Origin: Phlyctochytrium arcticum
Lineage: Eukaryota; Chytridiomycota; Chytridiomycetes; Chytridiales; Chytridiaceae
Assembly (NCBI GenBank): GCA_025602905.1
Contig: JAHLKI010000002.1
Coordinates: forward strand, 1,426,001-1,490,000
Direction: 5' to 3'
Length of the DNA: 64,000 bases
Shown here: piece by piece, positions 1-64,000 of the stretch
Numbering within the stretch: position 1 is the first letter of the stretch
Layout of the letters: each line of letters opens with the position of its first letter
Position numbers and translations under genes: made by a program
The notes under the pieces: generated by a model
Seen by the model: only the letters and a program-made list of their open reading frames with translations
Databases searched by the model: none
Told to the model about the DNA's origin: nothing

Positions 1-1210
1 GGCGTGGTGAAGAAGACAGCGAACAATAGTCGTAACAGATCGGTTGAAGCGCTCGGTTACGCCGTTCAGTTGAGAGGTATTGGTAGGAGTTGGTTTGTGT
101 CGGACAATTAGGTTCTCCAAAGTTTTGTTCCTTAATCCATTAATGTACTCTTTGCCACCATCTGTCTGTAAAATTTTGAAGTTGACGTTTTTGGGAACAG
201 CAACATCCGCAACATAGGATGTCAATGCGCTGTGGGTTTGCTCTTGAGTCTTGTGTGTTAAAGGAGCCAGATAAGCATATCGCGAATGTCGGTCAACGAA
301 AGAAAACAGGCATTTGGATGAAACACAAGGTCTGATTGAACCACTTGTAAAATGCCAGTAGTCTCTTGCTGGGCAATGCCATATGGTTTCTTCGAAAATG
401 TGGCCTGTGCACATACCAAACAGTCTGCGTGTTCAGGAATGCTGTCAGGGTCAATTTTCGGCAAGTTGAGTCCTTGATCTATCATCCGCAGTAGGGCTTT
501 TTTACTGATGTGGCCCAGTCGAGTATGAACTTCGGTAAAGGTTGCAGTTTCAAGAGCCATTGCGCTATCAATGATAGGAGTCGTTGCTGTGGTAGGTAGC
601 GGGTAGGTGCCGGAATTGTCCATAGGGTAAGAAGCAACTTGATAGGAGTCCAGGGTGTATTGAGTTATGTCCGGCAAAATGGATTCTGCATCAAGTAATA
701 TGGCAGCTTGATCAGTAAAGAGCGTAAAAATGCCGGCCTTGGCAAGTTTGGAAACGGAGATTAATCTTGCACCCAGTTCGTTGATTGCAGAGTTGTCGGA
801 AGACTAACAGTATTCTGGGTACCAGGCAATGAAATTGAGGTTGCCATCGAAGCACTTTTGAACGATATGATTATTACTGACACGTATACGTTGACTGGAG
901 GGTTTGAAATTTGTCGAATAGTCTTTAAAAGGTGTTGCGCTAATAGTTGCAGCAGAGTCCAATAACCAAGGTTGTTTAACTTTGCTATGTTGTTTAACTT
1001 CACAACCATATAGTCAGTCACCGTGCGACCTGACTGCGTTCTCCGAATTGCCTTCCTGCCCATCTTGGATTTCTTGAATCGAGATATTGTGAGCTTTTTC
1101 CGGCTCCAAGCAGGGACGTTTCTTGCTGATAAAATTTTGGGCCCGCTCAAGACAGTAGCATTTGTTGGTGGTACAGTATGTCGAGTTCGTCTGCAGATGT
1201 CACACCACAA
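1..1210 (-). pseudogene. copia pol fragment: zinc knuckle/protease, pre-integrase and integrase core
   Basis: CDICRRTRHT near 1210 looks like a decayed zinc knuckle. At 677-330 the pre-integrase HH-CC domain is clear: HTRLGHISKKALLRMIDQGL followed by CLVC. At about 305-1 another frame gives the integrase core: YAYLAPLTHKTQE, then ILQTDGGKEY (second catalytic Asp) and LNGVTERFNR (catalytic Glu). The two blocks are out of register by about one base near 300, so the gene is dead here. The protein would cut and join retroviral-type DNA ends into the genome. The remaining pol lies outside the window. Confidence 0.8.
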
Positions 1211-2079
1211 GGATGAATTGTTGTTTGGCTTAAAGTTGTTAAAGGTTGTGGCAGACTTAAACCCTTTATTGTGCGACGCGTACTGGAGTTGTTCCGGGAG
1301 AGGCTCAAAGTTTGCAGTATAGTGCCCCTGGATGAATCTACTTCGTAGGAGTCGAGGAAGTGCTGTACTTGTTCCAGTGTCTTGAGTTTCCCAAGCTTTA
1401 CTTCATTGAGCATAGGGATCTTGATGTTCGTTCGGAGGCCCTGCAAGAAAAGCGCGATGGTAGTTGTTGTTAGAAGTTGCTCTTTTTGCTTCTGAAGTAG
1501 TTCGTTAAACTTTTGTTTATACTCGGAAATTGTTCATGGTTCCTTGAGATTGACGAGTTGAAAAACGATAGAAGAATCGGTTCCTTTCGCAGCATAGCTG
1601 TTTTTTAAAGTCGTAAAAATTGCCACTGCGGTATCACAATCGGTTCTGCATACAAGGTTGGCTGCTTCACTGTCCAGTTTGGATTTCCTGAGCACACACT
1701 GCGCTACATCGTGGTCGATGGCCATGGGGAGCCAATTCTCAATGTGGTGAAGCCGTACTTGTAGATTGTTACTGATGTTCTCCGCTGTACCCATGGTGGA
1801 CAACGTCGGGATGTTTTTGTAAAGTTGTTCAGCGACTTTTTCAAGACTCATATTGGTAATTTCCGCCGCAATGTTAAGATTGGTCGTGGTGTTGATATGT
1901 GGCATTTTAGCAAAGGTGTTATTAGCATTAACAGAGCTCAGAACCTGTTCGGAATCAGTATATGGTACGATGATTCTTATTGAGGAAGGGTATACATGAG
2001 TTGCCATATATACTGTAGCTGCATCTAGAGTCTCATCAAGAAGTGGATTAAAATTCTTTATTGACAACTCACGGTACAA
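1147..2079 (-). pseudogene. copia gag (UBN2/gag-polypeptide type), frameshifted
   Basis: The open stretch 2079-1534 encodes a helical protein with the WLPMAIDHDVAQCVLRKSK and FTTLKNSYAAKG motifs typical of copia Gag (my reading of the family pattern). A second open piece at 1446-1147 continues Gag in another frame (QVQHFLDSYEVDSS), so at least one frameshift lies between 1534 and 1446. Gag would form the virus-like particle. The LKEP end of the first piece normally leads straight into the second, which supports one broken gene rather than two. Start codon not certain. Confidence 0.65.
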
Positions 2080-2317
2080 TAAAGATTTACATTCCTCTGT
2101 TCCGTAACGCGGATCCTAACGTTTTCCAACAGTCATCCAAAAGGAAAAAAGTTGATGGGCTGCACAAGGAATGTGGTTTACAAAGAAGTGTTGAATGTGA
2201 TTCAATGATTGTACACTTCCTATTTCAAATCTCTTGTATTTTTTAATAGTCATGCATTAAGTTCCATCTTTGAGATACACATTTTCTTTATGTCCCATTT
2301 GCCAATGAAAATACCCC
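2080..2317. other. Non-coding spacer between copia A and MULE M1
   Basis: About 240 bp, AT-rich, no supportable gene. By position it should hold the copia leader and 5' LTR (minus strand), but no terminal repeat partner is present in the window, so LTR borders are not called. Confidence 0.4.
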
Positions 2318-2943
2318 CTACATGCTTGGCGAGCTACATAGTACCCGAGCAAAGCGAGGGTTTACCCTCTCGTAAAACTTAATGCCATTAGGTGAAGACG
2401 AGTCCCAAGTCGTGGCATATTGACCGCGCGTCCCCCACAGCCGGTTCTCCTTCTTCAACGCCCCCCTTGTCATCCTCAAACACGACACTCCCTCTTGCTT
2501 CGGTGCTTGCTCAAGTCCATGCGCAAATTCTAACACAATGCTACAAATTTCAGACATATCTTTTTCAAATGTCTGATGGCAGTCGTCGCCATCACCGTCA
2601 TCACCCTCCTCTCGCCCTTGCTCCAATTCCGACTCCTCGTTGTCATCTTCTTTGTCCGCGTGGTCTTCTTCATCCAGGGCACAGCCCCCTGTGTCTGACA
2701 CCTCTCCCACGTCACCTGGAGCACCCTCGTTGTTGTCGCTGTCTTCCTCATTATGGATGACACGTAATAAAGGGTGTGGTAAGGATGCAGGAGGGAGGGC
2801 GCGCCCCCGGCGCGCCCTCCCTGTGTATTTCAAAACTGCGCCCCCATGTCCAGCAAGCTGGACATGTGGGCGGACTCAACGCGTTTCACGCGTTGAGTAG
2901 ATCGTTTCCATCCAGCTTCTTACTTGACACACTCGACACAACA

Positions 2944-4125
2944 ATGATAACAGCATTCTTTAACGCTGTCCCTCGGGGCCCACCCAATCCTTCCAATCGC
3001 AGGGACTTGTCCCAACTCAACTCCCGCGATTTTTATGAATTGACAAACAGCGCCCCTAAGTGTTTGAAGCTCTGCCAAGATTACGGTCTTATCCCCACAG
3101 CCCGTAGTTGCCCGAAATGTGGTGGTAAAATGAAGATTCACACTGAAAATACCGCGGCGGATGGCAAGCGCTGGCGGTGTGCGACTCCCCAAACCCACCG
3201 CGACGGTGGAAAAGAATGCAGAGCGTCCCTCAACATCAGAAGCGGTACTTTTTTTGAGGGAATGAAACTATCCATTCAACAAGCACTCTCCCAAATCTGG
3301 AGCTGGGCCTGCCGTCACCCACGTCAAGAAGGACTAGACAACGCTCGTGCCGTCGGGGCCCATACTGGGGTAGATTGGTACGGATACTGTAGAGAAATTG
3401 CCATGGCGGCTTTGCAAAATGACCCCGATCTGGACCGAGCCGTAGAGGGAAGAAAGATTGGCGGCCCGGGGATCATTGTAGAGGTGGACGAGTCAAAGTA
3501 TGGAAAAAGAAAAAACAGCAGAGGGCGTAGGGTAGAAGGCCAATGGGTTGTTGGAGGGATCGAGAGGGACAACATTTCCAACATGTTTTTGGTTCCTGTT
3601 AAGAAGCGTGACGCCGAAACACTTATCTTTTGCATTTGGCAGAACATCGCGCCTGGGTCCATCATACTGAGTGACTGTTGGAAGGGGTATGTTACAAAAT
3701 GGCTTGAAGATCTCGGGTACGAGCACCGTACCGTTAACCACTCCAAGCATTTTGTTGATCCCGTGACGGGCCACCATACCCAAAACATTGAGTGCAACTG
3801 TTGCCAATCCAAGGGTATTATGCCCCGGCGGGGCACCAGTAAGACTCTATTTCAAGGGTATCTTTGGGAGTTTATGTGGAGGCGAAAGTACTTGCCTAGA
3901 GAGCGTCAAGTCGGGGGTCCCGCGTTTGCTAAAATTATTGAGCACATCGCCAACTTTCATGGAAGCCCCATTACCTACGAAGCCATTGGAGGGCGCCTAT
4001 CCGACCTGTCTGAACCCCTCTTGGATCAATTGGATGCCAATCTCGCCCCCGGATACAATTCTTCTGATGGTGAGGATTCAGCGGACGAAGCTTATGACGG
4101 AACTTGGGGGGTTGGGGATGCCTAG
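2944..4125 (+). CDS. Merlin/ISXO2-like DDE transposase
   Basis: Uninterrupted 393-residue protein. The ATG at 2944 (MITAFFNAVPRG) is preferred because sequence upstream of it is GC-rich terminal repeat. The N-terminus has a CPKCGGKM zinc ribbon with a later Cys (KECRASLNIRSGTFF), a recognition domain of the IS1595/Merlin type. The catalytic DDE domain follows: IIVEVDESKYGKRK (Asp1), a strand region ending APGSIILSDCWKGY (Asp2), then NHSKHFVDPVTGHHTQNIE (Glu). The bacterial ISXO2 and eukaryotic Merlin transposases share this layout. It should cut the element out through its terminal repeats and give 8-bp duplications, as seen around this copy. The frame is intact, so this copy may be young or active. 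No intron is seen. Confidence 0.9.
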   Translation: MITAFFNAVPRGPPNPSNRRDLSQLNSRDFYELTNSAPKCLKLCQDYGLIPTARSCPKCGGKMKIHTENTAADGKRWRCATPQTHRDGGKECRASLNIRSGTFFEGMKLSIQQALSQIWSWACRHPRQEGLDNARAVGAHTGVDWYGYCREIAMAALQNDPDLDRAVEGRKIGGPGIIVEVDESKYGKRKNSRGRRVEGQWVVGGIERDNISNMFLVPVKKRDAETLIFCIWQNIAPGSIILSDCWKGYVTKWLEDLGYEHRTVNHSKHFVDPVTGHHTQNIECNCCQSKGIMPRRGTSKTLFQGYLWEFMWRRKYLPRERQVGGPAFAKIIEHIANFHGSPITYEAIGGRLSDLSEPLLDQLDANLAPGYNSSDGEDSADEAYDGTWGVGDA

Positions 4126-4346
4126 TTGTATTTCTACATTTTTTCGTCGGTATTAGCCTAGTTTTATTGCACTTTTTTTCGCCGCTATTCTAGCTAGCCT
4201 AGATTTATTTGTTCTTTCTCGTTATTTCAATATTTCATCTCTGTCGTTCCTTTCTTGCTCTATAAATATATATCTCTTTTTCAATAGCAAACTCTGTACG
4301 AGGCAACCTTTGGTAGGCCTCGGCCTGAACCCTAGCCCCAAACCCC

Positions 4347-4389
4347 GAAGACTGCACAGGGAGGGCGCGCCCTCCCTGCAGCAGTCTTC
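4347..4389. repeat. 43-bp near-perfect palindrome at the right Merlin end
   Basis: GAAGACTGC..GCAGTCTTC arms close around a GGGAGGGCGCGCCCTCCC core, so the right terminus can fold as a hairpin. The left end (2783-2823) holds a similar but interrupted GC palindrome. Confidence 0.8.
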
Positions 4390-5035
4390 CCAAGGGTGTT
4401 GCCGATAGGGGGCTGTGCGCCGGCGCTTGACCTCCCAAAAGAAAACGGCTGGCACTCGGTGCACTCTTTGGACAAGATGCTTGCAAATGTGAAATCTGTT
4501 AATGACCAAAGATGGGCAAGTACACTTCCATTCTTTTGCATCCGGACTATACTTATTGTTGACAGGCTGCGGGACTGCCGCAGTCTCAAGATTCTGCCAC
4601 ATGTTTTTGAATGCTTTTTTCCATGCCGGAGGTTGTTGATATCCTGCTTGCGACCCAACAACCTTTCCAACCTACGGATATACGTAGGGCCCAGCTTGGT
4701 GACCAGGATCCAGACAAGTATAGCGCATCGGGGAATGTGGAATTGATGAACGAAACCCCGCTTGAGCCGACTCCAACTGTAGCGGTAGGTGATTTCATCG
4801 TGCTGCTGTTATATACATCAAAACTCGCTGTGATTCAACCATCATTGTTGTCCTTATCACCGGCATCTCTTCATGCACGCAGCGAGCCCACAACTCCCAT
4901 CTTCTGATACGGTACCTGTTCTCCCACAGGAATGCCCGGACCTCAGCGAGGTCAGTCTCTTCGCAGTACCTGTACATTTGCGCAACAGTCCACTTTTGTA
5001 TCCTTGGAGCTGTTGGGGCAGAGTAACCTGGGTTC

Positions 5036-8000
5036 CTCAGCGCAACCCGACTTTTACTATAGGGAGGCACAGTCATTGTGGCATTAAGTAAGCAGATCTG
5101 ACCTCGCCGTTTTACTGTACGTTATTGCAAAACATTTGTTCACCATCTGTCCATTTCCACGCGATCTGTTCAACTATACACCTCCAGTAAACTTTCAAAC
5201 CTCACCTCAGCCGGTATTAGAAGGAGGCTGTGTGACGTTATCTGAACCTCTCTCACAGGATCTTTAGAATTGCGACGCGCAAGTGACAGGATGCCGCCCA
5301 AAAGAAAGGTGAGATGGGCATCTTCATGATCTCGACAACAAGCCTTTATCCGGCTGTAAGAGTCAGTTCACTCATTCTTTTACTTCTTCTTATTACAACC
5401 ATTATAGCGCCAGGTCCCAGACGGACTTAGCTGGTACGATCAGGTACCCGGTAAGAGGGGTAACAAATATGGCTATAACCCTGGATGCATCGGCTGCGGG
5501 ACCAAGAGCTCAACCCGATTTCACAAATTCATTTGGGCTGAACTTGACAGCCTTCGGGCAGCACGTTTGAGGCCCCAGGTTGGACCAGGAGCTGCTGATC
5601 CGTATGCTTGCAATGCGTGTCGAACCCGCTGGTACAAAGCAGGGATCATTCGACAGCCCGCCGTCAGGCCCATCATCCCTGCTCAACACAATGAGGTTGC
5701 GGCCATTCAGGAAGCCAGCATCAGTACCGACAATGTGGTGGATGCAGCAGTGAACGCTCAAGTCAGTGACGACAACGTTGTCGATGCGGTTGCGAATGGC
5801 AGTGTCATCTTGATGACGGACTTCGAGCTTCCGGAACCTGAAGGCGATGATGTTGATATTTCTGAAACATCAGGACCATCTCCTGCGACTCTTGCTGATT
5901 TTCACCAAGAAATGCGCAACTTCATTGCTCATCCATTCGGAGGAAATCCGTTCGTCGAGATGGATGAATTTGTCGCTCAGTATCCCCGCCTATATGAGCT
6001 CAAGTCACTCATGGTCGGACATGACGAAAGCCGGTATTCTGTTCTCTACAACGATCGAATGAAGCGGCACTTGATCTTTGCCATATGCTATGAGGGACAG
6101 TGTATGGACCGGAAGACTGATTACGTCAAACGATATATCGGATCTGTCTTCATCACGGGATCCCACACAGATCAACGGCTTCTTTCACGGGTGAATCTGG
6201 GCTATCATCCATCAAAATCGATTACGCGGATGAATAACATGATCATGACGGCCCACGAGCGCGTTGTGAAAGATATTTTGGAGAATGACCCACTCTTGGT
6301 CGTCACCATTGATGACTTCCATTGGTGTCAAGTCCGCCCTGTACCAGATGCCGCAAACGCACCCGGAAAGTTTACGAGTGCGAGGACCACCGCCAACTAT
6401 GCGGTAAAGCTTCACAGGGAACTGCCACCTCTTCCTCCTGCAATCACCGATGTTCTAGCTTCTGTGTTGCAGGACACAACATGGATTCCCTCAGTCCTGT
6501 GTGCTCCCGCAACGCAGACGTATGCGGAACTACGTAACGGTGAAGTTTTGTCCAAAAAAATGTACGCCTACAGTATGGCTACCAAGGCCGGATCGCAAGA
6601 TGATTTCCACATTATCGGCAGCGACAACAACCCTATGAAGTCCGCTCTCGATTTGGAACCAGTGATGGACAATATCGAGACATTCTTGGCGAAAGTCAAC
6701 TATCCTGACAAAGACGGTTCATTTAGTAAGTCTGTGGTTTTGGCCGGCGACTACTATGTTTGGATGTACGCTAGCAAATTGCTGCGATCAGCCAAGTATA
6801 GTAATCTCAGGCCTCACGTCCTACCGGTCCCGGACAATATGCATATAGCCCTGAACATACAGGAGGCAGTCCTTGTCCATGGTTGGACAATCATACACCG
6901 GCTGTGGGTTGCCGGGTAGCCGGACGTGGAAAACACAGCTCCCATCAACATGCGGCCAAAGCGCAGGACGGCAATGTTGGCCCTCTCTATGACCGCTTGG
7001 CAAGAGTGCCGTAAGGAAGTCTTGCGTTCCTACAAGGCGGCGGCATCCAGCAATATAAAGGCAACACCTGTCCGCAAGGCGATGGTGGATTCAATCATCT
7101 CGCTTTTCGAAGATCACATTCCTCTTGCGGTGGATTGTCCGTATTTACTGTCTAGTGGGGATCTCGAACAGATCAAGATGTGCCTCAAGCGGTTGTTCCC
7201 GTTGTTCACTCTTTTGGGAAAGTAAAACTACGTGAACATTGTCCTCTACCAGCTTGGTCCCTTAGAAAAGCTTCCCTCCCACCTACCAAAAGATGTTGCA
7301 ATGGCTTTCCTTTTCTCCACTTTCTCAAGGGAGGATTTGGAAGTATTTCACTCCATCCTCCGGGCCGCCATCCGCTTTCAAGATACTAATGCGCAGGTCT
7401 CAAGAAAGGCAATGTTGATAACCGCCATGAGGGGTGAGTCTGCCATCAAGCAGCTTGCGGCAATGACAGAAAGGGAGTTGGCGCTACGTGGACAACCAGT
7501 TTCGCCAATCAAAGTCGAGCCAGGTACCTCTGGTCCGGCGCATACTCCCGCCCTATCCCCGCTAGAAAAGGCAGCCAATGATGTCGTCCCGAGGATGGTT
7601 GCGTATCTCAAGGACCTGTTCTCCACCCTTTCTCAGTTCACTTTTGACGTCGTTGGACAACATGATAAGATTCCATATGCGTCTGCTCTGCCGCATTACA
7701 ACCTGATTCTCCGCCCTCCAGCTCCTGCCCCACCCGTCACCAACCCTGTACTCTCTTCCGGGTCAGCTACAACCAACAAAGTGCACTACGGTAAACCTCC
7801 CTCCAGCCAGCGCAGAAGAGATCCCCGTGGTAGTCTTAGCTATCATCCGGGAGTCACTTCTGCCTTTGCCGCTGCGCCGTCAACCCTTCGTAAATCTCGG
7901 CAACCACATCGATGTTGAAGGGTTTCAAAGTGTTCCAATGCCGGTCGCGAAGACCCCTCTTGCTGACATTACGAATGGGCCATCTCCCAGTAAGGCCAAA

Positions 8001-8593
8001 AAAGTCACAGTGCGAGATTTCTTAAAATCAGACTTGCTGAAGCAAGATCTGACCGCTTGCGGTTGCGTGATCTTCAACTGCCAATGTACAGCAATGTACC
8101 AGTGGATTGCAACCAAGTCCCTGAAGCATTTTTCAAACAACATTGACAAGGAACTTGTGCGTGATGATGAAGGTAATTAAGCCAGAGGTACCGCTCAGTG
8201 TCTCGCGAGTTGCGTCCATTTCCCGGCTATGAGCGATTAACAACCTTCTTTCAAACACTATTTAGAATCATCAGTTTCAACATCAACTCAGTAGCTCGTG
8301 TATCTCACCATGCTTACGCATTTCACGTACCCCATCAAATTCTTAGATGCGCTTAGACTGTTGGTTTTTCGGGTCAAACTCTATCCTTTATATAGTCTGA
8401 GGTAGCGGCCACGTTTTCCCTAGCTTCTTAGATATGTTTCCTTCATTCTCGTTTACTCGGTTTCGTTATTGTATATAAAGTTTGGGTGAAATTGGGTCAC
8501 TTTCAGGTATCCCTTCATTCTTGCAGAAATGGTTCGGGCTGTCGGACATTGCTTATGTAAATTTTTGGCGCCAAAATCTTGGGTTGCGCTGAG
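5036..8593 (+). mobile_element. T1: TIR transposon of family T (3558 bp, 8-bp TSD)
   Basis: Both ends carry the same 13 bp, CTCAGCGCAACCC, inverted: 5036-5048 and 8581-8593. Flanking 8-bp direct repeats CTGGGTTC lie at 5028-5035 and 8594-8601. The element sits in MULE M1 and its removal joins PMNP to GYSAPTAP in the MULE frame. The left 110 bp of subterminal sequence matches the corresponding ends of T2 and T3. One two-exon gene runs left to right, with about 330-400 bp of non-coding DNA before and after it. Confidence 0.92.
5291..8180 (+). pseudogene. T1 transposase-like gene (family T), inactivated
   Basis: Exon 1 is ATG CCG CCC AAA AGA AAG (5291-5308), a basic MPPKRK start that could act as a nuclear signal. 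A 99-bp intron (5309-5407, GT-AG) follows. Exon 2 starts RQVPDGLSWYDQVPGK and has GCIGCGTKSSTRFHKF and YACNACRTRWYKAG (Cys-pair motifs), then TIDDFHWCQVR, IIGSDNNPMKS, LAGDYYVWMY and VPDNMHIALNIQEAVL. The C-terminus has ACGCVIFNCQC and ends near 8180. Breaks: TAG at 6917-6919, TAA at 7223-7225, and a frameshift between about 7800 and 7830. The element structure is intact but this gene cannot make a full protein. Function as a transposase is inferred from its position as the only gene between TIRs. Confidence 0.85.
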
Positions 8594-9819
8594 CTGGGTT
8601 CATTGGATGGGCACAAAAAGGTTGCTTCATCATCTCTATGATCATGTTCCTGAGGTCGGGTGGACAAAACATTCGGCTATTTCTTTTTTTCGCTTCAACG
8701 GGGCAAGGGTAAGCTCTGCGCATGAAATGGACCATGCTGGCAACCGTATGAATATGGTATACGAGTCCGGTTGCACAACTGATTCTGGCTGTAGCAGATG
8801 ATCACCGGGCAAACCGCCCCCATAATCATCAGCATCTGTCTTCGATCCTGTAGGTTAAAATTTTGATTGATAAATGGAAATCGGCGTGGGCACAGTGCAA
8901 GTTTGGCTTTTGCCAGCCGTGTACGCACAGCTCGTTTGATTCTGCCATTATGGTATAAAGGACCAGGTGCTTTGAGTTTGTGTTGTCTGAAACGTTTGGG
9001 ATATGAGTGTTACAGTGCGGTACACTCTAAGTCAGAATGTACCACGCGTGGGATAGGTATTTGATGATCAAGTTGGTAACTTACATGTCGCGTGCATTGC
9101 AATTTCTGGTGTTTGCCCTTTAAGCCTCTCAGCCACTTCCTTCATTCCCCACGCCAACATCTCGACTCCCTCAGGCACTTCATCGATTTTAAGAATACCA
9201 GCTGCATCACTGTACTCTGGGAGCAAGGTTCCGGCGGATACAATCTGGAGGTTGTGTGGGTCTGGCTTGCCTCGCACCATGCCGTATGGATCTGCGTAGC
9301 TGTTACCGTGGGGAAGGCACCTTGAACCTTTGCCACCATGGCGGTAGGTTTCAACCAATCCCCATGCTCCTTGGGGCATTGATACATCGACGTAATGAGG
9401 ATGACTTTGCAGATGACAGAGCTTGATGAACATCTGCGCACTATTCTCAATATGTCGATAGCTGATTGCCAGATGGCTTTGACAAGGAAATCCCTTCATG
9501 CCGACGTGCTCGCGATGCTTCACCCCTGGCTTTTGGGATGGTTTGGCCTTTTTCTTGCTTGCTTTGTCTTCAGTACAGAAGTCCTGGGTAAGAGCATCTC
9601 CAACATGGTTCTTAAATATTTTCTAAATTTGACCAGTTCTAAATTTAAAACACGCAAATATGGATGTGCTCTCCAACGTGGCACACAAAATGCAGTCATT
9701 TAACCCTTTTGTTAAATTATAATCCTGCTGGCCTCAAAAGAATCTAGATCTTGCAAAACAAGATTGGTTTTATCCCCAAAGTACAAAACCACAAAACGAC
9801 TTTGATCCGACAATACTGT

Positions 9820-10646
9820 ATGACCAACAACAACAACATGGGCAGCGTTCCTGAGGACTTCGCCGCGGGCAGCCGGGAACCTGAGATTGAGGAATCGGCA
9901 GCGGGCCCCTCCTCTGGCTCAACCCCGGCAAGATCAAAGGCCCAAATTGGTCGACCAAGGAGAACGTCCATCGGCCGAGACCAGAAAAGCACTGAGTTTT
10001 GGAGCCGGATCTACGAGTCCTTTGTGAAAGGCCTTCCCAGGGAAGGAGCACTTCGCAATCCAACATCTATGATGACCTCCTTCCGAGGCATGCAAGCCGA
10101 AATCAATAAGTTTGACGGCTTTTACAAACACATTGTCAAATGTGACAACAGCGGGTATACGCCGGACAAGTGCAAGGAAGAGGCTTTGGAACTTTACAAG
10201 AACCAGAACAAGAACAAGCCCTTCAAGTACCTGTCAGTTTGGCTGAAGGTCAAGGACTTCCCCAAGTGGGCCGAGTCGCTTACCACCAAGAGGTCGAACA
10301 AGGTCAGAGGACAGCCGACGGCCGCTGCAAATGCGGGGACCGCTGCTCCTGCCACCACCCCCGACGCGACCCCCGCGACTGCCCCTCCTGTCGAAAGGCT
10401 GCAAAGGCAGCACAGGCAGTGAGCTTTAGCGACAGCCAACTCCGTGCAGCCACAGCCTTGGAGGCAATCGCAAAGGAGGCCACCCTGAAAAGAAAGGCGA
10501 TGGAAAACGCTGTCGTGAATGAGATCATGGGCAGAGATACCAGTCGAATGAGCGCGACGCAAAAACGATTTTACGAAATCAAACACAGACAAATTTTGAA
10601 ACAATTGGAAGATCAGGAACTGGAGGAAGAGGCTGCTCTCGACTAG
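9820..10646 (+). pseudogene. Harbinger B Myb/NAM-like DNA-binding protein, one frameshift
   Basis: From the ATG at 9820 the protein has an acidic, low-complexity start, then a trihelix-type domain (RDQKSTEFWSRIYESFVKG, FDGFYKHIVKC, PFKYLSVWLKVKDFPKWAE) of the kind found in the second protein of PIF/Harbinger elements, where it helps the transposase bind the ends. A Thr/Pro/Ala linker follows. Near 10390-10410 the frame breaks; the other frame continues with a helical, charged tail (SQLRAATALEAIAKEATLKR) to a stop at 10646. The coiled-coil tail is usual for this family, so this is one gene with a frameshift, not two. Confidence 0.75.
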
Positions 10647-10656
10647 CTGTTCTAGA

Positions 10657-12856
10657 CTATCTAATCCAGTTTTCTTCTTCTCCATTATTATCATCTTCCG
10701 AATCCTGCTCTCCGTTCCAGGCCCATAGGTGCTCGAGCAGGTCTGAACGCAGCTGGTAGTGGCTGTCTTTGTTTCACACAGCCGTGAATCTATCCGAGAG
10801 TTCTTGCAATCCGCATGGACCACGATTCAACCGAGCTGTATCCTCTTCGGTAAAGGAAAAGCCGTCTTCGTCATTAAAAAGGTCCTCTCGCCTGTCCTGG
10901 ATGTTCATATTTTGCATAATGATGCAAGCTAGCATGATCACCAGTAAGTCGTCATGCTTCCAAAAGCGGGCGGGATTGGTAAGGATTTTCCAACGAGCTT
11001 TCAGTACCCCAAATGCTCGCTCTATGTCTTTTCTTGCCGACTCTTGCAGCTTTGCAAACAGTTTCTTCTTACGTCCTTGCGGGAGAGACATTGATTGTAT
11101 CAATGTTGACAACTTGGGGTAAATACCTGAACAATTGGAAAGGAGTCAATCTGGCTACACTTTGTTCAGGTTCCTACTCTTTTACATACCACGAGGATAT
11201 GCCAGGTATGGGGCTAAGCCCAATACAGAGACGAATGTACTGTAAACCAAACACAGAAGAAGTCTGCAAAAAAATGGCAGAGCTTCCATATATAGAATGC
11301 CCCTGGTCATTCTCACCACCAATTCCATTGAGCGCTCCTCTAAAACCATGGCTGTGTGCAAACCCCCCTTCCATCTTGGGTTGGCTTTGGAAATCAAGGC
11401 TGTGTGCAATACCCGCCCAGTCAATGCCATTCCACCATTGATACTCATTCCCTCCATCACTCACAAACTGCCATGCCAAGATGCCATCTATTTTCCCACG
11501 CTCAGGCCATGTCAAGATGTAATCTGGCTTTCGGACTCGGCCTACATCCTCAAGAATTTGCCCAGAGATTTCAACTCAAGGCCCTCTATCACTTACCAAC
11601 TGCCATGCCAAGATGCAATGTGATTTCCCACGCTCATGTGTAGCAAATTTGGCTTTGGGACTCGGCCTATGGCCTCAAGGATTTGCCCAAAGAATTTGGA
11701 GTCCGTGTTAGGATTCAGGATTCACAGCCACATCCAATGCTGCGCTATTCGGCCATAGGCCGCAGAACCACATTTGTTTAGGATAGATTGCGGACTGAAA
11801 CCTATATAAGGCATCTCATGTATACCCTTTCCCTTTAATGACTACTGTACCTAGTACCGATTCTCAACAGTCTGAACAGGTCACGTGGGGCACGTGTTTT
11901 CGGACAACTGCTACTATACTATATAGATCTGCCAGGTAGTAGCCCATCTTGTAGATGTTCCCATTTAGCTCGTACTCAATGCCCGGTGCAACACCATTCA
12001 ACACATCTGTAAAGAGGTGAGAACGATCAAGAACGTTTATGTCATTGTGAGACCCAGGCATTCCGAAAAAGGCGTGCCAGAACCAAAGATCCTGCGAAAC
12101 AGCTGCCTCCAACATCAGAGTTGGAACGCCTTCCTTCCCCGTGTACGAACCTGCCCGGCCAGTAGGGCAATTCTTCCATTGCCAATGCATGGAATCTAAG
12201 CTTCCTAGCATTCCCACAAACCCACGCTCTGAGTGCATTTTTCGCAAGCGCTTGGTATCCTCTTCTGTTGGGGCTCGCAGATATTCGTCTTCGTAAATGT
12301 CCACGATTGCGCGCACAAATTTCCTTAAATACAATATGGCAGTACTTTCACCAATACGCACGTACTCATCAACGCGGTCAGCAGGCTCACCGTATGCCAA
12401 TTGCCGCAGAGCTGCAGTGATCTTCTGGATGGGGGTGAGACCAAGCTTGCCAAAACCATCGCACAATAGCCTAAAGGTGGGATCATGGGCCGTGACATCC
12501 TGTACAATTTTGAGAAATCTCGCCTTTCGCATGCGGAAACGCCGGCGGAAATCCTCCTTGGTGTAAGTTGGGAGTTCTCCAAGATATCCAAAATAGTCGC
12601 GCATTGTGTTGGCATGGCCCTGGGAGGTATGCCTTTCTTTGTACTTGCGACCGTCAACCGATCCTCAATGGGACGGTGCGGGTGGGCTCGAGAATATGAT
12701 CGACTGTGCTTGCTGAATCACAACCTCTTCAGCATTGTCTTCCTTGAAGAAGCGTTTGAGAATAGGAATACGAGATTGATCTTCTTGCAGAAAGTTTTCG
12801 GGCAAGCTGGGTGGGGACAGGGGCGGATCGGTTTCGGGTACGTTGTTGTCAGACAT
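10657..12856 (-). pseudogene. Harbinger B DDE transposase, split by a Helitron and two stops
   Basis: Starts at ATG 12856 (MSDNNVPETD). A TGA at 12665-12667 sits where related proteins have Arg (SH-stop-GSVDGRKYKERH), a CGA-to-TGA change. Then MRDYFGYLGELP, an FRRRFRMRKARF helix-turn-helix region, GFVGMLGSLDSMHWQWKNCP (Asp1) and FGMPGSHNDINVLDRS (Asp2). After YYLAD the 736-bp Helitron interrupts. A 63-bp intron (11189-11127) follows, then GIYPKLSTLIQ and the Glu region ERAFGVLKARW. A second TGA at 10774-10776 (again CGA-type) precedes the tail HYQLRSDLLEHLW that ends at 10657. Endonuclease of the ISL2EB/PIF class; inactive here. Confidence 0.85.
11192..11927 (-). mobile_element. Non-autonomous Helitron (736 bp)
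   Basis: On the minus strand it starts TCTATATAGTA (11927) after an A and ends TATCCTCG (11192) before a T, with a GGGCTTAGCCC hairpin about 15 bases before the end. No target duplication, as usual for Helitrons. Both ends match the 8984-bp Helitron at 35613-44596: the left 50 bases with GTCCGAAAA, and the right 60 bases with TTCGTCTCTGTATTGGGC. It has no gene; inside is an imperfect direct duplication of about 125 bp (about 11451-11570 and 11583-11700, each with CAACTGCCATGCCAAGATGC). Confidence 0.85.
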
Positions 12857-13483
12857 GGTGATGTATGCTGGATGATGATAAAAGAAGGGCGGTTGAGTAA
12901 CTTGAGTGGAATTGACAAGATCTCTGCAGTGGTGCCAACCTGTGAAAACTGTCTGGCAACGTTGCCGCTGCTGACAAAGCAGCTTTACGCAGAATTTGCC
13001 TCTAGCCAAATGGCTCTCAAATGTGGCCGCTTTTTGCGCGATTTTAACTGCTGTCCAAATTTATGTGCGGTTTAATCACCACGCTGGAGATGGATTTTGG
13101 CCATATTCTTAAATTTCTGGCTAAATATAGCCAAAAGTCGCGTTTATCCACCACATTGGAGATGCTCTAAGATGTCCAGTGGCCAGCTTTGTATGATCGC
13201 GTACGCTGAATTTGTTCTCACTATGTTAGTTCTTCGGACATCAGAAGATGGAACTCACGTAAATCGCAATCCTGTTACATCCCGGATTTCCTTGGCCATC
13301 ATTTGGACTCGCTCTCAATCTTCAATGTTGTTCTCGGCTGGAACGATACATTTTGCATTGAAAACGATGGACTCTGAGGATTGGGTGACCTCTCAGAGAG
13401 TGGAAAGCATGTCTTCAGCAGAGGTAAATGACTCCTGTCACTTCACATGACCTTAGTTCAAAGAGCTCAGGGCAACTGTTAAT

Positions 13484-13735
13484 TCACTGTTTCTTTAACG
13501 TGGGAACACCAAATGTGACATCGGATGGTCCATTCGAGTTTAGCCTTGACTGTTTCTGAGGAGGGTTTGGAGGAGTCGGTATGTCTTCTTTCTTGCATTG
13601 TCGAAACTCCTGTTTATTTTTCTTGGCAAGTTCACAACATCTGATGCATGTCTGTATTTTGAGCCCTGGGGGATGGAAACATGGCATTACCAGCCAACGC
13701 ACTCTCTCCCCGGTTGCTGTGACATACAGACGCAA
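13484..13735 (-). CDS. Unrecognised short open frame upstream of MULE M1
   Basis: 83 codons with spaced cysteines (PCFHPPGLKIQTCIRCCELA) and a basic middle. It lies directly upstream of the first recognisable M1 exon on the same strand, and such a Cys motif would fit an N-terminal MULE exon, but no splice junction could be shown. It may equally be chance. The stretch 13736-14055 holds nothing else I can support except a C-tract at 14030-14040. Confidence 0.3.
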   Translation of the reverse strand: MRLYVTATGERVRWLVMPCFHPPGLKIQTCIRCCELAKKNKQEFRQCKKEDIPTPPNPPQKQSRLNSNGPSDVTFGVPTLKKQ

Positions 13736-14055
13736 AGGATATCTCTCATGATCCGTAGATCTTAGATTTGGTATCTTGAGATCTGAGAACGAAAATCAGA
13801 CAAACACACACACGAAACCCTAATTTTTTTTGCAATTTCCCTCCTTTTGTCAATGTCTTGTTGGGGGAGAGCAAGGTCCGATTCTCCCTGGCAGGTGCGT
13901 GCGACTCATCTGGCAGTCTGCCAGCCACTAGATTGGTGTGCGCGACCGTGCTGCTCATTTTATTTGCATAACTTTGCCAGCCTGGACAAATCCGCTGTTC
14001 GGGACACGGAGCAACTCCCTATAACTTAGCCCCCCCCCCCACAACGTACTGCACC

Positions 14056-14063
14056 TATAAAAG
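14056..14063 (+). promoter_or_regulatory. TATA box (TATAAAAG)
   Basis: TATAAAAG lies 108 bp before the ATG at 14171, with a run of C residues just upstream. The same TATAAAAG at about 105 bp precedes the five-exon gene at 49758, so this is a plausible core promoter; inferred from sequence only. Confidence 0.45.
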
Positions 14064-14170
14064 CCCTCTACACAAGTGCTTGCAAGGAAGACACCCCCGC
14101 CAAATTACAGGATTGACGTAGGCAGGAACGCGAGAAGGAGAAGGCGGCTCGGCGTCCAGAACAACGGCAC

Positions 14171-14416
14171 ATGTCCGTCTTGAAGTTTAAGGACACTTCC
14201 AAGGCAGCCCCCACCGAAAAACAGGTGTATCTAGATCAGCAAACGCTAGTCATTTGCGACAGCATACTGAAGCTTTTCACAGCCCTGTTAGCCCACCCAT
14301 TGCAAGTTGAGTTCAGTGGTGTGGACTATTATCCACAGTCTGCAATGTCGAACAAAGCCAGAGGGTATCAAGTGTGGTATACGCTGCCAGCACCACCAGC
14401 AACATTCACCTCCTAG
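14171..14416 (+). CDS. Unrecognised 5' exon (MSVLKFKDTS...)
   Basis: Starts at a good ATG downstream of a TATA box. The first 64 residues (MSVLKFKDTSKAAPTEKQVY .. YYPQSAMSNKARG) look like a real protein; the tail after 14360 is Pro/Thr-rich and may be intron read-through, since AGAGGGTATCAAG at about 14358 offers a donor. The gene would continue to the right but Harbinger A is inserted at 14541. I do not recognise the family. Confidence 0.4.
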   Translation: MSVLKFKDTSKAAPTEKQVYLDQQTLVICDSILKLFTALLAHPLQVEFSGVDYYPQSAMSNKARGYQVWYTLPAPPATFTS

Positions 14417-14819
14417 GGAGAAAGCGCAACAGGATAAAAAGGTGAACAAGACAACTAGCTTCACCAAGATGCCTGCCGGTCAGGTATGCATCATACCGGA
14501 ATGATTACTAAGGTAGATCTTCATATGCACATTGGCATAGTAAGAGCATCTCCAGCGCTGGGGGTTGAGTTGGGGTTGAGTGGCGCATAGTGGCGCATTT
14601 CCACCCCGCACTCTCGATTTCCAACTCCAGCGCGGGGTTGGGGATGGAGGTTGAGTGGCGCATGTGGCTTGTTGGGATGGATTTTCTCCACCTGGGTTGA
14701 GAAACTCAACCCGGGTGGAGAAGTTTTCAACCTTGCCCCTTTTTCGTGCTGGAGCAGATTGAGTTGCAAAATTGCCAAATCATTACGAAATCAAGAGTCA
14801 CAAAAGTCACGAGAATCAT

Positions 14820-15957
14820 GAGTCCGCCACATACGCCACAAAAGCCCCAGTCAGAGTTGACCATGAATCTTGCGAATCCAGCCGCGATGACTGCGCAGCA
14901 GTACGCTCAGCTACTACCTCCCACCCCTCCCTCTACCCTGGAATTACAATTCCAGCACTTCATGCAGCAGCAGCACAATAATCAATACATGCAACAAATG
15001 TATCAGTCTGCTTCCCACCCCCCTCTCAGTAGAGCCCCGGCCCCGATTACCGCACCCTTGGGCACTCCTACCACCACCCCCCTCGCTGTTACCCCAACCA
15101 CTACTGCCCTTGTTATACCCCCCCTTCACCGCCCCTGCCATCAATGGCAGTATAATCCTTGATGGGGATTACGATCAAGTCACCCCTGATACAGTATGGC
15201 TGTCGCATCCTCATCCACCTCGACCACCACCAAAGCCGGCTCTGGCAAATACCCCACACCGGCGCTAGTCTTGCTCCTGAAGTGTTACTTATACCAATTC
15301 TGTTGACCCAATTAAGGGGAAGGACCAGTTGGCGGATACGTTGTGGAAAAAAATCACAAATGATTACAACGAGCAGATGCCGGAGGCAACGCGAAGCGAG
15401 GCGGCACTCCAGTCCCGCTACCAATCGCTCGCAGCAGCCTGTGCCAATTTCAATGCCCGGTACGTGGTTTCCACTTCCAAGATTTGCAGCGGGAGGAACG
15501 ACGAGATGTACATTGAGGAAGCAATGGAAGAGTACCAGAAGACGCACAAAACCCCCTTCCCCCCACGTATGTGGAGCCGTGGAAGGTGATTTTCAAGGGT
15601 ACTCCCAAATCCCATGCTTTGAATCTTGCCATGGCCGGCTCTGGGCAGGCTGGCGTGGCGGAACTCTCGACGTTGGCACGCCCCATCGGGCAGCACCAGG
15701 CGAAAGCCATCCAGAGCGGCAAGCGGAAGGTCATAGACCTACAGATTCTAGAGACCAAAAAGGCCAAGCAGGATAACCTGCGACGCTACATGGATATGCA
15801 GGAGAGGAAGGATGCCTCCTCTCACATCAAAAAAATCACCCAACTGTCCGCAACTCTGCTGCAAATGACAGCAACCCTGGGAGCGGAACATAGGGCGGTC
15901 AAAGCCCTTGAAGAGAGATTCATTGATCTTTGCCAACAAACAGGTAGCGCTGAATAG
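14820..15957 (+). pseudogene. Harbinger A Myb/NAM-like protein, frameshifted
   Basis: ATG at 14820 (MSPPHTPQKPQSELT), then a Gln/Pro/Thr-rich region and a trihelix-like domain: LLLKCYL, DPIKGKDQLADTLWKKI, RSEAALQSRYQSLAAACANF, NDEMYIEEAMEEYQ. The tail (MAGSGQAGVAEL, then a Lys-rich coiled coil ending 15957) matches the usual NAM-associated C-terminus. Domain pieces sit in different frames, with shifts near 15150, 15285 and in the C-run at about 15560, so this copy is dead unless some shifts are introns. It converges on the transposase gene, with 90 bp between the stops. Confidence 0.7.
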
Positions 15958-16829
15958 AGTGTGGTCTAGATAGTTGTTTGTTTATTTGTAGTTGTTGTCG
16001 TTGATAGTATAGTATAGGATAGAAATAAATACAAAAAACCCCACAAACTAGCGATTTTCCCACAGCTGGTCTATCAGTGACTGACGCAGAAGATCATGGG
16101 TATCTCTGTCCCTGAGTAACTGCTCCCTATCTTGCCCTGGCAATAACACAGTACTTGGCGGTGACAGAGACGGGTCCATTCTTGTCCAAACAACCGGCTC
16201 CAAACCTCGAAAATCCAACTCCATTTCGTTCTGTATGCGGTCCCCATCATGCTCAATGATCATATTGTGCAAAATCACACATGTCTTCATGATTCTCCCA
16301 AGGCCTGCCAGATCCCAATTTCTTGCTGGGGCTCTGATGATATTCCAACGCGCTTGTAGCACGCCAAAAGCCCGTTCAACATCCTGGCGGACGGCTTCCT
16401 GGCAAACCGCGAAATGCTTCTGGATTTCGGTCACGGGGTGCTTGAAGGAGGGCATCATCATGCTCCATTTTGGGTAGATGCCATCTACCAAATAATACGC
16501 TGTGGTATTGAGGTTAAGTTTAGTGGCAGGTGTCTCGGAGAATTACGCTTACGGATAGTAAATTCTCTACCATCGACCTGGTATTGTATGTCAGGCATTT
16601 GATCTTGTAGAAAGGCGGTGAGGAGGTGGGAGTGGTTCAGAATGGTGAGGTCGTTGTAAGACCCGGGCATTCCAAAGAAGTAGTGCCATATGCGCACGTT
16701 TTTTGTGGTGACGGCTTCTAAGACTAGGGATGGGTTTTTGTCCCGGCCCTTGTACTGACCCGCCCAAGCTTTAGGGCAATTTTTCCAGTCCCAGTGCATG
16801 CAGTCCAGTGAGCCCATCATGCCTTAAAA

Positions 16830-17109
16830 TGCGGTCAGGGGGATCGGTCTGATGAAAGAAAGGGGCTCAAAGAAAAGTAAAATGGACGCTATATGCAACT
16901 TCCCAGGTTGCGAGAGTTCGGGTAGTGTAATGGTCGAAAAACACTTAAAGTTATGTCTAATGCTATCAGAGTACTTTATGATGGAAGAAAACCTGTCACG
17001 AGTGTGGCGCATGCCAGCTCGCGCAGTAATGATTGCTACCGCTCTCAGGGACCAATGACACATGTCATTCGGCCGCCTGCCGCTAGTATAAAAGAACCAG
17101 AACCCATCA
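16830..17109 (-). repeat. Gypsy 3' LTR
   Basis: 280 bp, almost identical to 25341-25620. It lies on the outer, chromodomain side of the minus-strand element, next to the polypurine tract, so it is the 3' LTR. Confidence 0.92.
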
Positions 17110-17122
17110 CACCCCCCTCAGA
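17110..17122 (-). other. Gypsy polypurine tract
   Basis: On the minus strand CTGAGGGGGGTG stands immediately before the LTR start TGATGGG, the place for plus-strand priming. The 730 bp from here to the chromodomain ORF (17123-17852) hold no gene. Confidence 0.75.
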
Positions 17123-17852
17123 CTCGATTATGATGGAATGAAGGAGCTATGAGCGAGTCTCAAGTACAGGGTTCTCCTCGAACAGGCGAATGAGCATAGA
17201 TGACAGTAATCAGTACAACCTCACCGGCATCCCACATACCTGACAACGCCAGATGTATGCTAGACCCTCCGGTGCAGAAGAGCAAACCGAACGACGCCAG
17301 ACGTTCGCTCCTCTGAGTTACACTGACCATTGTCAGTCTGTACTCAAGCACATGTTCAATGAAAGCGGACGCTGAACCCCTCTTCAGCGTAGAGTCAAAC
17401 TCTCCTTGCCGTCACTCTGGCAAGCTTCTACATATCACACATGTAGGGATGGGAATGGTATATGTCTGCTTGCGGTCCTTACTGTTGTAAGTTACGCGTA
17501 ATGTAAACAAGCCCTCTTGGCTGGGTCCCTCGAAGTCCATGCATAGACGACGCATCTGCTCAGCTCAGGTTGATCAGACCTACCGGAGCAACGACAAGCG
17601 AGACCGCATTGTCGACAAGGTGCAACCTTGGATGTGGGTGCACTTCAACTGCTAGGCATGCTGAAGGCGGTGATGGCCATTCATCTCATAGTAGTGAGCC
17701 CGGATGGGCGCTGGTTGGGTCATCCAAGGACCAGTGTCTTACGTATTGAACCTTCCCACGGTTCAAGTTGGAGCCACATTGCTCGCCATCCACGCTCTGT
17801 CGTATCCACTCACGACCAGACATATCAGTTTCCCTTCAGCACGGACGATCAC

Positions 17853-20800
17853 TCATCGACGTCCTCTCTTGCGTGCTGGTTTGGCAGTGGCAGCGGGCAC
17901 ATCGCCCGTGCTTGCCTTGGAAGTGGTTCCGCCCTTTTTGCGCTTTGCCAAAAGCGGAGGGTTACGGTCTGCCACTGGGGGATTTGCTACTTCCCATGCG
18001 CCCAGTGCTTCCGTGCCTTCGAGGTGTTTTCGCGGCTCCCAAGTCGCGTCCTCAGGTCCGAACCCTTCCCATTGTACCAAGTACATCCGCTTCCTGTGAC
18101 GGACTTTCTCGTCAAGGATGCGGTCAACTAGCCAAAGTCCCTCTCCATTCACAAGGACAGGATCAGGCGCTTCCACTGAAGCCCTCTAGGCTACGCAGTT
18201 CGGGGGCTCCCATGTCTTCAAGATATTGCCATGAAACGTCGGATGAACCATACGCATAGTATGTGGCAACTTCAACCGGTACGTATCAGGATGAGGTCCA
18301 AAGTCCTCCACACTAAATGGACCAATCCAATCCTGACGAAGCTTCTCGGGCAGCTTTCCCAAGGCCGGGATGTGGATCCCCTTACGTTTGAGCAAGACGA
18401 GATCGCCCTTGTCAAATTTCAGAGTCCAACGTCCGCGGTCATGGTTTCGCGCCTGCACATCTTGTGCATCACGTAGGCGCTGCTGCACGACCCGTTCAGT
18501 GTCTCTCAGAGCATCAACAAACTTTGCAACTTGTTGCGCAGTAGGTGTTGCGATCTGTTGAAGACCTTTCCACGTGGTAAATTCCCCGAATACCAGCGGT
18601 AGACGCCCCTTGTCTATCATGAACGGAGCGAAGCCCGTGCTTGACGGAGTCAAATTGTGATGGAACTCAAGCATTGGCAAGATGTCCACCCAATTCTTTC
18701 CGTCAAGGTCTATGAAAGCCCTCGAACTGCTTTTCACAGATTTGATCTTGCGCTCGCACTTGCCATCAGTCTGTTAATGATGAGCCGTCGCGACTTCCCG
18801 CTTAATGCCCAAGCCGACCGTAAAGGCCTCCCAAAACTCGGATAAAAAGCGGCTGTCTCTGTCGCTGACAATCACTTCCGGTGCACCTTCATTCTTGAAG
18901 AAGTGCGAAGTGAAGAGATATGCAATCTCTTGGCTCCCCATCTCTATGTTACTTGGAATCAGATACACACGAGTGGAGAGGTAATCCACTATGACGAGTC
19001 CGGCATCGTAATAATCGCCATTATGGCTATCCTTCCCCCCCACGATTCCGTACGAGACAAAGACACAAAGTCCATACCGATCGTATGCCAACGCTTGTCA
19101 GGCACAGGTAATGAGCGGAGCAACCCCACACCGCGTGATGTGGTTCGGAAACGTTGACATTGCGGGCATGTGGTAACATAGTCCGAAACGTCGCGTTCCA
19201 TACCGGGCCAGTAATACTCCTGGAGCAAGCGAGCATAAGTCGAATGCTTTCCGGTGTGTCTGCCCATCAGCAGGGAATCGTGATAACGCGTTAACAGCGC
19301 AGTGTGTAACGCGTCGGGGACATAGCGGCGACCCTCGTAGCGGAGCAACGAAGCCGGCTTGCCGTCGTTGGTCTGCATACCGAGGTCCTCTTCGGAAAAG
19401 CGTCGCTCATGGACTGACATAGTCTCCGGCGCTTTCGACTTTGCCTCCAAACTCTGCCGCATTTGGATAGCAAAGTCGTCCGATCGAAGCAATTTGGCCC
19501 ACTGCAGGGGGTCGGAAGGAACATCTTCCAGCTGGCCGACCGCCTGTGCCATATGCTTCCTTGCGCGCTTCTTCGCGCGGGCGGCATTAACCGTAACCTT
19601 GATTGTCGCACGATGTTCGGAAAGGTGTGCTGCCTGAACCACCACAGCGTTAACCATAACTCGTTGCGCACAATCCGCACAGCACGGCGCGTAATACGGG
19701 TTACGGCTAAGGACATCGGCAACGGTGTTCCATTCACCAGGAAGGTACTCGATGTCAAAGTCAAACTGTTGGAGAAATTCGACCCAATTCGCCTGACGAC
19801 GACTCAAATGCTGCTGTTCCTGCAAGTAGATCAGAGATTTGTGGTCGACGAAAGCGCGAAAATGGCGTCCCATGAGGAACTGTCGGTTCGCCTTCAGCAT
19901 CTTGACTAGCGCAAGCAACTCCTGCTCATGGACCGGGTACCGAGTCTCTGCATCTTGCATCTTCCTCGAGACGTACAAGATGGGAGGCAGCCGGGGCAGA
20001 TCCTTAAACCCTGCAACCGTAGTTGGCAAAGGTGAAGGCATAGTGTCATCTGCATTGGCTGGTTGAGCAAGCCATCCTCCTATGGCAAAGCCAGACGCGT
20101 CGGTGAACACGTAGACTTCCTTGTCTGGATCGTACGGCGTCAACACAGGAGCCGTAGAAATCTTCTCCTTCAGCGTCTCAAACGCTTTGATTTCCGCATC
20201 GGTCCACTGCCAGGGCTTGTTGCCAGACTGCAGTTCGGACAACGGATGCGCGATCTCAGCATACCTATCGACATACGATGAAAGGTAGTTGGTCAAACCC
20301 AGGAAGGATTGAATATCTTTGTAGTTCCGGGGAACGGCAAAGCTCTGGACGGCTGCAATCTTGCTCTCAGAGATGCGGACGCCAGACTGACCCATCATAT
20401 GGCCACAGAATTCAACTTCCTGCACAGCCCAAGTGCATTTGGACGGTTTGACATACAGTGCGCTGGCCTCCAATGCCTTCAGCACACTCTCGACATGGCG
20501 CTGATGCTCTTCTAGCGTGTCGGAGAAGACGAGAATGTCGTCCAAGTACGTGATAATGAAATCATCGTACATGCTTCCAAAGACTTTGTTCATAATCCGT
20601 TGGAAAGTCGCAGGTGCGTTCGTTAGCCCAAACGGCATCACGGCGTACTCGAAATGTCCAAAGCGGGTTTTGAATGCAGTCTTTGGGATTTCACCTTCCC
20701 TGATGCGCACACAATGGTAAGCGTCCTTGATGTCCAACAGCAAAAACCACTTCTTGCCAACCGTACGGTGACGCAACTCGGCTAAATGCGGAAAAGGGGT

Positions 20801-21070
20801 ACGGTCCTTCTTTGTCTGCCGATTCAACCCACGGTAATCAATGCAGCAACGAAGAGTACCGTCCTTCTTTTTCGCAAATAGCACAGCGGCGCCCCACGGG
20901 CTTGAAGAATGGCGGATCCATCCCTTGGCCAAGAGTTTGGTAATTTGCTGTTGGAGCTCCTCGAGCTCATCAGGACCCATTGGCCGCAAAGGTACTGACA
21001 CAGGCGCCTCCTTGCCTTCGATTTCAATCTTGAAATCATCTTCTCCTCGAGAAGGTGGTAGAGTCTGCAA
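17853..21070 (-). pseudogene. Gypsy pol: RT, RNase H, integrase, chromodomain (two stops, one frameshift)
   Basis: The open stretch 21070-18989 (693 codons) has reverse transcriptase motifs (WGAAVLFAKKKDGTLR, FGLTNAPATFQRIMN, ITYLDDILVFS), RNase H (VFTDASGFAIGG, HEQELLALV, DHKSL) and the HHCC integrase finger (HTGKHSTYARLLQEYYWPGM, CPQCQRF). A frameshift near 19030 leads to the integrase core (IVDYLSTRVYLIP, SDRDSRFLSEFW). A TAA at 18774-18776 replaces a Gln codon (AHH-stop-QTDG). The core continues to WEPPNCVA, then a TAG at about 18186 precedes the chromodomain (YLVQWEGFGPEDATWEPRKH), which in this clade is thought to steer integration to marked chromatin. No single product can be made from this copy. 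Confidence 0.9.
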
Positions 21071-21447
21071 CTCCGCAAATACAGTCTTTCCATATGGGCG
21101 TCAGATCGCCAGCAACGGATGATCTGCAGGGATCGAAGCCAGCGGGTCGGGGACACTGTCAGGGACCTTCAACTCCTGAGTTCCAGTTTCCCGGGCTTGC
21201 GATCGGGCTGCACTCACCCGCGCGGAGGCAGGAGCGACACGCACACGGCCACCCCCCTCAATCCAGCGCTCAACGTCAACTTGTACAGCAAACACCGAGA
21301 CAAACTCCTTTTTCCGCACACCGCGTAAAAACCTGTCTGCCCGAAGGAGCTCTGGAATCTGCTACACTCCAGGAAGCTCCGACGGCGACTTCAGGCGTGA
21401 GGAGCTCGGTTTGCAAGCGAAGTAACGCAGAGAACTGGCGTTGCAGC

Positions 21448-21705
21448 TCAACTTTCCCGGCCACTTGCGTGACACAGGTCGCGCTTCACAATAGTGGCGA
21501 GTCCCTCCTTAGTGAAGGACAGACGGGGGTAATCATCGACCTTGTCGATTTGGAGGGATTCAAGGTCCAGGATGATGGGGAGTCCCAAGATGACATCAAC
21601 TCGGAGCGGTGCCACAATGAACGGAGCTTCCTGGAAGCCGATCTTTTGGCCCGCGTTCGTGTAGATCTCCAGGTCACCCTTCATCATACGCGTGGACATG
21701 AATAA
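21448..21705 (-). pseudogene. Gypsy protease remnant
   Basis: The minus strand shows MKGDLEIYTNAGQKIGFQ and VDVILGLPIILDLE, the second half of a retropepsin-like domain; the catalytic DSG half is missing. At about 21700 the sequence changes to the 3' end of T2. Together with the short gag, this shows that part of gag and protease was lost when, or after, T2 came in. Confidence 0.55.
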
Positions 21706-24700
21706 ATGGTGAGAACACGGCAGCCAAAAGAGCAATCAGACTGAGGTTGAAAAAAATGACTCTGGTAATGTTAAAGAACAAAGATAAGGTCGTCCGTTCA
21801 TTGAAATAAAGGACATTGCTCGCGAAACGACGGTTGCTTTTACTTACCTTCAAGATCGCGCACCGGATTTTTGTCAATGTTGGCCGAGAAGTGAGTAAGG
21901 GACTTGTTGGCAATCCATTGGTACATTGCTTTACATTGGCAATTGGCGACGATGCAACCACAGGGAGCAAGATCTTCTTTCAAGGAGTCTACTTTCAGGA
22001 AGTCTCGGACTTTTTTGGCCTTGCTGGGGGATTTTCCGTTCCCATTTGTACTGTCGGCAAGAGGGATTTTCGAAAGTGGCATCGGAACACTTTGGCAGTT
22101 TTGAATATCGATGTGGTTCCCTAGGTTAATGAACGGTTGCCGCCGCAGTGGCAATGGCACAAGTGATTCCCGAATGGTCGCTACGACCACCCCGGGAGTC
22201 TCCTTCTCGCTGGATGGGGCAACAACACCGGGGTTCTCCTTGTTGCTGGATGATGAAGGTGACGATGGGAATGACGAAAGGGGCGTGGGTTGTAATGGTG
22301 AGAGCGGCTTGATGACAAGGCTATAATGCGGCAGCGCGGATGCATAAGGCATCTTTGCCGTTTGCCCAATAATATCAAATGAAAATGAGAAGAGAGTAGA
22401 GAAAAGGTCCCGAAGATAAGCAACCATCCTCGGTACAACATCTTCCGCTGCCTTTTCTAGAGGGGATTGGGCCGTACGAGAGGTAGCCGCCTCGTCGTCA
22501 ATCGGAGAGACTGGTCGACCACGTAGCTCTAACTCCCGTTCCGTCATAGCAGCAAGCTGCCTTAAGGCAGACTCACCCCTCATGGCAGTAATCAACAGGG
22601 CTTTCCTGGATACTTGCTCATTGGTATCTTGAAAGCGAATTGCAGCCCGGAGGACAGAGTGAAAGACTTCTAAATCTTCACTTGAGAAGGTGGAAAAGAG
22701 CAAAGCCATAGCAACATCTTTTGGAAGATGAGAAGGAAGTTTTTCTAAGAGACCGAGCTGGAAAAGAATGATATTAACATACTGTAGTTTTTCTTCCCCA
22801 GAAGAGCAAACAATGGAAACAGCCGGTTGAGGCACATCTTGATTTGGTCAATGTCCCCACTTGATAGCAAATATGGGCAGTCGACCGAAAGAGGAATGAG
22901 TTCTTCAAACACCGATATAATCGAGTCTAACATTGCCTTTCGTACCGGTGTTGCTTGGGAGTTACCGGCTGCACGCAAGTTATAGCTTTTTAGGATTTCT
23001 TGGCGACACTCCTGCCAAGCGGTCATGGCCGTCCGTCGCTTGGGTCGCATGTTGATCGGCGAGGTGTTTTCCACCTCCGGATATCCAGCGACCCAGAGGG
23101 GATGAATGATAGTCCAAGCATGGACTAGGACCGCCTCTTGTGAGTTAAGGGCTACCTGCATGAGATCCGGGACCGGCAAGATGTGAGACTGGAGAGCGCT
23201 ATACCTGGGCGATTTTAGCAATTTGGTAGCATACATCCAGACGTAGAAATCGCCGGCCAGGATGACGGACTTGTTGAAGGAGCCAGTGCTGTCAGGATAA
23301 CCCACTTTTGACAAGAATGTCTGGAGGTTGTCCATGACCGGCTGCAGATCCAGGGCGCACTTCATGGGGTTATCGTCACTGCCAATAATATGAAGATCCT
23401 TTTGAGATCCGGCCTTGGTTGCCATACTATACGCGTAAAGTTTCTTGGACAAAATTTCTCCTTTACGGACTTCAGCGTATGTCTGTGTTGCGGGAGCGTC
23501 AATGACCAAAGGAATCCACGAAGCGTCCTGCAGCACAGATGCTGTAATGTCGCCGATCGCAGGCGGGAGAGGTGGCAATGTCCTATGTAACTTTACCGCA
23601 TAATTCGCGGTGGTCCTCGCGCTCGTAAACTTTCCGGGTGCGTTTGAGGTGTCTGGCACAGCCCGAATCTGGCACCAGTGAAAATCATCAATGGTGACAA
23701 CCAAGAGTGGGTCATTTTCCATAATGTCTTGAATGACATTTTCTTGCGCTGTCACAATAATGTCATTGATGCGGGTGATCGACTTGGACGGATGGTAGCA
23801 CAGATTCATCCTCGACAGAAATCTCTGATCCGTGTGTGTTGCGGTAATAAACTGATAGCCAACATATCTTTTGATGTAGTCGCACTTTCGATCCAAGGCC
23901 TGCCCGTCGTAACAAATGGAAAAGATGATAGATCTTTTTTTGCGATCTTGGTACAATACGGAATGTTGTTCAGAAGTACCGACGATGAGAGCCTTGAGCT
24001 CATAAGCACGTGGATACTGAGCTATGAACCCATCCAAGTCAATGAAAGGGTTTCCTTCAAAAGGGCGAGCGACCAGATCCCGCAGAGCCTGTTGATACTC
24101 GATAATCGTGGCAGGACTGAGATCTGGTACCTGCAATGTAGTGGCGACAACAGCATCTACATCCTCGGGCTCGTCAAAGTCGGTCAATATAACAATATGG
24201 CCATCACCATCTTCATTGACATGCTCAGCATTGTCCTGTTCTGGATTCGGGACTATAGTGGGTTCCAAATAGCCGGCCTTGTACCATCGGCTGCGGCAAG
24301 CATCGCAAGCATATGGGGAATGGAATCCAAAGCCGAACTGGAAGCTCAGGCCGGTCATCTGTAGTCTATCCAGCTCTGACCAATGAAATTTGTGAAATCG
24401 ACCAGAGTTTTTGGTCCCACAGCTGATGCAACCAGGTTTGTAATAGTATTTTCCAAGCTTTTTTCCCGGGACCTGAGTGAACCAGTCAAGACCGCCTTCG
24501 ACCTGACGCTATAATGATGACAACAAATGAAAGTCAACAAAGAAGGAGAGCCGATTACTATATTGAAATAAAGGTTTGTTTGCAAGATCATGAAGATGCC
24601 CAAATCACCTTCCGCTTCGGATGCATACTGTGGATTGTGCGTCTGAATTCTAGGCTGCTGTGAGTAGAGTCCTAGATAAAGTCACAGTATACGCTTCCCA

Positions 24701-24882
24701 TACCGTTTGAGCTTCGTTTCGAGGTTTTAGTGAGTGTGTCTAGTCGTAAAGTTTGCAGGGAAATGGACAGATGGTGGACGAATGTTTTTGAAAAACGTAT
24801 GGTGGAGCACGCATGTCGGATCGGATTACCTAATAGTATGATGACTGTGCCGTTTGCTAATTAAGGGCCGGGGTGCGCTGAG
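21706..24882 (-). mobile_element. T2: family T transposon, 3' end lost
   Basis: The 5' end (minus strand, 24882) is CTCAGCGCACCCC, the family TIR with one base lost. The next about 110 bases, with CGTTTTTC and CATCTGTCCATTTCC, match T1 and T3. The 3' TIR expected about 400 bp after the gene is absent; similarity to T1 fades near 21705 where gypsy protease begins. Hence a truncated copy inside the gypsy element; no TSD can be shown. Confidence 0.8.
21840..24626 (-). pseudogene. T2 transposase-like gene (family T), one frameshift
   Basis: Exon 1 ATG CAT CCG AAG CGG AAG (24626-24609, MHPKRK), intron 24608-24509 (100 bp), exon 2 from 24508 (RQVEGGLDWFTQVPGK). Conserved motifs in order: GCISCGTKNSGRFHKF, YACDACRSRWYKAGY, TIDDFHWCQIR, IIGSDDNPMKC, LAGDFYVWMY, VPDLMQVALNSQEAVLVHAW, MRPKRRTAM, and a C-terminal PCGCIVANCQC. 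A frameshift of about 1 nt lies near 22780 (LLGKKNY then YVNIILFQLG). The final frame stops at 21840, directly at a GTAAGT that looks like a splice donor. Protein similarity to T1 and T3 is clear but far from identity, so the copies belong to different subfamilies. Confidence 0.85.
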
Positions 24883-25222
24883 GGCCCTTACCCTTGTCCC
24901 TGGCATCAGTCGCGGTCAACTTCAACTCCGCAAGGCTTCCGCCAAGCGCTGCGCCAGTCGACCCACGACGTTGCTCAGTGAGGGGTTGCCCAGCAGGGGG
25001 AGAGGGGTCAGCTCCACCCTCGACGGTCTCGCCTTCCTCCAACTCACTTCGCCCCGCGGCAAGGTCCATGTCGTCCTCTGACTCCATGGCCTCTTCCTCC
25101 TTCTCACGGAAAGGTTGTTCGTCTTCCTTCCTCACGGCCTCCTCCTTCTTGTCACGCTTCGACGCTTCACCGTCGGTGGCACCCTTCTGCCCCTTGCGAG
25201 TCTTCGAAGGCTTGAAAGTCAT
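24883..25222 (-). pseudogene. Gypsy gag N-terminus, truncated by T2
   Basis: ATG at 25222 starts MTFKPSKTRKGQKG, a highly charged Lys/Glu-rich segment of about 113 codons, 120 bp inside the 5' LTR. The frame runs into the T2 end at 24882. Position and composition fit a gag start; there is no conserved domain to prove it. Confidence 0.55.
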
Positions 25223-25340
25223 GATACTGGAAAGAAAGAACGGATACGTGAGAGAAGGGTAAAGTTCAAAAACTTCAAAAACAAAATTGGAAAGCCGACC
25301 TTGTTTTCAATCAAACCACAAAGGTGGTGCTACCATGCAA

Positions 25341-25620
25341 TGGGGTCAGGGGGATCGGTCTGATGAAAGAAAGGGGCTCAAAGAAAAGTAAAATGGACGC
25401 TATATGCAACTTCCCAGGTTGCGAGAGTTCGGGTAGTGTAATGGTCGAAAAACACTTAAAGTTATGTCTAATGCTATCAGAGTACTTTATGATGGAAGAA
25501 AACCTGTCACGAGTGTGGCGCATGCCAGCTCGCGCAGTAATGATTGCTACCGCTCTCAGGGACCAATGACACATGTCATTCGGCCGCCTGCCGCTAGTAT
25601 AAAAGAACCAGAACCCGTCA
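25341..25620 (-). repeat. Gypsy 5' LTR
   Basis: 280 bp, partner of 16830-17109. The next bases inward on the minus strand (TTGCATGGTAGCACC) are in the primer-binding position; the tRNA was not identified. A related sequence follows the solo LTR at 63.2 kb. Confidence 0.92.
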
Positions 25621-26695
25621 CATGCCTGGAAAGCCTCGTTCTTGGTTTTCCTCCAAGATCGCTTGGAGGTCTTCGGCCGTAGGTTTTCGTAAAAACTCGG
25701 CCTGGTAAACCTCGATCACCGTCTTGCAAAATTCATCAAGGGTCTGCAAAGCCGTCGATTCTCCCATTCTTAAATATTCATCAATGGAATCGGCAGCACA
25801 TCCGTACGCGAGCATTCTGAGCGCTGCAGTAACTTTCTGGTAAGGAGAAAAGCCTGGCCGCCCGACGGCATCTAGCTTCAGTTTGAAATAGTCGTTCGCT
25901 TGTGCGACAGCTTGAATGATCTGAACGACTAGATCCTTGTCCATTCAAAATCTGCGGCAAAAGAGGTTTGGTGTGAACGTGGGGAATTCGTCAAAGTAGT
26001 CTTTCATCAGTTGAACGTGTCCAGCTGTTCTGTCGCGAGAGATGATCCTGCGTGGGGGTGGCGGAGGCCTATCTTCGTCTTCATCGGAGCTGTCCCTCCC
26101 TTCCAACATTTCATCAAACATGCGCTTGAGTTCCCCTTCACAATACTTTCGCATGTATCTACTCATGCTTAAACCGGGTGCGTTGTCCAGACAGTCAGAC
26201 AACGACACCGCAAAGTCGGAGAATACAGAGGAGCCACCGCTTGCGCTGGGTGCGTCCGAGCTGTAGTAGTTGGAGCTGTCGGAGAAATCCATGCGGAAAA
26301 CTAAGAGCTAAGTTAGTTACGTGATATATTGTACAGTGGGCAGGTACATACAAGTTCTAGGTTCAGTTTCCGCAGGTTCGTCGTCGCAGGTGATAAATTG
26401 ATCCAACCTGCCAGAGGTTTGGAGTCGGGGTATTTATAAGGAAGCCGTCAAAAAAACTGTTCCACCGGCCGCTAATGTACTTGGTTTAGCTAGAGTATCT
26501 ATGACTATCCTCGCAGTATCCTCGAGATTCGAGCATCCTCCAAGTATCCTCGGGAGGCTCGACCATCAATGACACCGAGATACAGTGATTATGGCTACAA
26601 TATGAAGGACGTGGGAAAGCGAATAGGACGCGACGCGTTACGCAACAAGACAGAAGATTTGCATAATAAAACAATTGGAATTTATTTGAAAGAAT

Positions 26696-26771
26696 ATGAT
26701 TATATCATAGTATAGGTAGTTCTAGGGCAAACATGATTACAGTATATCATAGCATAGCTAGTTCTAGGGCG
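26696..26771. repeat. Tandem duplication upstream of the Harbinger A transposase
   Basis: The unit TATATCATAGTATAGGTAGT (with TCTAGGGC after it) occurs twice about 42 bp apart. The surrounding segment 26293-26807 is otherwise non-coding and also has three AGTATCCTCG copies near 26501-26555. Confidence 0.6.
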
Positions 26772-26807
26772 TTGTTCTAAATCAAAATACTCATCATAAA
26801 GTGGATC

Positions 26808-26964
26808 TGTTATGACTAAGCGTCAGTTACCTCAGCAAGGTCTTCTATAACCCCGACGTGTCGCGTCTCCGGACGCGTAAACCTTGTATATAATGTGGTC
26901 GTCGGTTCACCCCGCACCAACTCTTTAGTGTTTGATTCAATATATTGAGTACCGTATTGCAACA
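26808..26964 (+). repeat. Copia B 5' LTR
   Basis: 157 bp, TG..CA ends, contains TTGTATATAATG as a possible TATA element. Partner at 31769-31923. Confidence 0.93.
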
Positions 26965-27018
26965 CGTTATCAGAACCAAGCTCTAACCAACTCAGTACCA
27001 ACAAAAACCACAAACGAC

Positions 27019-30000
27019 ATGACCGACATTGCGAGAATTCAACCCACGAAATACCAGCAACTGCTGCCCGATGGTCAAAACTATATTGCCTGGTCCCAAA
27101 ATACCCAAGATCATTTATTTGCAGACGGCCTGGAACATGCTTTAGTACCACGCCCCGATGTGCCAAACATACAAATCCTCCATCCCGATCAGGCCGCAGA
27201 TAATGCCGCAACTACAGAAGACGCCATAACTTGTGACAAGAAAATCAAGTAATTGAGAGAGCGCGCTCAAGCTGTTTTGTTTATGAAACGACATCTGAGT
27301 CCGGACTTACAAGAACAATATAGTGCAACCAAAGATCCTTACAGACTATGGCAACAATTCTCAGCGCGATTCTTTAACCAGAAAGTGATCCTGGAACCCC
27401 GCGCCATGCACGATTTTAACAACCTACGCTTCCAAGATTACACGTCCGTTCACGCATATAATTGTGCCCTTATGTTTATTGTGAACCGCCTCCGCCTCTG
27501 CGGAAAGATGGATATGATAACCGACGCGAACTTAATTCAAAAGACCCTTTCAACCTTTCCAAAACACATGGTGGTACTATCCTCATTGTACCAAAACCTA
27601 AATTTCCAAACTTATTCCGCCCTGCTCGCAACTATGCAAACAACCGAAGAGCGCGAGAACAGCCTCCTTACAAACGCCCACGTACGCCCGCCCGGAACTG
27701 CAACGCCTTCGCTAGGCGCAAGTCCCGCCAATGTAGAATCACACTACATCGACCGATACAAGAACGGGGGACAACTCCATCAGTATAACACCAATGACCA
27801 AGGTCCGATTTACGCCGAGTCACACTATACACAACGTTTCGACCCTCACGGCCAAGGACAATGGCGAGGACACGGTCGTGGTCGTGGTCGCGGACAACAT
27901 CGCTCTCAGGTCACTTGTTTCGAATGCGGTATACAGTACAAGGCCATCGTGGAAAAGAATGCCGAACTGCTCCGCATCTATGCCAACTATACAAACAGTT
28001 TGGCAAACCAGAAATTAAGGAAGCAGAAGCAAATTCGGTCACCACAACTACCCCTGATCCCGTGCCCGTGCCTGAACTGGTTTACAGCAATTTCATGGAC
28101 GCGTCAAACGACAATATTCCCACCCGCCCCGAAATCCGAGCGGAAATCAACTCTATCCATACAGACAACGAATACACGGAAACCAAGCGCTCATCGACAG
28201 CGGGACAACACACTGTATCATCCCTCATTGGGAAATGTTCACGACACTAAACAACGACAAAGAACTCACTTTAAAGACCATCTCGGGATCTTCATTGGCC
28301 GAAGGATCAGGACACGACAGATTACAACTACCAAACGGAACAATTTTGGAAATCGAAGACGCTCTCTACGCCCCTCAATCTCCCAGATTGCTGATTAGCT
28401 TCAAGGCTTTACACCAGAACAAGCTATCCATTCAAACCAAGAATGACGGGGGAAAAATGAACATGCATTTATTGCGCAAAGGGGAAATTGTAGAAATTTT
28501 GAATGGTCTCAAGACTGGCCTATACACTACCACTGTAAATGCTATCAATATACAATCTTTCACCTATTACGCGCAAACTGAAAATGAAAAGGTGTTATCA
28601 CTATCGAAAGACTTTACGATCGGCAACCAATCTGCAATGTATGACCTCTGGCATGCTCGTTTCGGACATCCAGGAAAGAATATGTTCGGCCGTATCCTGA
28701 ACGTAGTGCGAAACATGAACCTCTCAACGCGACAGTTCAACAAGGGTTTATCTTTGAACTCGCCATGCCGACCATGTGCACTGGCCAAATTCTCATCTGC
28801 ACCCGCCAGTTTCAAGGAACCTACGGAGGCCCCTCCATTCCTAAGTCGACTGAACATTGATATCCATGGCCCAGTACTGTATATCCTCCATCGGGAAAAT
28901 TTGAGTACTTTATGGTTATTGGATATTCCTCATCCCGTTTGGCATATGTCGCCTTACTAGAAAACAAAGACGACGCTTTCCCCAATGCCCTACGCCATTT
29001 CATCAAACTCCGAAATTTTTACCCAGAATACAAAATCAAAAAGATCCGAGTCGACAATGCGGGAGAACTTACCTCACCACTCATGAAGGCATACTTGGCT
29101 TCGTGCGGCACGGAACTAGAGACATGCACAGAGTATATACATCAACAAAACGGAAGTGCCGAAGCACTGATTAAAAGAGTATCCACCACGGCTCAGGCAA
29201 TGCTGTTAGGATCGAGACTACCAGCGTCTGCATGGGGTCACGCCGTTTTACACGCAGTCAACATTCCGAACTACCGACCCTCCTATTATATGAAGGAAAG
29301 CCCCCACCAGCTACTAAATGGACACTCACCGAGTGTTGACCATCTGCAAGTTTTTGGAAGCGCAGTGCATGTTCCCATCCCACCACCCAAAAGAAGTAAG
29401 ATGGGACCGCAACGTACAATTGGAATATACATTGGTTATGACAGCACCTGCAAAATACGATATCTAGAACCCACATCCGGCTCGGTTTTCCACGCCCGTT
29501 TTGCCGATTGTATTTTTGACAAAACCCAATTTCCCACCGTAGGAAACAAGGAGTACCTCACGGAGGATCAACGCAAAGAACGAGAGGTCCTGTTTTCTCC
29601 ATCCCCTCCAAGACCTACGGCATATTCTATCTCTCCAATGACTGAAAAGACAATCGCGGAAATTATCAACCTCCAAAGAATCGTGAATAATGCCCCCGAC
29701 ACATTCAACAACAGCGCTACTGTAATGCGTCACCCAGAATCTTTAACATCGGCCGCAATAAACGCACCGGAACGCATATCTACAGAACTACCTCCAGCAG
29801 TGACCACCAAGCCACGAAGAAAACGTGGACGACCACTTGGCTCAAAAAACAAAAATCCCCGTAAAAAGTTTACACCACCAGAAAACCGCATCACGGATGA
29901 TCCGAGAGTGGAAATTACCGAAACAATGATTAATCACATCGCTGCGGCCATCAACTCCAGCACCGCCCTTATTTTTGACAAAGATTTGGACACAGACGCA

Positions 30001-31655
30001 CAATCGATTAAAGAAGCACGTACACGATCGGACCGGCCTAAATGGCACGACGCAATACAAGCCGAATACGATTCAATTTTTAAAAGAAATGTCCTCGGTC
30101 CCATTCAGGAAACCCCCAATGGGTTTGATCCAGTGGGATGTCGAGTTATATTACACCTCAAACGCAACGCCGACGGTGAAATCGTACGACACAAAGCAAG
30201 AGTCGTAGCCAAAGGATACGCTCAACGCTACGGCATTGATTTTACGGAAACATATGTTCCAGTTCTCGACGCAGTCTTCTTCCGTTTCTTTCTCGGATTT
30301 GCTGCCAGTGACAAACTGATGATGCACCTGATGGATGTAGTCACCGCATTCATACTGTATACGGGAAAATGGACAAGGAGATTTATATGCGGGTCCCCGA
30401 AAATCTGTACGGAACGGACACTGCACAACAAATGGCAGAATTTGAAAATCCCTCTGCTAGGGTGAACCAAGCCCTGTAAGGCTTCAAACAATCCGGCATG
30501 CTATGGTACCAAAGACTGCACCGTTTTCTACTCGACAAAGGTTTCGAGACGGAGGCCTATTGCCCCTGCATATTCATAAAAAGAGCGGGACCCGAAGTCG
30601 CCGTTGTTGCAGTTTACGTACAGTAGATGATCTGAATATCATCGGCATCAAAAGGGCTATCTCTGACACACGGAAAAATCTTGCAAATGAGTTTGAAATG
30701 AAACATCTAGGTAAGACCACTTACTGTTTAGGCTTACAGATTGCACACATACAGTATCTTCCAGCTCCGAAGGCCCCGGCATTTTTCTACATCAAACCGG
30801 ATACACCTGGCAAGTTTTCAAATGTTTCTCCATGGACGCCTCCAATACAGCACGTACCCCGATGGAAGTACGAAGCCTTACCCACGACAAAGATATCTTT
30901 CGACCCAGACAAGAGGCCGAAGAACCTTTGGATCCCACAGTCCCATACTCCTCAGCAGTGGGCGCACTTATGTACCTTGCAAATCAAACTCGACCAGATA
31001 TCGCTTTCGCTGTAAATTTACTGGCAAGGTACACGGCAAATCCAACTCAACGACACTGGATCGGAGTCAAACGCGTCATGAAATATCTACAGTAAAGGGA
31101 ACAGCCAATTTTGGATAAATTTTCCCACGCAAATCCAGCCAGGCTCTGGTAGGATACGCGGACGCCGGTTACCAATCGGATCCCCACACCGGCAAGTCTC
31201 AAACCGGATATGTATACCTATTTGGGGGAACCGCCATCAGCTGGAATTCAAGCAAGCAAACCATGGTCACAACGTCGACTAATCACTCGGAATTGATCGC
31301 GATGTACGAAGCAGCAAGAGAGGCCGTTGCCCTTCGCAATGCTCTGAAATTCATCACCACTAAGACCGCTCGAATTACCACGATTTTCGACGAACCAACT
31401 ATCTTTTACGGGGACAACGCCGCCTGCATTAGCCAAATCGAAAAAGGATACACAAACTGCTCGCGAACCCGCCACATAGATCCAAAGTACTTCTATGCAC
31501 ACGAAATCAACCACATCGACATCGAAGTTACAAAGATCGCATCAATCGACAATGTAGCAGACATATTGACCAAGGCACTCGGTCCTACCACCCATTGGCA
31601 CCTCCTCCCCAAACTCGGACTGCGCAGTCACCAGACTCTAGACAACAAAGCCTGA
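27019..31655 (+). pseudogene. Copia B gag-pol, several stops and frameshifts
   Basis: ATG at 27019 (MTDIARIQPTKYQQLLPDG). A TAA at 27250-27252 interrupts Gag, which continues in frame (RERAQAVLFMKRHLSPDLQ). A zinc-knuckle start CFECGI lies near 27920. In other frames follow the protease region, pre-integrase (LWHARFGHPGKN, CRPCALAKF), integrase core (RVDNAGELTSPLMKAYL, QQNGSAEALIKR), RT (WHDAIQAEYDSI, HKARVVAKGYAQRYGIDF) and RNase H (STNHSELIAMYEAAREAV, YGDNAACI, HIDPKYFYAHE, VADILTKAL). At least five breaks separate these blocks. The typical copia order IN-RT-RH is kept. Confidence 0.88.
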
Positions 31656-31768
31656 TTCGGTTCAGGGGGAGTAAACGGCATACAGTACCATAACAACTCA
31701 ACAGAGTCGTGCAATTACTGAGCCTTGCAACTACTGAACTACAGTACAGTTCAGCATTTGAGGGGGAG

Positions 31769-31923
31769 TGTTATGACTAAGCGTCAGTTACCTCAGCAAG
31801 GTCAGATAACCCCGACGTGTCGCGTCTCCGGACGCGTAAACCTTGTATATACTGTGGTCGTCGGTTCACCCCGCACCAACTCTTTAGTCTTTGATTCAAT
31901 ATATTGAGTACCGTATTGCAACA
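31769..31923 (+). repeat. Copia B 3' LTR
   Basis: 155 bp, preceded by the purine tract. Differs from the 5' LTR by a short indel (TCTTCTATAACC against TCAGATAACC) and a few substitutions. Confidence 0.93.
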
Positions 31924-31959
31924 GGATCATGTTTTCTTTGAACCTCTCCGTCAACACGT

Positions 31960-32760
31960 CCAAGTGCGTCCTTTGTGTTGAGAAGATTGTATTTCGCCAA
32001 CAACTCTGTATTGGCATCTTGTCTTCAATGCAAACTCGAGTAGAGTACGAGGCGTTGTAGTATTTTCTGGGTTTTTGCCCAAGACAGTTCATTATTGGCC
32101 GAGAGCGGGAATCAAACTTTGCAGAAATGGAATCCATAAAGCATGTAGCTGGGCGGGAGGTATACGATTAGCCCTCTCGGCGATTTTGTGGCAAAGGAGC
32201 GCGGAAAGGTCGTCCCATTTTAGTTGATGGCACTGCACGAAACAGTCAACCAGAATGGTGGTGGAAATCATTCCGTTTGTTGGTGATGGTGGCGGTTTTC
32301 GCTTAAGATGTCGCATAGGAATCCATGCTGGTCGCCCGGAGGCCCTCTAGGAGGCCCTGGGGGTTTGGTTTGCGAAGTTCCTTGGCGGCCCAAGTGCTTG
32401 CTGCCCTCATTGTTTTGATCCATTGTTGATTGTTGCTGAAATCAAGCCAAGAAGCGTCCAACTCCCAGGTGTTGCGAACCGAGGTGTCCACAACCGTCTC
32501 TGGACCTCTCCCGAAAGGGGCCAGACGTGCCTTGTCAATTAACTTCCGGGCATATTCCTCCGTCAATGGAAAAGGAGTGATGCCAACATTGAGGACCGAG
32601 ATTGGGGCAACACTGGGTATGGTCTTGAATGCAGCAAAGCACCCCGCTGCTTGAACTGCATCCAGGGAATGGCATAGATTTTCCTTGATTTTGCGAGAGG
32701 CGCCCGTTGGCGTATGCAATCCAGTTGGCCAAAGTTTGGCAAAGTATGGGTTCATAGCCT
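31960..32760 (-). pseudogene. 2OG-Fe(II) oxygenase-family gene fragment carried in Harbinger A
   Basis: The piece 32755-32303 encodes LDAVQAAGCFAAFKTIP, FPLTEEYARKLIDKARLAPF and ETVVDTSVRNTWELDASWLD, a pattern I know from the N-terminus of large fungal prolyl-4-hydroxylase-like 2OG oxygenases. A second piece, 32316-32092, resembles a later part of the same proteins (LVDCFVQCHQLKWDDLSALL, LHALWIPFLQSLIPAL). The iron-binding core that should lie between them is missing. So this is an internally deleted copy; it makes no enzyme. It lies between the TIRs of Harbinger A, upstream of and in the same direction as the transposase, and its left part meets copia B at 31928. Confidence 0.6.
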
Positions 32761-32953
32761 GGAGCAGAGCTTGGGATCAGAGAGCACTTCCAGATGGCGC
32801 AAGCAATCGTAATCCTAGTTTTTCCTCCTTGCCCGCTGGAGCAGACGGGGATGGGGCTGAAAAGGCTGCCATGGCAACAAGCCACTTGTGGCTCGGTCCC
32901 AACCCTAACTCCACCCCCAGCGCTGGAGATGCTCTAAGTATGCGGGTCACGAC

Positions 32954-33286
32954 ATGCTTCCAACTAAAAGGGCACTGAGAAACGGCAAGCCCCTGGTCAA
33001 CATCAGTCCCTCAATTCCCCCCAACCCTCTAATGCACACTAACCCCTCAATGCCACCCAACCCTCCAATGCCCCCTCCTCCCCCCATGTCGAACAATGGA
33101 GAAACGTTTTTGAATATTGATTCGGAGTTCAGCGAGCGCGTCGCTTGCTCGTTCAGCGCCCTGACCGACACCATTTGTCCAGGTGGTGCAGCTGGGCATC
33201 AGCATGGCTCGGTTGCCAGCTCTCCCGTCCCCACAAACAGAAGGAAAAATGGCATTCTGATTCTGAAAACAGTGAAAAGACAATAG
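32954..33286 (+). CDS. Unrecognised Pro-rich open frame right of Harbinger A
   Basis: 110 codons from an ATG 17 bp outside the element: basic start, Pro/Asn-rich middle (PPNPPMPPPPPMSNNG) and a charged end. Could be an exon of the gene cut by Harbinger A at 14541, since both lie on the plus strand, but no junction can be shown. Low confidence that it is coding. Confidence 0.25.
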   Translation: MLPTKRALRNGKPLVNISPSIPPNPLMHTNPSMPPNPPMPPPPPMSNNGETFLNIDSEFSERVACSFSALTDTICPGGAAGHQHGSVASSPVPTNRRKNGILILKTVKRQ

Positions 33287-33344
33287 ACTAGAGTTGCAAA
33301 ATGGGGTCTTGTTGCAAATAGGGTCCTTTGAAGCAAGCAAAACC

Positions 33345-33605
33345 TAATGAAACCCTTTGGCATTCCCTTTTTGTACAGTATGAGCAGCGTAATCCCTCTC
33401 CCTCCTTGATTGTATATACATTGCATAGGAATCAATACCGTAAATCGAGTCAAAACTTTCCATTTACAAAAGTCTTTTCATAGTTGGCTACATGTAATGA
33501 AAGCCATTAGCATTTCCCTTATGTATGAGCACCGAAATCCCTCACCCTCTTTTGCATATGTTACACGTATCAATACAGTAAATCATGCCAAGTCTTTTAG
33601 TTCTA
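33345..33605. repeat. Imperfect tandem duplication (about 145-bp period)
   Basis: The blocks at about 33349-33465 and 33498-33605 share GCATT..CCCTT..GTATGAGCA, CGTAAATCGAGTC/AGTAAATCATGCC and AAGTCTTTT. From 33606 to 33836 the plus strand is A-rich and purine-rich with no gene. Confidence 0.55.
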
Positions 33606-33836
33606 AACAAATAGAAAGCAAGAAAGAAACTTGTTTGGTAAAAATAATTTCGTAATTAATAAAAAAAATTAAAACAGGAAAAACAGAAAAGCGAAGGACA
33701 AAAACAAGTCAAGTAGCCAAAGACAAGAAAAAGTGTGAAATGGAAAAAAAATTAAAAAAGAGAAAGGTAAACCTGAATGTAGGAAAGAAGAGTGAGAAAA
33801 TTAATGGAACTGATGGATGGAATCTCAGCACTCACA

Positions 33837-34560
33837 CTAGAACTGCCAGACACCCGTGTTGGATACGGGCCGGCCTCCTCTCTCCAACCTCAGCCGCTTA
33901 ACGATCTCATCCGTCTTGGATTTCTCCCGGTCTTCATCACGTCGACAAGCTTGTATCTCTGTGATCAAGTCTCGAATCGGTTTGAATGTTGTTCCAGGTA
34001 CCGGTTTCAGGTTGGCGTCAGGCAAACCAGCCTGGTACTTCAAATCAAACCTGTTTAAGACTGTTAACGTTTTAGACTGACAATTTGGAAAGGTTTCCTG
34101 ACCTGTTGAGACCATTCAGGTACTCTACTTCCATCGCAAACAGCTTCCGACTACAATAACGGTCGGTGTCCCGACCTCTCTCATCCTCAGACCAATCTTT
34201 CAACGGGACAGGTTGGGCAGCCGATGCGCATTCCCATTGGCGGAGGCAATTGAACCAATAGTGAACGCGGGGGATGGGTTGTTGCGGGCGAGTACCTATA
34301 ATTAATCTCTGGTTGCGCGCTGGTGTACTTACCGGCCCCTGAGACTGTGGCTCCGGCTCAGTAGGGGGTGGAGATGGTGTTGAAGATGGCTGATCACTGG
34401 GCTGATCACTACCACCAGCACAACAAACGGAAGTAGATAAGGGTCTGGTGGCCAAAGCCTTCACTATGGCAGCTATCCCTCGATCCCATGTCAATATGAG
34501 CTCCTGTCCGGTCAACTTATTCGCCAGGCAGTTTTGCAACTGGATGATATCCACCCGCAT
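33837..34560 (-). CDS. Unrecognised protein, probably two exons
   Basis: ATG at 34560 (MRVDIIQLQNCLANKLTGQE), helical start with LTWDRGIAAIVKAL, a Ser/Pro/Gln-rich linker, then VHYWFNCLRQWECASA and SRKLFAMEVEYLNGLNR. The frame ends at 34072, but joining LNR to FDLKYQAGLPD by an intron of about 50 bp (near 34110-34055) gives a longer charged tail that ends at 33837. Divergent from the gene at 34785 with 220 bp between the starts. I do not recognise the family; it may belong to the same mobile element as its neighbour. Confidence 0.5.
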
Positions 34561-36058
34561 TGGTTACTACCGCATGTGGACCGAGATCCCTTGATCTGCA
34601 ATGTCCGATACCCACGTCTCCTAGGCCCAGCCCTCACAGGACACAGCGGCCACTCTCAGAATGTGGAGTGACGCGACCGGATAGGAGTGGAGCGCGCGGA
34701 CGCTGAGCTGCAGAATGCCCCCAGGCCAGCCAGAGCTACAGTACCCGCACCCGCAAGCCAACAACCAAAACCCGACTTGACCACATGGAGAACACCCTCA
34801 CCAGTTTCCTGTCAAGCTTAGCGAGTGGCTCGGAGCTCCAAAATGCCGCTGCCAATGCTTTGACACCCTCCTCTTCCTCCTCCACTACTACTACTACTCC
34901 CGCATCCAACTCCTCCTCTACCACCACCCCCACCCCCAATGCACCCTCGTCCGTCATTGCCACTGGCAGACAGCCACCCCGCTGTAGCCGCTGTGGTGGT
35001 CCCCGCAAAGGGCATACTATAAGAAAGGAACCGCGTGTCCCATCCCCACCCCGGCTCCTCCAACATCTATCCCATCATCCTCTCCCACATCCACCCCATC
35101 GACCTCTCCAACATCCAGCCCATCATCCTCTCTAACATCCACCCCAACATCCTCTCCTACCCATTCCTCCTCCACCCAGTCCATCTCTCCCCTCCCTCCG
35201 CGACTCAATATCCTTGAATACCTTTCTCCTATCCGCAGGCTACCCCTCTCTCCCATACGCATTCACTCCACATCCCCTGCACCCGGCCAAGACAATGATT
35301 GGTATGAGTATTCTAACGATTTGCAGCCCGTGATGATGGGCTCGAGGATTTCCTGGAATATCCATTTGGCCGGGATTGGCACGATGCCTTTCCGGGGTCA
35401 ATATTGGATGAATCACTACCAGTCATGTTCGAGGGCAAGGTTGGAGTCATGTGCCGCCGAGTTTTTGGTGATACTTACGGAACGGAGGATATATAAATGT
35501 TCAGACAAGAAGGCCGGGGCTTTGAAGTGTTCCGCCGAAGGCATTATTTGGGTGATGTTCAGGATGGCGGTTGGTTGCTTCGGAGGGGTTCCGAGTATTA
35601 TTTCAATTGGTACCAGGATATGCCAGGTATGGGGCTAAGCCCAATACAGAGACGAATGTAAACCAAACACAGATATCCTCTTTCTCAGAAGATATATGTT
35701 TGGATGGAAGTCTGCCAAAAAATGGCAAAGCTACCATATACAGAATTCCCATTGGCACATGTGTCATATTTCATCCTTAAAAATTGGGGGGTGGCATTGA
35801 TTTTTTTTGGGTAAGAAGAACTCTTGCCCTCCCGCAGTTCATACTGAGTTTGATCTCAGCTCAACGCCCCAGGGCTGACCTGGGAAATCCCGAAGCAAAC
35901 CCAATTGAATCCTATGGGTTTTGGTTTCTCTGCAGCCACAATCTCAAAGATGTAAGTAAGCTGCACAACAATTCTGCTCAAAGTTTGAAAAACTCCTACA
36001 GACGGGCATTCCCGTGCCAAGAAAGAGAAACCAAGGTGAAACCCGTCTTCAAAAATTA

Positions 36059-36195
36059 CCTCAGATCGCACTGGAATAGCCCTCAGATCGCACTGGGAGA
36101 AGCCCTCAGATCGCACTGGAATACGCCCTCACACTTGCACTGGAATAAGCCCTCACATCGTACTGGAATAAGCCCTCACTTGGCACTGATCCGAC
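36059..36195. repeat. Minisatellite in the Helitron 3' region
   Basis: About five units of 25-27 bp with the core CCTCAGATCGCACTGGAAT, slightly diverged. The rest of 35665-36206 is non-coding. Confidence 0.8.
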
Positions 36196-38421
36196 ACATT
36201 CGGCCACTACTGAAGCACCTCATTGTAGACGATATTGCGCATGCGACCCTCCGGACCTTCTAGATTCAAAATCTTCAGAAAGCAGGATGCAGTTGTTCGT
36301 GAAACCCCCACATAGAATTGGCCGTGTGAGAAGACAGAAACCGGCAAGTACAATCCAACATGGGTCATGGTCTGACCTTGACTTTTGTTGATTGTCATTG
36401 CATATGCAACCTTGACCGGAAACTGTCAACGCTTGAGGATGAATGGGAAGTTACCCTCGTTTGTGGTCATTGTAATCCGAGGAAGGAATACCGAAGTCCC
36501 AATGTTCGCCCCCGTCAGGATAGTAGCCTCAATGACCCTCTGACCGAACCGCTTGACAATAGGACGGGTTCCATTGTACTATCCAATAGAAGGATTCAAA
36601 TTTCGCAGAAGAATGATGGGAACACCTTCCTTCAACAGCAATTTGTGGTTTGGCAAGCCACTACTCTTGCAGTGTTCAAGTACTCGACAGGAAAACGTGC
36701 TGATGGTAGAGCAGCCCCTTCTTGCTCTGCAACACCGGTGTCAACAGAATCGGCACTCAGATACTCATGTAACTCTCCTGGAAGAGACCCAAGCAACATG
36801 TCGTTGACCTGATCGACATCATCATATTTAGAGGTAAGAATGGTTCGTTCTTTCAGATAGTGTGCGTCACCGACATGGTCTTGGTAACTTGGGTAAACAT
36901 GATCGATGAGCCCCTTGAGATCCCGTTTATCTGCGGGCAAGCAAAGTTCGTCCGGGGTCTCCACCCATTCGCGCTCACCCCCCTCCTTTGCTGCAGTCTT
37001 TGGAAGTGTGTTGTTGCCAAGATCCAGAACCCAATTTGCAAAATTGACAGCCTCAACGGTATTTTCCCTCAACACCCTCATGTTGATGTGCAACTGCAGA
37101 ATTGTCGCATATCGCCAGAGTTCAGATCTTGGGAGGGAGGCGGCTACAATATCTTCTCGTCTTCCCTTGGTGATCACCGGCAGAATTTGTCGAAAGTCAC
37201 CACCCAATGCGACTGTCTTTCCCCCAAATGGCCTGCTGCAGTCCATGATGTCCTGTAGCATACGATCAACGCACTCAAATGCATGCCGATGTTGCATCGG
37301 TGCTTCATCCCAAATGATGAGGTCTGCTCTCCTCATCAGCTCAGCTTCGGGACTCTGTTTCTTGATTCTTGAGGTCGACCCATCAGTGCGCTTGATTGGT
37401 ATCCCGAACCTTGAGTGCGCGGTTTGACCGCCGGGTAGCAGTAGAGCAGCAATCCCAGATGATGCAACTGCGAGTACAATCTTGCCTTGCCCACGTAGAC
37501 GCGCCAGAAGTGTTGTCCAAACGAATGTTTTTCCGGTACCTCCGGGGCCATCCAGAAAGAACAGCTTGCCCTCTTGTGAATGTACTGAGGTGAGGATAGT
37601 GTTATATGCCCGCAGTTGGTCAGCGTTGAGCCTGGCCATATTGGTGTCTGCCTCTTCTGTAAGGGCAGTTTGATCATAGTTGAGCTGCTCTCGGATGTAG
37701 CGGTTTCCAACTGCAACAGTGGGGACAAATGTTGTTGCAGGCAAAGCGAAAGAGGCAAGGTTTTTGCCACGCACAATCAAAAGTTGTTCAATCTCGTACA
37801 ATGCACGATTCCAAAGACCTTCTTCAGAGAGAACCAAACTTGGATTGCTTGTTTCCTGGCGGGTGACATGTTCCAGATCATCGCTTAACACTTGCCAATG
37901 TGAGTTCCAGAGACCCTTGGGGTTGGTAACGTTACAGAAGAGCAGTTAATAGCAGAACTGGTCACGTAGTTTTTTCCCTGTCTGCCAAACCCCGGCCTCA
38001 TCCAGAACATTGTGCCACTCATTGTCGTCCTCCAGTAAACCTTGCGCGACGCAGGCCTGCTTGAAAGTGGCATGCTGCTCTCCCTGCACCATGCGGAGAT
38101 CCTCAAAAGAAGTGGCCCCCTTGACCGTATGCAATAACATCCGCAAGTAGTACCGTTCTCCGGTGGAAGGAGGTGCATAGTAAAGTCGCCCAATAGCAAA
38201 TCCCCGCTGCCAAAGTTTCCACCTCCGTTGCTTGGGTTTCCAGACGAACTTGGTGGGAAATTGACTGTAAGTGACTGTCGTTGCCACTGCTGCAGTCTCC
38301 ACTTCTTGGTTGGCCAATCCTTTACAGGCCTGTCCAAAATTGTTCGAATGTCCTCGCCAGCAGGAAAGATTTCTGGTTGGTCACCGGGAACGTATACTGG
38401 CAACCTTTCGACGGAAGGCTC

Positions 38422-41400
38422 CTCAGCGCAACCCGAGATTTTCCCACCAAAAATTTACGTAAGCAATGTCTGACGGTCCAAACGATTTCCGCGACAACTG
38501 ATGGGTGCTATACTGATGTAAATTCTAATGTAAAAGAGTGCTAAGAAGTGAATGAAATGATCGATTATATGATAAAATATAAGTGGGAGGATGTTCACCG
38601 CGCCAAACTGTGTAATAGGTGCAAACTACGCCCTAAAAACCGACAGCATGAGATTGTCATGGGGTATGGAAATGGACCCCAAACGTCAAACGCAGAACGC
38701 ATCGATGTGAGGCTGAGATATCTCAATCTAGACAATGTTTGTAAGAAAGTGAGTAATTGTTCATGGTGTAGCGGCGCAACCAGCGCCTGAGGGGCAGGCG
38801 AGTACCCTGTCTTTACGCACCTTCAACATCACGCGCTGGAACCTTGTCAATGTTCTTCCAAAAGTTGGTCAGCGATTGCTTGGCAATCCACTGAAACATG
38901 CTGGGGCACTTGCAATCATCTGTTACGCATCCGCAGCCTGCACGATCTCCTGTCAACGAATTCGTGTTTAAGAAATCCCGCGTCTTCTGGGCTTTGGCTG
39001 ATGGCTTCGCTGGCCCATTGGTGATGTTGCCAAGAGGGGATTTAGACGATGGCTTCGGCACAGATTGATAATCGACAATATTGACGTGCTTTCCAAGATT
39101 AACATACGTCTGACGCTTCAGAGGGATTGCGAACAAGCTTTCTCGAAGGGTAACTATGATCTTGTCGGGATTTTCCTTGTTTGCATTTCTTGCTGGACTG
39201 GACCCTGGTGTTGGTAACGATGAAGAGGAGGGAGGGGATTGAACTGGAGGACTTGATGGGGATGGAAGAGGAGAATTTGGGCTGGGTGGAGGGGGAGGCC
39301 TTACCACAAGGTTGTAGTGGGGCACATTGGACCAATACGACAACTTTCCAGTTTGTCCTTTTACGTCAAACGAGAAGGATAGAAGGGTAGAAAAAAGATC
39401 TTTCAGATGAGAAACCATTCTGGGAACAACATCGTCCATCGCCTTCTCCAAGGGAAGCGGTGCACTGGACTTCTCATCATCATCTTCTTCATCATTGTCA
39501 TGATCATCCGTCGGGATCGGAAGTCCGCGAAGCTGGAATTCGCGTTCAGTCATCTCTGCCAGCTGCTGGAGGGCAGATTCCCCCCTCATGGCTGTGATAA
39601 GGAACGCTTTCCGGGTCACTTGATCGTTGGTATCATAAAAGCGGATAGCAGCGCGAAGGATGGAATGAAAGACCTCTAGGTCTTCGCTGGAGAACGTGGA
39701 GAATAGGACAGAGACGAGGACATGCTGTGGGAGGTGGGCCGGCAATTTCTCCAAGAGGGCGAGCTGGAATAGGATAATGTTCACGTAATTCTTCTTCTCC
39801 AGACGGGTGAACAATGGGAAGAGGCGCTGCAGACACATCTTGATCTTACCAAGATCACCGCTGGCTAACAAGTATGGGCAGTCCACGGAAAGAGGAATAG
39901 CCTCCTCAAAAACCCACAAGATGGCATCGATCATAGCCTTGCGGACGGGTGTAGCGTCAGGATGATTGGCCGCCAACTTGTAGGTTTTTAGAAGTTCCTC
40001 TCGACATTCTTGCCATGCGGTCATGGCAAGGGCCAGCATAGCTGTTCTGCGTTTAGGTCGCATCTTGATTGGCGTGGTGTTCTCAATCTCGGGGTACCCA
40101 GCAATGCAGAGGGGATGAATCAGCGTCCAAGCATGTATGAGGATGGCCTCTTGAGAGTTGAGTGATACATGCATCAAGTCGGGTACTGCCAGTACATGTG
40201 GTTGTAAAGCCTGGTACTTTGGGGATCTGAGCAGCTTGTTGACGTACATCCATACGTAAAAATCCCCGGCCAGCACAAAGGACTGTTTGTGTGCAAGATC
40301 CTCGCCAGGATAGCCTACTTTGGACAGAAAAGCCTCTATGTTGTCCATGACGGGCTTAAGGTCATCAGCTGACTTCATGGGATTATTATCGCTCCCGATA
40401 ATATGGAAGTCTTCCTGAGATGCCGCCTTCGTTGCCATGCTATAAGCATACATTTTCTTGGAGAGAACTTCGCCATTGCGCAACTTGGCATAGCTTTTGC
40501 TTCCGGGGCCTTCGATGACCTGGGGGATCCACGACACGTCCTGCAGGAGAGAGGCATTCAAACTTCCAATACCAGGGGGAAGTGGTTTGAGGTCTCGATG
40601 AAGCTTCACTGCATAGTTGGCAGTTGTTCTTGCGCTCGTAAACTTGCCTGGCGCATTAGCTGTGCTTGGTATGGCGCGAATCTGACGCCAGTGAAAATCG
40701 TCAATCGTGACTACAAGAAGGGGGTTTGTTTGGAGAATGTCCTTCACCACGGCTTCTTGCGACTCCAGGATTAGATCGTTTGAACGGGCAACCGACTTTG
40801 ACGGATTGTAGCAGATCCCTACTCTCGAAAAGTATCGCTGCAGGGTATATGACTGACCGATCATCTGCCGTCCAACGATTCGTTTGATATAGTCGCACCT
40901 CCTATCCATGGTATGGGCTTCATAGCAGATGGAAAACATAATTTTTCTCTTCATGCGGTCCCTGTAGACCACGGATTGAAGTGGTGTGTCCTTGAAGCCA
41001 ATCGAGGTGGCCTTGAGCTCGTACAGACGTGGGTATGCCGCAATGAATCCATCGACATTGACAAAGGGATTCCCGTCGAAAGGACGTTTGATAAAGTCCA
41101 ACATGGCTTTATTCAAGTCATTGACCGTTGCGGGATCCTCTTCATCCGGTTTCGAAGGAGTGATAATGGTGATGGCATCCAAGTTCTCCGGCTCATCATG
41201 ATCAACCATTATGACTACGGCTTCATCCTCATCTGCATTTGCTTCCGGCGATTCATCTGGGACACTTTCCACAGGTCGGAAGAATCCGTATTTATACCAT
41301 CGAGATCGACACCCTTCGCGAGCATACGGGGCAGCGGCCCTACGCGCAAGCTGAGGCTTCACACCATTCATCGCCAGCTTACCAAGCTCGTCATATCCAA

Positions 41401-41894
41401 ACTTGTAAAATCGTGAGGAGTTCTTGGTCCCACAACCAAAACAGCCGGGTATAAAGTACCACTTGCCGTTCTTTCTTCCAGGCACTTCATAGAACCAAAC
41501 GCGTGAGCCTACAGCCTGAGGATTTCCGAGGTTCAAGAAAAAAGGCAAATGACGAAGGAATTACGATCAGTAGACTGTAGCGGCGCTTGATGTTCAAGTT
41601 GATCAAGATGCCCATCTCACCTTCCTCTTCGGCGGCATGCTGTCACTTGCGCGTCGGAATACTAAAGATCCTGTCAGAAAAGGTTCGGATAAAGTCACAG
41701 AGTCTCCTTCCCATACCGGTTGAGGTGAGTTTCGAGACTTTACTGTAGGTGTGTAGTGCAAAAGATCGCGTGGAAATGGACAGATGGTGAACGAATGTTT
41801 TGCAAAAATGTACAGTAAAACGGCCAGGTCGGATCAGCTTACTTAATGTTACAATGACTGCGCCTCCCTATTGTAAAACTCGGGTTGCGCTGAG
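38422..41894 (-). mobile_element. T3: intact family T transposon (3473 bp, 8-bp TSD)
   Basis: The 13-bp TIR CTCAGCGCAACCC stands at 38422-38434 and inverted at 41882-41894. The 8-bp duplication GAAGGCTC flanks it (38414-38421, 41895-41902). The host Helitron frame reads MQDREPS-VERLPVYVPG when T3 and one duplication are removed. The subterminal 110 bp at the 5' end match T1 and T2, and the 3' end GAGATTTTCCCACC resembles T1. Its single gene is open. Confidence 0.95.
38813..41638 (-). CDS. T3 putative transposase, family T (906 aa, open)
   Basis: Exon 1 ATGCCGCCGAAGAGGAAG (41638-41621), intron 41620-41516 (105 bp, GT-AG), exon 2 41515-38813 with no break. Order: MPPKRK; CFGCGTKNSSRFYKF at about 25-40; a second Cys/aromatic motif CRSRWYKYGF near 75; DRMKRKIMFSICYEA; TIDDFHWRQIR near 250; KFTSARTTANYAVKLHRDL; MYAYSMATKA; IIGSDNNPMKS; LAGDFYVWMY; VPDLMHVSLNSQEAILIHAW; MRPKRRTAMLALAMTAWQE; a Pro/Ser-rich linker; and a C-terminal GCGCVTDDCKCPSMFQWI. 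The Asp of IDD, the Asp of GDF and the Glu 38 residues further on are my candidate DDE triad. The only gene of a TIR element with 8-bp TSD, hence probably its transposase; activity not shown. An alternative 3' exon is possible because GAAG-GTGCGT resembles a donor. Confidence 0.85.
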
Positions 41895-44721
41895 GAAGGC
41901 TCTCTGTCCTGCATGGGAAAGCTGTATAGTCGCCAGCAAGCCTCAGATGCCGATACATAGCAACAATCAATATACTGTTTGATTTCATCAGTAGGCTCTT
42001 CAGTTGTAGGTTAAGCGGGATCTGAATCTCCCGCTCTTGAAATGACAGCAGTTGCCTTGTCATGCCCCTTATAGACATACTTGAAAAGATACTTGATGGC
42101 ACCAATATGGCTGACAACCTCGACATTGATGTGAGCATCGAAGCGGGTACTCAGGTAGAGGTTATGGGCAACTACCCATCTATTGTCGAGCGGCACCTTT
42201 TTGACCAAGCCGCTCTTGCCATTGTCCCTACGCTGATACTTTGGATAGCCCTGGTCCTCCACAGAAGTTGATGTACGGAAGGGTTGCGGAAAACTTTTGC
42301 TGCACTTGCCATCCTCCATACAGGGTGCATTTGGGAAACTGTTCCCACACGGCCCATGCATCATGTGCTTGGTGACAGTGGCAAACGCAAGCGGATTTTT
42401 CAGCCTATCAGGAATTCCGGCACTGATCAGCCGGTCAATGTGTTCAACCCGGCGTAGCTTGGCATCCTCCGCTGACCAAATGAGCATATGAGCGTGGGGT
42501 AGCCCACGTTTTTGGAACCCAATCACCCCGAGGTGAGCGACGGATTTCCCAAAGATATGGACCTTGTAAAGCTCGCTCTGCAGCTCCTTTTTGCGCAGGT
42601 TGAAAACGCGTAAAACCAAATCAGGACGATCTGCTGGTGTTTGGCCTGGTAATAGTGCCTGCATGATCTCCGGCCAATTGGGGTTACATGTGAAGGTAAC
42701 AAAGAGATCCGGTTTGCCGAAATTCGCACAAATAGCCATTGCATCCTGATAGTTCTGCATCATATGGCGAGGACCTCCTGTAAATGATGAGGGAAGAACC
42801 ACTCTCCGGCCAATACTGTTGCTGTCGTAGTCCCCACCCATGACGGCGTCCTGCAGACCTTTGTAGACATCCGCTCGCAGCTTGTCTTGGTTTCGCTTCA
42901 GATAGTTGACCCGGTTTTGTTCCAGAGATGCATAGCTATCCACAATGAATTGCTGAAGTAGCCGGCCTCCGCGCATAAGTGCGACACCGTCAGATAGTCG
43001 TACTTGCAAGCGATATGCCGAAAACTCTTGCATGGAAACATATTGACGCTTGGTGGACTCTTCGGCTGGTGCGTCCTCGTTGACTTCGTTGTCTTCACCG
43101 CCAGATTCGGTTGGAGCAGGTGCAGAAGTGGCACGATCGCGGGTCTTGATCTTTGGATGCCATCCATCCTCACCCCGCGGAAACAGCAGGGGATATCCGA
43201 GTGGATAATAGCCGACAAAGGTTTCGTAGATTCGCTTGAGACCTCCACCATCTCGGTGTTGAAGGATAATGTCACGGTGATGAGCATCTTGAGAGCCATC
43301 ACCGACCATCATTGCGGCATCCTCGTCTGCAGTTGGCAGATTGTAACGGCGTCCGTCCTTCGCGCGGTCAGCTAAGAGCCGCATTCGGAGATTGATTGGT
43401 GGATCATCAGAATCTTGGAGTCTCTCATGCGCCATTCCGAATGCGCGTGCGTACGGGTTCTCCTGCATGAGCATGTCTTGTAACTCATGACAAAGCTGCG
43501 TCTGGGACCCAGAGATCACATCCGGGCGGTTGGCTGCACCAATCTGTGTATCGCAGACGTAGAACTAAGCAAACGTTGGTGTTCCTCCTGCCTCAGGGAG
43601 CAAAGAACCAATGCGATGCCTGACTTCGCCTTGGGTATGGTAGACTGGCGGCCCACCACCACGATTGGTTACTCTTCTGTCCACTTTTGCACCCATTGAA
43701 GTAAAGCTCAGTGCAGTGTTGTACTGCCGCACTTCCTCCCGAAACTTTTTTGCTCGTGGCTCTTGCTGGTCATCTGGGTTAAAAAGTGGGGCAAGCAAAG
43801 GGGGGGTAGTGGGAAGGTTGGGCAGATGGACTTTGCCCTTTGCACAGCAGATGCCGTACAGATTAAGACCATTGGCGCGTCCAGTAGATTCCTTGTCACA
43901 TACATGCGCATCACAAATTGGGCACACCTTGTCTTGATGGCCAACATTGAGTCTGGTTGGGGAGCCAATATCGGTATCTTGAAAGGGACGTAGTCCCAAA
44001 GGAAGCAACGGAGCAGGTCGGGCTCGTTGCCGTAGTGGAGGGATGATGCGGCGTGGTTGGCCAAGGGGGCGGCGGGGTTGAGCGATGGCGCGCTGGCCAG
44101 GTGCGGGGCCGGTTTCTGCCATGGAACCGGCAGATCCACCCTGGGCAGCGCCATGTTGGGCAATGAGCTCGCTGGCACGGCGGTCGGTAGCAGAACCTTG
44201 CTGTTGCTGCTGGACCTGAGCATCAATAGCAGCAGCGGCATTTCCGTGTTGTGCTATAAGCGCACGCGCACGTTCTTCAATGGCTCTCATTACCGAAGAC
44301 ATAGTGAAGATCGCGCGAGTGATCTGAGATGCAGAACTGTCAGCAATGGCAAACCGCGGTAGTAACCTGGACACTTACGTACTGTAGCAAAGTAGTAGTG
44401 TTGGTGTGGGTCACAGTACAGTAGTTGTAGTAGTGTCCACAGGAAGATATATTTATATGGTGTCTTGGTGAGAATGAAAAGAGAGAACTCAAAAGATGAA
44501 GGCAAGGGGCCACTCGGCCTACGGCCTCGCCAGGTGTCCGAACGGGTCGCATGGGACACGTCGTCTTTTTCGGACATTGCTATTATACTATATAGATCAC
44601 AGCGCTCTTAGCCAACGGGAGCCAGTAGCTATTCCTGCGGGGTCCCACTCACACGCCACCTTTATCTGGGCCCAAGTAGCTCATAGTACGCCGTTTTCTC
44701 GACTTCCCCGGTTCCTAGTGT

Positions 44722-44767
44722 TATACACTATTTGTGGCCTGTTGACCTCGATACCCAATAGTGTATA
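44722..44767. repeat. 11-bp inverted repeat TATACACTATT / AATAGTGTATA
   Basis: Arms at 44722-44732 and 44757-44767, loop 24 nt, at the 3' end of the gene split by the Helitron. It could be a hairpin or a terminal signal. Beyond it, 44769-44975 hold no gene. Confidence 0.6.
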
Positions 44768-44975
44768 GAACTAGAACTTACATCTATTGATTTCAATGAC
44801 AAGGAAAAGTGCTATTACAGTAGTCGTTATGTATACGTTGCGCAGCCAGTGCAAGTGCAGCTTCAAGGCTGTGATCTACAGTACCAAGGTCACCAGGGTG
44901 CTTTTCCAAATCCCAAGTAGTTCAGAATCAGAACATAGATGAATACTATTATGAGAGACAAATGGACGCAAAAGT

Positions 44976-45353
44976 CTATTGATTATGTACATAATGGTTG
45001 AGGCCAAACGGCGTTGAGTTTTCGGGGTCAAGCAAAGGCCATGCGGGCCCCAATGCTACCACCATTTTCAACCAGGGCACCCGGCTAGCAGTAGCCCATG
45101 TGCACATCCGATAATGGCTCCCCAACCTGCCATTTGAGCAGTTCTGCCAACTGATGTGAAAGGCAGTCTGCACATCATTCAGGGCTAGGACCTCCTCGCA
45201 CCAGGAGTTGTTGGCGTACTGGCGGCGGTAGAAGACGTATGTCTTTGTGCCGTCCGTGACCTAGTATTCTTCTTCCATTGGCGTCCAGTTGAACATGTCA
45301 GGGTACTCGAGCAAGTCGTTTGGCTCCTCATTCTTGCCGCTTCCGTAATCCAT
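44976..45353 (-). pseudogene. Unrecognised 125-codon gene with one amber stop
   Basis: ATG at 45353 starts MDYGSGKNEEPNDLLEYPDM; a TAG at 45261-45263 follows FNWTPMEEEY where CAG would give Gln; then YVFYRRQYANNSWCEEVLAL, HISWQNCSNGRLGSHYRMCT and an end at 44976. The long frame after the stop shows a formerly real gene. Family unknown. Confidence 0.5.
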
Positions 45354-45592
45354 GTGATGTGGTTGATGTGGTTGTAGTAGTCTGGTAGATGTTTGGTAAA
45401 ATGTTGAGAGGCTTGTAGATCTTGCGGTGGTTGGGATTTGGAGTCAGCCAAATGATAAATCTCAAATAAACAAATAAATCTGGAATTATAAACAATGGCC
45501 AAGACTGGAGACAACTACTTTATATTCCGACCTGAAAAGACAAAAGACAAAGTACCGCAACGAGACACAATAACCATCCGCAAAACAAACCT

Positions 45593-46424
45593 TCAAGATG
45601 TAGTGTTCGAAAGATCCGCTAGAGCTCGTCTTGCAGCTTGTCTTGTTGCTTCGGCCTTCGCTTCTCGGCGCTCATCCGCCGCTGCCCTCCTCACTACCAT
45701 TGCTGCCTTCTTTTCTGCGGCAAAAGCCTCAAGCGCCGCCTTCTTAGCTGCGGCAGCTATCTTTCTGGTCTCTTTCTCCTGCTGTTCTCTGGCGGCATCG
45801 GCCTGCTTTTGGATCGCCTTTGCTTCCCTTTCAACCAGTCGGTGAGCAGCCGCCAACTCTTCTTCCGCACGAGCCGTAGCTGGGCATGGAACATTAGATG
45901 TTGTGGATCTGAATTGGGTTTGAAAGCGCCCACTCACCTGCATTCACCATCCCACCTTCTGCAACTATGTTCCGAGAGACTCTTCGGGCTCGTCTTGCTG
46001 TTTCGGCGGCAGTTGCCCGGGCCAGAAGCTTACTGCTGAGCTCGCCCGCTCGGGCCAGGATCAGCCCACCTGTGAGCACGTCCCATAACTCTTCTCGTGC
46101 CTCGGATGGTATGTTGCGGTACGCTTCAGTCGCAAGGAAAGCATTTGCTCTGGACTTGATGGCCTTGGCAGTATCGGGGACTTGCGGGACCTCCTCCGGT
46201 GCAACCGCATCGCCCACTTGCCCCAACTCTTCCTCATCATACCAATACTGTCTATCTTGTGCATCTGCGTAGGGGTCACGCTCGAAGTCCAAGACTGGGA
46301 AATCTTCCGGTAGTTTGTCCAGAACAATTTTGGGATTGAACGGCTCGATACCGGTAGCTCGGAAGGATGAGTGTATGGTTTTACACTTCAGGGCCTTCTT
46401 CCTTATTTCGTGGAGGTGGGTCAA
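45593..46424 (-). pseudogene. Pogo/Fot1-type transposase, C-terminal part
   Basis: Begins abruptly with EIRKKALKCKTIHSSFRATG then IEPFNPKIVLDKLPEDFPVL, the stretch that follows the DDE domain in fungal pogo-like (Tc1/mariner superfamily) transposases. An acidic region and a helical region (SKLLARATAAETARRARR) follow. A 58-bp intron (45937-45880) joins VNA to TARAEEELAAAHRLVERE, a long Ala/Lys/Glu coiled coil ending at 45593. The catalytic part should lie above 46424 but is missing; the KIHLL-type element starts there. So this is a tail left by truncation. Confidence 0.7.
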
Positions 46425-46579
46425 GAATTCCAGCTTATCAAAGTTCAGGGTTTGCTAGCAAAACTCCATACTATGGTACGTTTGAGTAGGAGCAACAGCG
46501 CTTATTATATGCTCATCCTATACTTCAGACTGGTGGTCAAGTTGAGGAGCACGAGTCACCTCTCAAGACGCCTTTTCAT

Positions 46580-49505
46580 ATGATCGACGTAGCCAGCATT
46601 GTTGCGCAAGAGGTTGCTAATCCAGAAGTCATGCGGCACCTCAAAACGTTTAGTGAAACAAGCGACGTTCTTTCGGAGATGTACCACGCCGAAAAGTGGC
46701 ATTCGGACCCTGCGCTGCAGGCGCCGATGATGCGCATCCACTCAATGGACATATTCTTGAAAGATTTCGTATGGACTGTGGACAATGTGTGTCTCCAAGT
46801 TGAACGGTTCACTGTGAAGGACGGGGAGCTATTCGCATGCGGCACTCAACTCAAAGACACCCCCGATGGCCTCTACTTGTCTACCAATATCACTGTCAAC
46901 ATCAAGACATTCCAACAAACTATTGACATGCCGCCACCTCCCCAAATAAGCATTATTGGTCGTTGCAGCCCCACCAATATATATACCACATTCACGGCAG
47001 AGGAGTTGAAAGAGGTCCTTGCACCTCACCCACTCAAAGCGCGTGCCGGCGGGCATCGCGTCATTATGGTTCCTATCATACTTTTCTGCGATGATTCGGC
47101 GGGTACAAGCTCAAAGAAGTGGAACCCTTTTTACAATTGGTATATCCAGCTTGGAGGTTTACCCTTTGAATTGAGTCAGCGCGACTTTCACACACACTTC
47201 CTCGCTACTAGCAATAAAGCGTCTGCATTGGAAATGGCCGATGCATTGGTGAATTGCATGAACAACAAATTGGTGAAAGGCGTGTGGTCTTGGGATTCTG
47301 CCGCTTTGGAGCCTGTGCTGGTCACAGGTGCGGTCGTCTGCATGTTGGGCGATAACCCAATGCATTCGGAGCTTTGTTCTACTATGGATTTCGGAAAAGC
47401 CAACCGGTTCTGCCGAGCTTGTAAAGTGAAGGGCAAGTTCGAAACAGCAGAAGAATTAGGACAATTCCTTGCTCCTAGTGAACCACGGAACTGGGCGGAA
47501 ACACAAGCTGAGGTCTTTGATCAACTTGATTTGGCTTGCTCATTTGGAAACAAGACCAGACTCAAAAAGCAGCAAACGATGACTGGTGTCAAGTGTCAGC
47601 TGTCCGCTCGTACCATGGAGAAATTGACGAAGTACGCAAAAAACCACTCTGTTGATGCAACCAGAGCCTTTCGCGAGACTCTCGGACCAGCCAAAGCTTT
47701 GATAAATCCGCTTTTCCGATTGACCTCGTTTGACGGTCACAGAGATTGTCCTCTGGAGGCTCTGCATACTGTTCTTTTGGGTGTCATCAAGTGGTTGTCA
47801 CGCGCATCTCTTGCCCTGCTTTCGAAAGATCAAAAACAGGAACTATGGCTTCGAGTGGATGCGCTCAATTGGCAAGGATTTACGCGCCCTTTCCGAGGCA
47901 AATAGATCGTCATAAATGGGGGTTCGCTTCTGGGAAAGGACTTTCGACGAATAATTCAAATTGGACCATTCATGTATGATGGGATCCTGCCGCAATCCTG
48001 GATAAAGGCATGGTGCTGTATGGCGGACGTGTTTCTATTGGTTTACTTGCGCCGTATTCCCAACTTAGAGGCTTATGTCGTCGACCTGCAACGTGCTATT
48101 ACAGCTTTGTTCGCGGCTGTATGTGACATCGACCACAAAATTTTCTCACGGCGCAAATATCATGCGCTTGTTCATCTCACTGAGGATGTTCGCCGATTTG
48201 GGCCGGCTGTACTTTTTGCCACTGAGAAGTTCGAAAGTTTCAACCCCATTGTACGTGTTCAGTTAGCCCACACAAACCGCCACGCTCCATCCAAGGATGT
48301 TTCCTCTCGCTTTGCGCGTGCCCGAACAGTTCGTCATCTCATCAGTGGCGGATATTGGCAAGAAGGATCTCGGTATGTCAATGGCGGTCCGAAGTTGCTC
48401 GATCTTTTCAAGGATGAAACAGTGCAAAGCGCATTAGGTGAGTCTTAATTCGACCTAATTACGGAGGTCGTTCAGATTTTTAACGTGGGCTTCAATTTCT
48501 TTATAGGCCTTTCAGCATCCAAAGAAGAACCTCTACCAATTGCGCCATACACATTGAAGATTGGAACGCCAGTCTCTTTTGAAGATACTTTGACATGCGA
48601 ACTGAGCATGTATATCCCCCCTTCCCAGGTATGAGCGCATATTTTTGTTTGTCGACACTCTATCCTGCAGTTTAACCGTGCCTCTGTATGTGAAAAAGGC
48701 TCAAGTATATCAAAGATGGACAAGTGCTACTGTGCGAAGAATTGAAACACGCATTCGCGTTGGAGATTTCATGGGTACGGAACATGGTTTATTTGGCAGA
48801 GTTCTTGAGATTCTCCAAGAAACCGCACCCGCAACCGGAAAGACAAAGTTCCTTGTCGAGTTCTTTGAACATGATGGAGAGTTTCACAACGAATGTCCCA
48901 TCATCACGCCCTTTGGACTGTATGAAGTTCTGGAGGATAAAGACATCCAAGGCACCCTCAATGTTCAACATCTCTGCAGTTCAGATTGCGGAATCAAGAC
49001 AGTGCATCAGCAGATGATCGAACGGCAGACTAGGAACATCTCGCACGATGCGTGGGTTCACTCAGATGAACAAATATACCTGATTAATGTTTTTTGTGCG
49101 CAACTGCCTTGGGTGCGCAGTCAGTTTCCTAGTCAGTACCCAACCATCGAAACCACCAATCTGGCTCAACACTGCCAAGATGCCTTCACGCGACAACGGG
49201 AATGAGAATGTCATCAGCTTGAACAATTGATGATGCAAGGTGTGTCGACTATGCCATGGATAAGCTCATTCCACGCCTGGTTTCTAATCCATCTTCATGC
49301 AGGGATCCTTGCAAACGACGACAATGATGACACACTCAGTACAACCACCACCCAAACCACTGCCACCGGCTGCAGTGTCGTCATCGGTACCTCATCACAG
49401 CCTCCTTCCCGAGGATCTGCACAAGCACCCGTACCAGGACATGGGCGTGGACGAGGGCGAGGACAACCAAGAGGCGGAGCTCGTTCACGAGCGGGGCAGA
49501 GATGA
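46580..49505 (+). pseudogene. KIHLL-type fungal transposon protein, two in-frame stops
   Basis: The open frame 46580-47905 (441 codons; an upstream exon with QVEEHESPLKTPFHMIDVAS may precede) ends in a TAG at 47903-47905, after which the same frame continues IVINGGSLLGKDFRRIIQIG. It contains LTSFDGHRDCPLEALHTVLL and, later, KYHALVHLTEDVRRFGPAVL, ATEKFESFNPIVRVQLAHTN and RHLISGGYW, a set of motifs I know from multi-copy basidiomycete transposon proteins. Introns lie at about 48439-48507 and 48627-48680. A TGA at 49203-49205 precedes a last exon (intron 49240-49302) with an RG-rich tail, HGRGRGRGQPRGGARSRAGQ, ending at 49505. Biochemical role not established; a transposase-like role is inferred. 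Confidence 0.65.
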
Positions 49506-49645
49506 TGGACTTCGCAGTAAGAATTACATCATTGATCAATGATCATTCTCAACTTGGACAACAATAATGACGCAATGAAACTTTTGTCCATTCAGTCATT
49601 CACAAGATCGGCTCTGGGATAGACTGGGACGACAAGCTTTGCGGG

Positions 49646-49653
49646 TATAAAAG
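49646..49653 (+). promoter_or_regulatory. TATA box (TATAAAAG) of the five-exon gene
   Basis: TATAAAAG 105 bp upstream of the ATG at 49758, with a run of 14 C residues (about 49675) between them. Confidence 0.5.
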
Positions 49654-49757
49654 CTGGTAGAGTTGCACATATCCCCCCCCCCCCCCTTCTTCTGCATCCT
49701 ATCACCCATCACCTTCTCTGTACAACTTCAACTTGCTACTTTACTCTTCAATACAAG

Positions 49758-51012
49758 ATGCTCTCTGGTCAAGGAAACGACGCCAATTCCGGCAGTTCTG
49801 GCAGTTCTAACACTCGACAGGGTTCAAGCTTCTTGGAACGAATGATGGCTGCCCAAGCCGCCAGTGCCCAAAAGAGAAGGCGAACCGAATCCCAGTCCGA
49901 TGTAAGTGTGCTATATATACAATGGTACTTTTATTTTTTTCACATGCTAATATCTGTTCCTCTTAGGATTTGGAGAGTCCCGTTCGTACCCGTGGCGATA
50001 CCCCTGCCGCTGGTCTCAACGGAACCGGCAGCCAAAATCCATTTACCACCAATCCCCCGAATGGCATCCTTTTGTCTCGCGACCAGGTTACGAATATTCT
50101 CACGCGCCGCGACGCGGATCGTAGCCTTACAGAGGCCGGTCACCATTTTGCCACCAAGAGCTTGGGAGAGCAGCTCTTGACCCTCTTTCTGGACATCCAG
50201 GAAATGGATAGAAGGAGCAGGCGCGCTGAAGCCTCCGAGCATGAGAACTGGGAGATTTGTCCCAATCTTAAAGTAAGTCTCATATACTTTTCCGACCCCA
50301 TACCTCATACCTAGATACTCACCATCAGACAGGCCAACATCAAAGGAGAAGCGAAGAAAAGCTGCATGAATGCCTTCAAAAAGAGCTTTACCAAGGATTC
50401 CAAGCCAATCACCGACTTGATCTTTGACGATGGATTGGGAATGTTGCCCCAACTCAAGTCCGTCACCTCGGTGTATCAAACGGTTCAAACCGCGGTTGGG
50501 GTCCAACTAACGCAAGCCAAGAACAAGATGACGTCCGCATTGGTTCCCAAAGGCACGAAGGTTAGCAACTTGTTCCTGGACGACCTCGTGGTCAAAGTGT
50601 ATGGGAAGGAGTACACCCCAGAACAAAGGACCCGGACAGCGATTTTGGTAAGACTGCATCGTGGTTTTTCTCTTACGCGATGTCACGCTACGAACACTTT
50701 CTAGCGCTGGGCTATCAACTTGCTAACTGCTAAGGAGAGATCTTCCTCCAATTTCTGGGAAAGCGTCTCAAATGTGTTGAAGCAGTACGATGGCCAGGAA
50801 CCTGAGGCCCTTGCACGGTATGTGTATATTGAAATGTTCATTGATTGGATGTGTTGATCTTAACTTTCCATCTATCTTATAGCAAGACTGATGACATTGT
50901 GACGGACGATATGGTTCATTACTCAGGTGAAAGCAACGGCGTAAACAACGGCGGTACTGAGGGTGGCAATCAAGGCGAGACTGAGGGGGGGAATGCCTCT
51001 GATAGTGAATAG
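49758..51012 (+). CDS. Unrecognised five-exon gene, 335 aa
   Basis: Exons 49758-49901, 49967-50272, 50333-50647, 50705-50817 and 50883-51012, all with GT-AG introns of 55-65 bp and an unbroken frame. The protein starts Ser/Gly/Asn-rich (MLSGQGNDANSGSS), has a basic KRRRTES, then a helical body with ILLSRDQVTNILTRRDADRS, LGEQLLTLFLDIQEMDRRSR and KKSCMNAFKKSFTKDSKPIT, and ends in a Gly/Asn/Glu-rich tail. It follows the KIHLL-type gene on the same strand and may be its partner in one transposon; this is inference from position. Intact, unlike almost all other genes in the window. Confidence 0.65.
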
Positions 51013-51070
51013 AGTAGCATAGTGATATATAGTGCTTCTCCATCATAATACAGTATTAGATCAATCTCGA

Positions 51071-51156
51071 GACAATCTTTACTTTTGGCCTGAGGCATGG
51101 TTGAAACAAGTTCGACACAATCTTTACTTCTGGCCTGAGGCATGGTCAAAACCAGT
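51071..51156. repeat. Tandem duplication, about 43-45-bp unit
   Basis: CAATCTTTACTTTTGGCCTG and CAATCTTTACTTCTGGCCTG, each with AGGCATGG after it, lie head to tail just after the five-exon gene. 51157-51405 is non-coding and becomes AT-rich. Confidence 0.8.
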
Positions 51157-51405
51157 ATTGTCTCAAGATCAGTATTCACTCATACTGCCTGAATGTTGGT
51201 CTCCAGCTTCAAGCAACATGTAACGGTCAACAACTAGGAGATATTTAAATGCCCGAAGATTGCATCAACATTGACGATGATTAATGACTATTCGTATTGC
51301 CACAATGTTGGCGCAAATATCTCCTCAACATTTGCAAGTTTAGGAGTGTAAGCAGTGATTTGATTTGTTTGATACAAATTTCTAAAATTAAAGCTATAGT
51401 AGAAC

Positions 51406-54400
51406 ATGAAGGATAACGGGCGCAATAGTTCGGGCCTTAGAACATTGGAAAGAACTAATCTCGTATCTCCTTTCGTCACAAATAGCATCAGAGGTCTTGG
51501 TAACAATGTCTCAATTGAAAACTTTGAACGGGGAACGTTCCAATCAATATCTAACAAGAATGGTGAGTTACTGGTCAACAAGATAGAGTGCGACGCACCT
51601 TTAACCACGCACGTCGAAGACGGTTCTGCTTCAATTTCCTTGAATTTTGATCAGACATCACTTGAGTTGGTAGACGGTAAACTGGCGGTATTAGATACTC
51701 CGTATTTAAACCCTCTGCATCAGAACGAAAACGACGAGGTTGGATTGTTGATTGACGACGAGTCATTGCTCTTTATTGATAATAGTGGAACACTTTTGAA
51801 TCAGAATCCAAAAGTCAATTCCCCACTTTTCATCAACGACAACGTTGAAGTAGAAATTGAATATTCCAGTCATTTCCAAGATAATGAAGGGTACTTTGAA
51901 GACGGGACGCTCTTTGCAAAAGGATTAGAACTGAAGATCGGACCGGGTCTCAAATTCGATGCATTCAATTCTCATCGATTGACCTTGAATCTGGATTCAG
52001 ATACAATGAGAATCTCCAATAATGAATTATCGGCAAAGATACCTGATAAGCTCGTATTCCATGAACCACTTGATGAAGTCGATGAAGAAGTGTCCTTGAA
52101 ACTTGGAAGCCGATTAGAGGTTAAAGATGGAAAACTGAATGCCAAAGATGCAACTGAATATTTGCAGGGAAGTCAAGCCATATCCGTATATAAAGACCCT
52201 CTTGAGGCATTTGATGCCTCTCTCGTCAAGTTGTCGGTGGATACAAACAATCTAACGCAAGAGGGGAACCGGCTTGGTGTGAAAAGTGATGGATTGGGTC
52301 TTGTTTACTACGGCAGCGGAACTGGAGTTGGAATGCTTCAGAGCTTGAATCTTGTATTCAACAACACACTCAGACAACTACAAGTAGACTATGTTATTGG
52401 CAAGCAAGACTTTGTGATATCAAACAAATCCACGTTGCCTACTACAGCATACGTTGAGCAATTGTATCAGGGTGGTGATTCAATTGATATTAGCGCGGAG
52501 TCGTTTGGTCGTAAAATCGTATCACTGCGCCACAACGACTCTTTGCTGACGGATGTGACAAACACGCTTTCGGTGAATCTCGCAGCGCTGGTGAACAATA
52601 ACAGCATTCGAGTGAATACCGAAGGCAAGTTGACATCAGGATTGATCTTCCAGCAGATGAATAACTTGGGTGTTCGAAACGGTAACAAGGTATTCGTTGA
52701 CTTGCAGACTTCACGGAATTTAGAATTTGACGGCAGTATTCTAACAGACATACGCAGTTTCGGGACGGGTTGCATGAGAATAGTTCACACCAAGTGGAGC
52801 TTGATTTAACAGTGGACGGATTTTTGGAAATGAACTCAAGTAAGACTCACATCACAGAGAATCGTACAGTGTCTAATGGAATCACGAGGGTGGGTAATGA
52901 TATTCGCGGAAACTATCAAGGGGGAAGCAATATTCAAATCTCAGGAAATACAATCTCTTGCACCTATGAATATGAAGCACCTGAGGAGTCGCCTTACATT
53001 GGTGGCAATTTCATCAGTGTTTCTGGCCGATCCATAAATAACACCATGACTCTGGTTGGAGGTACTGGGGTAATTGTGACTCCAACGGGTACAGGATATT
53101 CAATCAGTTCGATTGATACTCAACAAAACAAACGGACGGCAGAAGATGTGACAGAGAACCAAATGGATGTAAGTGAGCCCAAAGTGTACAAGAATGGTAC
53201 GGGATCGACAGTGGCCAGTACTGGTGGCCTTTTGGGTGCTTTAGGTCCTCTTGGTGGAATATTCAATCTAGCCGGTGGTATTGCAGCTGTACCAGGAATA
53301 GCATCATCTGCTATAGGCGGTGTGGCCCAGTTAGCTGGTGCTCTAACTGGTGGCTCTTTAGTCGGGGGTTATATCTCTGTATACGGCCACGAAAGAAAAC
53401 AAGAGAAGGATCAAGAGGGTAACGGATTATGCAATGTCGACAATACGCCCAAATTGGAACCTGGAAGCAACATTGTAATTTATACTGCACCCGATGCTGT
53501 AAATTGTCCAGATTCCCGTTTAATGTTCGATAAACCGTCTTGTTCCTGGATTGGAGTTCAAAATGAATATGAAGAGCAGGCCGTGAATCTCGAAATTCTA
53601 CGCGAATATGATTCGGAAGTGATACAACCAAACACAGTGAGTCTCTTGTCGCAACTTATCAGTCCTATCAATGACCGAATAGATACAGTTGAAGCCGTAA
53701 TTCAATCGGTCAAGACAGACTTAGGTTCCAATTATCAAGTAAAAATAACAAATGGAAACAAATTATCATATAGTTTGATATCAGACACGCCGAATTTCAG
53801 CGGATTTGCAACAACTTCCAATGTCGCTGCAAACTACGTTTCAAATTCTTTGCTGAATACAACCCTTCTAGGATACGTGTCAAATACATCACTCGCGACA
53901 GTTTTAGCAACGAAACAGCCACTGATTACAAGTTCTTCAAAACTGGAATATTCCCTGGTTGCAAATACACCCGATTTTGCTCCATATCTCACTAGAACAA
54001 CAGACTTGAACTCCATTAATGCTTCCATTGCTACTAAAGTCTCACAATCAGCCTATGATATTCGTCAGACTACTTTGGACTTGACAATTGCGACAAAGCA
54101 GAATACTATTAACAATATTCTGTCACTATCCGGAGTGGATTCAAATACAACTACTCTTCTTACGGATAATTTCACAATCGCACCAATGGGTGTCCTTACA
54201 GGTAATGCTGTTTACGATAGCGCCAACAAGTGGGTGCAATTACAAGCTTGGGGACAAACAAGTTCGACAGGTACTCTGACATATACTGTTACTAATCTAG
54301 GACGTTATTTCACTCTTAATGCAAGTTTGTACTATGGGAGTCTAAATGATGATGGTATTCAGATTATGTGTGGAGGTTGGACTATATTTTTTTCAAGTTG

Positions 54401-56696
54401 GTCAAACTTTACACTAATTACAAGTCCAGAAGGTACAAGTCCGACAATTGTTCCTCCATTATCCCTGCCAAGAGTTACTTTGACAAATGTGACTATTAAA
54501 CTTGTTTATGACACTTTGTCAGTATATGTCAATGGAACACTAATCACCAGTCATCAGAGTTCTCCTTTGACTGGTACAGTATCTATTACATTATCGTTTA
54601 AAGGAATCTCTGGAGGATTTTCAAACAACAAATTTGTAGACAATGTTCTGCTCACAAAGGATTCCAATGCTACAGAAATATTCAAATTCGCACCATTTGC
54701 AACAAAAGTATCTTCTCAATTAACTATACAAGATGATTACAACTATGGTTTGTCTCTGATATTCTCTTCTTCTACTGGATTGAGTGGCACGTTAACTGAA
54801 CAACTTCGTATTCAATCAAGTGGTGTTTTCCTCACCGGTAACAAATTAGTAGCAAGCCAGGAATATGTGACGACCCAAATTGCGGCAATTCCCCTCTCCA
54901 ATTATACATTGTTATCGACTTATAATACAAGACAGACTGCAATTGACAATCGCTTTACGCCAATTGAGACACGACAATCTCAACTGAAGGCATTATCGAA
55001 TCTAGATACGATTGATTTGTCTACAAGTTCTGTTAATGGTATTCTCCCAATTGGCAATATCAATGTTTCGACGCTCCAACCACTCATCACAACTGATAAT
55101 GCAGCATCTATCAAAACGATACTGGGATTGTCTTCATATGCTTTGACTGGTACTATTGAATACGATAATATTCTAAACAAACCAGTATTTGCTTCATTGG
55201 CTTTGAAAAATAATGTTGATTTGTCTACATCAGATGCTACTGGTATTCTCTCTATTGCCAAAGTCAATGTTTCGACATTGCAACCTCTTGATGCGACTCT
55301 TACATCTTTGTCTTCATCAACTCCGAGTATTCCAAAACCACTCACTCTTACTAATTCAACAGCGTCCTCTAATTAACCCAGTTTATCATTAATTGGTGGT
55401 GGAGGAAGTGGAAATTCTGTGTCAATAAACCCCAGTCCTTGGTCTGCAAGACCAGGTGGAATACCAACAAAAATCAGTTGTATTGACAATGGCGCTGGTG
55501 GTTCTATTCTGAGTCTGAGAACTTCTGCAGATTCAAATACAGCACCGACAGAGTTCCTTAGTGGGAGCGCGAGTTCGGTTCTAATACCAATGACGACAGA
55601 TTCGACGTCAGCAACAACTGGTGCTCTCCGAATTGCTGGAGGGATGGGTGTTTCAAAATGGATCACTATGGGCGGAGGCGGAGAACAAGGTGGTACTTTC
55701 AATTCTGGAGGATTGATTTTTGATTTTCGAACAGGCAACTATAAACATTTCATTAGAAGTCGCCACAATGGTTCCCAGTTGTTTACAAACGCTATCGACT
55801 TCTACATCAATACCTCTACGACTGTTAACGGTTCTTCGGCACCAGCGGTGGGTAACATCAATGCATTTACGATTGATGCTACAACAGTATTTGTTTTACC
55901 TACAACAGAGGCAACAGGTCTCGATAGTGGTGCTCTCCGAGTTTCTGGAGGTGCCTCTGTTTCAAAAAAATTGTATGTAGGTACTGATGTATTCATTGCA
56001 GGGAATAGTGTAACTACATCTCTTACTGGAAAGCAATCTCTTTATTCCAATTTAACAAGTTTATCCTCAACGATACCAATGCTTCCAAAATTGACTGTTA
56101 ATGAGAATATCGATGTAGGTTCAACCTCAACTGCTCAACATACTATCCAAACCTCTTCTGCATCTGATGTTTTAAAAATCAAGAATTGTGCTAATAACGG
56201 CTACGCATCTATTGTATTCGAATCTAATACAAATGTGCAAGCAAGTATAGGAGTTGGTGGAAGTAGTGTGGGGAACTCAACTACAGATCGACTTTACCTC
56301 AAATCTTCCTCAATTTATCTCGATGCTCAAGATATCTCGTACCCCGGGGGTTTCCTTACGAGAACACTCGGGAAGACGGTATTCGACAATTTGACACTTA
56401 CTGCTGCAAATAGTGTCACTTTTACAACAGAAAGAAGTTTCCCAATGTTTACCGGAAGCGTGTCGGCATATGCAACTACTACCCAACAAGGTATTACGTT
56501 TCAATATAAGATCGACAATGTCACTGTAAAAAGTTTCTATTTCTTTTTCAATCAAGCCAATATTCACACACGATTACCCTTCTCCTGTATATGTACTGAC
56601 ATCAGTCCAGGCACTCACGGATTTCAGATTACTGCAGCTGGCAATGTAAGCATGGATGTCAATTCCAGGATAGACTTATGCTTCATAGAATATTAA
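51406..56696 (+). pseudogene. Giant virus-type fibre protein gene, one frameshift and one stop
   Basis: Three long frames (51406-52809, 52770-55376, 55419-56696) together span over 1700 codons. The first has repeated short beta-type units (VDGKLAVL, EVEIEYSSHF, GPGLKFDAFN, KDGKLNAKD) that recall the shaft of adenovirus-family fibres. The second starts with more such units, then a Gly-rich hydrophobic stretch (53205-53375, GGLLGALGPLGGIFNLAGG) that could insert in a membrane, then Thr/Ser/Asn-rich tail-fibre-like repeats (TKQPLI, VSTLQPL twice). The third has the paired module GALRIAGGMGVSK / GALRVSGGASVSK and a C-terminal knob-like segment. The frame changes near 52770-52809; a TAA stands at 55374-55376. 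Attachment fibre of a large DNA virus or related element is my inference; no capsid or polymerase gene is nearby. Confidence 0.6.
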
Positions 56697-57065
56697 ACAT
56701 CAGTCAACTCGAATATCTCGATGCACGGATTTGATTTTGAACTAAGGACCACGTACTTGTCGGAGACAGTCATGGATCCAATTTTTAAGAACTCACGTCT
56801 GAGGGATTTATCAATCCTAGGATTGAGTCTGGTGGAGATAGATATGATTTTTTCAAACAGTTTTCTATTGCAACTTGTAACATTTATGAATACTTACATA
56901 TCTTTATCCTTCAGGCTAACAGCTATTCTTGTTAATTCCTCTTCAGTATTCACTGCTAGTCTCAAAATGTTGGCTGTTTCACCACTCTTGGATTTTAGAT
57001 GTATAAGCTTAGCAGGAGGACACATTGAATACTATATTGATACAAAAATGAAAAAAAAGCTTTTC
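56697..57065 (-). pseudogene. Short broken gene convergent with the fibre gene
   Basis: The minus strand reads MCPPAKLIHLKSKSGETANI and on to a TAA near 56894-56896, then in the same frame KLFEKIISISTRLNPRIDKS to a stop next to the fibre stop. AT-rich like the fibre gene. No family recognised; with the upstream frame 57302-57078 it could form one decayed gene. Confidence 0.35.
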
Positions 57066-57077
57066 TCAGTGCGTTTC

Positions 57078-57302
57078 TCATGAGTCGCTGCTGCATAATT
57101 CATATTCATATTGACACATGCGTTGAAAGAGAATCCGAGATCCAAAATAGTCTGTTTTTAACCATTGCTGTTCCATGCGCTTCTTAATTTCTCTCATTGG
57201 ATTAATATGGTAGTGTTCTGCCAATAGTAGATAGAGATCAGTATCCAGATATTCTAGAACAAGCAGACCAACATTTATGGGTAAGTTATCCAAGATGTCC
57301 AT
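57078..57302 (-). CDS. Small protein with an F-box-like start (74 aa)
   Basis: ATG at 57302, MDILDNLPINVGLLVLEYLD, then LYLLLAEHYHINP and a basic helix (EIKKRMEQQW). The LP..V...ILEYLD pattern resembles the short F-box or ankyrin-leader domains found in proteins of large DNA viruses, but at this length it is only suggestive. Divergent from the next gene with about 100 AT-rich bases between. Confidence 0.4.
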   Translation of the reverse strand: MDILDNLPINVGLLVLEYLDTDLYLLLAEHYHINPMREIKKRMEQQWLKTDYFGSRILFQRMCQYEYELCSSDS

Positions 57303-57399
57303 TGTATATCTTCAGCTACCTTTTGTGCGTGTGTCTATGGATGCGTTTACTTAACCACTATTTTAAATATTTTGTCACGTACAAATTAGTACACGATCA

Positions 57400-57828
57400 T
57401 TGATCAAAATTTTCAGCGAAGAAGATTTTCAAAGTATCTTGGAAAGATATCTAAAAGACAAGGATGTAGAAGAAGGAAAGACTCAAGTGGAGACAGAGAT
57501 GTTGGAAGGTGATTGGACACTGTACAAAGTTGAAAAGAAAACTAAACCATTTTGGACACGAAAGCGTTTAACTGATGTGGAAACTTTAGGAATCGAAAAA
57601 GAAATGTACAATTTTCAGCATTGTCAAGTCTTTGTTAAATCATTCTCACCGTTTGTTGTAGTTTTTACAAGAGGAGCATATTTACAGAATCTCGGTATGA
57701 ATGTCCGTACTCCTAAACTCAATTCACTAATAGATATTGACAATATTATGCTCGATAACGAAATTAGTCTGGAATCATATAACCAGGATTTTGTAAAGAG
57801 ACATTTAGCCAGATATCCAGTTAGGTGA
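57400..57828 (+). CDS. Unrecognised protein of the AT-rich island (about 110-142 aa)
   Basis: The frame is open from 57400; the first ATG is near 57499 (MLEGDWTLYKVEKKTK). ATTTTCAG at about 57409-57416 could be a splice acceptor, so an upstream exon is possible. The protein is rich in Lys, Phe and Asn, with FVKSFSPFVVVFTRGAYLQN, and ends YPVR at 57828. Codon use is AT-rich as in the fibre gene, unlike the GC-rich transposons. No family recognised. Confidence 0.45.
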   Translation: MIKIFSEEDFQSILERYLKDKDVEEGKTQVETEMLEGDWTLYKVEKKTKPFWTRKRLTDVETLGIEKEMYNFQHCQVFVKSFSPFVVVFTRGAYLQNLGMNVRTPKLNSLIDIDNIMLDNEISLESYNQDFVKRHLARYPVR

Positions 57829-58419
57829 TTGCACGCAACATGTCCAGTACACAGTAGAAATTCAGAGAGATAGAGAGAGCGTGATGAATGGGGGTGTGGG
57901 GATTCAGAGTGTGCCGGGGGGAGAGAGAAGTTGATGTGTGTGTGATTAAAAAAAACACATCTTGACACAGCTAGAGACACACCTTTTCTGCTGAAAAGTC
58001 CACAGCCATACACTGCCCCTAACGAAAATACACACCTTACACACCTTACATACCTTTTTTCAAAGTTATTATGAAAAAAAGGATGTTATTAAAGTATGTA
58101 TATTTTACAAACTAAGCAAAATACAGATGTGTAGGTGTGTCCCTAATGATTTTCTTCAAACAAAATACACATCTTCCCCACACGCATATAGTAAGACACT
58201 GGTATTCATCGGAATATGAGAAAAGGATGCATGAGAATAAAAAGAGAATCCCAATAAAACGGGCGAGATATTATCAGAGTATAGTGAGTAAGGTTATAGC
58301 AGTATAAGAGTATTGATGACTTAGCGAGGAAGCAGAAAACGATTTTTTGAGAAGCAAATTAGAATCAAAAGAAGAGAAGGAGAGTGAAAGGAGAATACAA
58401 GAGCGATGACCGGCCTTAC
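57829..58419. other. Gene-free AT-rich segment
   Basis: Short simple repeats (CACACCTTACACACCTTACA near 58032, purine-rich GAGAGATAGAGAGAGCG near 57865). No supportable gene. Confidence 0.5.
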
Positions 58420-58636
58420 CACTATTGGGTCATGATTAGCACATTTGCACTATTGGTTTTTGAAATTGTCACTATTGGGTCTAGAATTTTCCACTATTGG
58501 TTCTTGAATAGCGCATTTGCACTATTGGTTCTTCAACTTTCCACTATTGGTTCTTGAATAGTGACCTTCCCACTATTGGGTCTGTTATAGTGCAGACATT
58601 ATAGTGGTACCACTATAGGGTCTGCACTATAACAGA
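58420..58636. repeat. CACTATTGG repeat array ending in a nested palindrome
   Basis: CACTATTGG begins at 58420, 58448, 58470, 58492, 58520, 58542 and 58571, spaced 21-29 bp, mostly followed by GTCT or TTCT. At the end lies a 56-bp palindrome: TCTGTTATAGTGCAGA (58581-58596) and its inverse (58621-58636), with TATAGTGGTACCACTATA (58600-58617) between. Confidence 0.85.
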
Positions 58637-58921
58637 CACTAGTTGGTAACAAAAGTAGCGGATATTACAGGGTAATACAGTTGCGCCAAGAAGTGCTGTT
58701 AAAGAAGTCATTCAAAGAATTGCAGAAAGATGATAAGTAAGTTTGCAAGCATGCCCTACATCGCAGAGAGTAACATTACCTGCATTGTACATGTGGCAGA
58801 GGCTTGCCATCTGAATTCATTGTGGGAGCAAAGATTGAGGGCAAAAATAGAATTCCAATTTTTGTATGTAAAAAGGTGAAGAGAAATAGAAGTGGAAGCG
58901 GGAGAAGGACTCAGTACCCCC

Positions 58922-58994
58922 CCAGAAGTAGTTGGTGATGTACTCCAGCAGAGAGTCAAGGATTCAACATGCCAGAAGTAGTTGGTGATGTACT
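58922..58994. repeat. 23-bp direct repeat, 50-bp period
   Basis: CCAGAAGTAGTTGGTGATGT (then ACT) at 58922-58944 and 58972-58994. The segments 58637-58921 and 58995-59420 show no gene. Confidence 0.85.
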
Positions 58995-59420
58995 TGAAGG
59001 GAGTGTCAACAAAGAGGAATGGCAGAAAGTAGCCCATAGGCAGGGAAGGAAAGGAAGACATAAGAGACAATGGGGCGGGTATCTTAGTCCAACCACAGGG
59101 GAATTGCAACAAAACAAATTTTCAAGGACATCAATGAGAAGGGAGTGAATTGGAGATTTGAAGAGGTATATGATAAAAGGCAACCGAATATAGTAGGGCA
59201 GATTGACGCCAACACCGAGTATGTGCTCTGCCGACACTGGGGCCCATTTTCAATGACTGTGCCATCACAAAATATCACCAGTGGACTATAATAGTATACA
59301 ATAATATCATAGGATAGGTCTTGTGCAACTTCTACATTCAGAAAGGAATTAAAGACTCTGCCACTGGCCGCCAACTGCCAGTTTTTTAATATACAAACTG
59401 AACTACAACTTTCATTCATC

Positions 59421-61560
59421 TTAGGAAGCGGAGTGTGGGCAGGGTGTCTGGGTATGGACATTACAAAGCAGTTCCAGACAATTGGGGCAGGAAAACAAAA
59501 CCTCCACATCACAGATGAGGTAGTGCATTTCTGTCAATGCTTCCAGCAATTCCTCTTCTGTGCGTGGAGTGTTTGCTCCATTCCCCTTTGCCGTTTTCCC
59601 CAAAACTTTTGGTTTGTTTTTGAACCCATGGGCCTTCCCCGCTTCCTGATCTGGCATCAATGTGCTCATAGAAAGAAGGGTTTTGCATTGTGGACAACTC
59701 AGCAGCACCATTTCTTTTCTTGTTTTTTGAGCCAGCGGGACAACCCTTGCCTTTGACAACAGCTGGGTTCTGTACGGCCAGCTGAGTGGGCTCGTTGGAT
59801 GTTGTATATGGGAAGAACTCTCGTCAAAGAGATTCTTGAGTTTGTCCAGAATGTCTGGCATTGGAGGAGGAGAGAACATTGCTCAGTAGAAGAGAGATGT
59901 TTGCTTTCATGGCATGGTACACCTTGTGCTTGCATAGAAGACCCATAGTTGCTCTAATCCAAACGGCTGCTGTAAGTAATAACCTATTGCAGGTTACTGA
60001 TAAAGCACAACGTACCTCCAAAACCCCGTACAGTTGACAGCTGTTTTGTCCATCAATTTGAAAGCTTCTTCTCTTTGCTTCTTCAAGTGGCGTAAGGCAG
60101 GTTACGAGATCTTTCAATTGAGACTATGCCACAGGACCTTCTCTGCTGCCTGGAGATGGATTTTCCTACGTTGCTTTTTTTCCGTGTCCCCTTGCTCTGC
60201 CAAAAAAGCAGAATCTTTTTGTACACAAGATTCAAATCCGTGGTGGACGTAGCCAGCCAGTTCCTCAGGTGTGTGTGGGCGCCTTCCGCATGCAATGTAA
60301 ACAAATGTCCAAAATGCATTACATCAGTTAGCCAAGCTGACATGAACTTGGTCTTCCAAGGAGTAACCCAAGTGTCTTGAATGTAGTCAATCACAGAACA
60401 ATGTCCGCTACGCCACTTGTCAGAGAATCTTTGCCATTCAGCCGCCATCATGTCCTCTGTTGGGGCATTCAAAACAACTTGCCAGTCTCGCAGAAATTCT
60501 GCCCAGTCCTCTTCAGAGATGCCTGGTTGGCTTGATGTGCCATATACACAGGATGTGTTCTGGTCCGGGAAAAACTCATTCAAAGCATTGATCAAAGCTG
60601 TCTCACAATCGGTCACAGGATCTGTGCATTAAAATGTATTGCTGTCCAAATAACTGCAAACTCACGCTTCTTCACTCACCGTGGAACTTCTTACAGGCAA
60701 CGCGGCTCTCAGCTGCTCGATGCAGAAGCGGTAGTCATCTTCCTTTTCCTGAGACATGAAAGTGAACCCATCAGAAAGGGTTGTCCCGGCAGGAGTCATT
60801 CCGACTATGTGCATTAGCGGCATTTTGTACGTGCAGTCCAGCAGTAGAATGTGCGGATTCTCAAGCAGGAGCGCCATGCTTGGCTTGGGAATGAAAAAGA
60901 GATGACGTAGCTTGCCATCATCCGCAACATTTGTCTTGTAAAACTCATTCTTTCCTTCTAAATGGCCCAGCAATGCTTCCACAGGGGTCCTTCCGTCGAG
61001 CTTTTTCATCCGTTCTTGAGCCTGGAAGTTCGAAACAGCCTTTTTGTTAATCTGTAGGTTAGGGTATGCCATGCAGAGCTGGTCATGTTGGACTTCCTAG
61101 GGGTCGCAGCTGCAGCTTTTCACAAAACCTCGGTTTTGATAGCATCCTTCAGAGGTAGTCTTAAGTGTTGAAGAAGATGGTCGGCAAATAGACACCCACC
61201 GTAAAGGTTACAGATCTTGCGTCGTGGCAGGCCAAAGCATCGAAATCTTCATTACGCTTATGATCACTATTCTTGACATACATCACCCAGAGATCTCCAG
61301 TCTTGGAAATGTGACATTCAAATGGGCATTACTTTTCCGGCTACCCCAATTGCGTTGTCAGCTACCATTGTCCAGACCACGTCAATCCTTGAACTCTCCT
61401 CTATCAACACACATCAGTTAGACCTTTCTAAGGAAGCGGTCTGCCGGGTTCTTGTGCTTGCTTTTCTTTGATTGTCCTCGCACCACTGCATAACCGTGGT
61501 CTACGGCCCAATTCTGAACAGCAGTTTCCGCTTCCTATAGACTTCCGTATGACTTCTCCT
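59421..61560 (-). pseudogene. MULE/FAR1-like transposase M2, frameshifted
   Basis: From the right: QNWAVDHGYAVVRGQSKKSK (FAR1-like N-terminus, near 61520-61430), then WVMYVKNSDHKRNEDFDALA near 61290. The core 61072-60662 has LLLDCTYKMPLMHIVGMTPA (DDE Asp region) and GFTFMSQEKEDDYRFCIEQL. In another frame after about 60660: VTDCETALINALNEFFPDQN (second Asp), then AWLTDVMHFGHLFTLHAEGA (Glu region). Downstream a tail with CPQC and CPNC pairs ends at 59421. The pieces are in several frames and no intron explains the shift at 60.65 kb, so the gene is dead. It is a different MULE family from M1. Confidence 0.75.
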
Positions 61561-63073
61561 CGGGGGGAGCTAAGTCATTCTCAATGGGAGGACAAGCGGA
61601 TGTTGTTGTGACGGGCGTGTTACTCCCTCGAAGGGACATGCGGTCGGCATTACCAGGTAAGAGAGCTTCACTGGGAACTGTCATCTTTACATAGGAAGTA
61701 TTGGATCAAATATTAGATCTGGGAGTATATTTGCTCCGGGAATGTACGATGGGTGGCTTTGGCGGGCGCTTCTTCTCACAAACAGTCTAAAAGATTGTTG
61801 AATTCAATGATGTTTTAGATCTGGGAACTCCAAACTCAGTCTCAGTGACATGGTTTGTTATGGACAGATAGTATTTGTTTACCCTTTGACTAAAGTATGA
61901 AGGCACAGTCATTTCAAATGGGACCCGGTGTTGGCGTATCTCTCCCCTTTGAAAAATGCTTACAGGGAATTTCTTTCAAGGGGTATATGTTGTCCAGGAC
62001 AACACACTCAAATTGACCCAGAGAAACAGTAATAGCGCATAAAGATCAACTGGACCGAGACCTGAGTTTATTGCAAACATCAAAAAATGAAATTATCAGC
62101 TGTGTGTGCCAAGAATGTATGATGAATAGTAAGGATGGGAAGGAAGGGTGAACAGCAGAAAAATCCTATTTCTCCCAAGAAGATGGGTGGTAACAGCAGA
62201 GAATTTCCTTCAAGGAGTAAATGTGATACAGGACATACATATTCAACATATCCCAGAAAAAGAGTAACATAAGAATGCTAGATTCGAAAGAAGGGATCTC
62301 GCAAAAGTCGCGCATAAAGCAAAGAAGTGAGAGCGGAATCTAAGGCTGGAAAAGCAGTGTATGCCAGGAATGCATAAACGGCGGGAATAGGAGAACATCC
62401 AGCGGCAGAAGACGGTGAAAATATGTTGGAAAGGGGTAAGCAAAAATAGAGCAGGGAATGCAGTGAAAGAAGTAGAAAGAAACGGCAGAATGGACATACT
62501 ACTAGAATCCATTCCGGGACAAATTGATATCAAGAGATCCAACTCAGAGCAATAATTTGGTAGCTACGGTTTTTTGGCTGTTAGGGTTTGGACGTTGGTC
62601 CCAGCAAAGCGGCTCCACACTCGAAAAGGCAATAATTGCTGGGAATTGATCCCAAGGTAGCGGCTCCAGTTGGACATTTGTCCCAGCATAGCGGTAAGGC
62701 TCTGGCACCAGAATCATTCTCACCTGAGCAAAAGTACCCTCCTATGATACCCAATGATGTCCTTGCCAGCAAGGCAGAAAGGTCACTATAGCCTGCTGCC
62801 AATTTTTGATCTAAATGATCACTTGCATTTGGTTATCTACATCTGATTTGCTGCAATTGAATGCTTCTTTCTAATGTCTGCTATTGAGATCCTAGGCTCC
62901 TATTTTGACCATCCGCAAGGACAGCCAACATACCCAGTTGTTACTGCTGTCTAGCGCACCTTTCGGCTAAGTCTCTCCCACATGAAGCTCTGATGTCTCC
63001 TCATCTTGCTTCTATCAAATAGGTTCTCATTTGACTCCCACGCGTTGTATCAATTGACAATACAGCTAGTGTG
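61561..63073. other. Gene-free segment with diverged repeats
   Basis: No coding region supported. At about 61965-62045 and 62200-62285 an imperfect duplication is visible: TTTCTTTCAAGGGGTATATG against TTTCCTTCAAGGAGTAAATG, later CAGGACA and AACAGTAAT against AAGAGTAAC. At 62590-62700 three diverged copies of TCCCAGCAAAGCGGCTCC occur. Confidence 0.5.
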
Positions 63074-63252
63074 TGACAGGTTCTGGTTCTTTTTTACTAC
63101 TCAAGTAGCCGCAGGCGGCCAAATGACATGTGTCATCGGCCCCTGAGAGCCGTAGCAATCATTACTGCACAAGCTGGCATGCGCCACACTCGAGGACACA
63201 TTCTATTTTCTTCAAGCCCCATTCTTTCATCAGACTGATCCCCCTGACCCCT
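63074..63252 (+). repeat. Solo or 5' LTR related to the chromoviral gypsy LTR
   Basis: TGACAGGTTCTGGTTC to CCCCTGACCCC matches the gypsy LTR of 16.8/25.3 kb, here in the plus direction and about 180 bp long because some 100 internal bases (around the ATTAGACATAAC part) are missing. The next bases TTGCATAGTGG resemble those inside the 5' LTR of the full element (TTGCATGGTAG), so internal sequence may have followed once. Confidence 0.8.
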
Positions 63253-63595
63253 TTGCATAGTGGAAGTTCAAACACAGGCATAGGAAGATATTGTAGCGAT
63301 GTATGATTTTTCAAACTAGTGCATATCCTTGCAAATTTACTAATATGTACCCTTTTGACATGTGCTAACGCTAGGTATGAGATCTACCCTACCATTGAGT
63401 GCACTTGTAGATGCCTTGCTCCAACATAAATATGAATTTTTGTTGTCTTATCTGTGTAAATGGTCTGGATTATATCAATCATCTATGTTTTTCACTCATG
63501 AAGATGCACCATTTTGAGCTACATGATCCACAACTCCGGCTCGCATTGGGGCGAGGGTAGAAGCAGCAGAAAACAACATAGAAGAGACCTTGCAA

Positions 63596-63666
63596 CTCTC
63601 TCCTTTTTCCTCCCTCTTCCCTGTCTTTTCTCCCTTCTTTCTTTCCCTCCTCCCTCTCTCTTTCTT
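63596..63666 (+). other. Polypyrimidine tract, about 70 bp
   Basis: Only C and T except for one G. Such tracts can form triplex DNA. The rest of 63253-64000 is AT-rich and shows no gene I can support; the purine-rich GAAGAAAGTACAGAGGAAAG follows at 63782. Confidence 0.6.
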
Positions 63667-64000
63667 GACGCTCAGGGAAAACCCGTAGATATGGGATTAA
63701 AGCCCAAAAAGCAGCTAGAGTGTAAGAGAAGTGGAAAACTTTTGGAAGCAAGGTAGAGCTGGGAATAGTTGCACAAACAATGAAGAAAGTACAGAGGAAA
63801 GAGACATAATAAAAAGAACACTGGTTGGGAGAAGCAGAGAAGAACAAATTTAAATTGGGTTGGTGGTGAAAGGACAAGCAGAAGTAGGAAAAAGTCTTGT
63901 AAATTGAGCTGGGAATCAAAATAGGGAATTGTTAACAGCACCCCCCCTGCAGGTGGATTACCAAAGACGTACACCTGTTACATACAGATTCAGACGCCAT

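Follow-up and report, generated by a model that had tools for sequence, protein, structure and literature searches.

A transposon family with 8-bp target site duplications in Phlyctochytrium arcticum and its predicted DDE transposase

A 64,000-nucleotide stretch of the 31.5-Mb Phlyctochytrium arcticum genome (G000:C2:1426001-1490000, hereafter the window) contains three copies of a repeat, here designated T, and raises the question of whether this repeat is a mobile element and, if so, where it stands among the eukaryotic DNA transposons. The original prediction had described a family with terminal inverted repeats and 8-bp duplications whose transposase-like protein could not be assigned to a named superfamily.

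Ends, duplications and empty sites of the T family

The T1 copy was found at 5036-8593 on the forward strand (3558 bp) with both ends present (CTCAGCGCAACCC / GGGTTGCGCTGAG). A 13-mer scan placed its terminal inverted repeats at 5036-5048 (forward strand, CTCAGCGCAACCC) and 8581-8593 (reverse strand), and direct reading together with a script test gave the target site duplication CTGGGTTC at 5028-5035 and 8594-8601. The T3 copy (38422-41894, reverse strand, 3473 bp) has both ends as in T1 and an open transposase frame; the same scan placed its terminal repeats at 38422-38434 (forward strand) and 41882-41894 (reverse strand), and the same two methods gave the duplication GAAGGCTC at 38414-38421 and 41895-41902. 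The T2 copy (21702-24882, reverse strand), of the subfamily of loci L012-L014, was found to be truncated. It matches the full copy L012 (3449 bp) over positions 1-3191 with 98.9% identity and retains a single terminal repeat in the 13-mer scan, the variant CTCAGCGCACCCC at 24870-24882 (reverse strand); since the second end is lost, a duplication cannot be assessed for T2. The predicted sharing of ends among three copies was thus correct for T1 and T3, which have both, and incomplete for T2.

The gene begins with a short exon (MPPKRK), located by script at 5291-5308 on the forward strand in T1 and at 41621-41638 on the reverse strand in T3, which is followed by a putative intron (GT...AG in T1) and a single long exon. 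In T3 this second exon (38813-41515, reverse strand) comprises 900 codons plus a stop and encodes residues 12-911 from a predicted splice site, residue 1 being numbered from the codon at 41548-41546. In T1 the frame of the transposase exon was read at 5408-7918 on the forward strand; it is interrupted by in-frame stops (TAG at 6917-6919 and TAA at 7223-7225) and lost beyond 7918. T1 is a dead copy, and its identity to nine complete copies elsewhere was found to be 98.7-98.8%.

When the flanks of T1 were joined, they read through in frame, and the unbroken junction was matched at 13 other places in the genome, its own two flanks excluded (one place with 78% identity over 400 bases, the other 12 with 74-78% over 268-299 bases). 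The reading frame that hosts T1, left of 5036 and right of 8601, is itself repeated across the genome and is probably another mobile element. T3 is inserted in a reading frame identified by Pfam as that of a Helitron, and its joined flanks likewise restored the frame; all 400 bases were matched at three places with 97%, 86% and 91% identity, the last with 22 extra bases, and at a fourth place 212 bases across the junction were matched with 91% identity. Both the perfect duplications claimed for T1 and T3 and the restoration of coding sequence upon their removal are confirmed by these matches and by the readings above.

Within the window, CTCAGCGCAACCC with up to two mismatches was found six times compared to 1.18 expected, and none of 100 shuffles gave six; five of these matches are T ends, and the sixth, at 35855, is unrelated. 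Genome-wide, CTCAGCGCAMCCC occurred 60 + 60 times compared to 1 + 1 for the reversed control. A search of the genome with the T3 protein gave at least 71 matches (50 of 280 candidates scored). Both ends were present in 19 of the 30 loci listed, one of which (L001) is T3 itself, and with T1 this amounts to 20 distinct pairs, 18 of which have a perfect 8-bp duplication (the exceptions are L018 and L019). A further 14 pairs of facing ends within approximately 4 kb were found among those of the 120 end-pattern places that were listed; 12 have perfect duplications and the other two match at seven of eight positions. The genome-wide search called for by the original prediction therefore yielded many further copies, and the claim of an inverted-repeat family with 8-bp duplications is upheld by perfect duplications in 30 of all 34 pairs.

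The 30 perfect duplications are 30 different sequences, with a weak preference that is symmetric (position 3 is T in 1/30; position 6 is A in 1/30 and C in 16/30); position 2 is T, and position 7 is A, in 6/30 each. The T termini are CTCAG. Copies identical from end to end were found at different sites with different duplications in four cases (L013/L014, L022/L023, L027/L028 and L029/L030). These findings show that the T family, with its multiple and identical copies and clean empty sites, has been recently active. At G000:C10:622718-622764 two opposed T ends are separated by 21 bases, perhaps a nested or rearranged copy. A T-end pair of 2248 bp with a perfect duplication (G000:C6:761139-763386, L080/L081) is probably an internally deleted, non-autonomous derivative.

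Conserved residues and predicted fold of the transposase

Conservation was counted in alignment A3, using at each position only the rows with a letter there. The candidate first catalytic Asp, D283 in the motif TIDDF on strand 1 (40700-40702, reverse strand), is conserved in 23/23 rows and the adjacent D284 in 21/22. The candidate second catalytic Asp, D429 in GDFYV at the end of strand 4 (40262-40264, reverse strand), is conserved in 25/25. Directly after strand 5 lies a DxxH motif, D457-L-M-H460 (40169-40180, reverse strand; D in 23/26 and H in 25/28), and D556 is present in 29/29. The candidates for the third acid, E622-D-L-E625 in SSEDLEVFHS (39674-39685, reverse strand), stand at the start of the helix that follows a helical insert, and each Glu is conserved in 28/28 rows. 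The spacing between the D283 and D429 equivalents was found to be 146-191 residues in eight proteins, and 163-167 residues separate the DxxH Asp and the counterpart of E622 in the eight proteins measured; E622 and E625 lie approximately 195 residues beyond D429, past the insert.

The complete T, U and P0011-type proteins with all four cysteines have an N-terminal CxxC-(37-41)-CxxC arrangement (families U and V are described below), and full-length proteins of these three kinds end in a cysteine cluster. In T3 one N-terminal Cys is replaced by Arg; it is kept in all five near-identical copies.

An RNase H core was recognised in the predicted T3 model (pLDDT 77.2), where strand 5 is followed by a helical insert, in agreement with the original proposal of a comparison with RNase H-fold transposases. 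By model and conservation together, strand 1, strand 4 and the last helix of this predicted fold each carry acidic residues. Its best structural match was the P element superfamily, with Hermes less than 2 Z units behind. An earlier model of full-length T3, built with 12 alignment rows, was poor (pLDDT 48) and was taken as a hint only. No match was found in a viral structure library at E ≤ 0.001, the top row being a hAT-like Pandoravirus protein, and sequence searches of solved structures with T3 alone, A2 and A3 gave nothing useful (A2 returned a designed protein, E 0.0073). The Glu located 38 residues after GDFYV, pointed out in the original prediction, was rejected as the third acid: it is outside the last helix, which carries E622 and E625. 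In the predicted fold, the third catalytic residue is likely one of these two.

Profile searches and the related families U and V

The Pfam search proposed for the T3 protein gave no match over the curated cut-off, for T3 or for 33 members of the lineage, and no NCBIfam match was obtained for five proteins. At E up to 10, a range in which the HMMER filters remove most matches above E 0.1, the 33 members matched 13 Pfam families, of which only DUF6589 recurred in more than three members (weak matches in 11/33, best E 5e-5). In T3 the DUF6589 match scored 14.3 bits, below the cut-off of 27, and aligned residues 561-615 with positions 285-340 of the 410-position profile, that is, approximately 55 positions inside the helical insert. 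If collinear, the profile would start near strand 1 and extend past E625, which is arithmetic and not a test.

Ten other frames of the window were compared with Pfam; five scored over the cut-off, one below it, and four had no match. The five were IS1595-type and Harbinger-type transposases, a Helitron and two retrotransposons, and since these frames were recognised, the lack of hits for T does not reflect a general inability of the library to detect mobile elements. Several neighbours were noted in the course of this work. An IS1595/ISXO2-type (Merlin-like) transposase frame lies at 2776-4125 on the forward strand (PF12762, E 5.6e-10), and a Harbinger-type transposase frame at 11864-12604 on the reverse strand (PF04827 Plant_tran, E 3.5e-48). 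Long frames at 46580-48448 on the forward strand look transposase-like by eye, the first without a Pfam match at E 0.001. Three adjacent long open frames at 51406-56693 on the forward strand contain fibre-like repeats by eye; the first gave a sub-threshold match to the avian adenovirus fibre N-terminal family (PF06536, E 5.7e-4, 20.1 compared to 22.7 bits), and the stretch is possibly a virus-derived insertion.

A genome search with the DUF6589 profile gave 18 places, all under the cut-off (best 23.7 bits compared to 27) with at most approximately 90 positions aligned, and none of them was among the listed genome matches of the T3 protein. Eight stretches from these places (L031, L033, L036 and the five larger stretches L039-L043) were found to represent two families, U and V, whose proteins (P0012 and P0015-P0018) share 25-30% identity with T3. 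The U copies (L042 962-4992 and L043 982-5012) end in a perfect 21-bp repeat starting with CCCAGCGCAC and are flanked by the duplications CGTGACAA and GTTGCGTG, respectively; C[T/C]CAGCGCA is common to the T and U ends. The V ends are CCCAGG...CCTGGG. V copies were found with the duplications GGGCAACC (L039, 389-4390) and AGATGCCG (L041, 1112-5095; 10 bp if one end is shifted into the element), and the third V copy, L040, has no 8-bp duplication. The JGI protein P0019, from a contig of 4051 bp, shares 37% identity with U within the region searched, and so the lineage is not limited to sequences named P. arcticum.

Among the protein-search matches, 12/12, 3/3 and 9/10 carried the name Phlyctochytrium arcticum. 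These searches were word-based, and the alignment search A2 recovered three proteins, the T proteins not among them, so that absence from them means little. Pattern searches gave 95 matches in viral contigs and 69 in bacterial and archaeal contigs, with no relative confirmed in either set. In the open-licence literature, searched by titles and the beginnings of abstracts, no description of the T/U/V lineage was found, including in passages of PMC12730594, PMC8230255, PMC7776569, PMC10045372 and PMC3706591; DUF6589, alone or with transposase, and transposons of P. arcticum were likewise absent from the open-licence literature searched.

Proposed mechanism and placement among known superfamilies

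The single spliced T gene would encode a DDE transposase of approximately 900 residues. Its N-terminal CxxC...CxxC zinc finger would probably bind the T ends, and a split RNase H domain (D283, D429 and E622 or E625, with D457xxH460), interrupted by a helical insert of approximately 160 residues, would cut at the 13-bp inverted repeats and join the ends to the target with an 8-bp stagger, gap repair then leaving the 8-bp duplication. One transposase lineage would comprise the three families T, U and V. Good support for cut-and-paste with an 8-bp stagger by a predicted DDE transposase comes from the anatomy of the elements and the predicted fold, and the mechanism modelled for the lineage is like that of P and hAT.

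The position of the DxxH motif in P is directly after strand 5, as given in PMC8230255, and a (C/D)xxH motif directly after strand 5 characterises the (C/D)xxH group. This feature is present in D457xxH460; together with a helical insert that precedes the final Glu, it places the lineage near the P/hAT/MuDR/Kolobok/Dada group. The description of the transposase as unassignable was accordingly right in that no named Pfam or NCBIfam family was matched, and wrong if taken to mean that the protein is isolated. That T is an autonomous cut-and-paste transposon of approximately 3.5 kb, and that T, U and V form one lineage in the (C/D)xxH group outside the Pfam models, is given a probability of approximately 0.82; the observations behind it are the ends, duplications, empty sites, identical copies and conserved residues, together with the predicted fold.

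Pfam holds P-type, THAP, hAT, KDZ and MULE models. T may instead belong to the P superfamily (Drosophila P, THAP9) as a highly divergent element in which the animal THAP domain was replaced by another zinc finger, a reading favoured by the 8-bp duplications, the D-D-DxxH-E arrangement, the predicted split RNase H fold and the insert after strand 5. However, no P-type or THAP model was among the Pfam matches (E up to 10) of T3 and the 33 members, the P inverted repeats are 31 bp compared to 13 bp in T, the Asp-Asp spacing in P is 73 (D230 to D303) compared to 146-191 in eight proteins of the T lineage, and Hermes followed P by less than 2 Z units in the structural comparison. Membership in P is considered unlikely.

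A relationship to Dada is less probable still. Like T, Dada has an N-terminal CCCC finger, C-terminal cysteines (a CCHC finger) and a DxxH after the second Asp, according to PMC3706591. In contrast, the same source gives Dada duplications of 6-7 bp inside small RNA genes and an Asp-Asp spacing of 68 in Dada-U6_DR. The T duplications are 8 bp with 30 different sequences, T1 and T3 lie in reading frames, and a tRNA scan found no tRNA gene in any of the 22 joined-flank insertion sites. Scanning the occupied loci for tRNA genes and Rfam families was also negative, a result in which a gene split by the insertion would be missed.

A divergent KDZ (Zisupton/Dileera) or hAT element was judged equally improbable. 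KDZ proteins have cysteine-rich ends, KDZ elements occur in fungi, and 8-bp duplications are found in Zisupton and one Dileera family, whereas the Kyakuja duplication is 7 bp; hAT elements (Hermes) also make 8-bp duplications. Neither KDZ nor hAT transposase or dimerisation models were among the 13 Pfam families that the 33 members matched (E up to 10), and MULE models, which would indicate MuDR, were equally absent. Furthermore, hAT ends start with CA and hAT duplications favour a T in second and an A in seventh place, unlike the CTCAG termini and the duplications of T. The Kolobok target is TTAA, in contrast to the varied T targets. It is very improbable that T is a non-autonomous passenger mobilised by some other element, with a protein that serves a different function: a DDE transposase fold with invariant acidic residues is predicted for the protein, and T, U and V, although divergent, all pair such a protein with 8-bp duplications and inverted ends.

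In the comparisons made here, T lacks one or more of the defining features of each of P, hAT, KDZ and Dada. Set apart from the named families compared, the T lineage appears to be a branch of eukaryotic DNA transposons that has not been described before, and with named families compared by Pfam profiles and features, the rank of a new superfamily is the best reading. DUF6589 proteins occur in fungi and animals. That T, U and V constitute a new D-D-DxxH-E superfamily with 8-bp duplications of which DUF6589 proteins, mobile or domesticated, are wider relatives is a tentative proposal with somewhat less than even odds; the likeness is the weak match in 11 of 33 members, and the difference is a score under the curated cut-off over a short aligned stretch.

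Repbase recognises 24 superfamilies of eukaryotic DNA transposons (PMC12730594), and a lineage outside them would extend a short list. As a multi-copy, recently active family with identical copies and clean empty sites, T is a practical candidate for cloning and activity assays. DUF6589, a domain of unknown function in Pfam, would gain a testable hypothesis.
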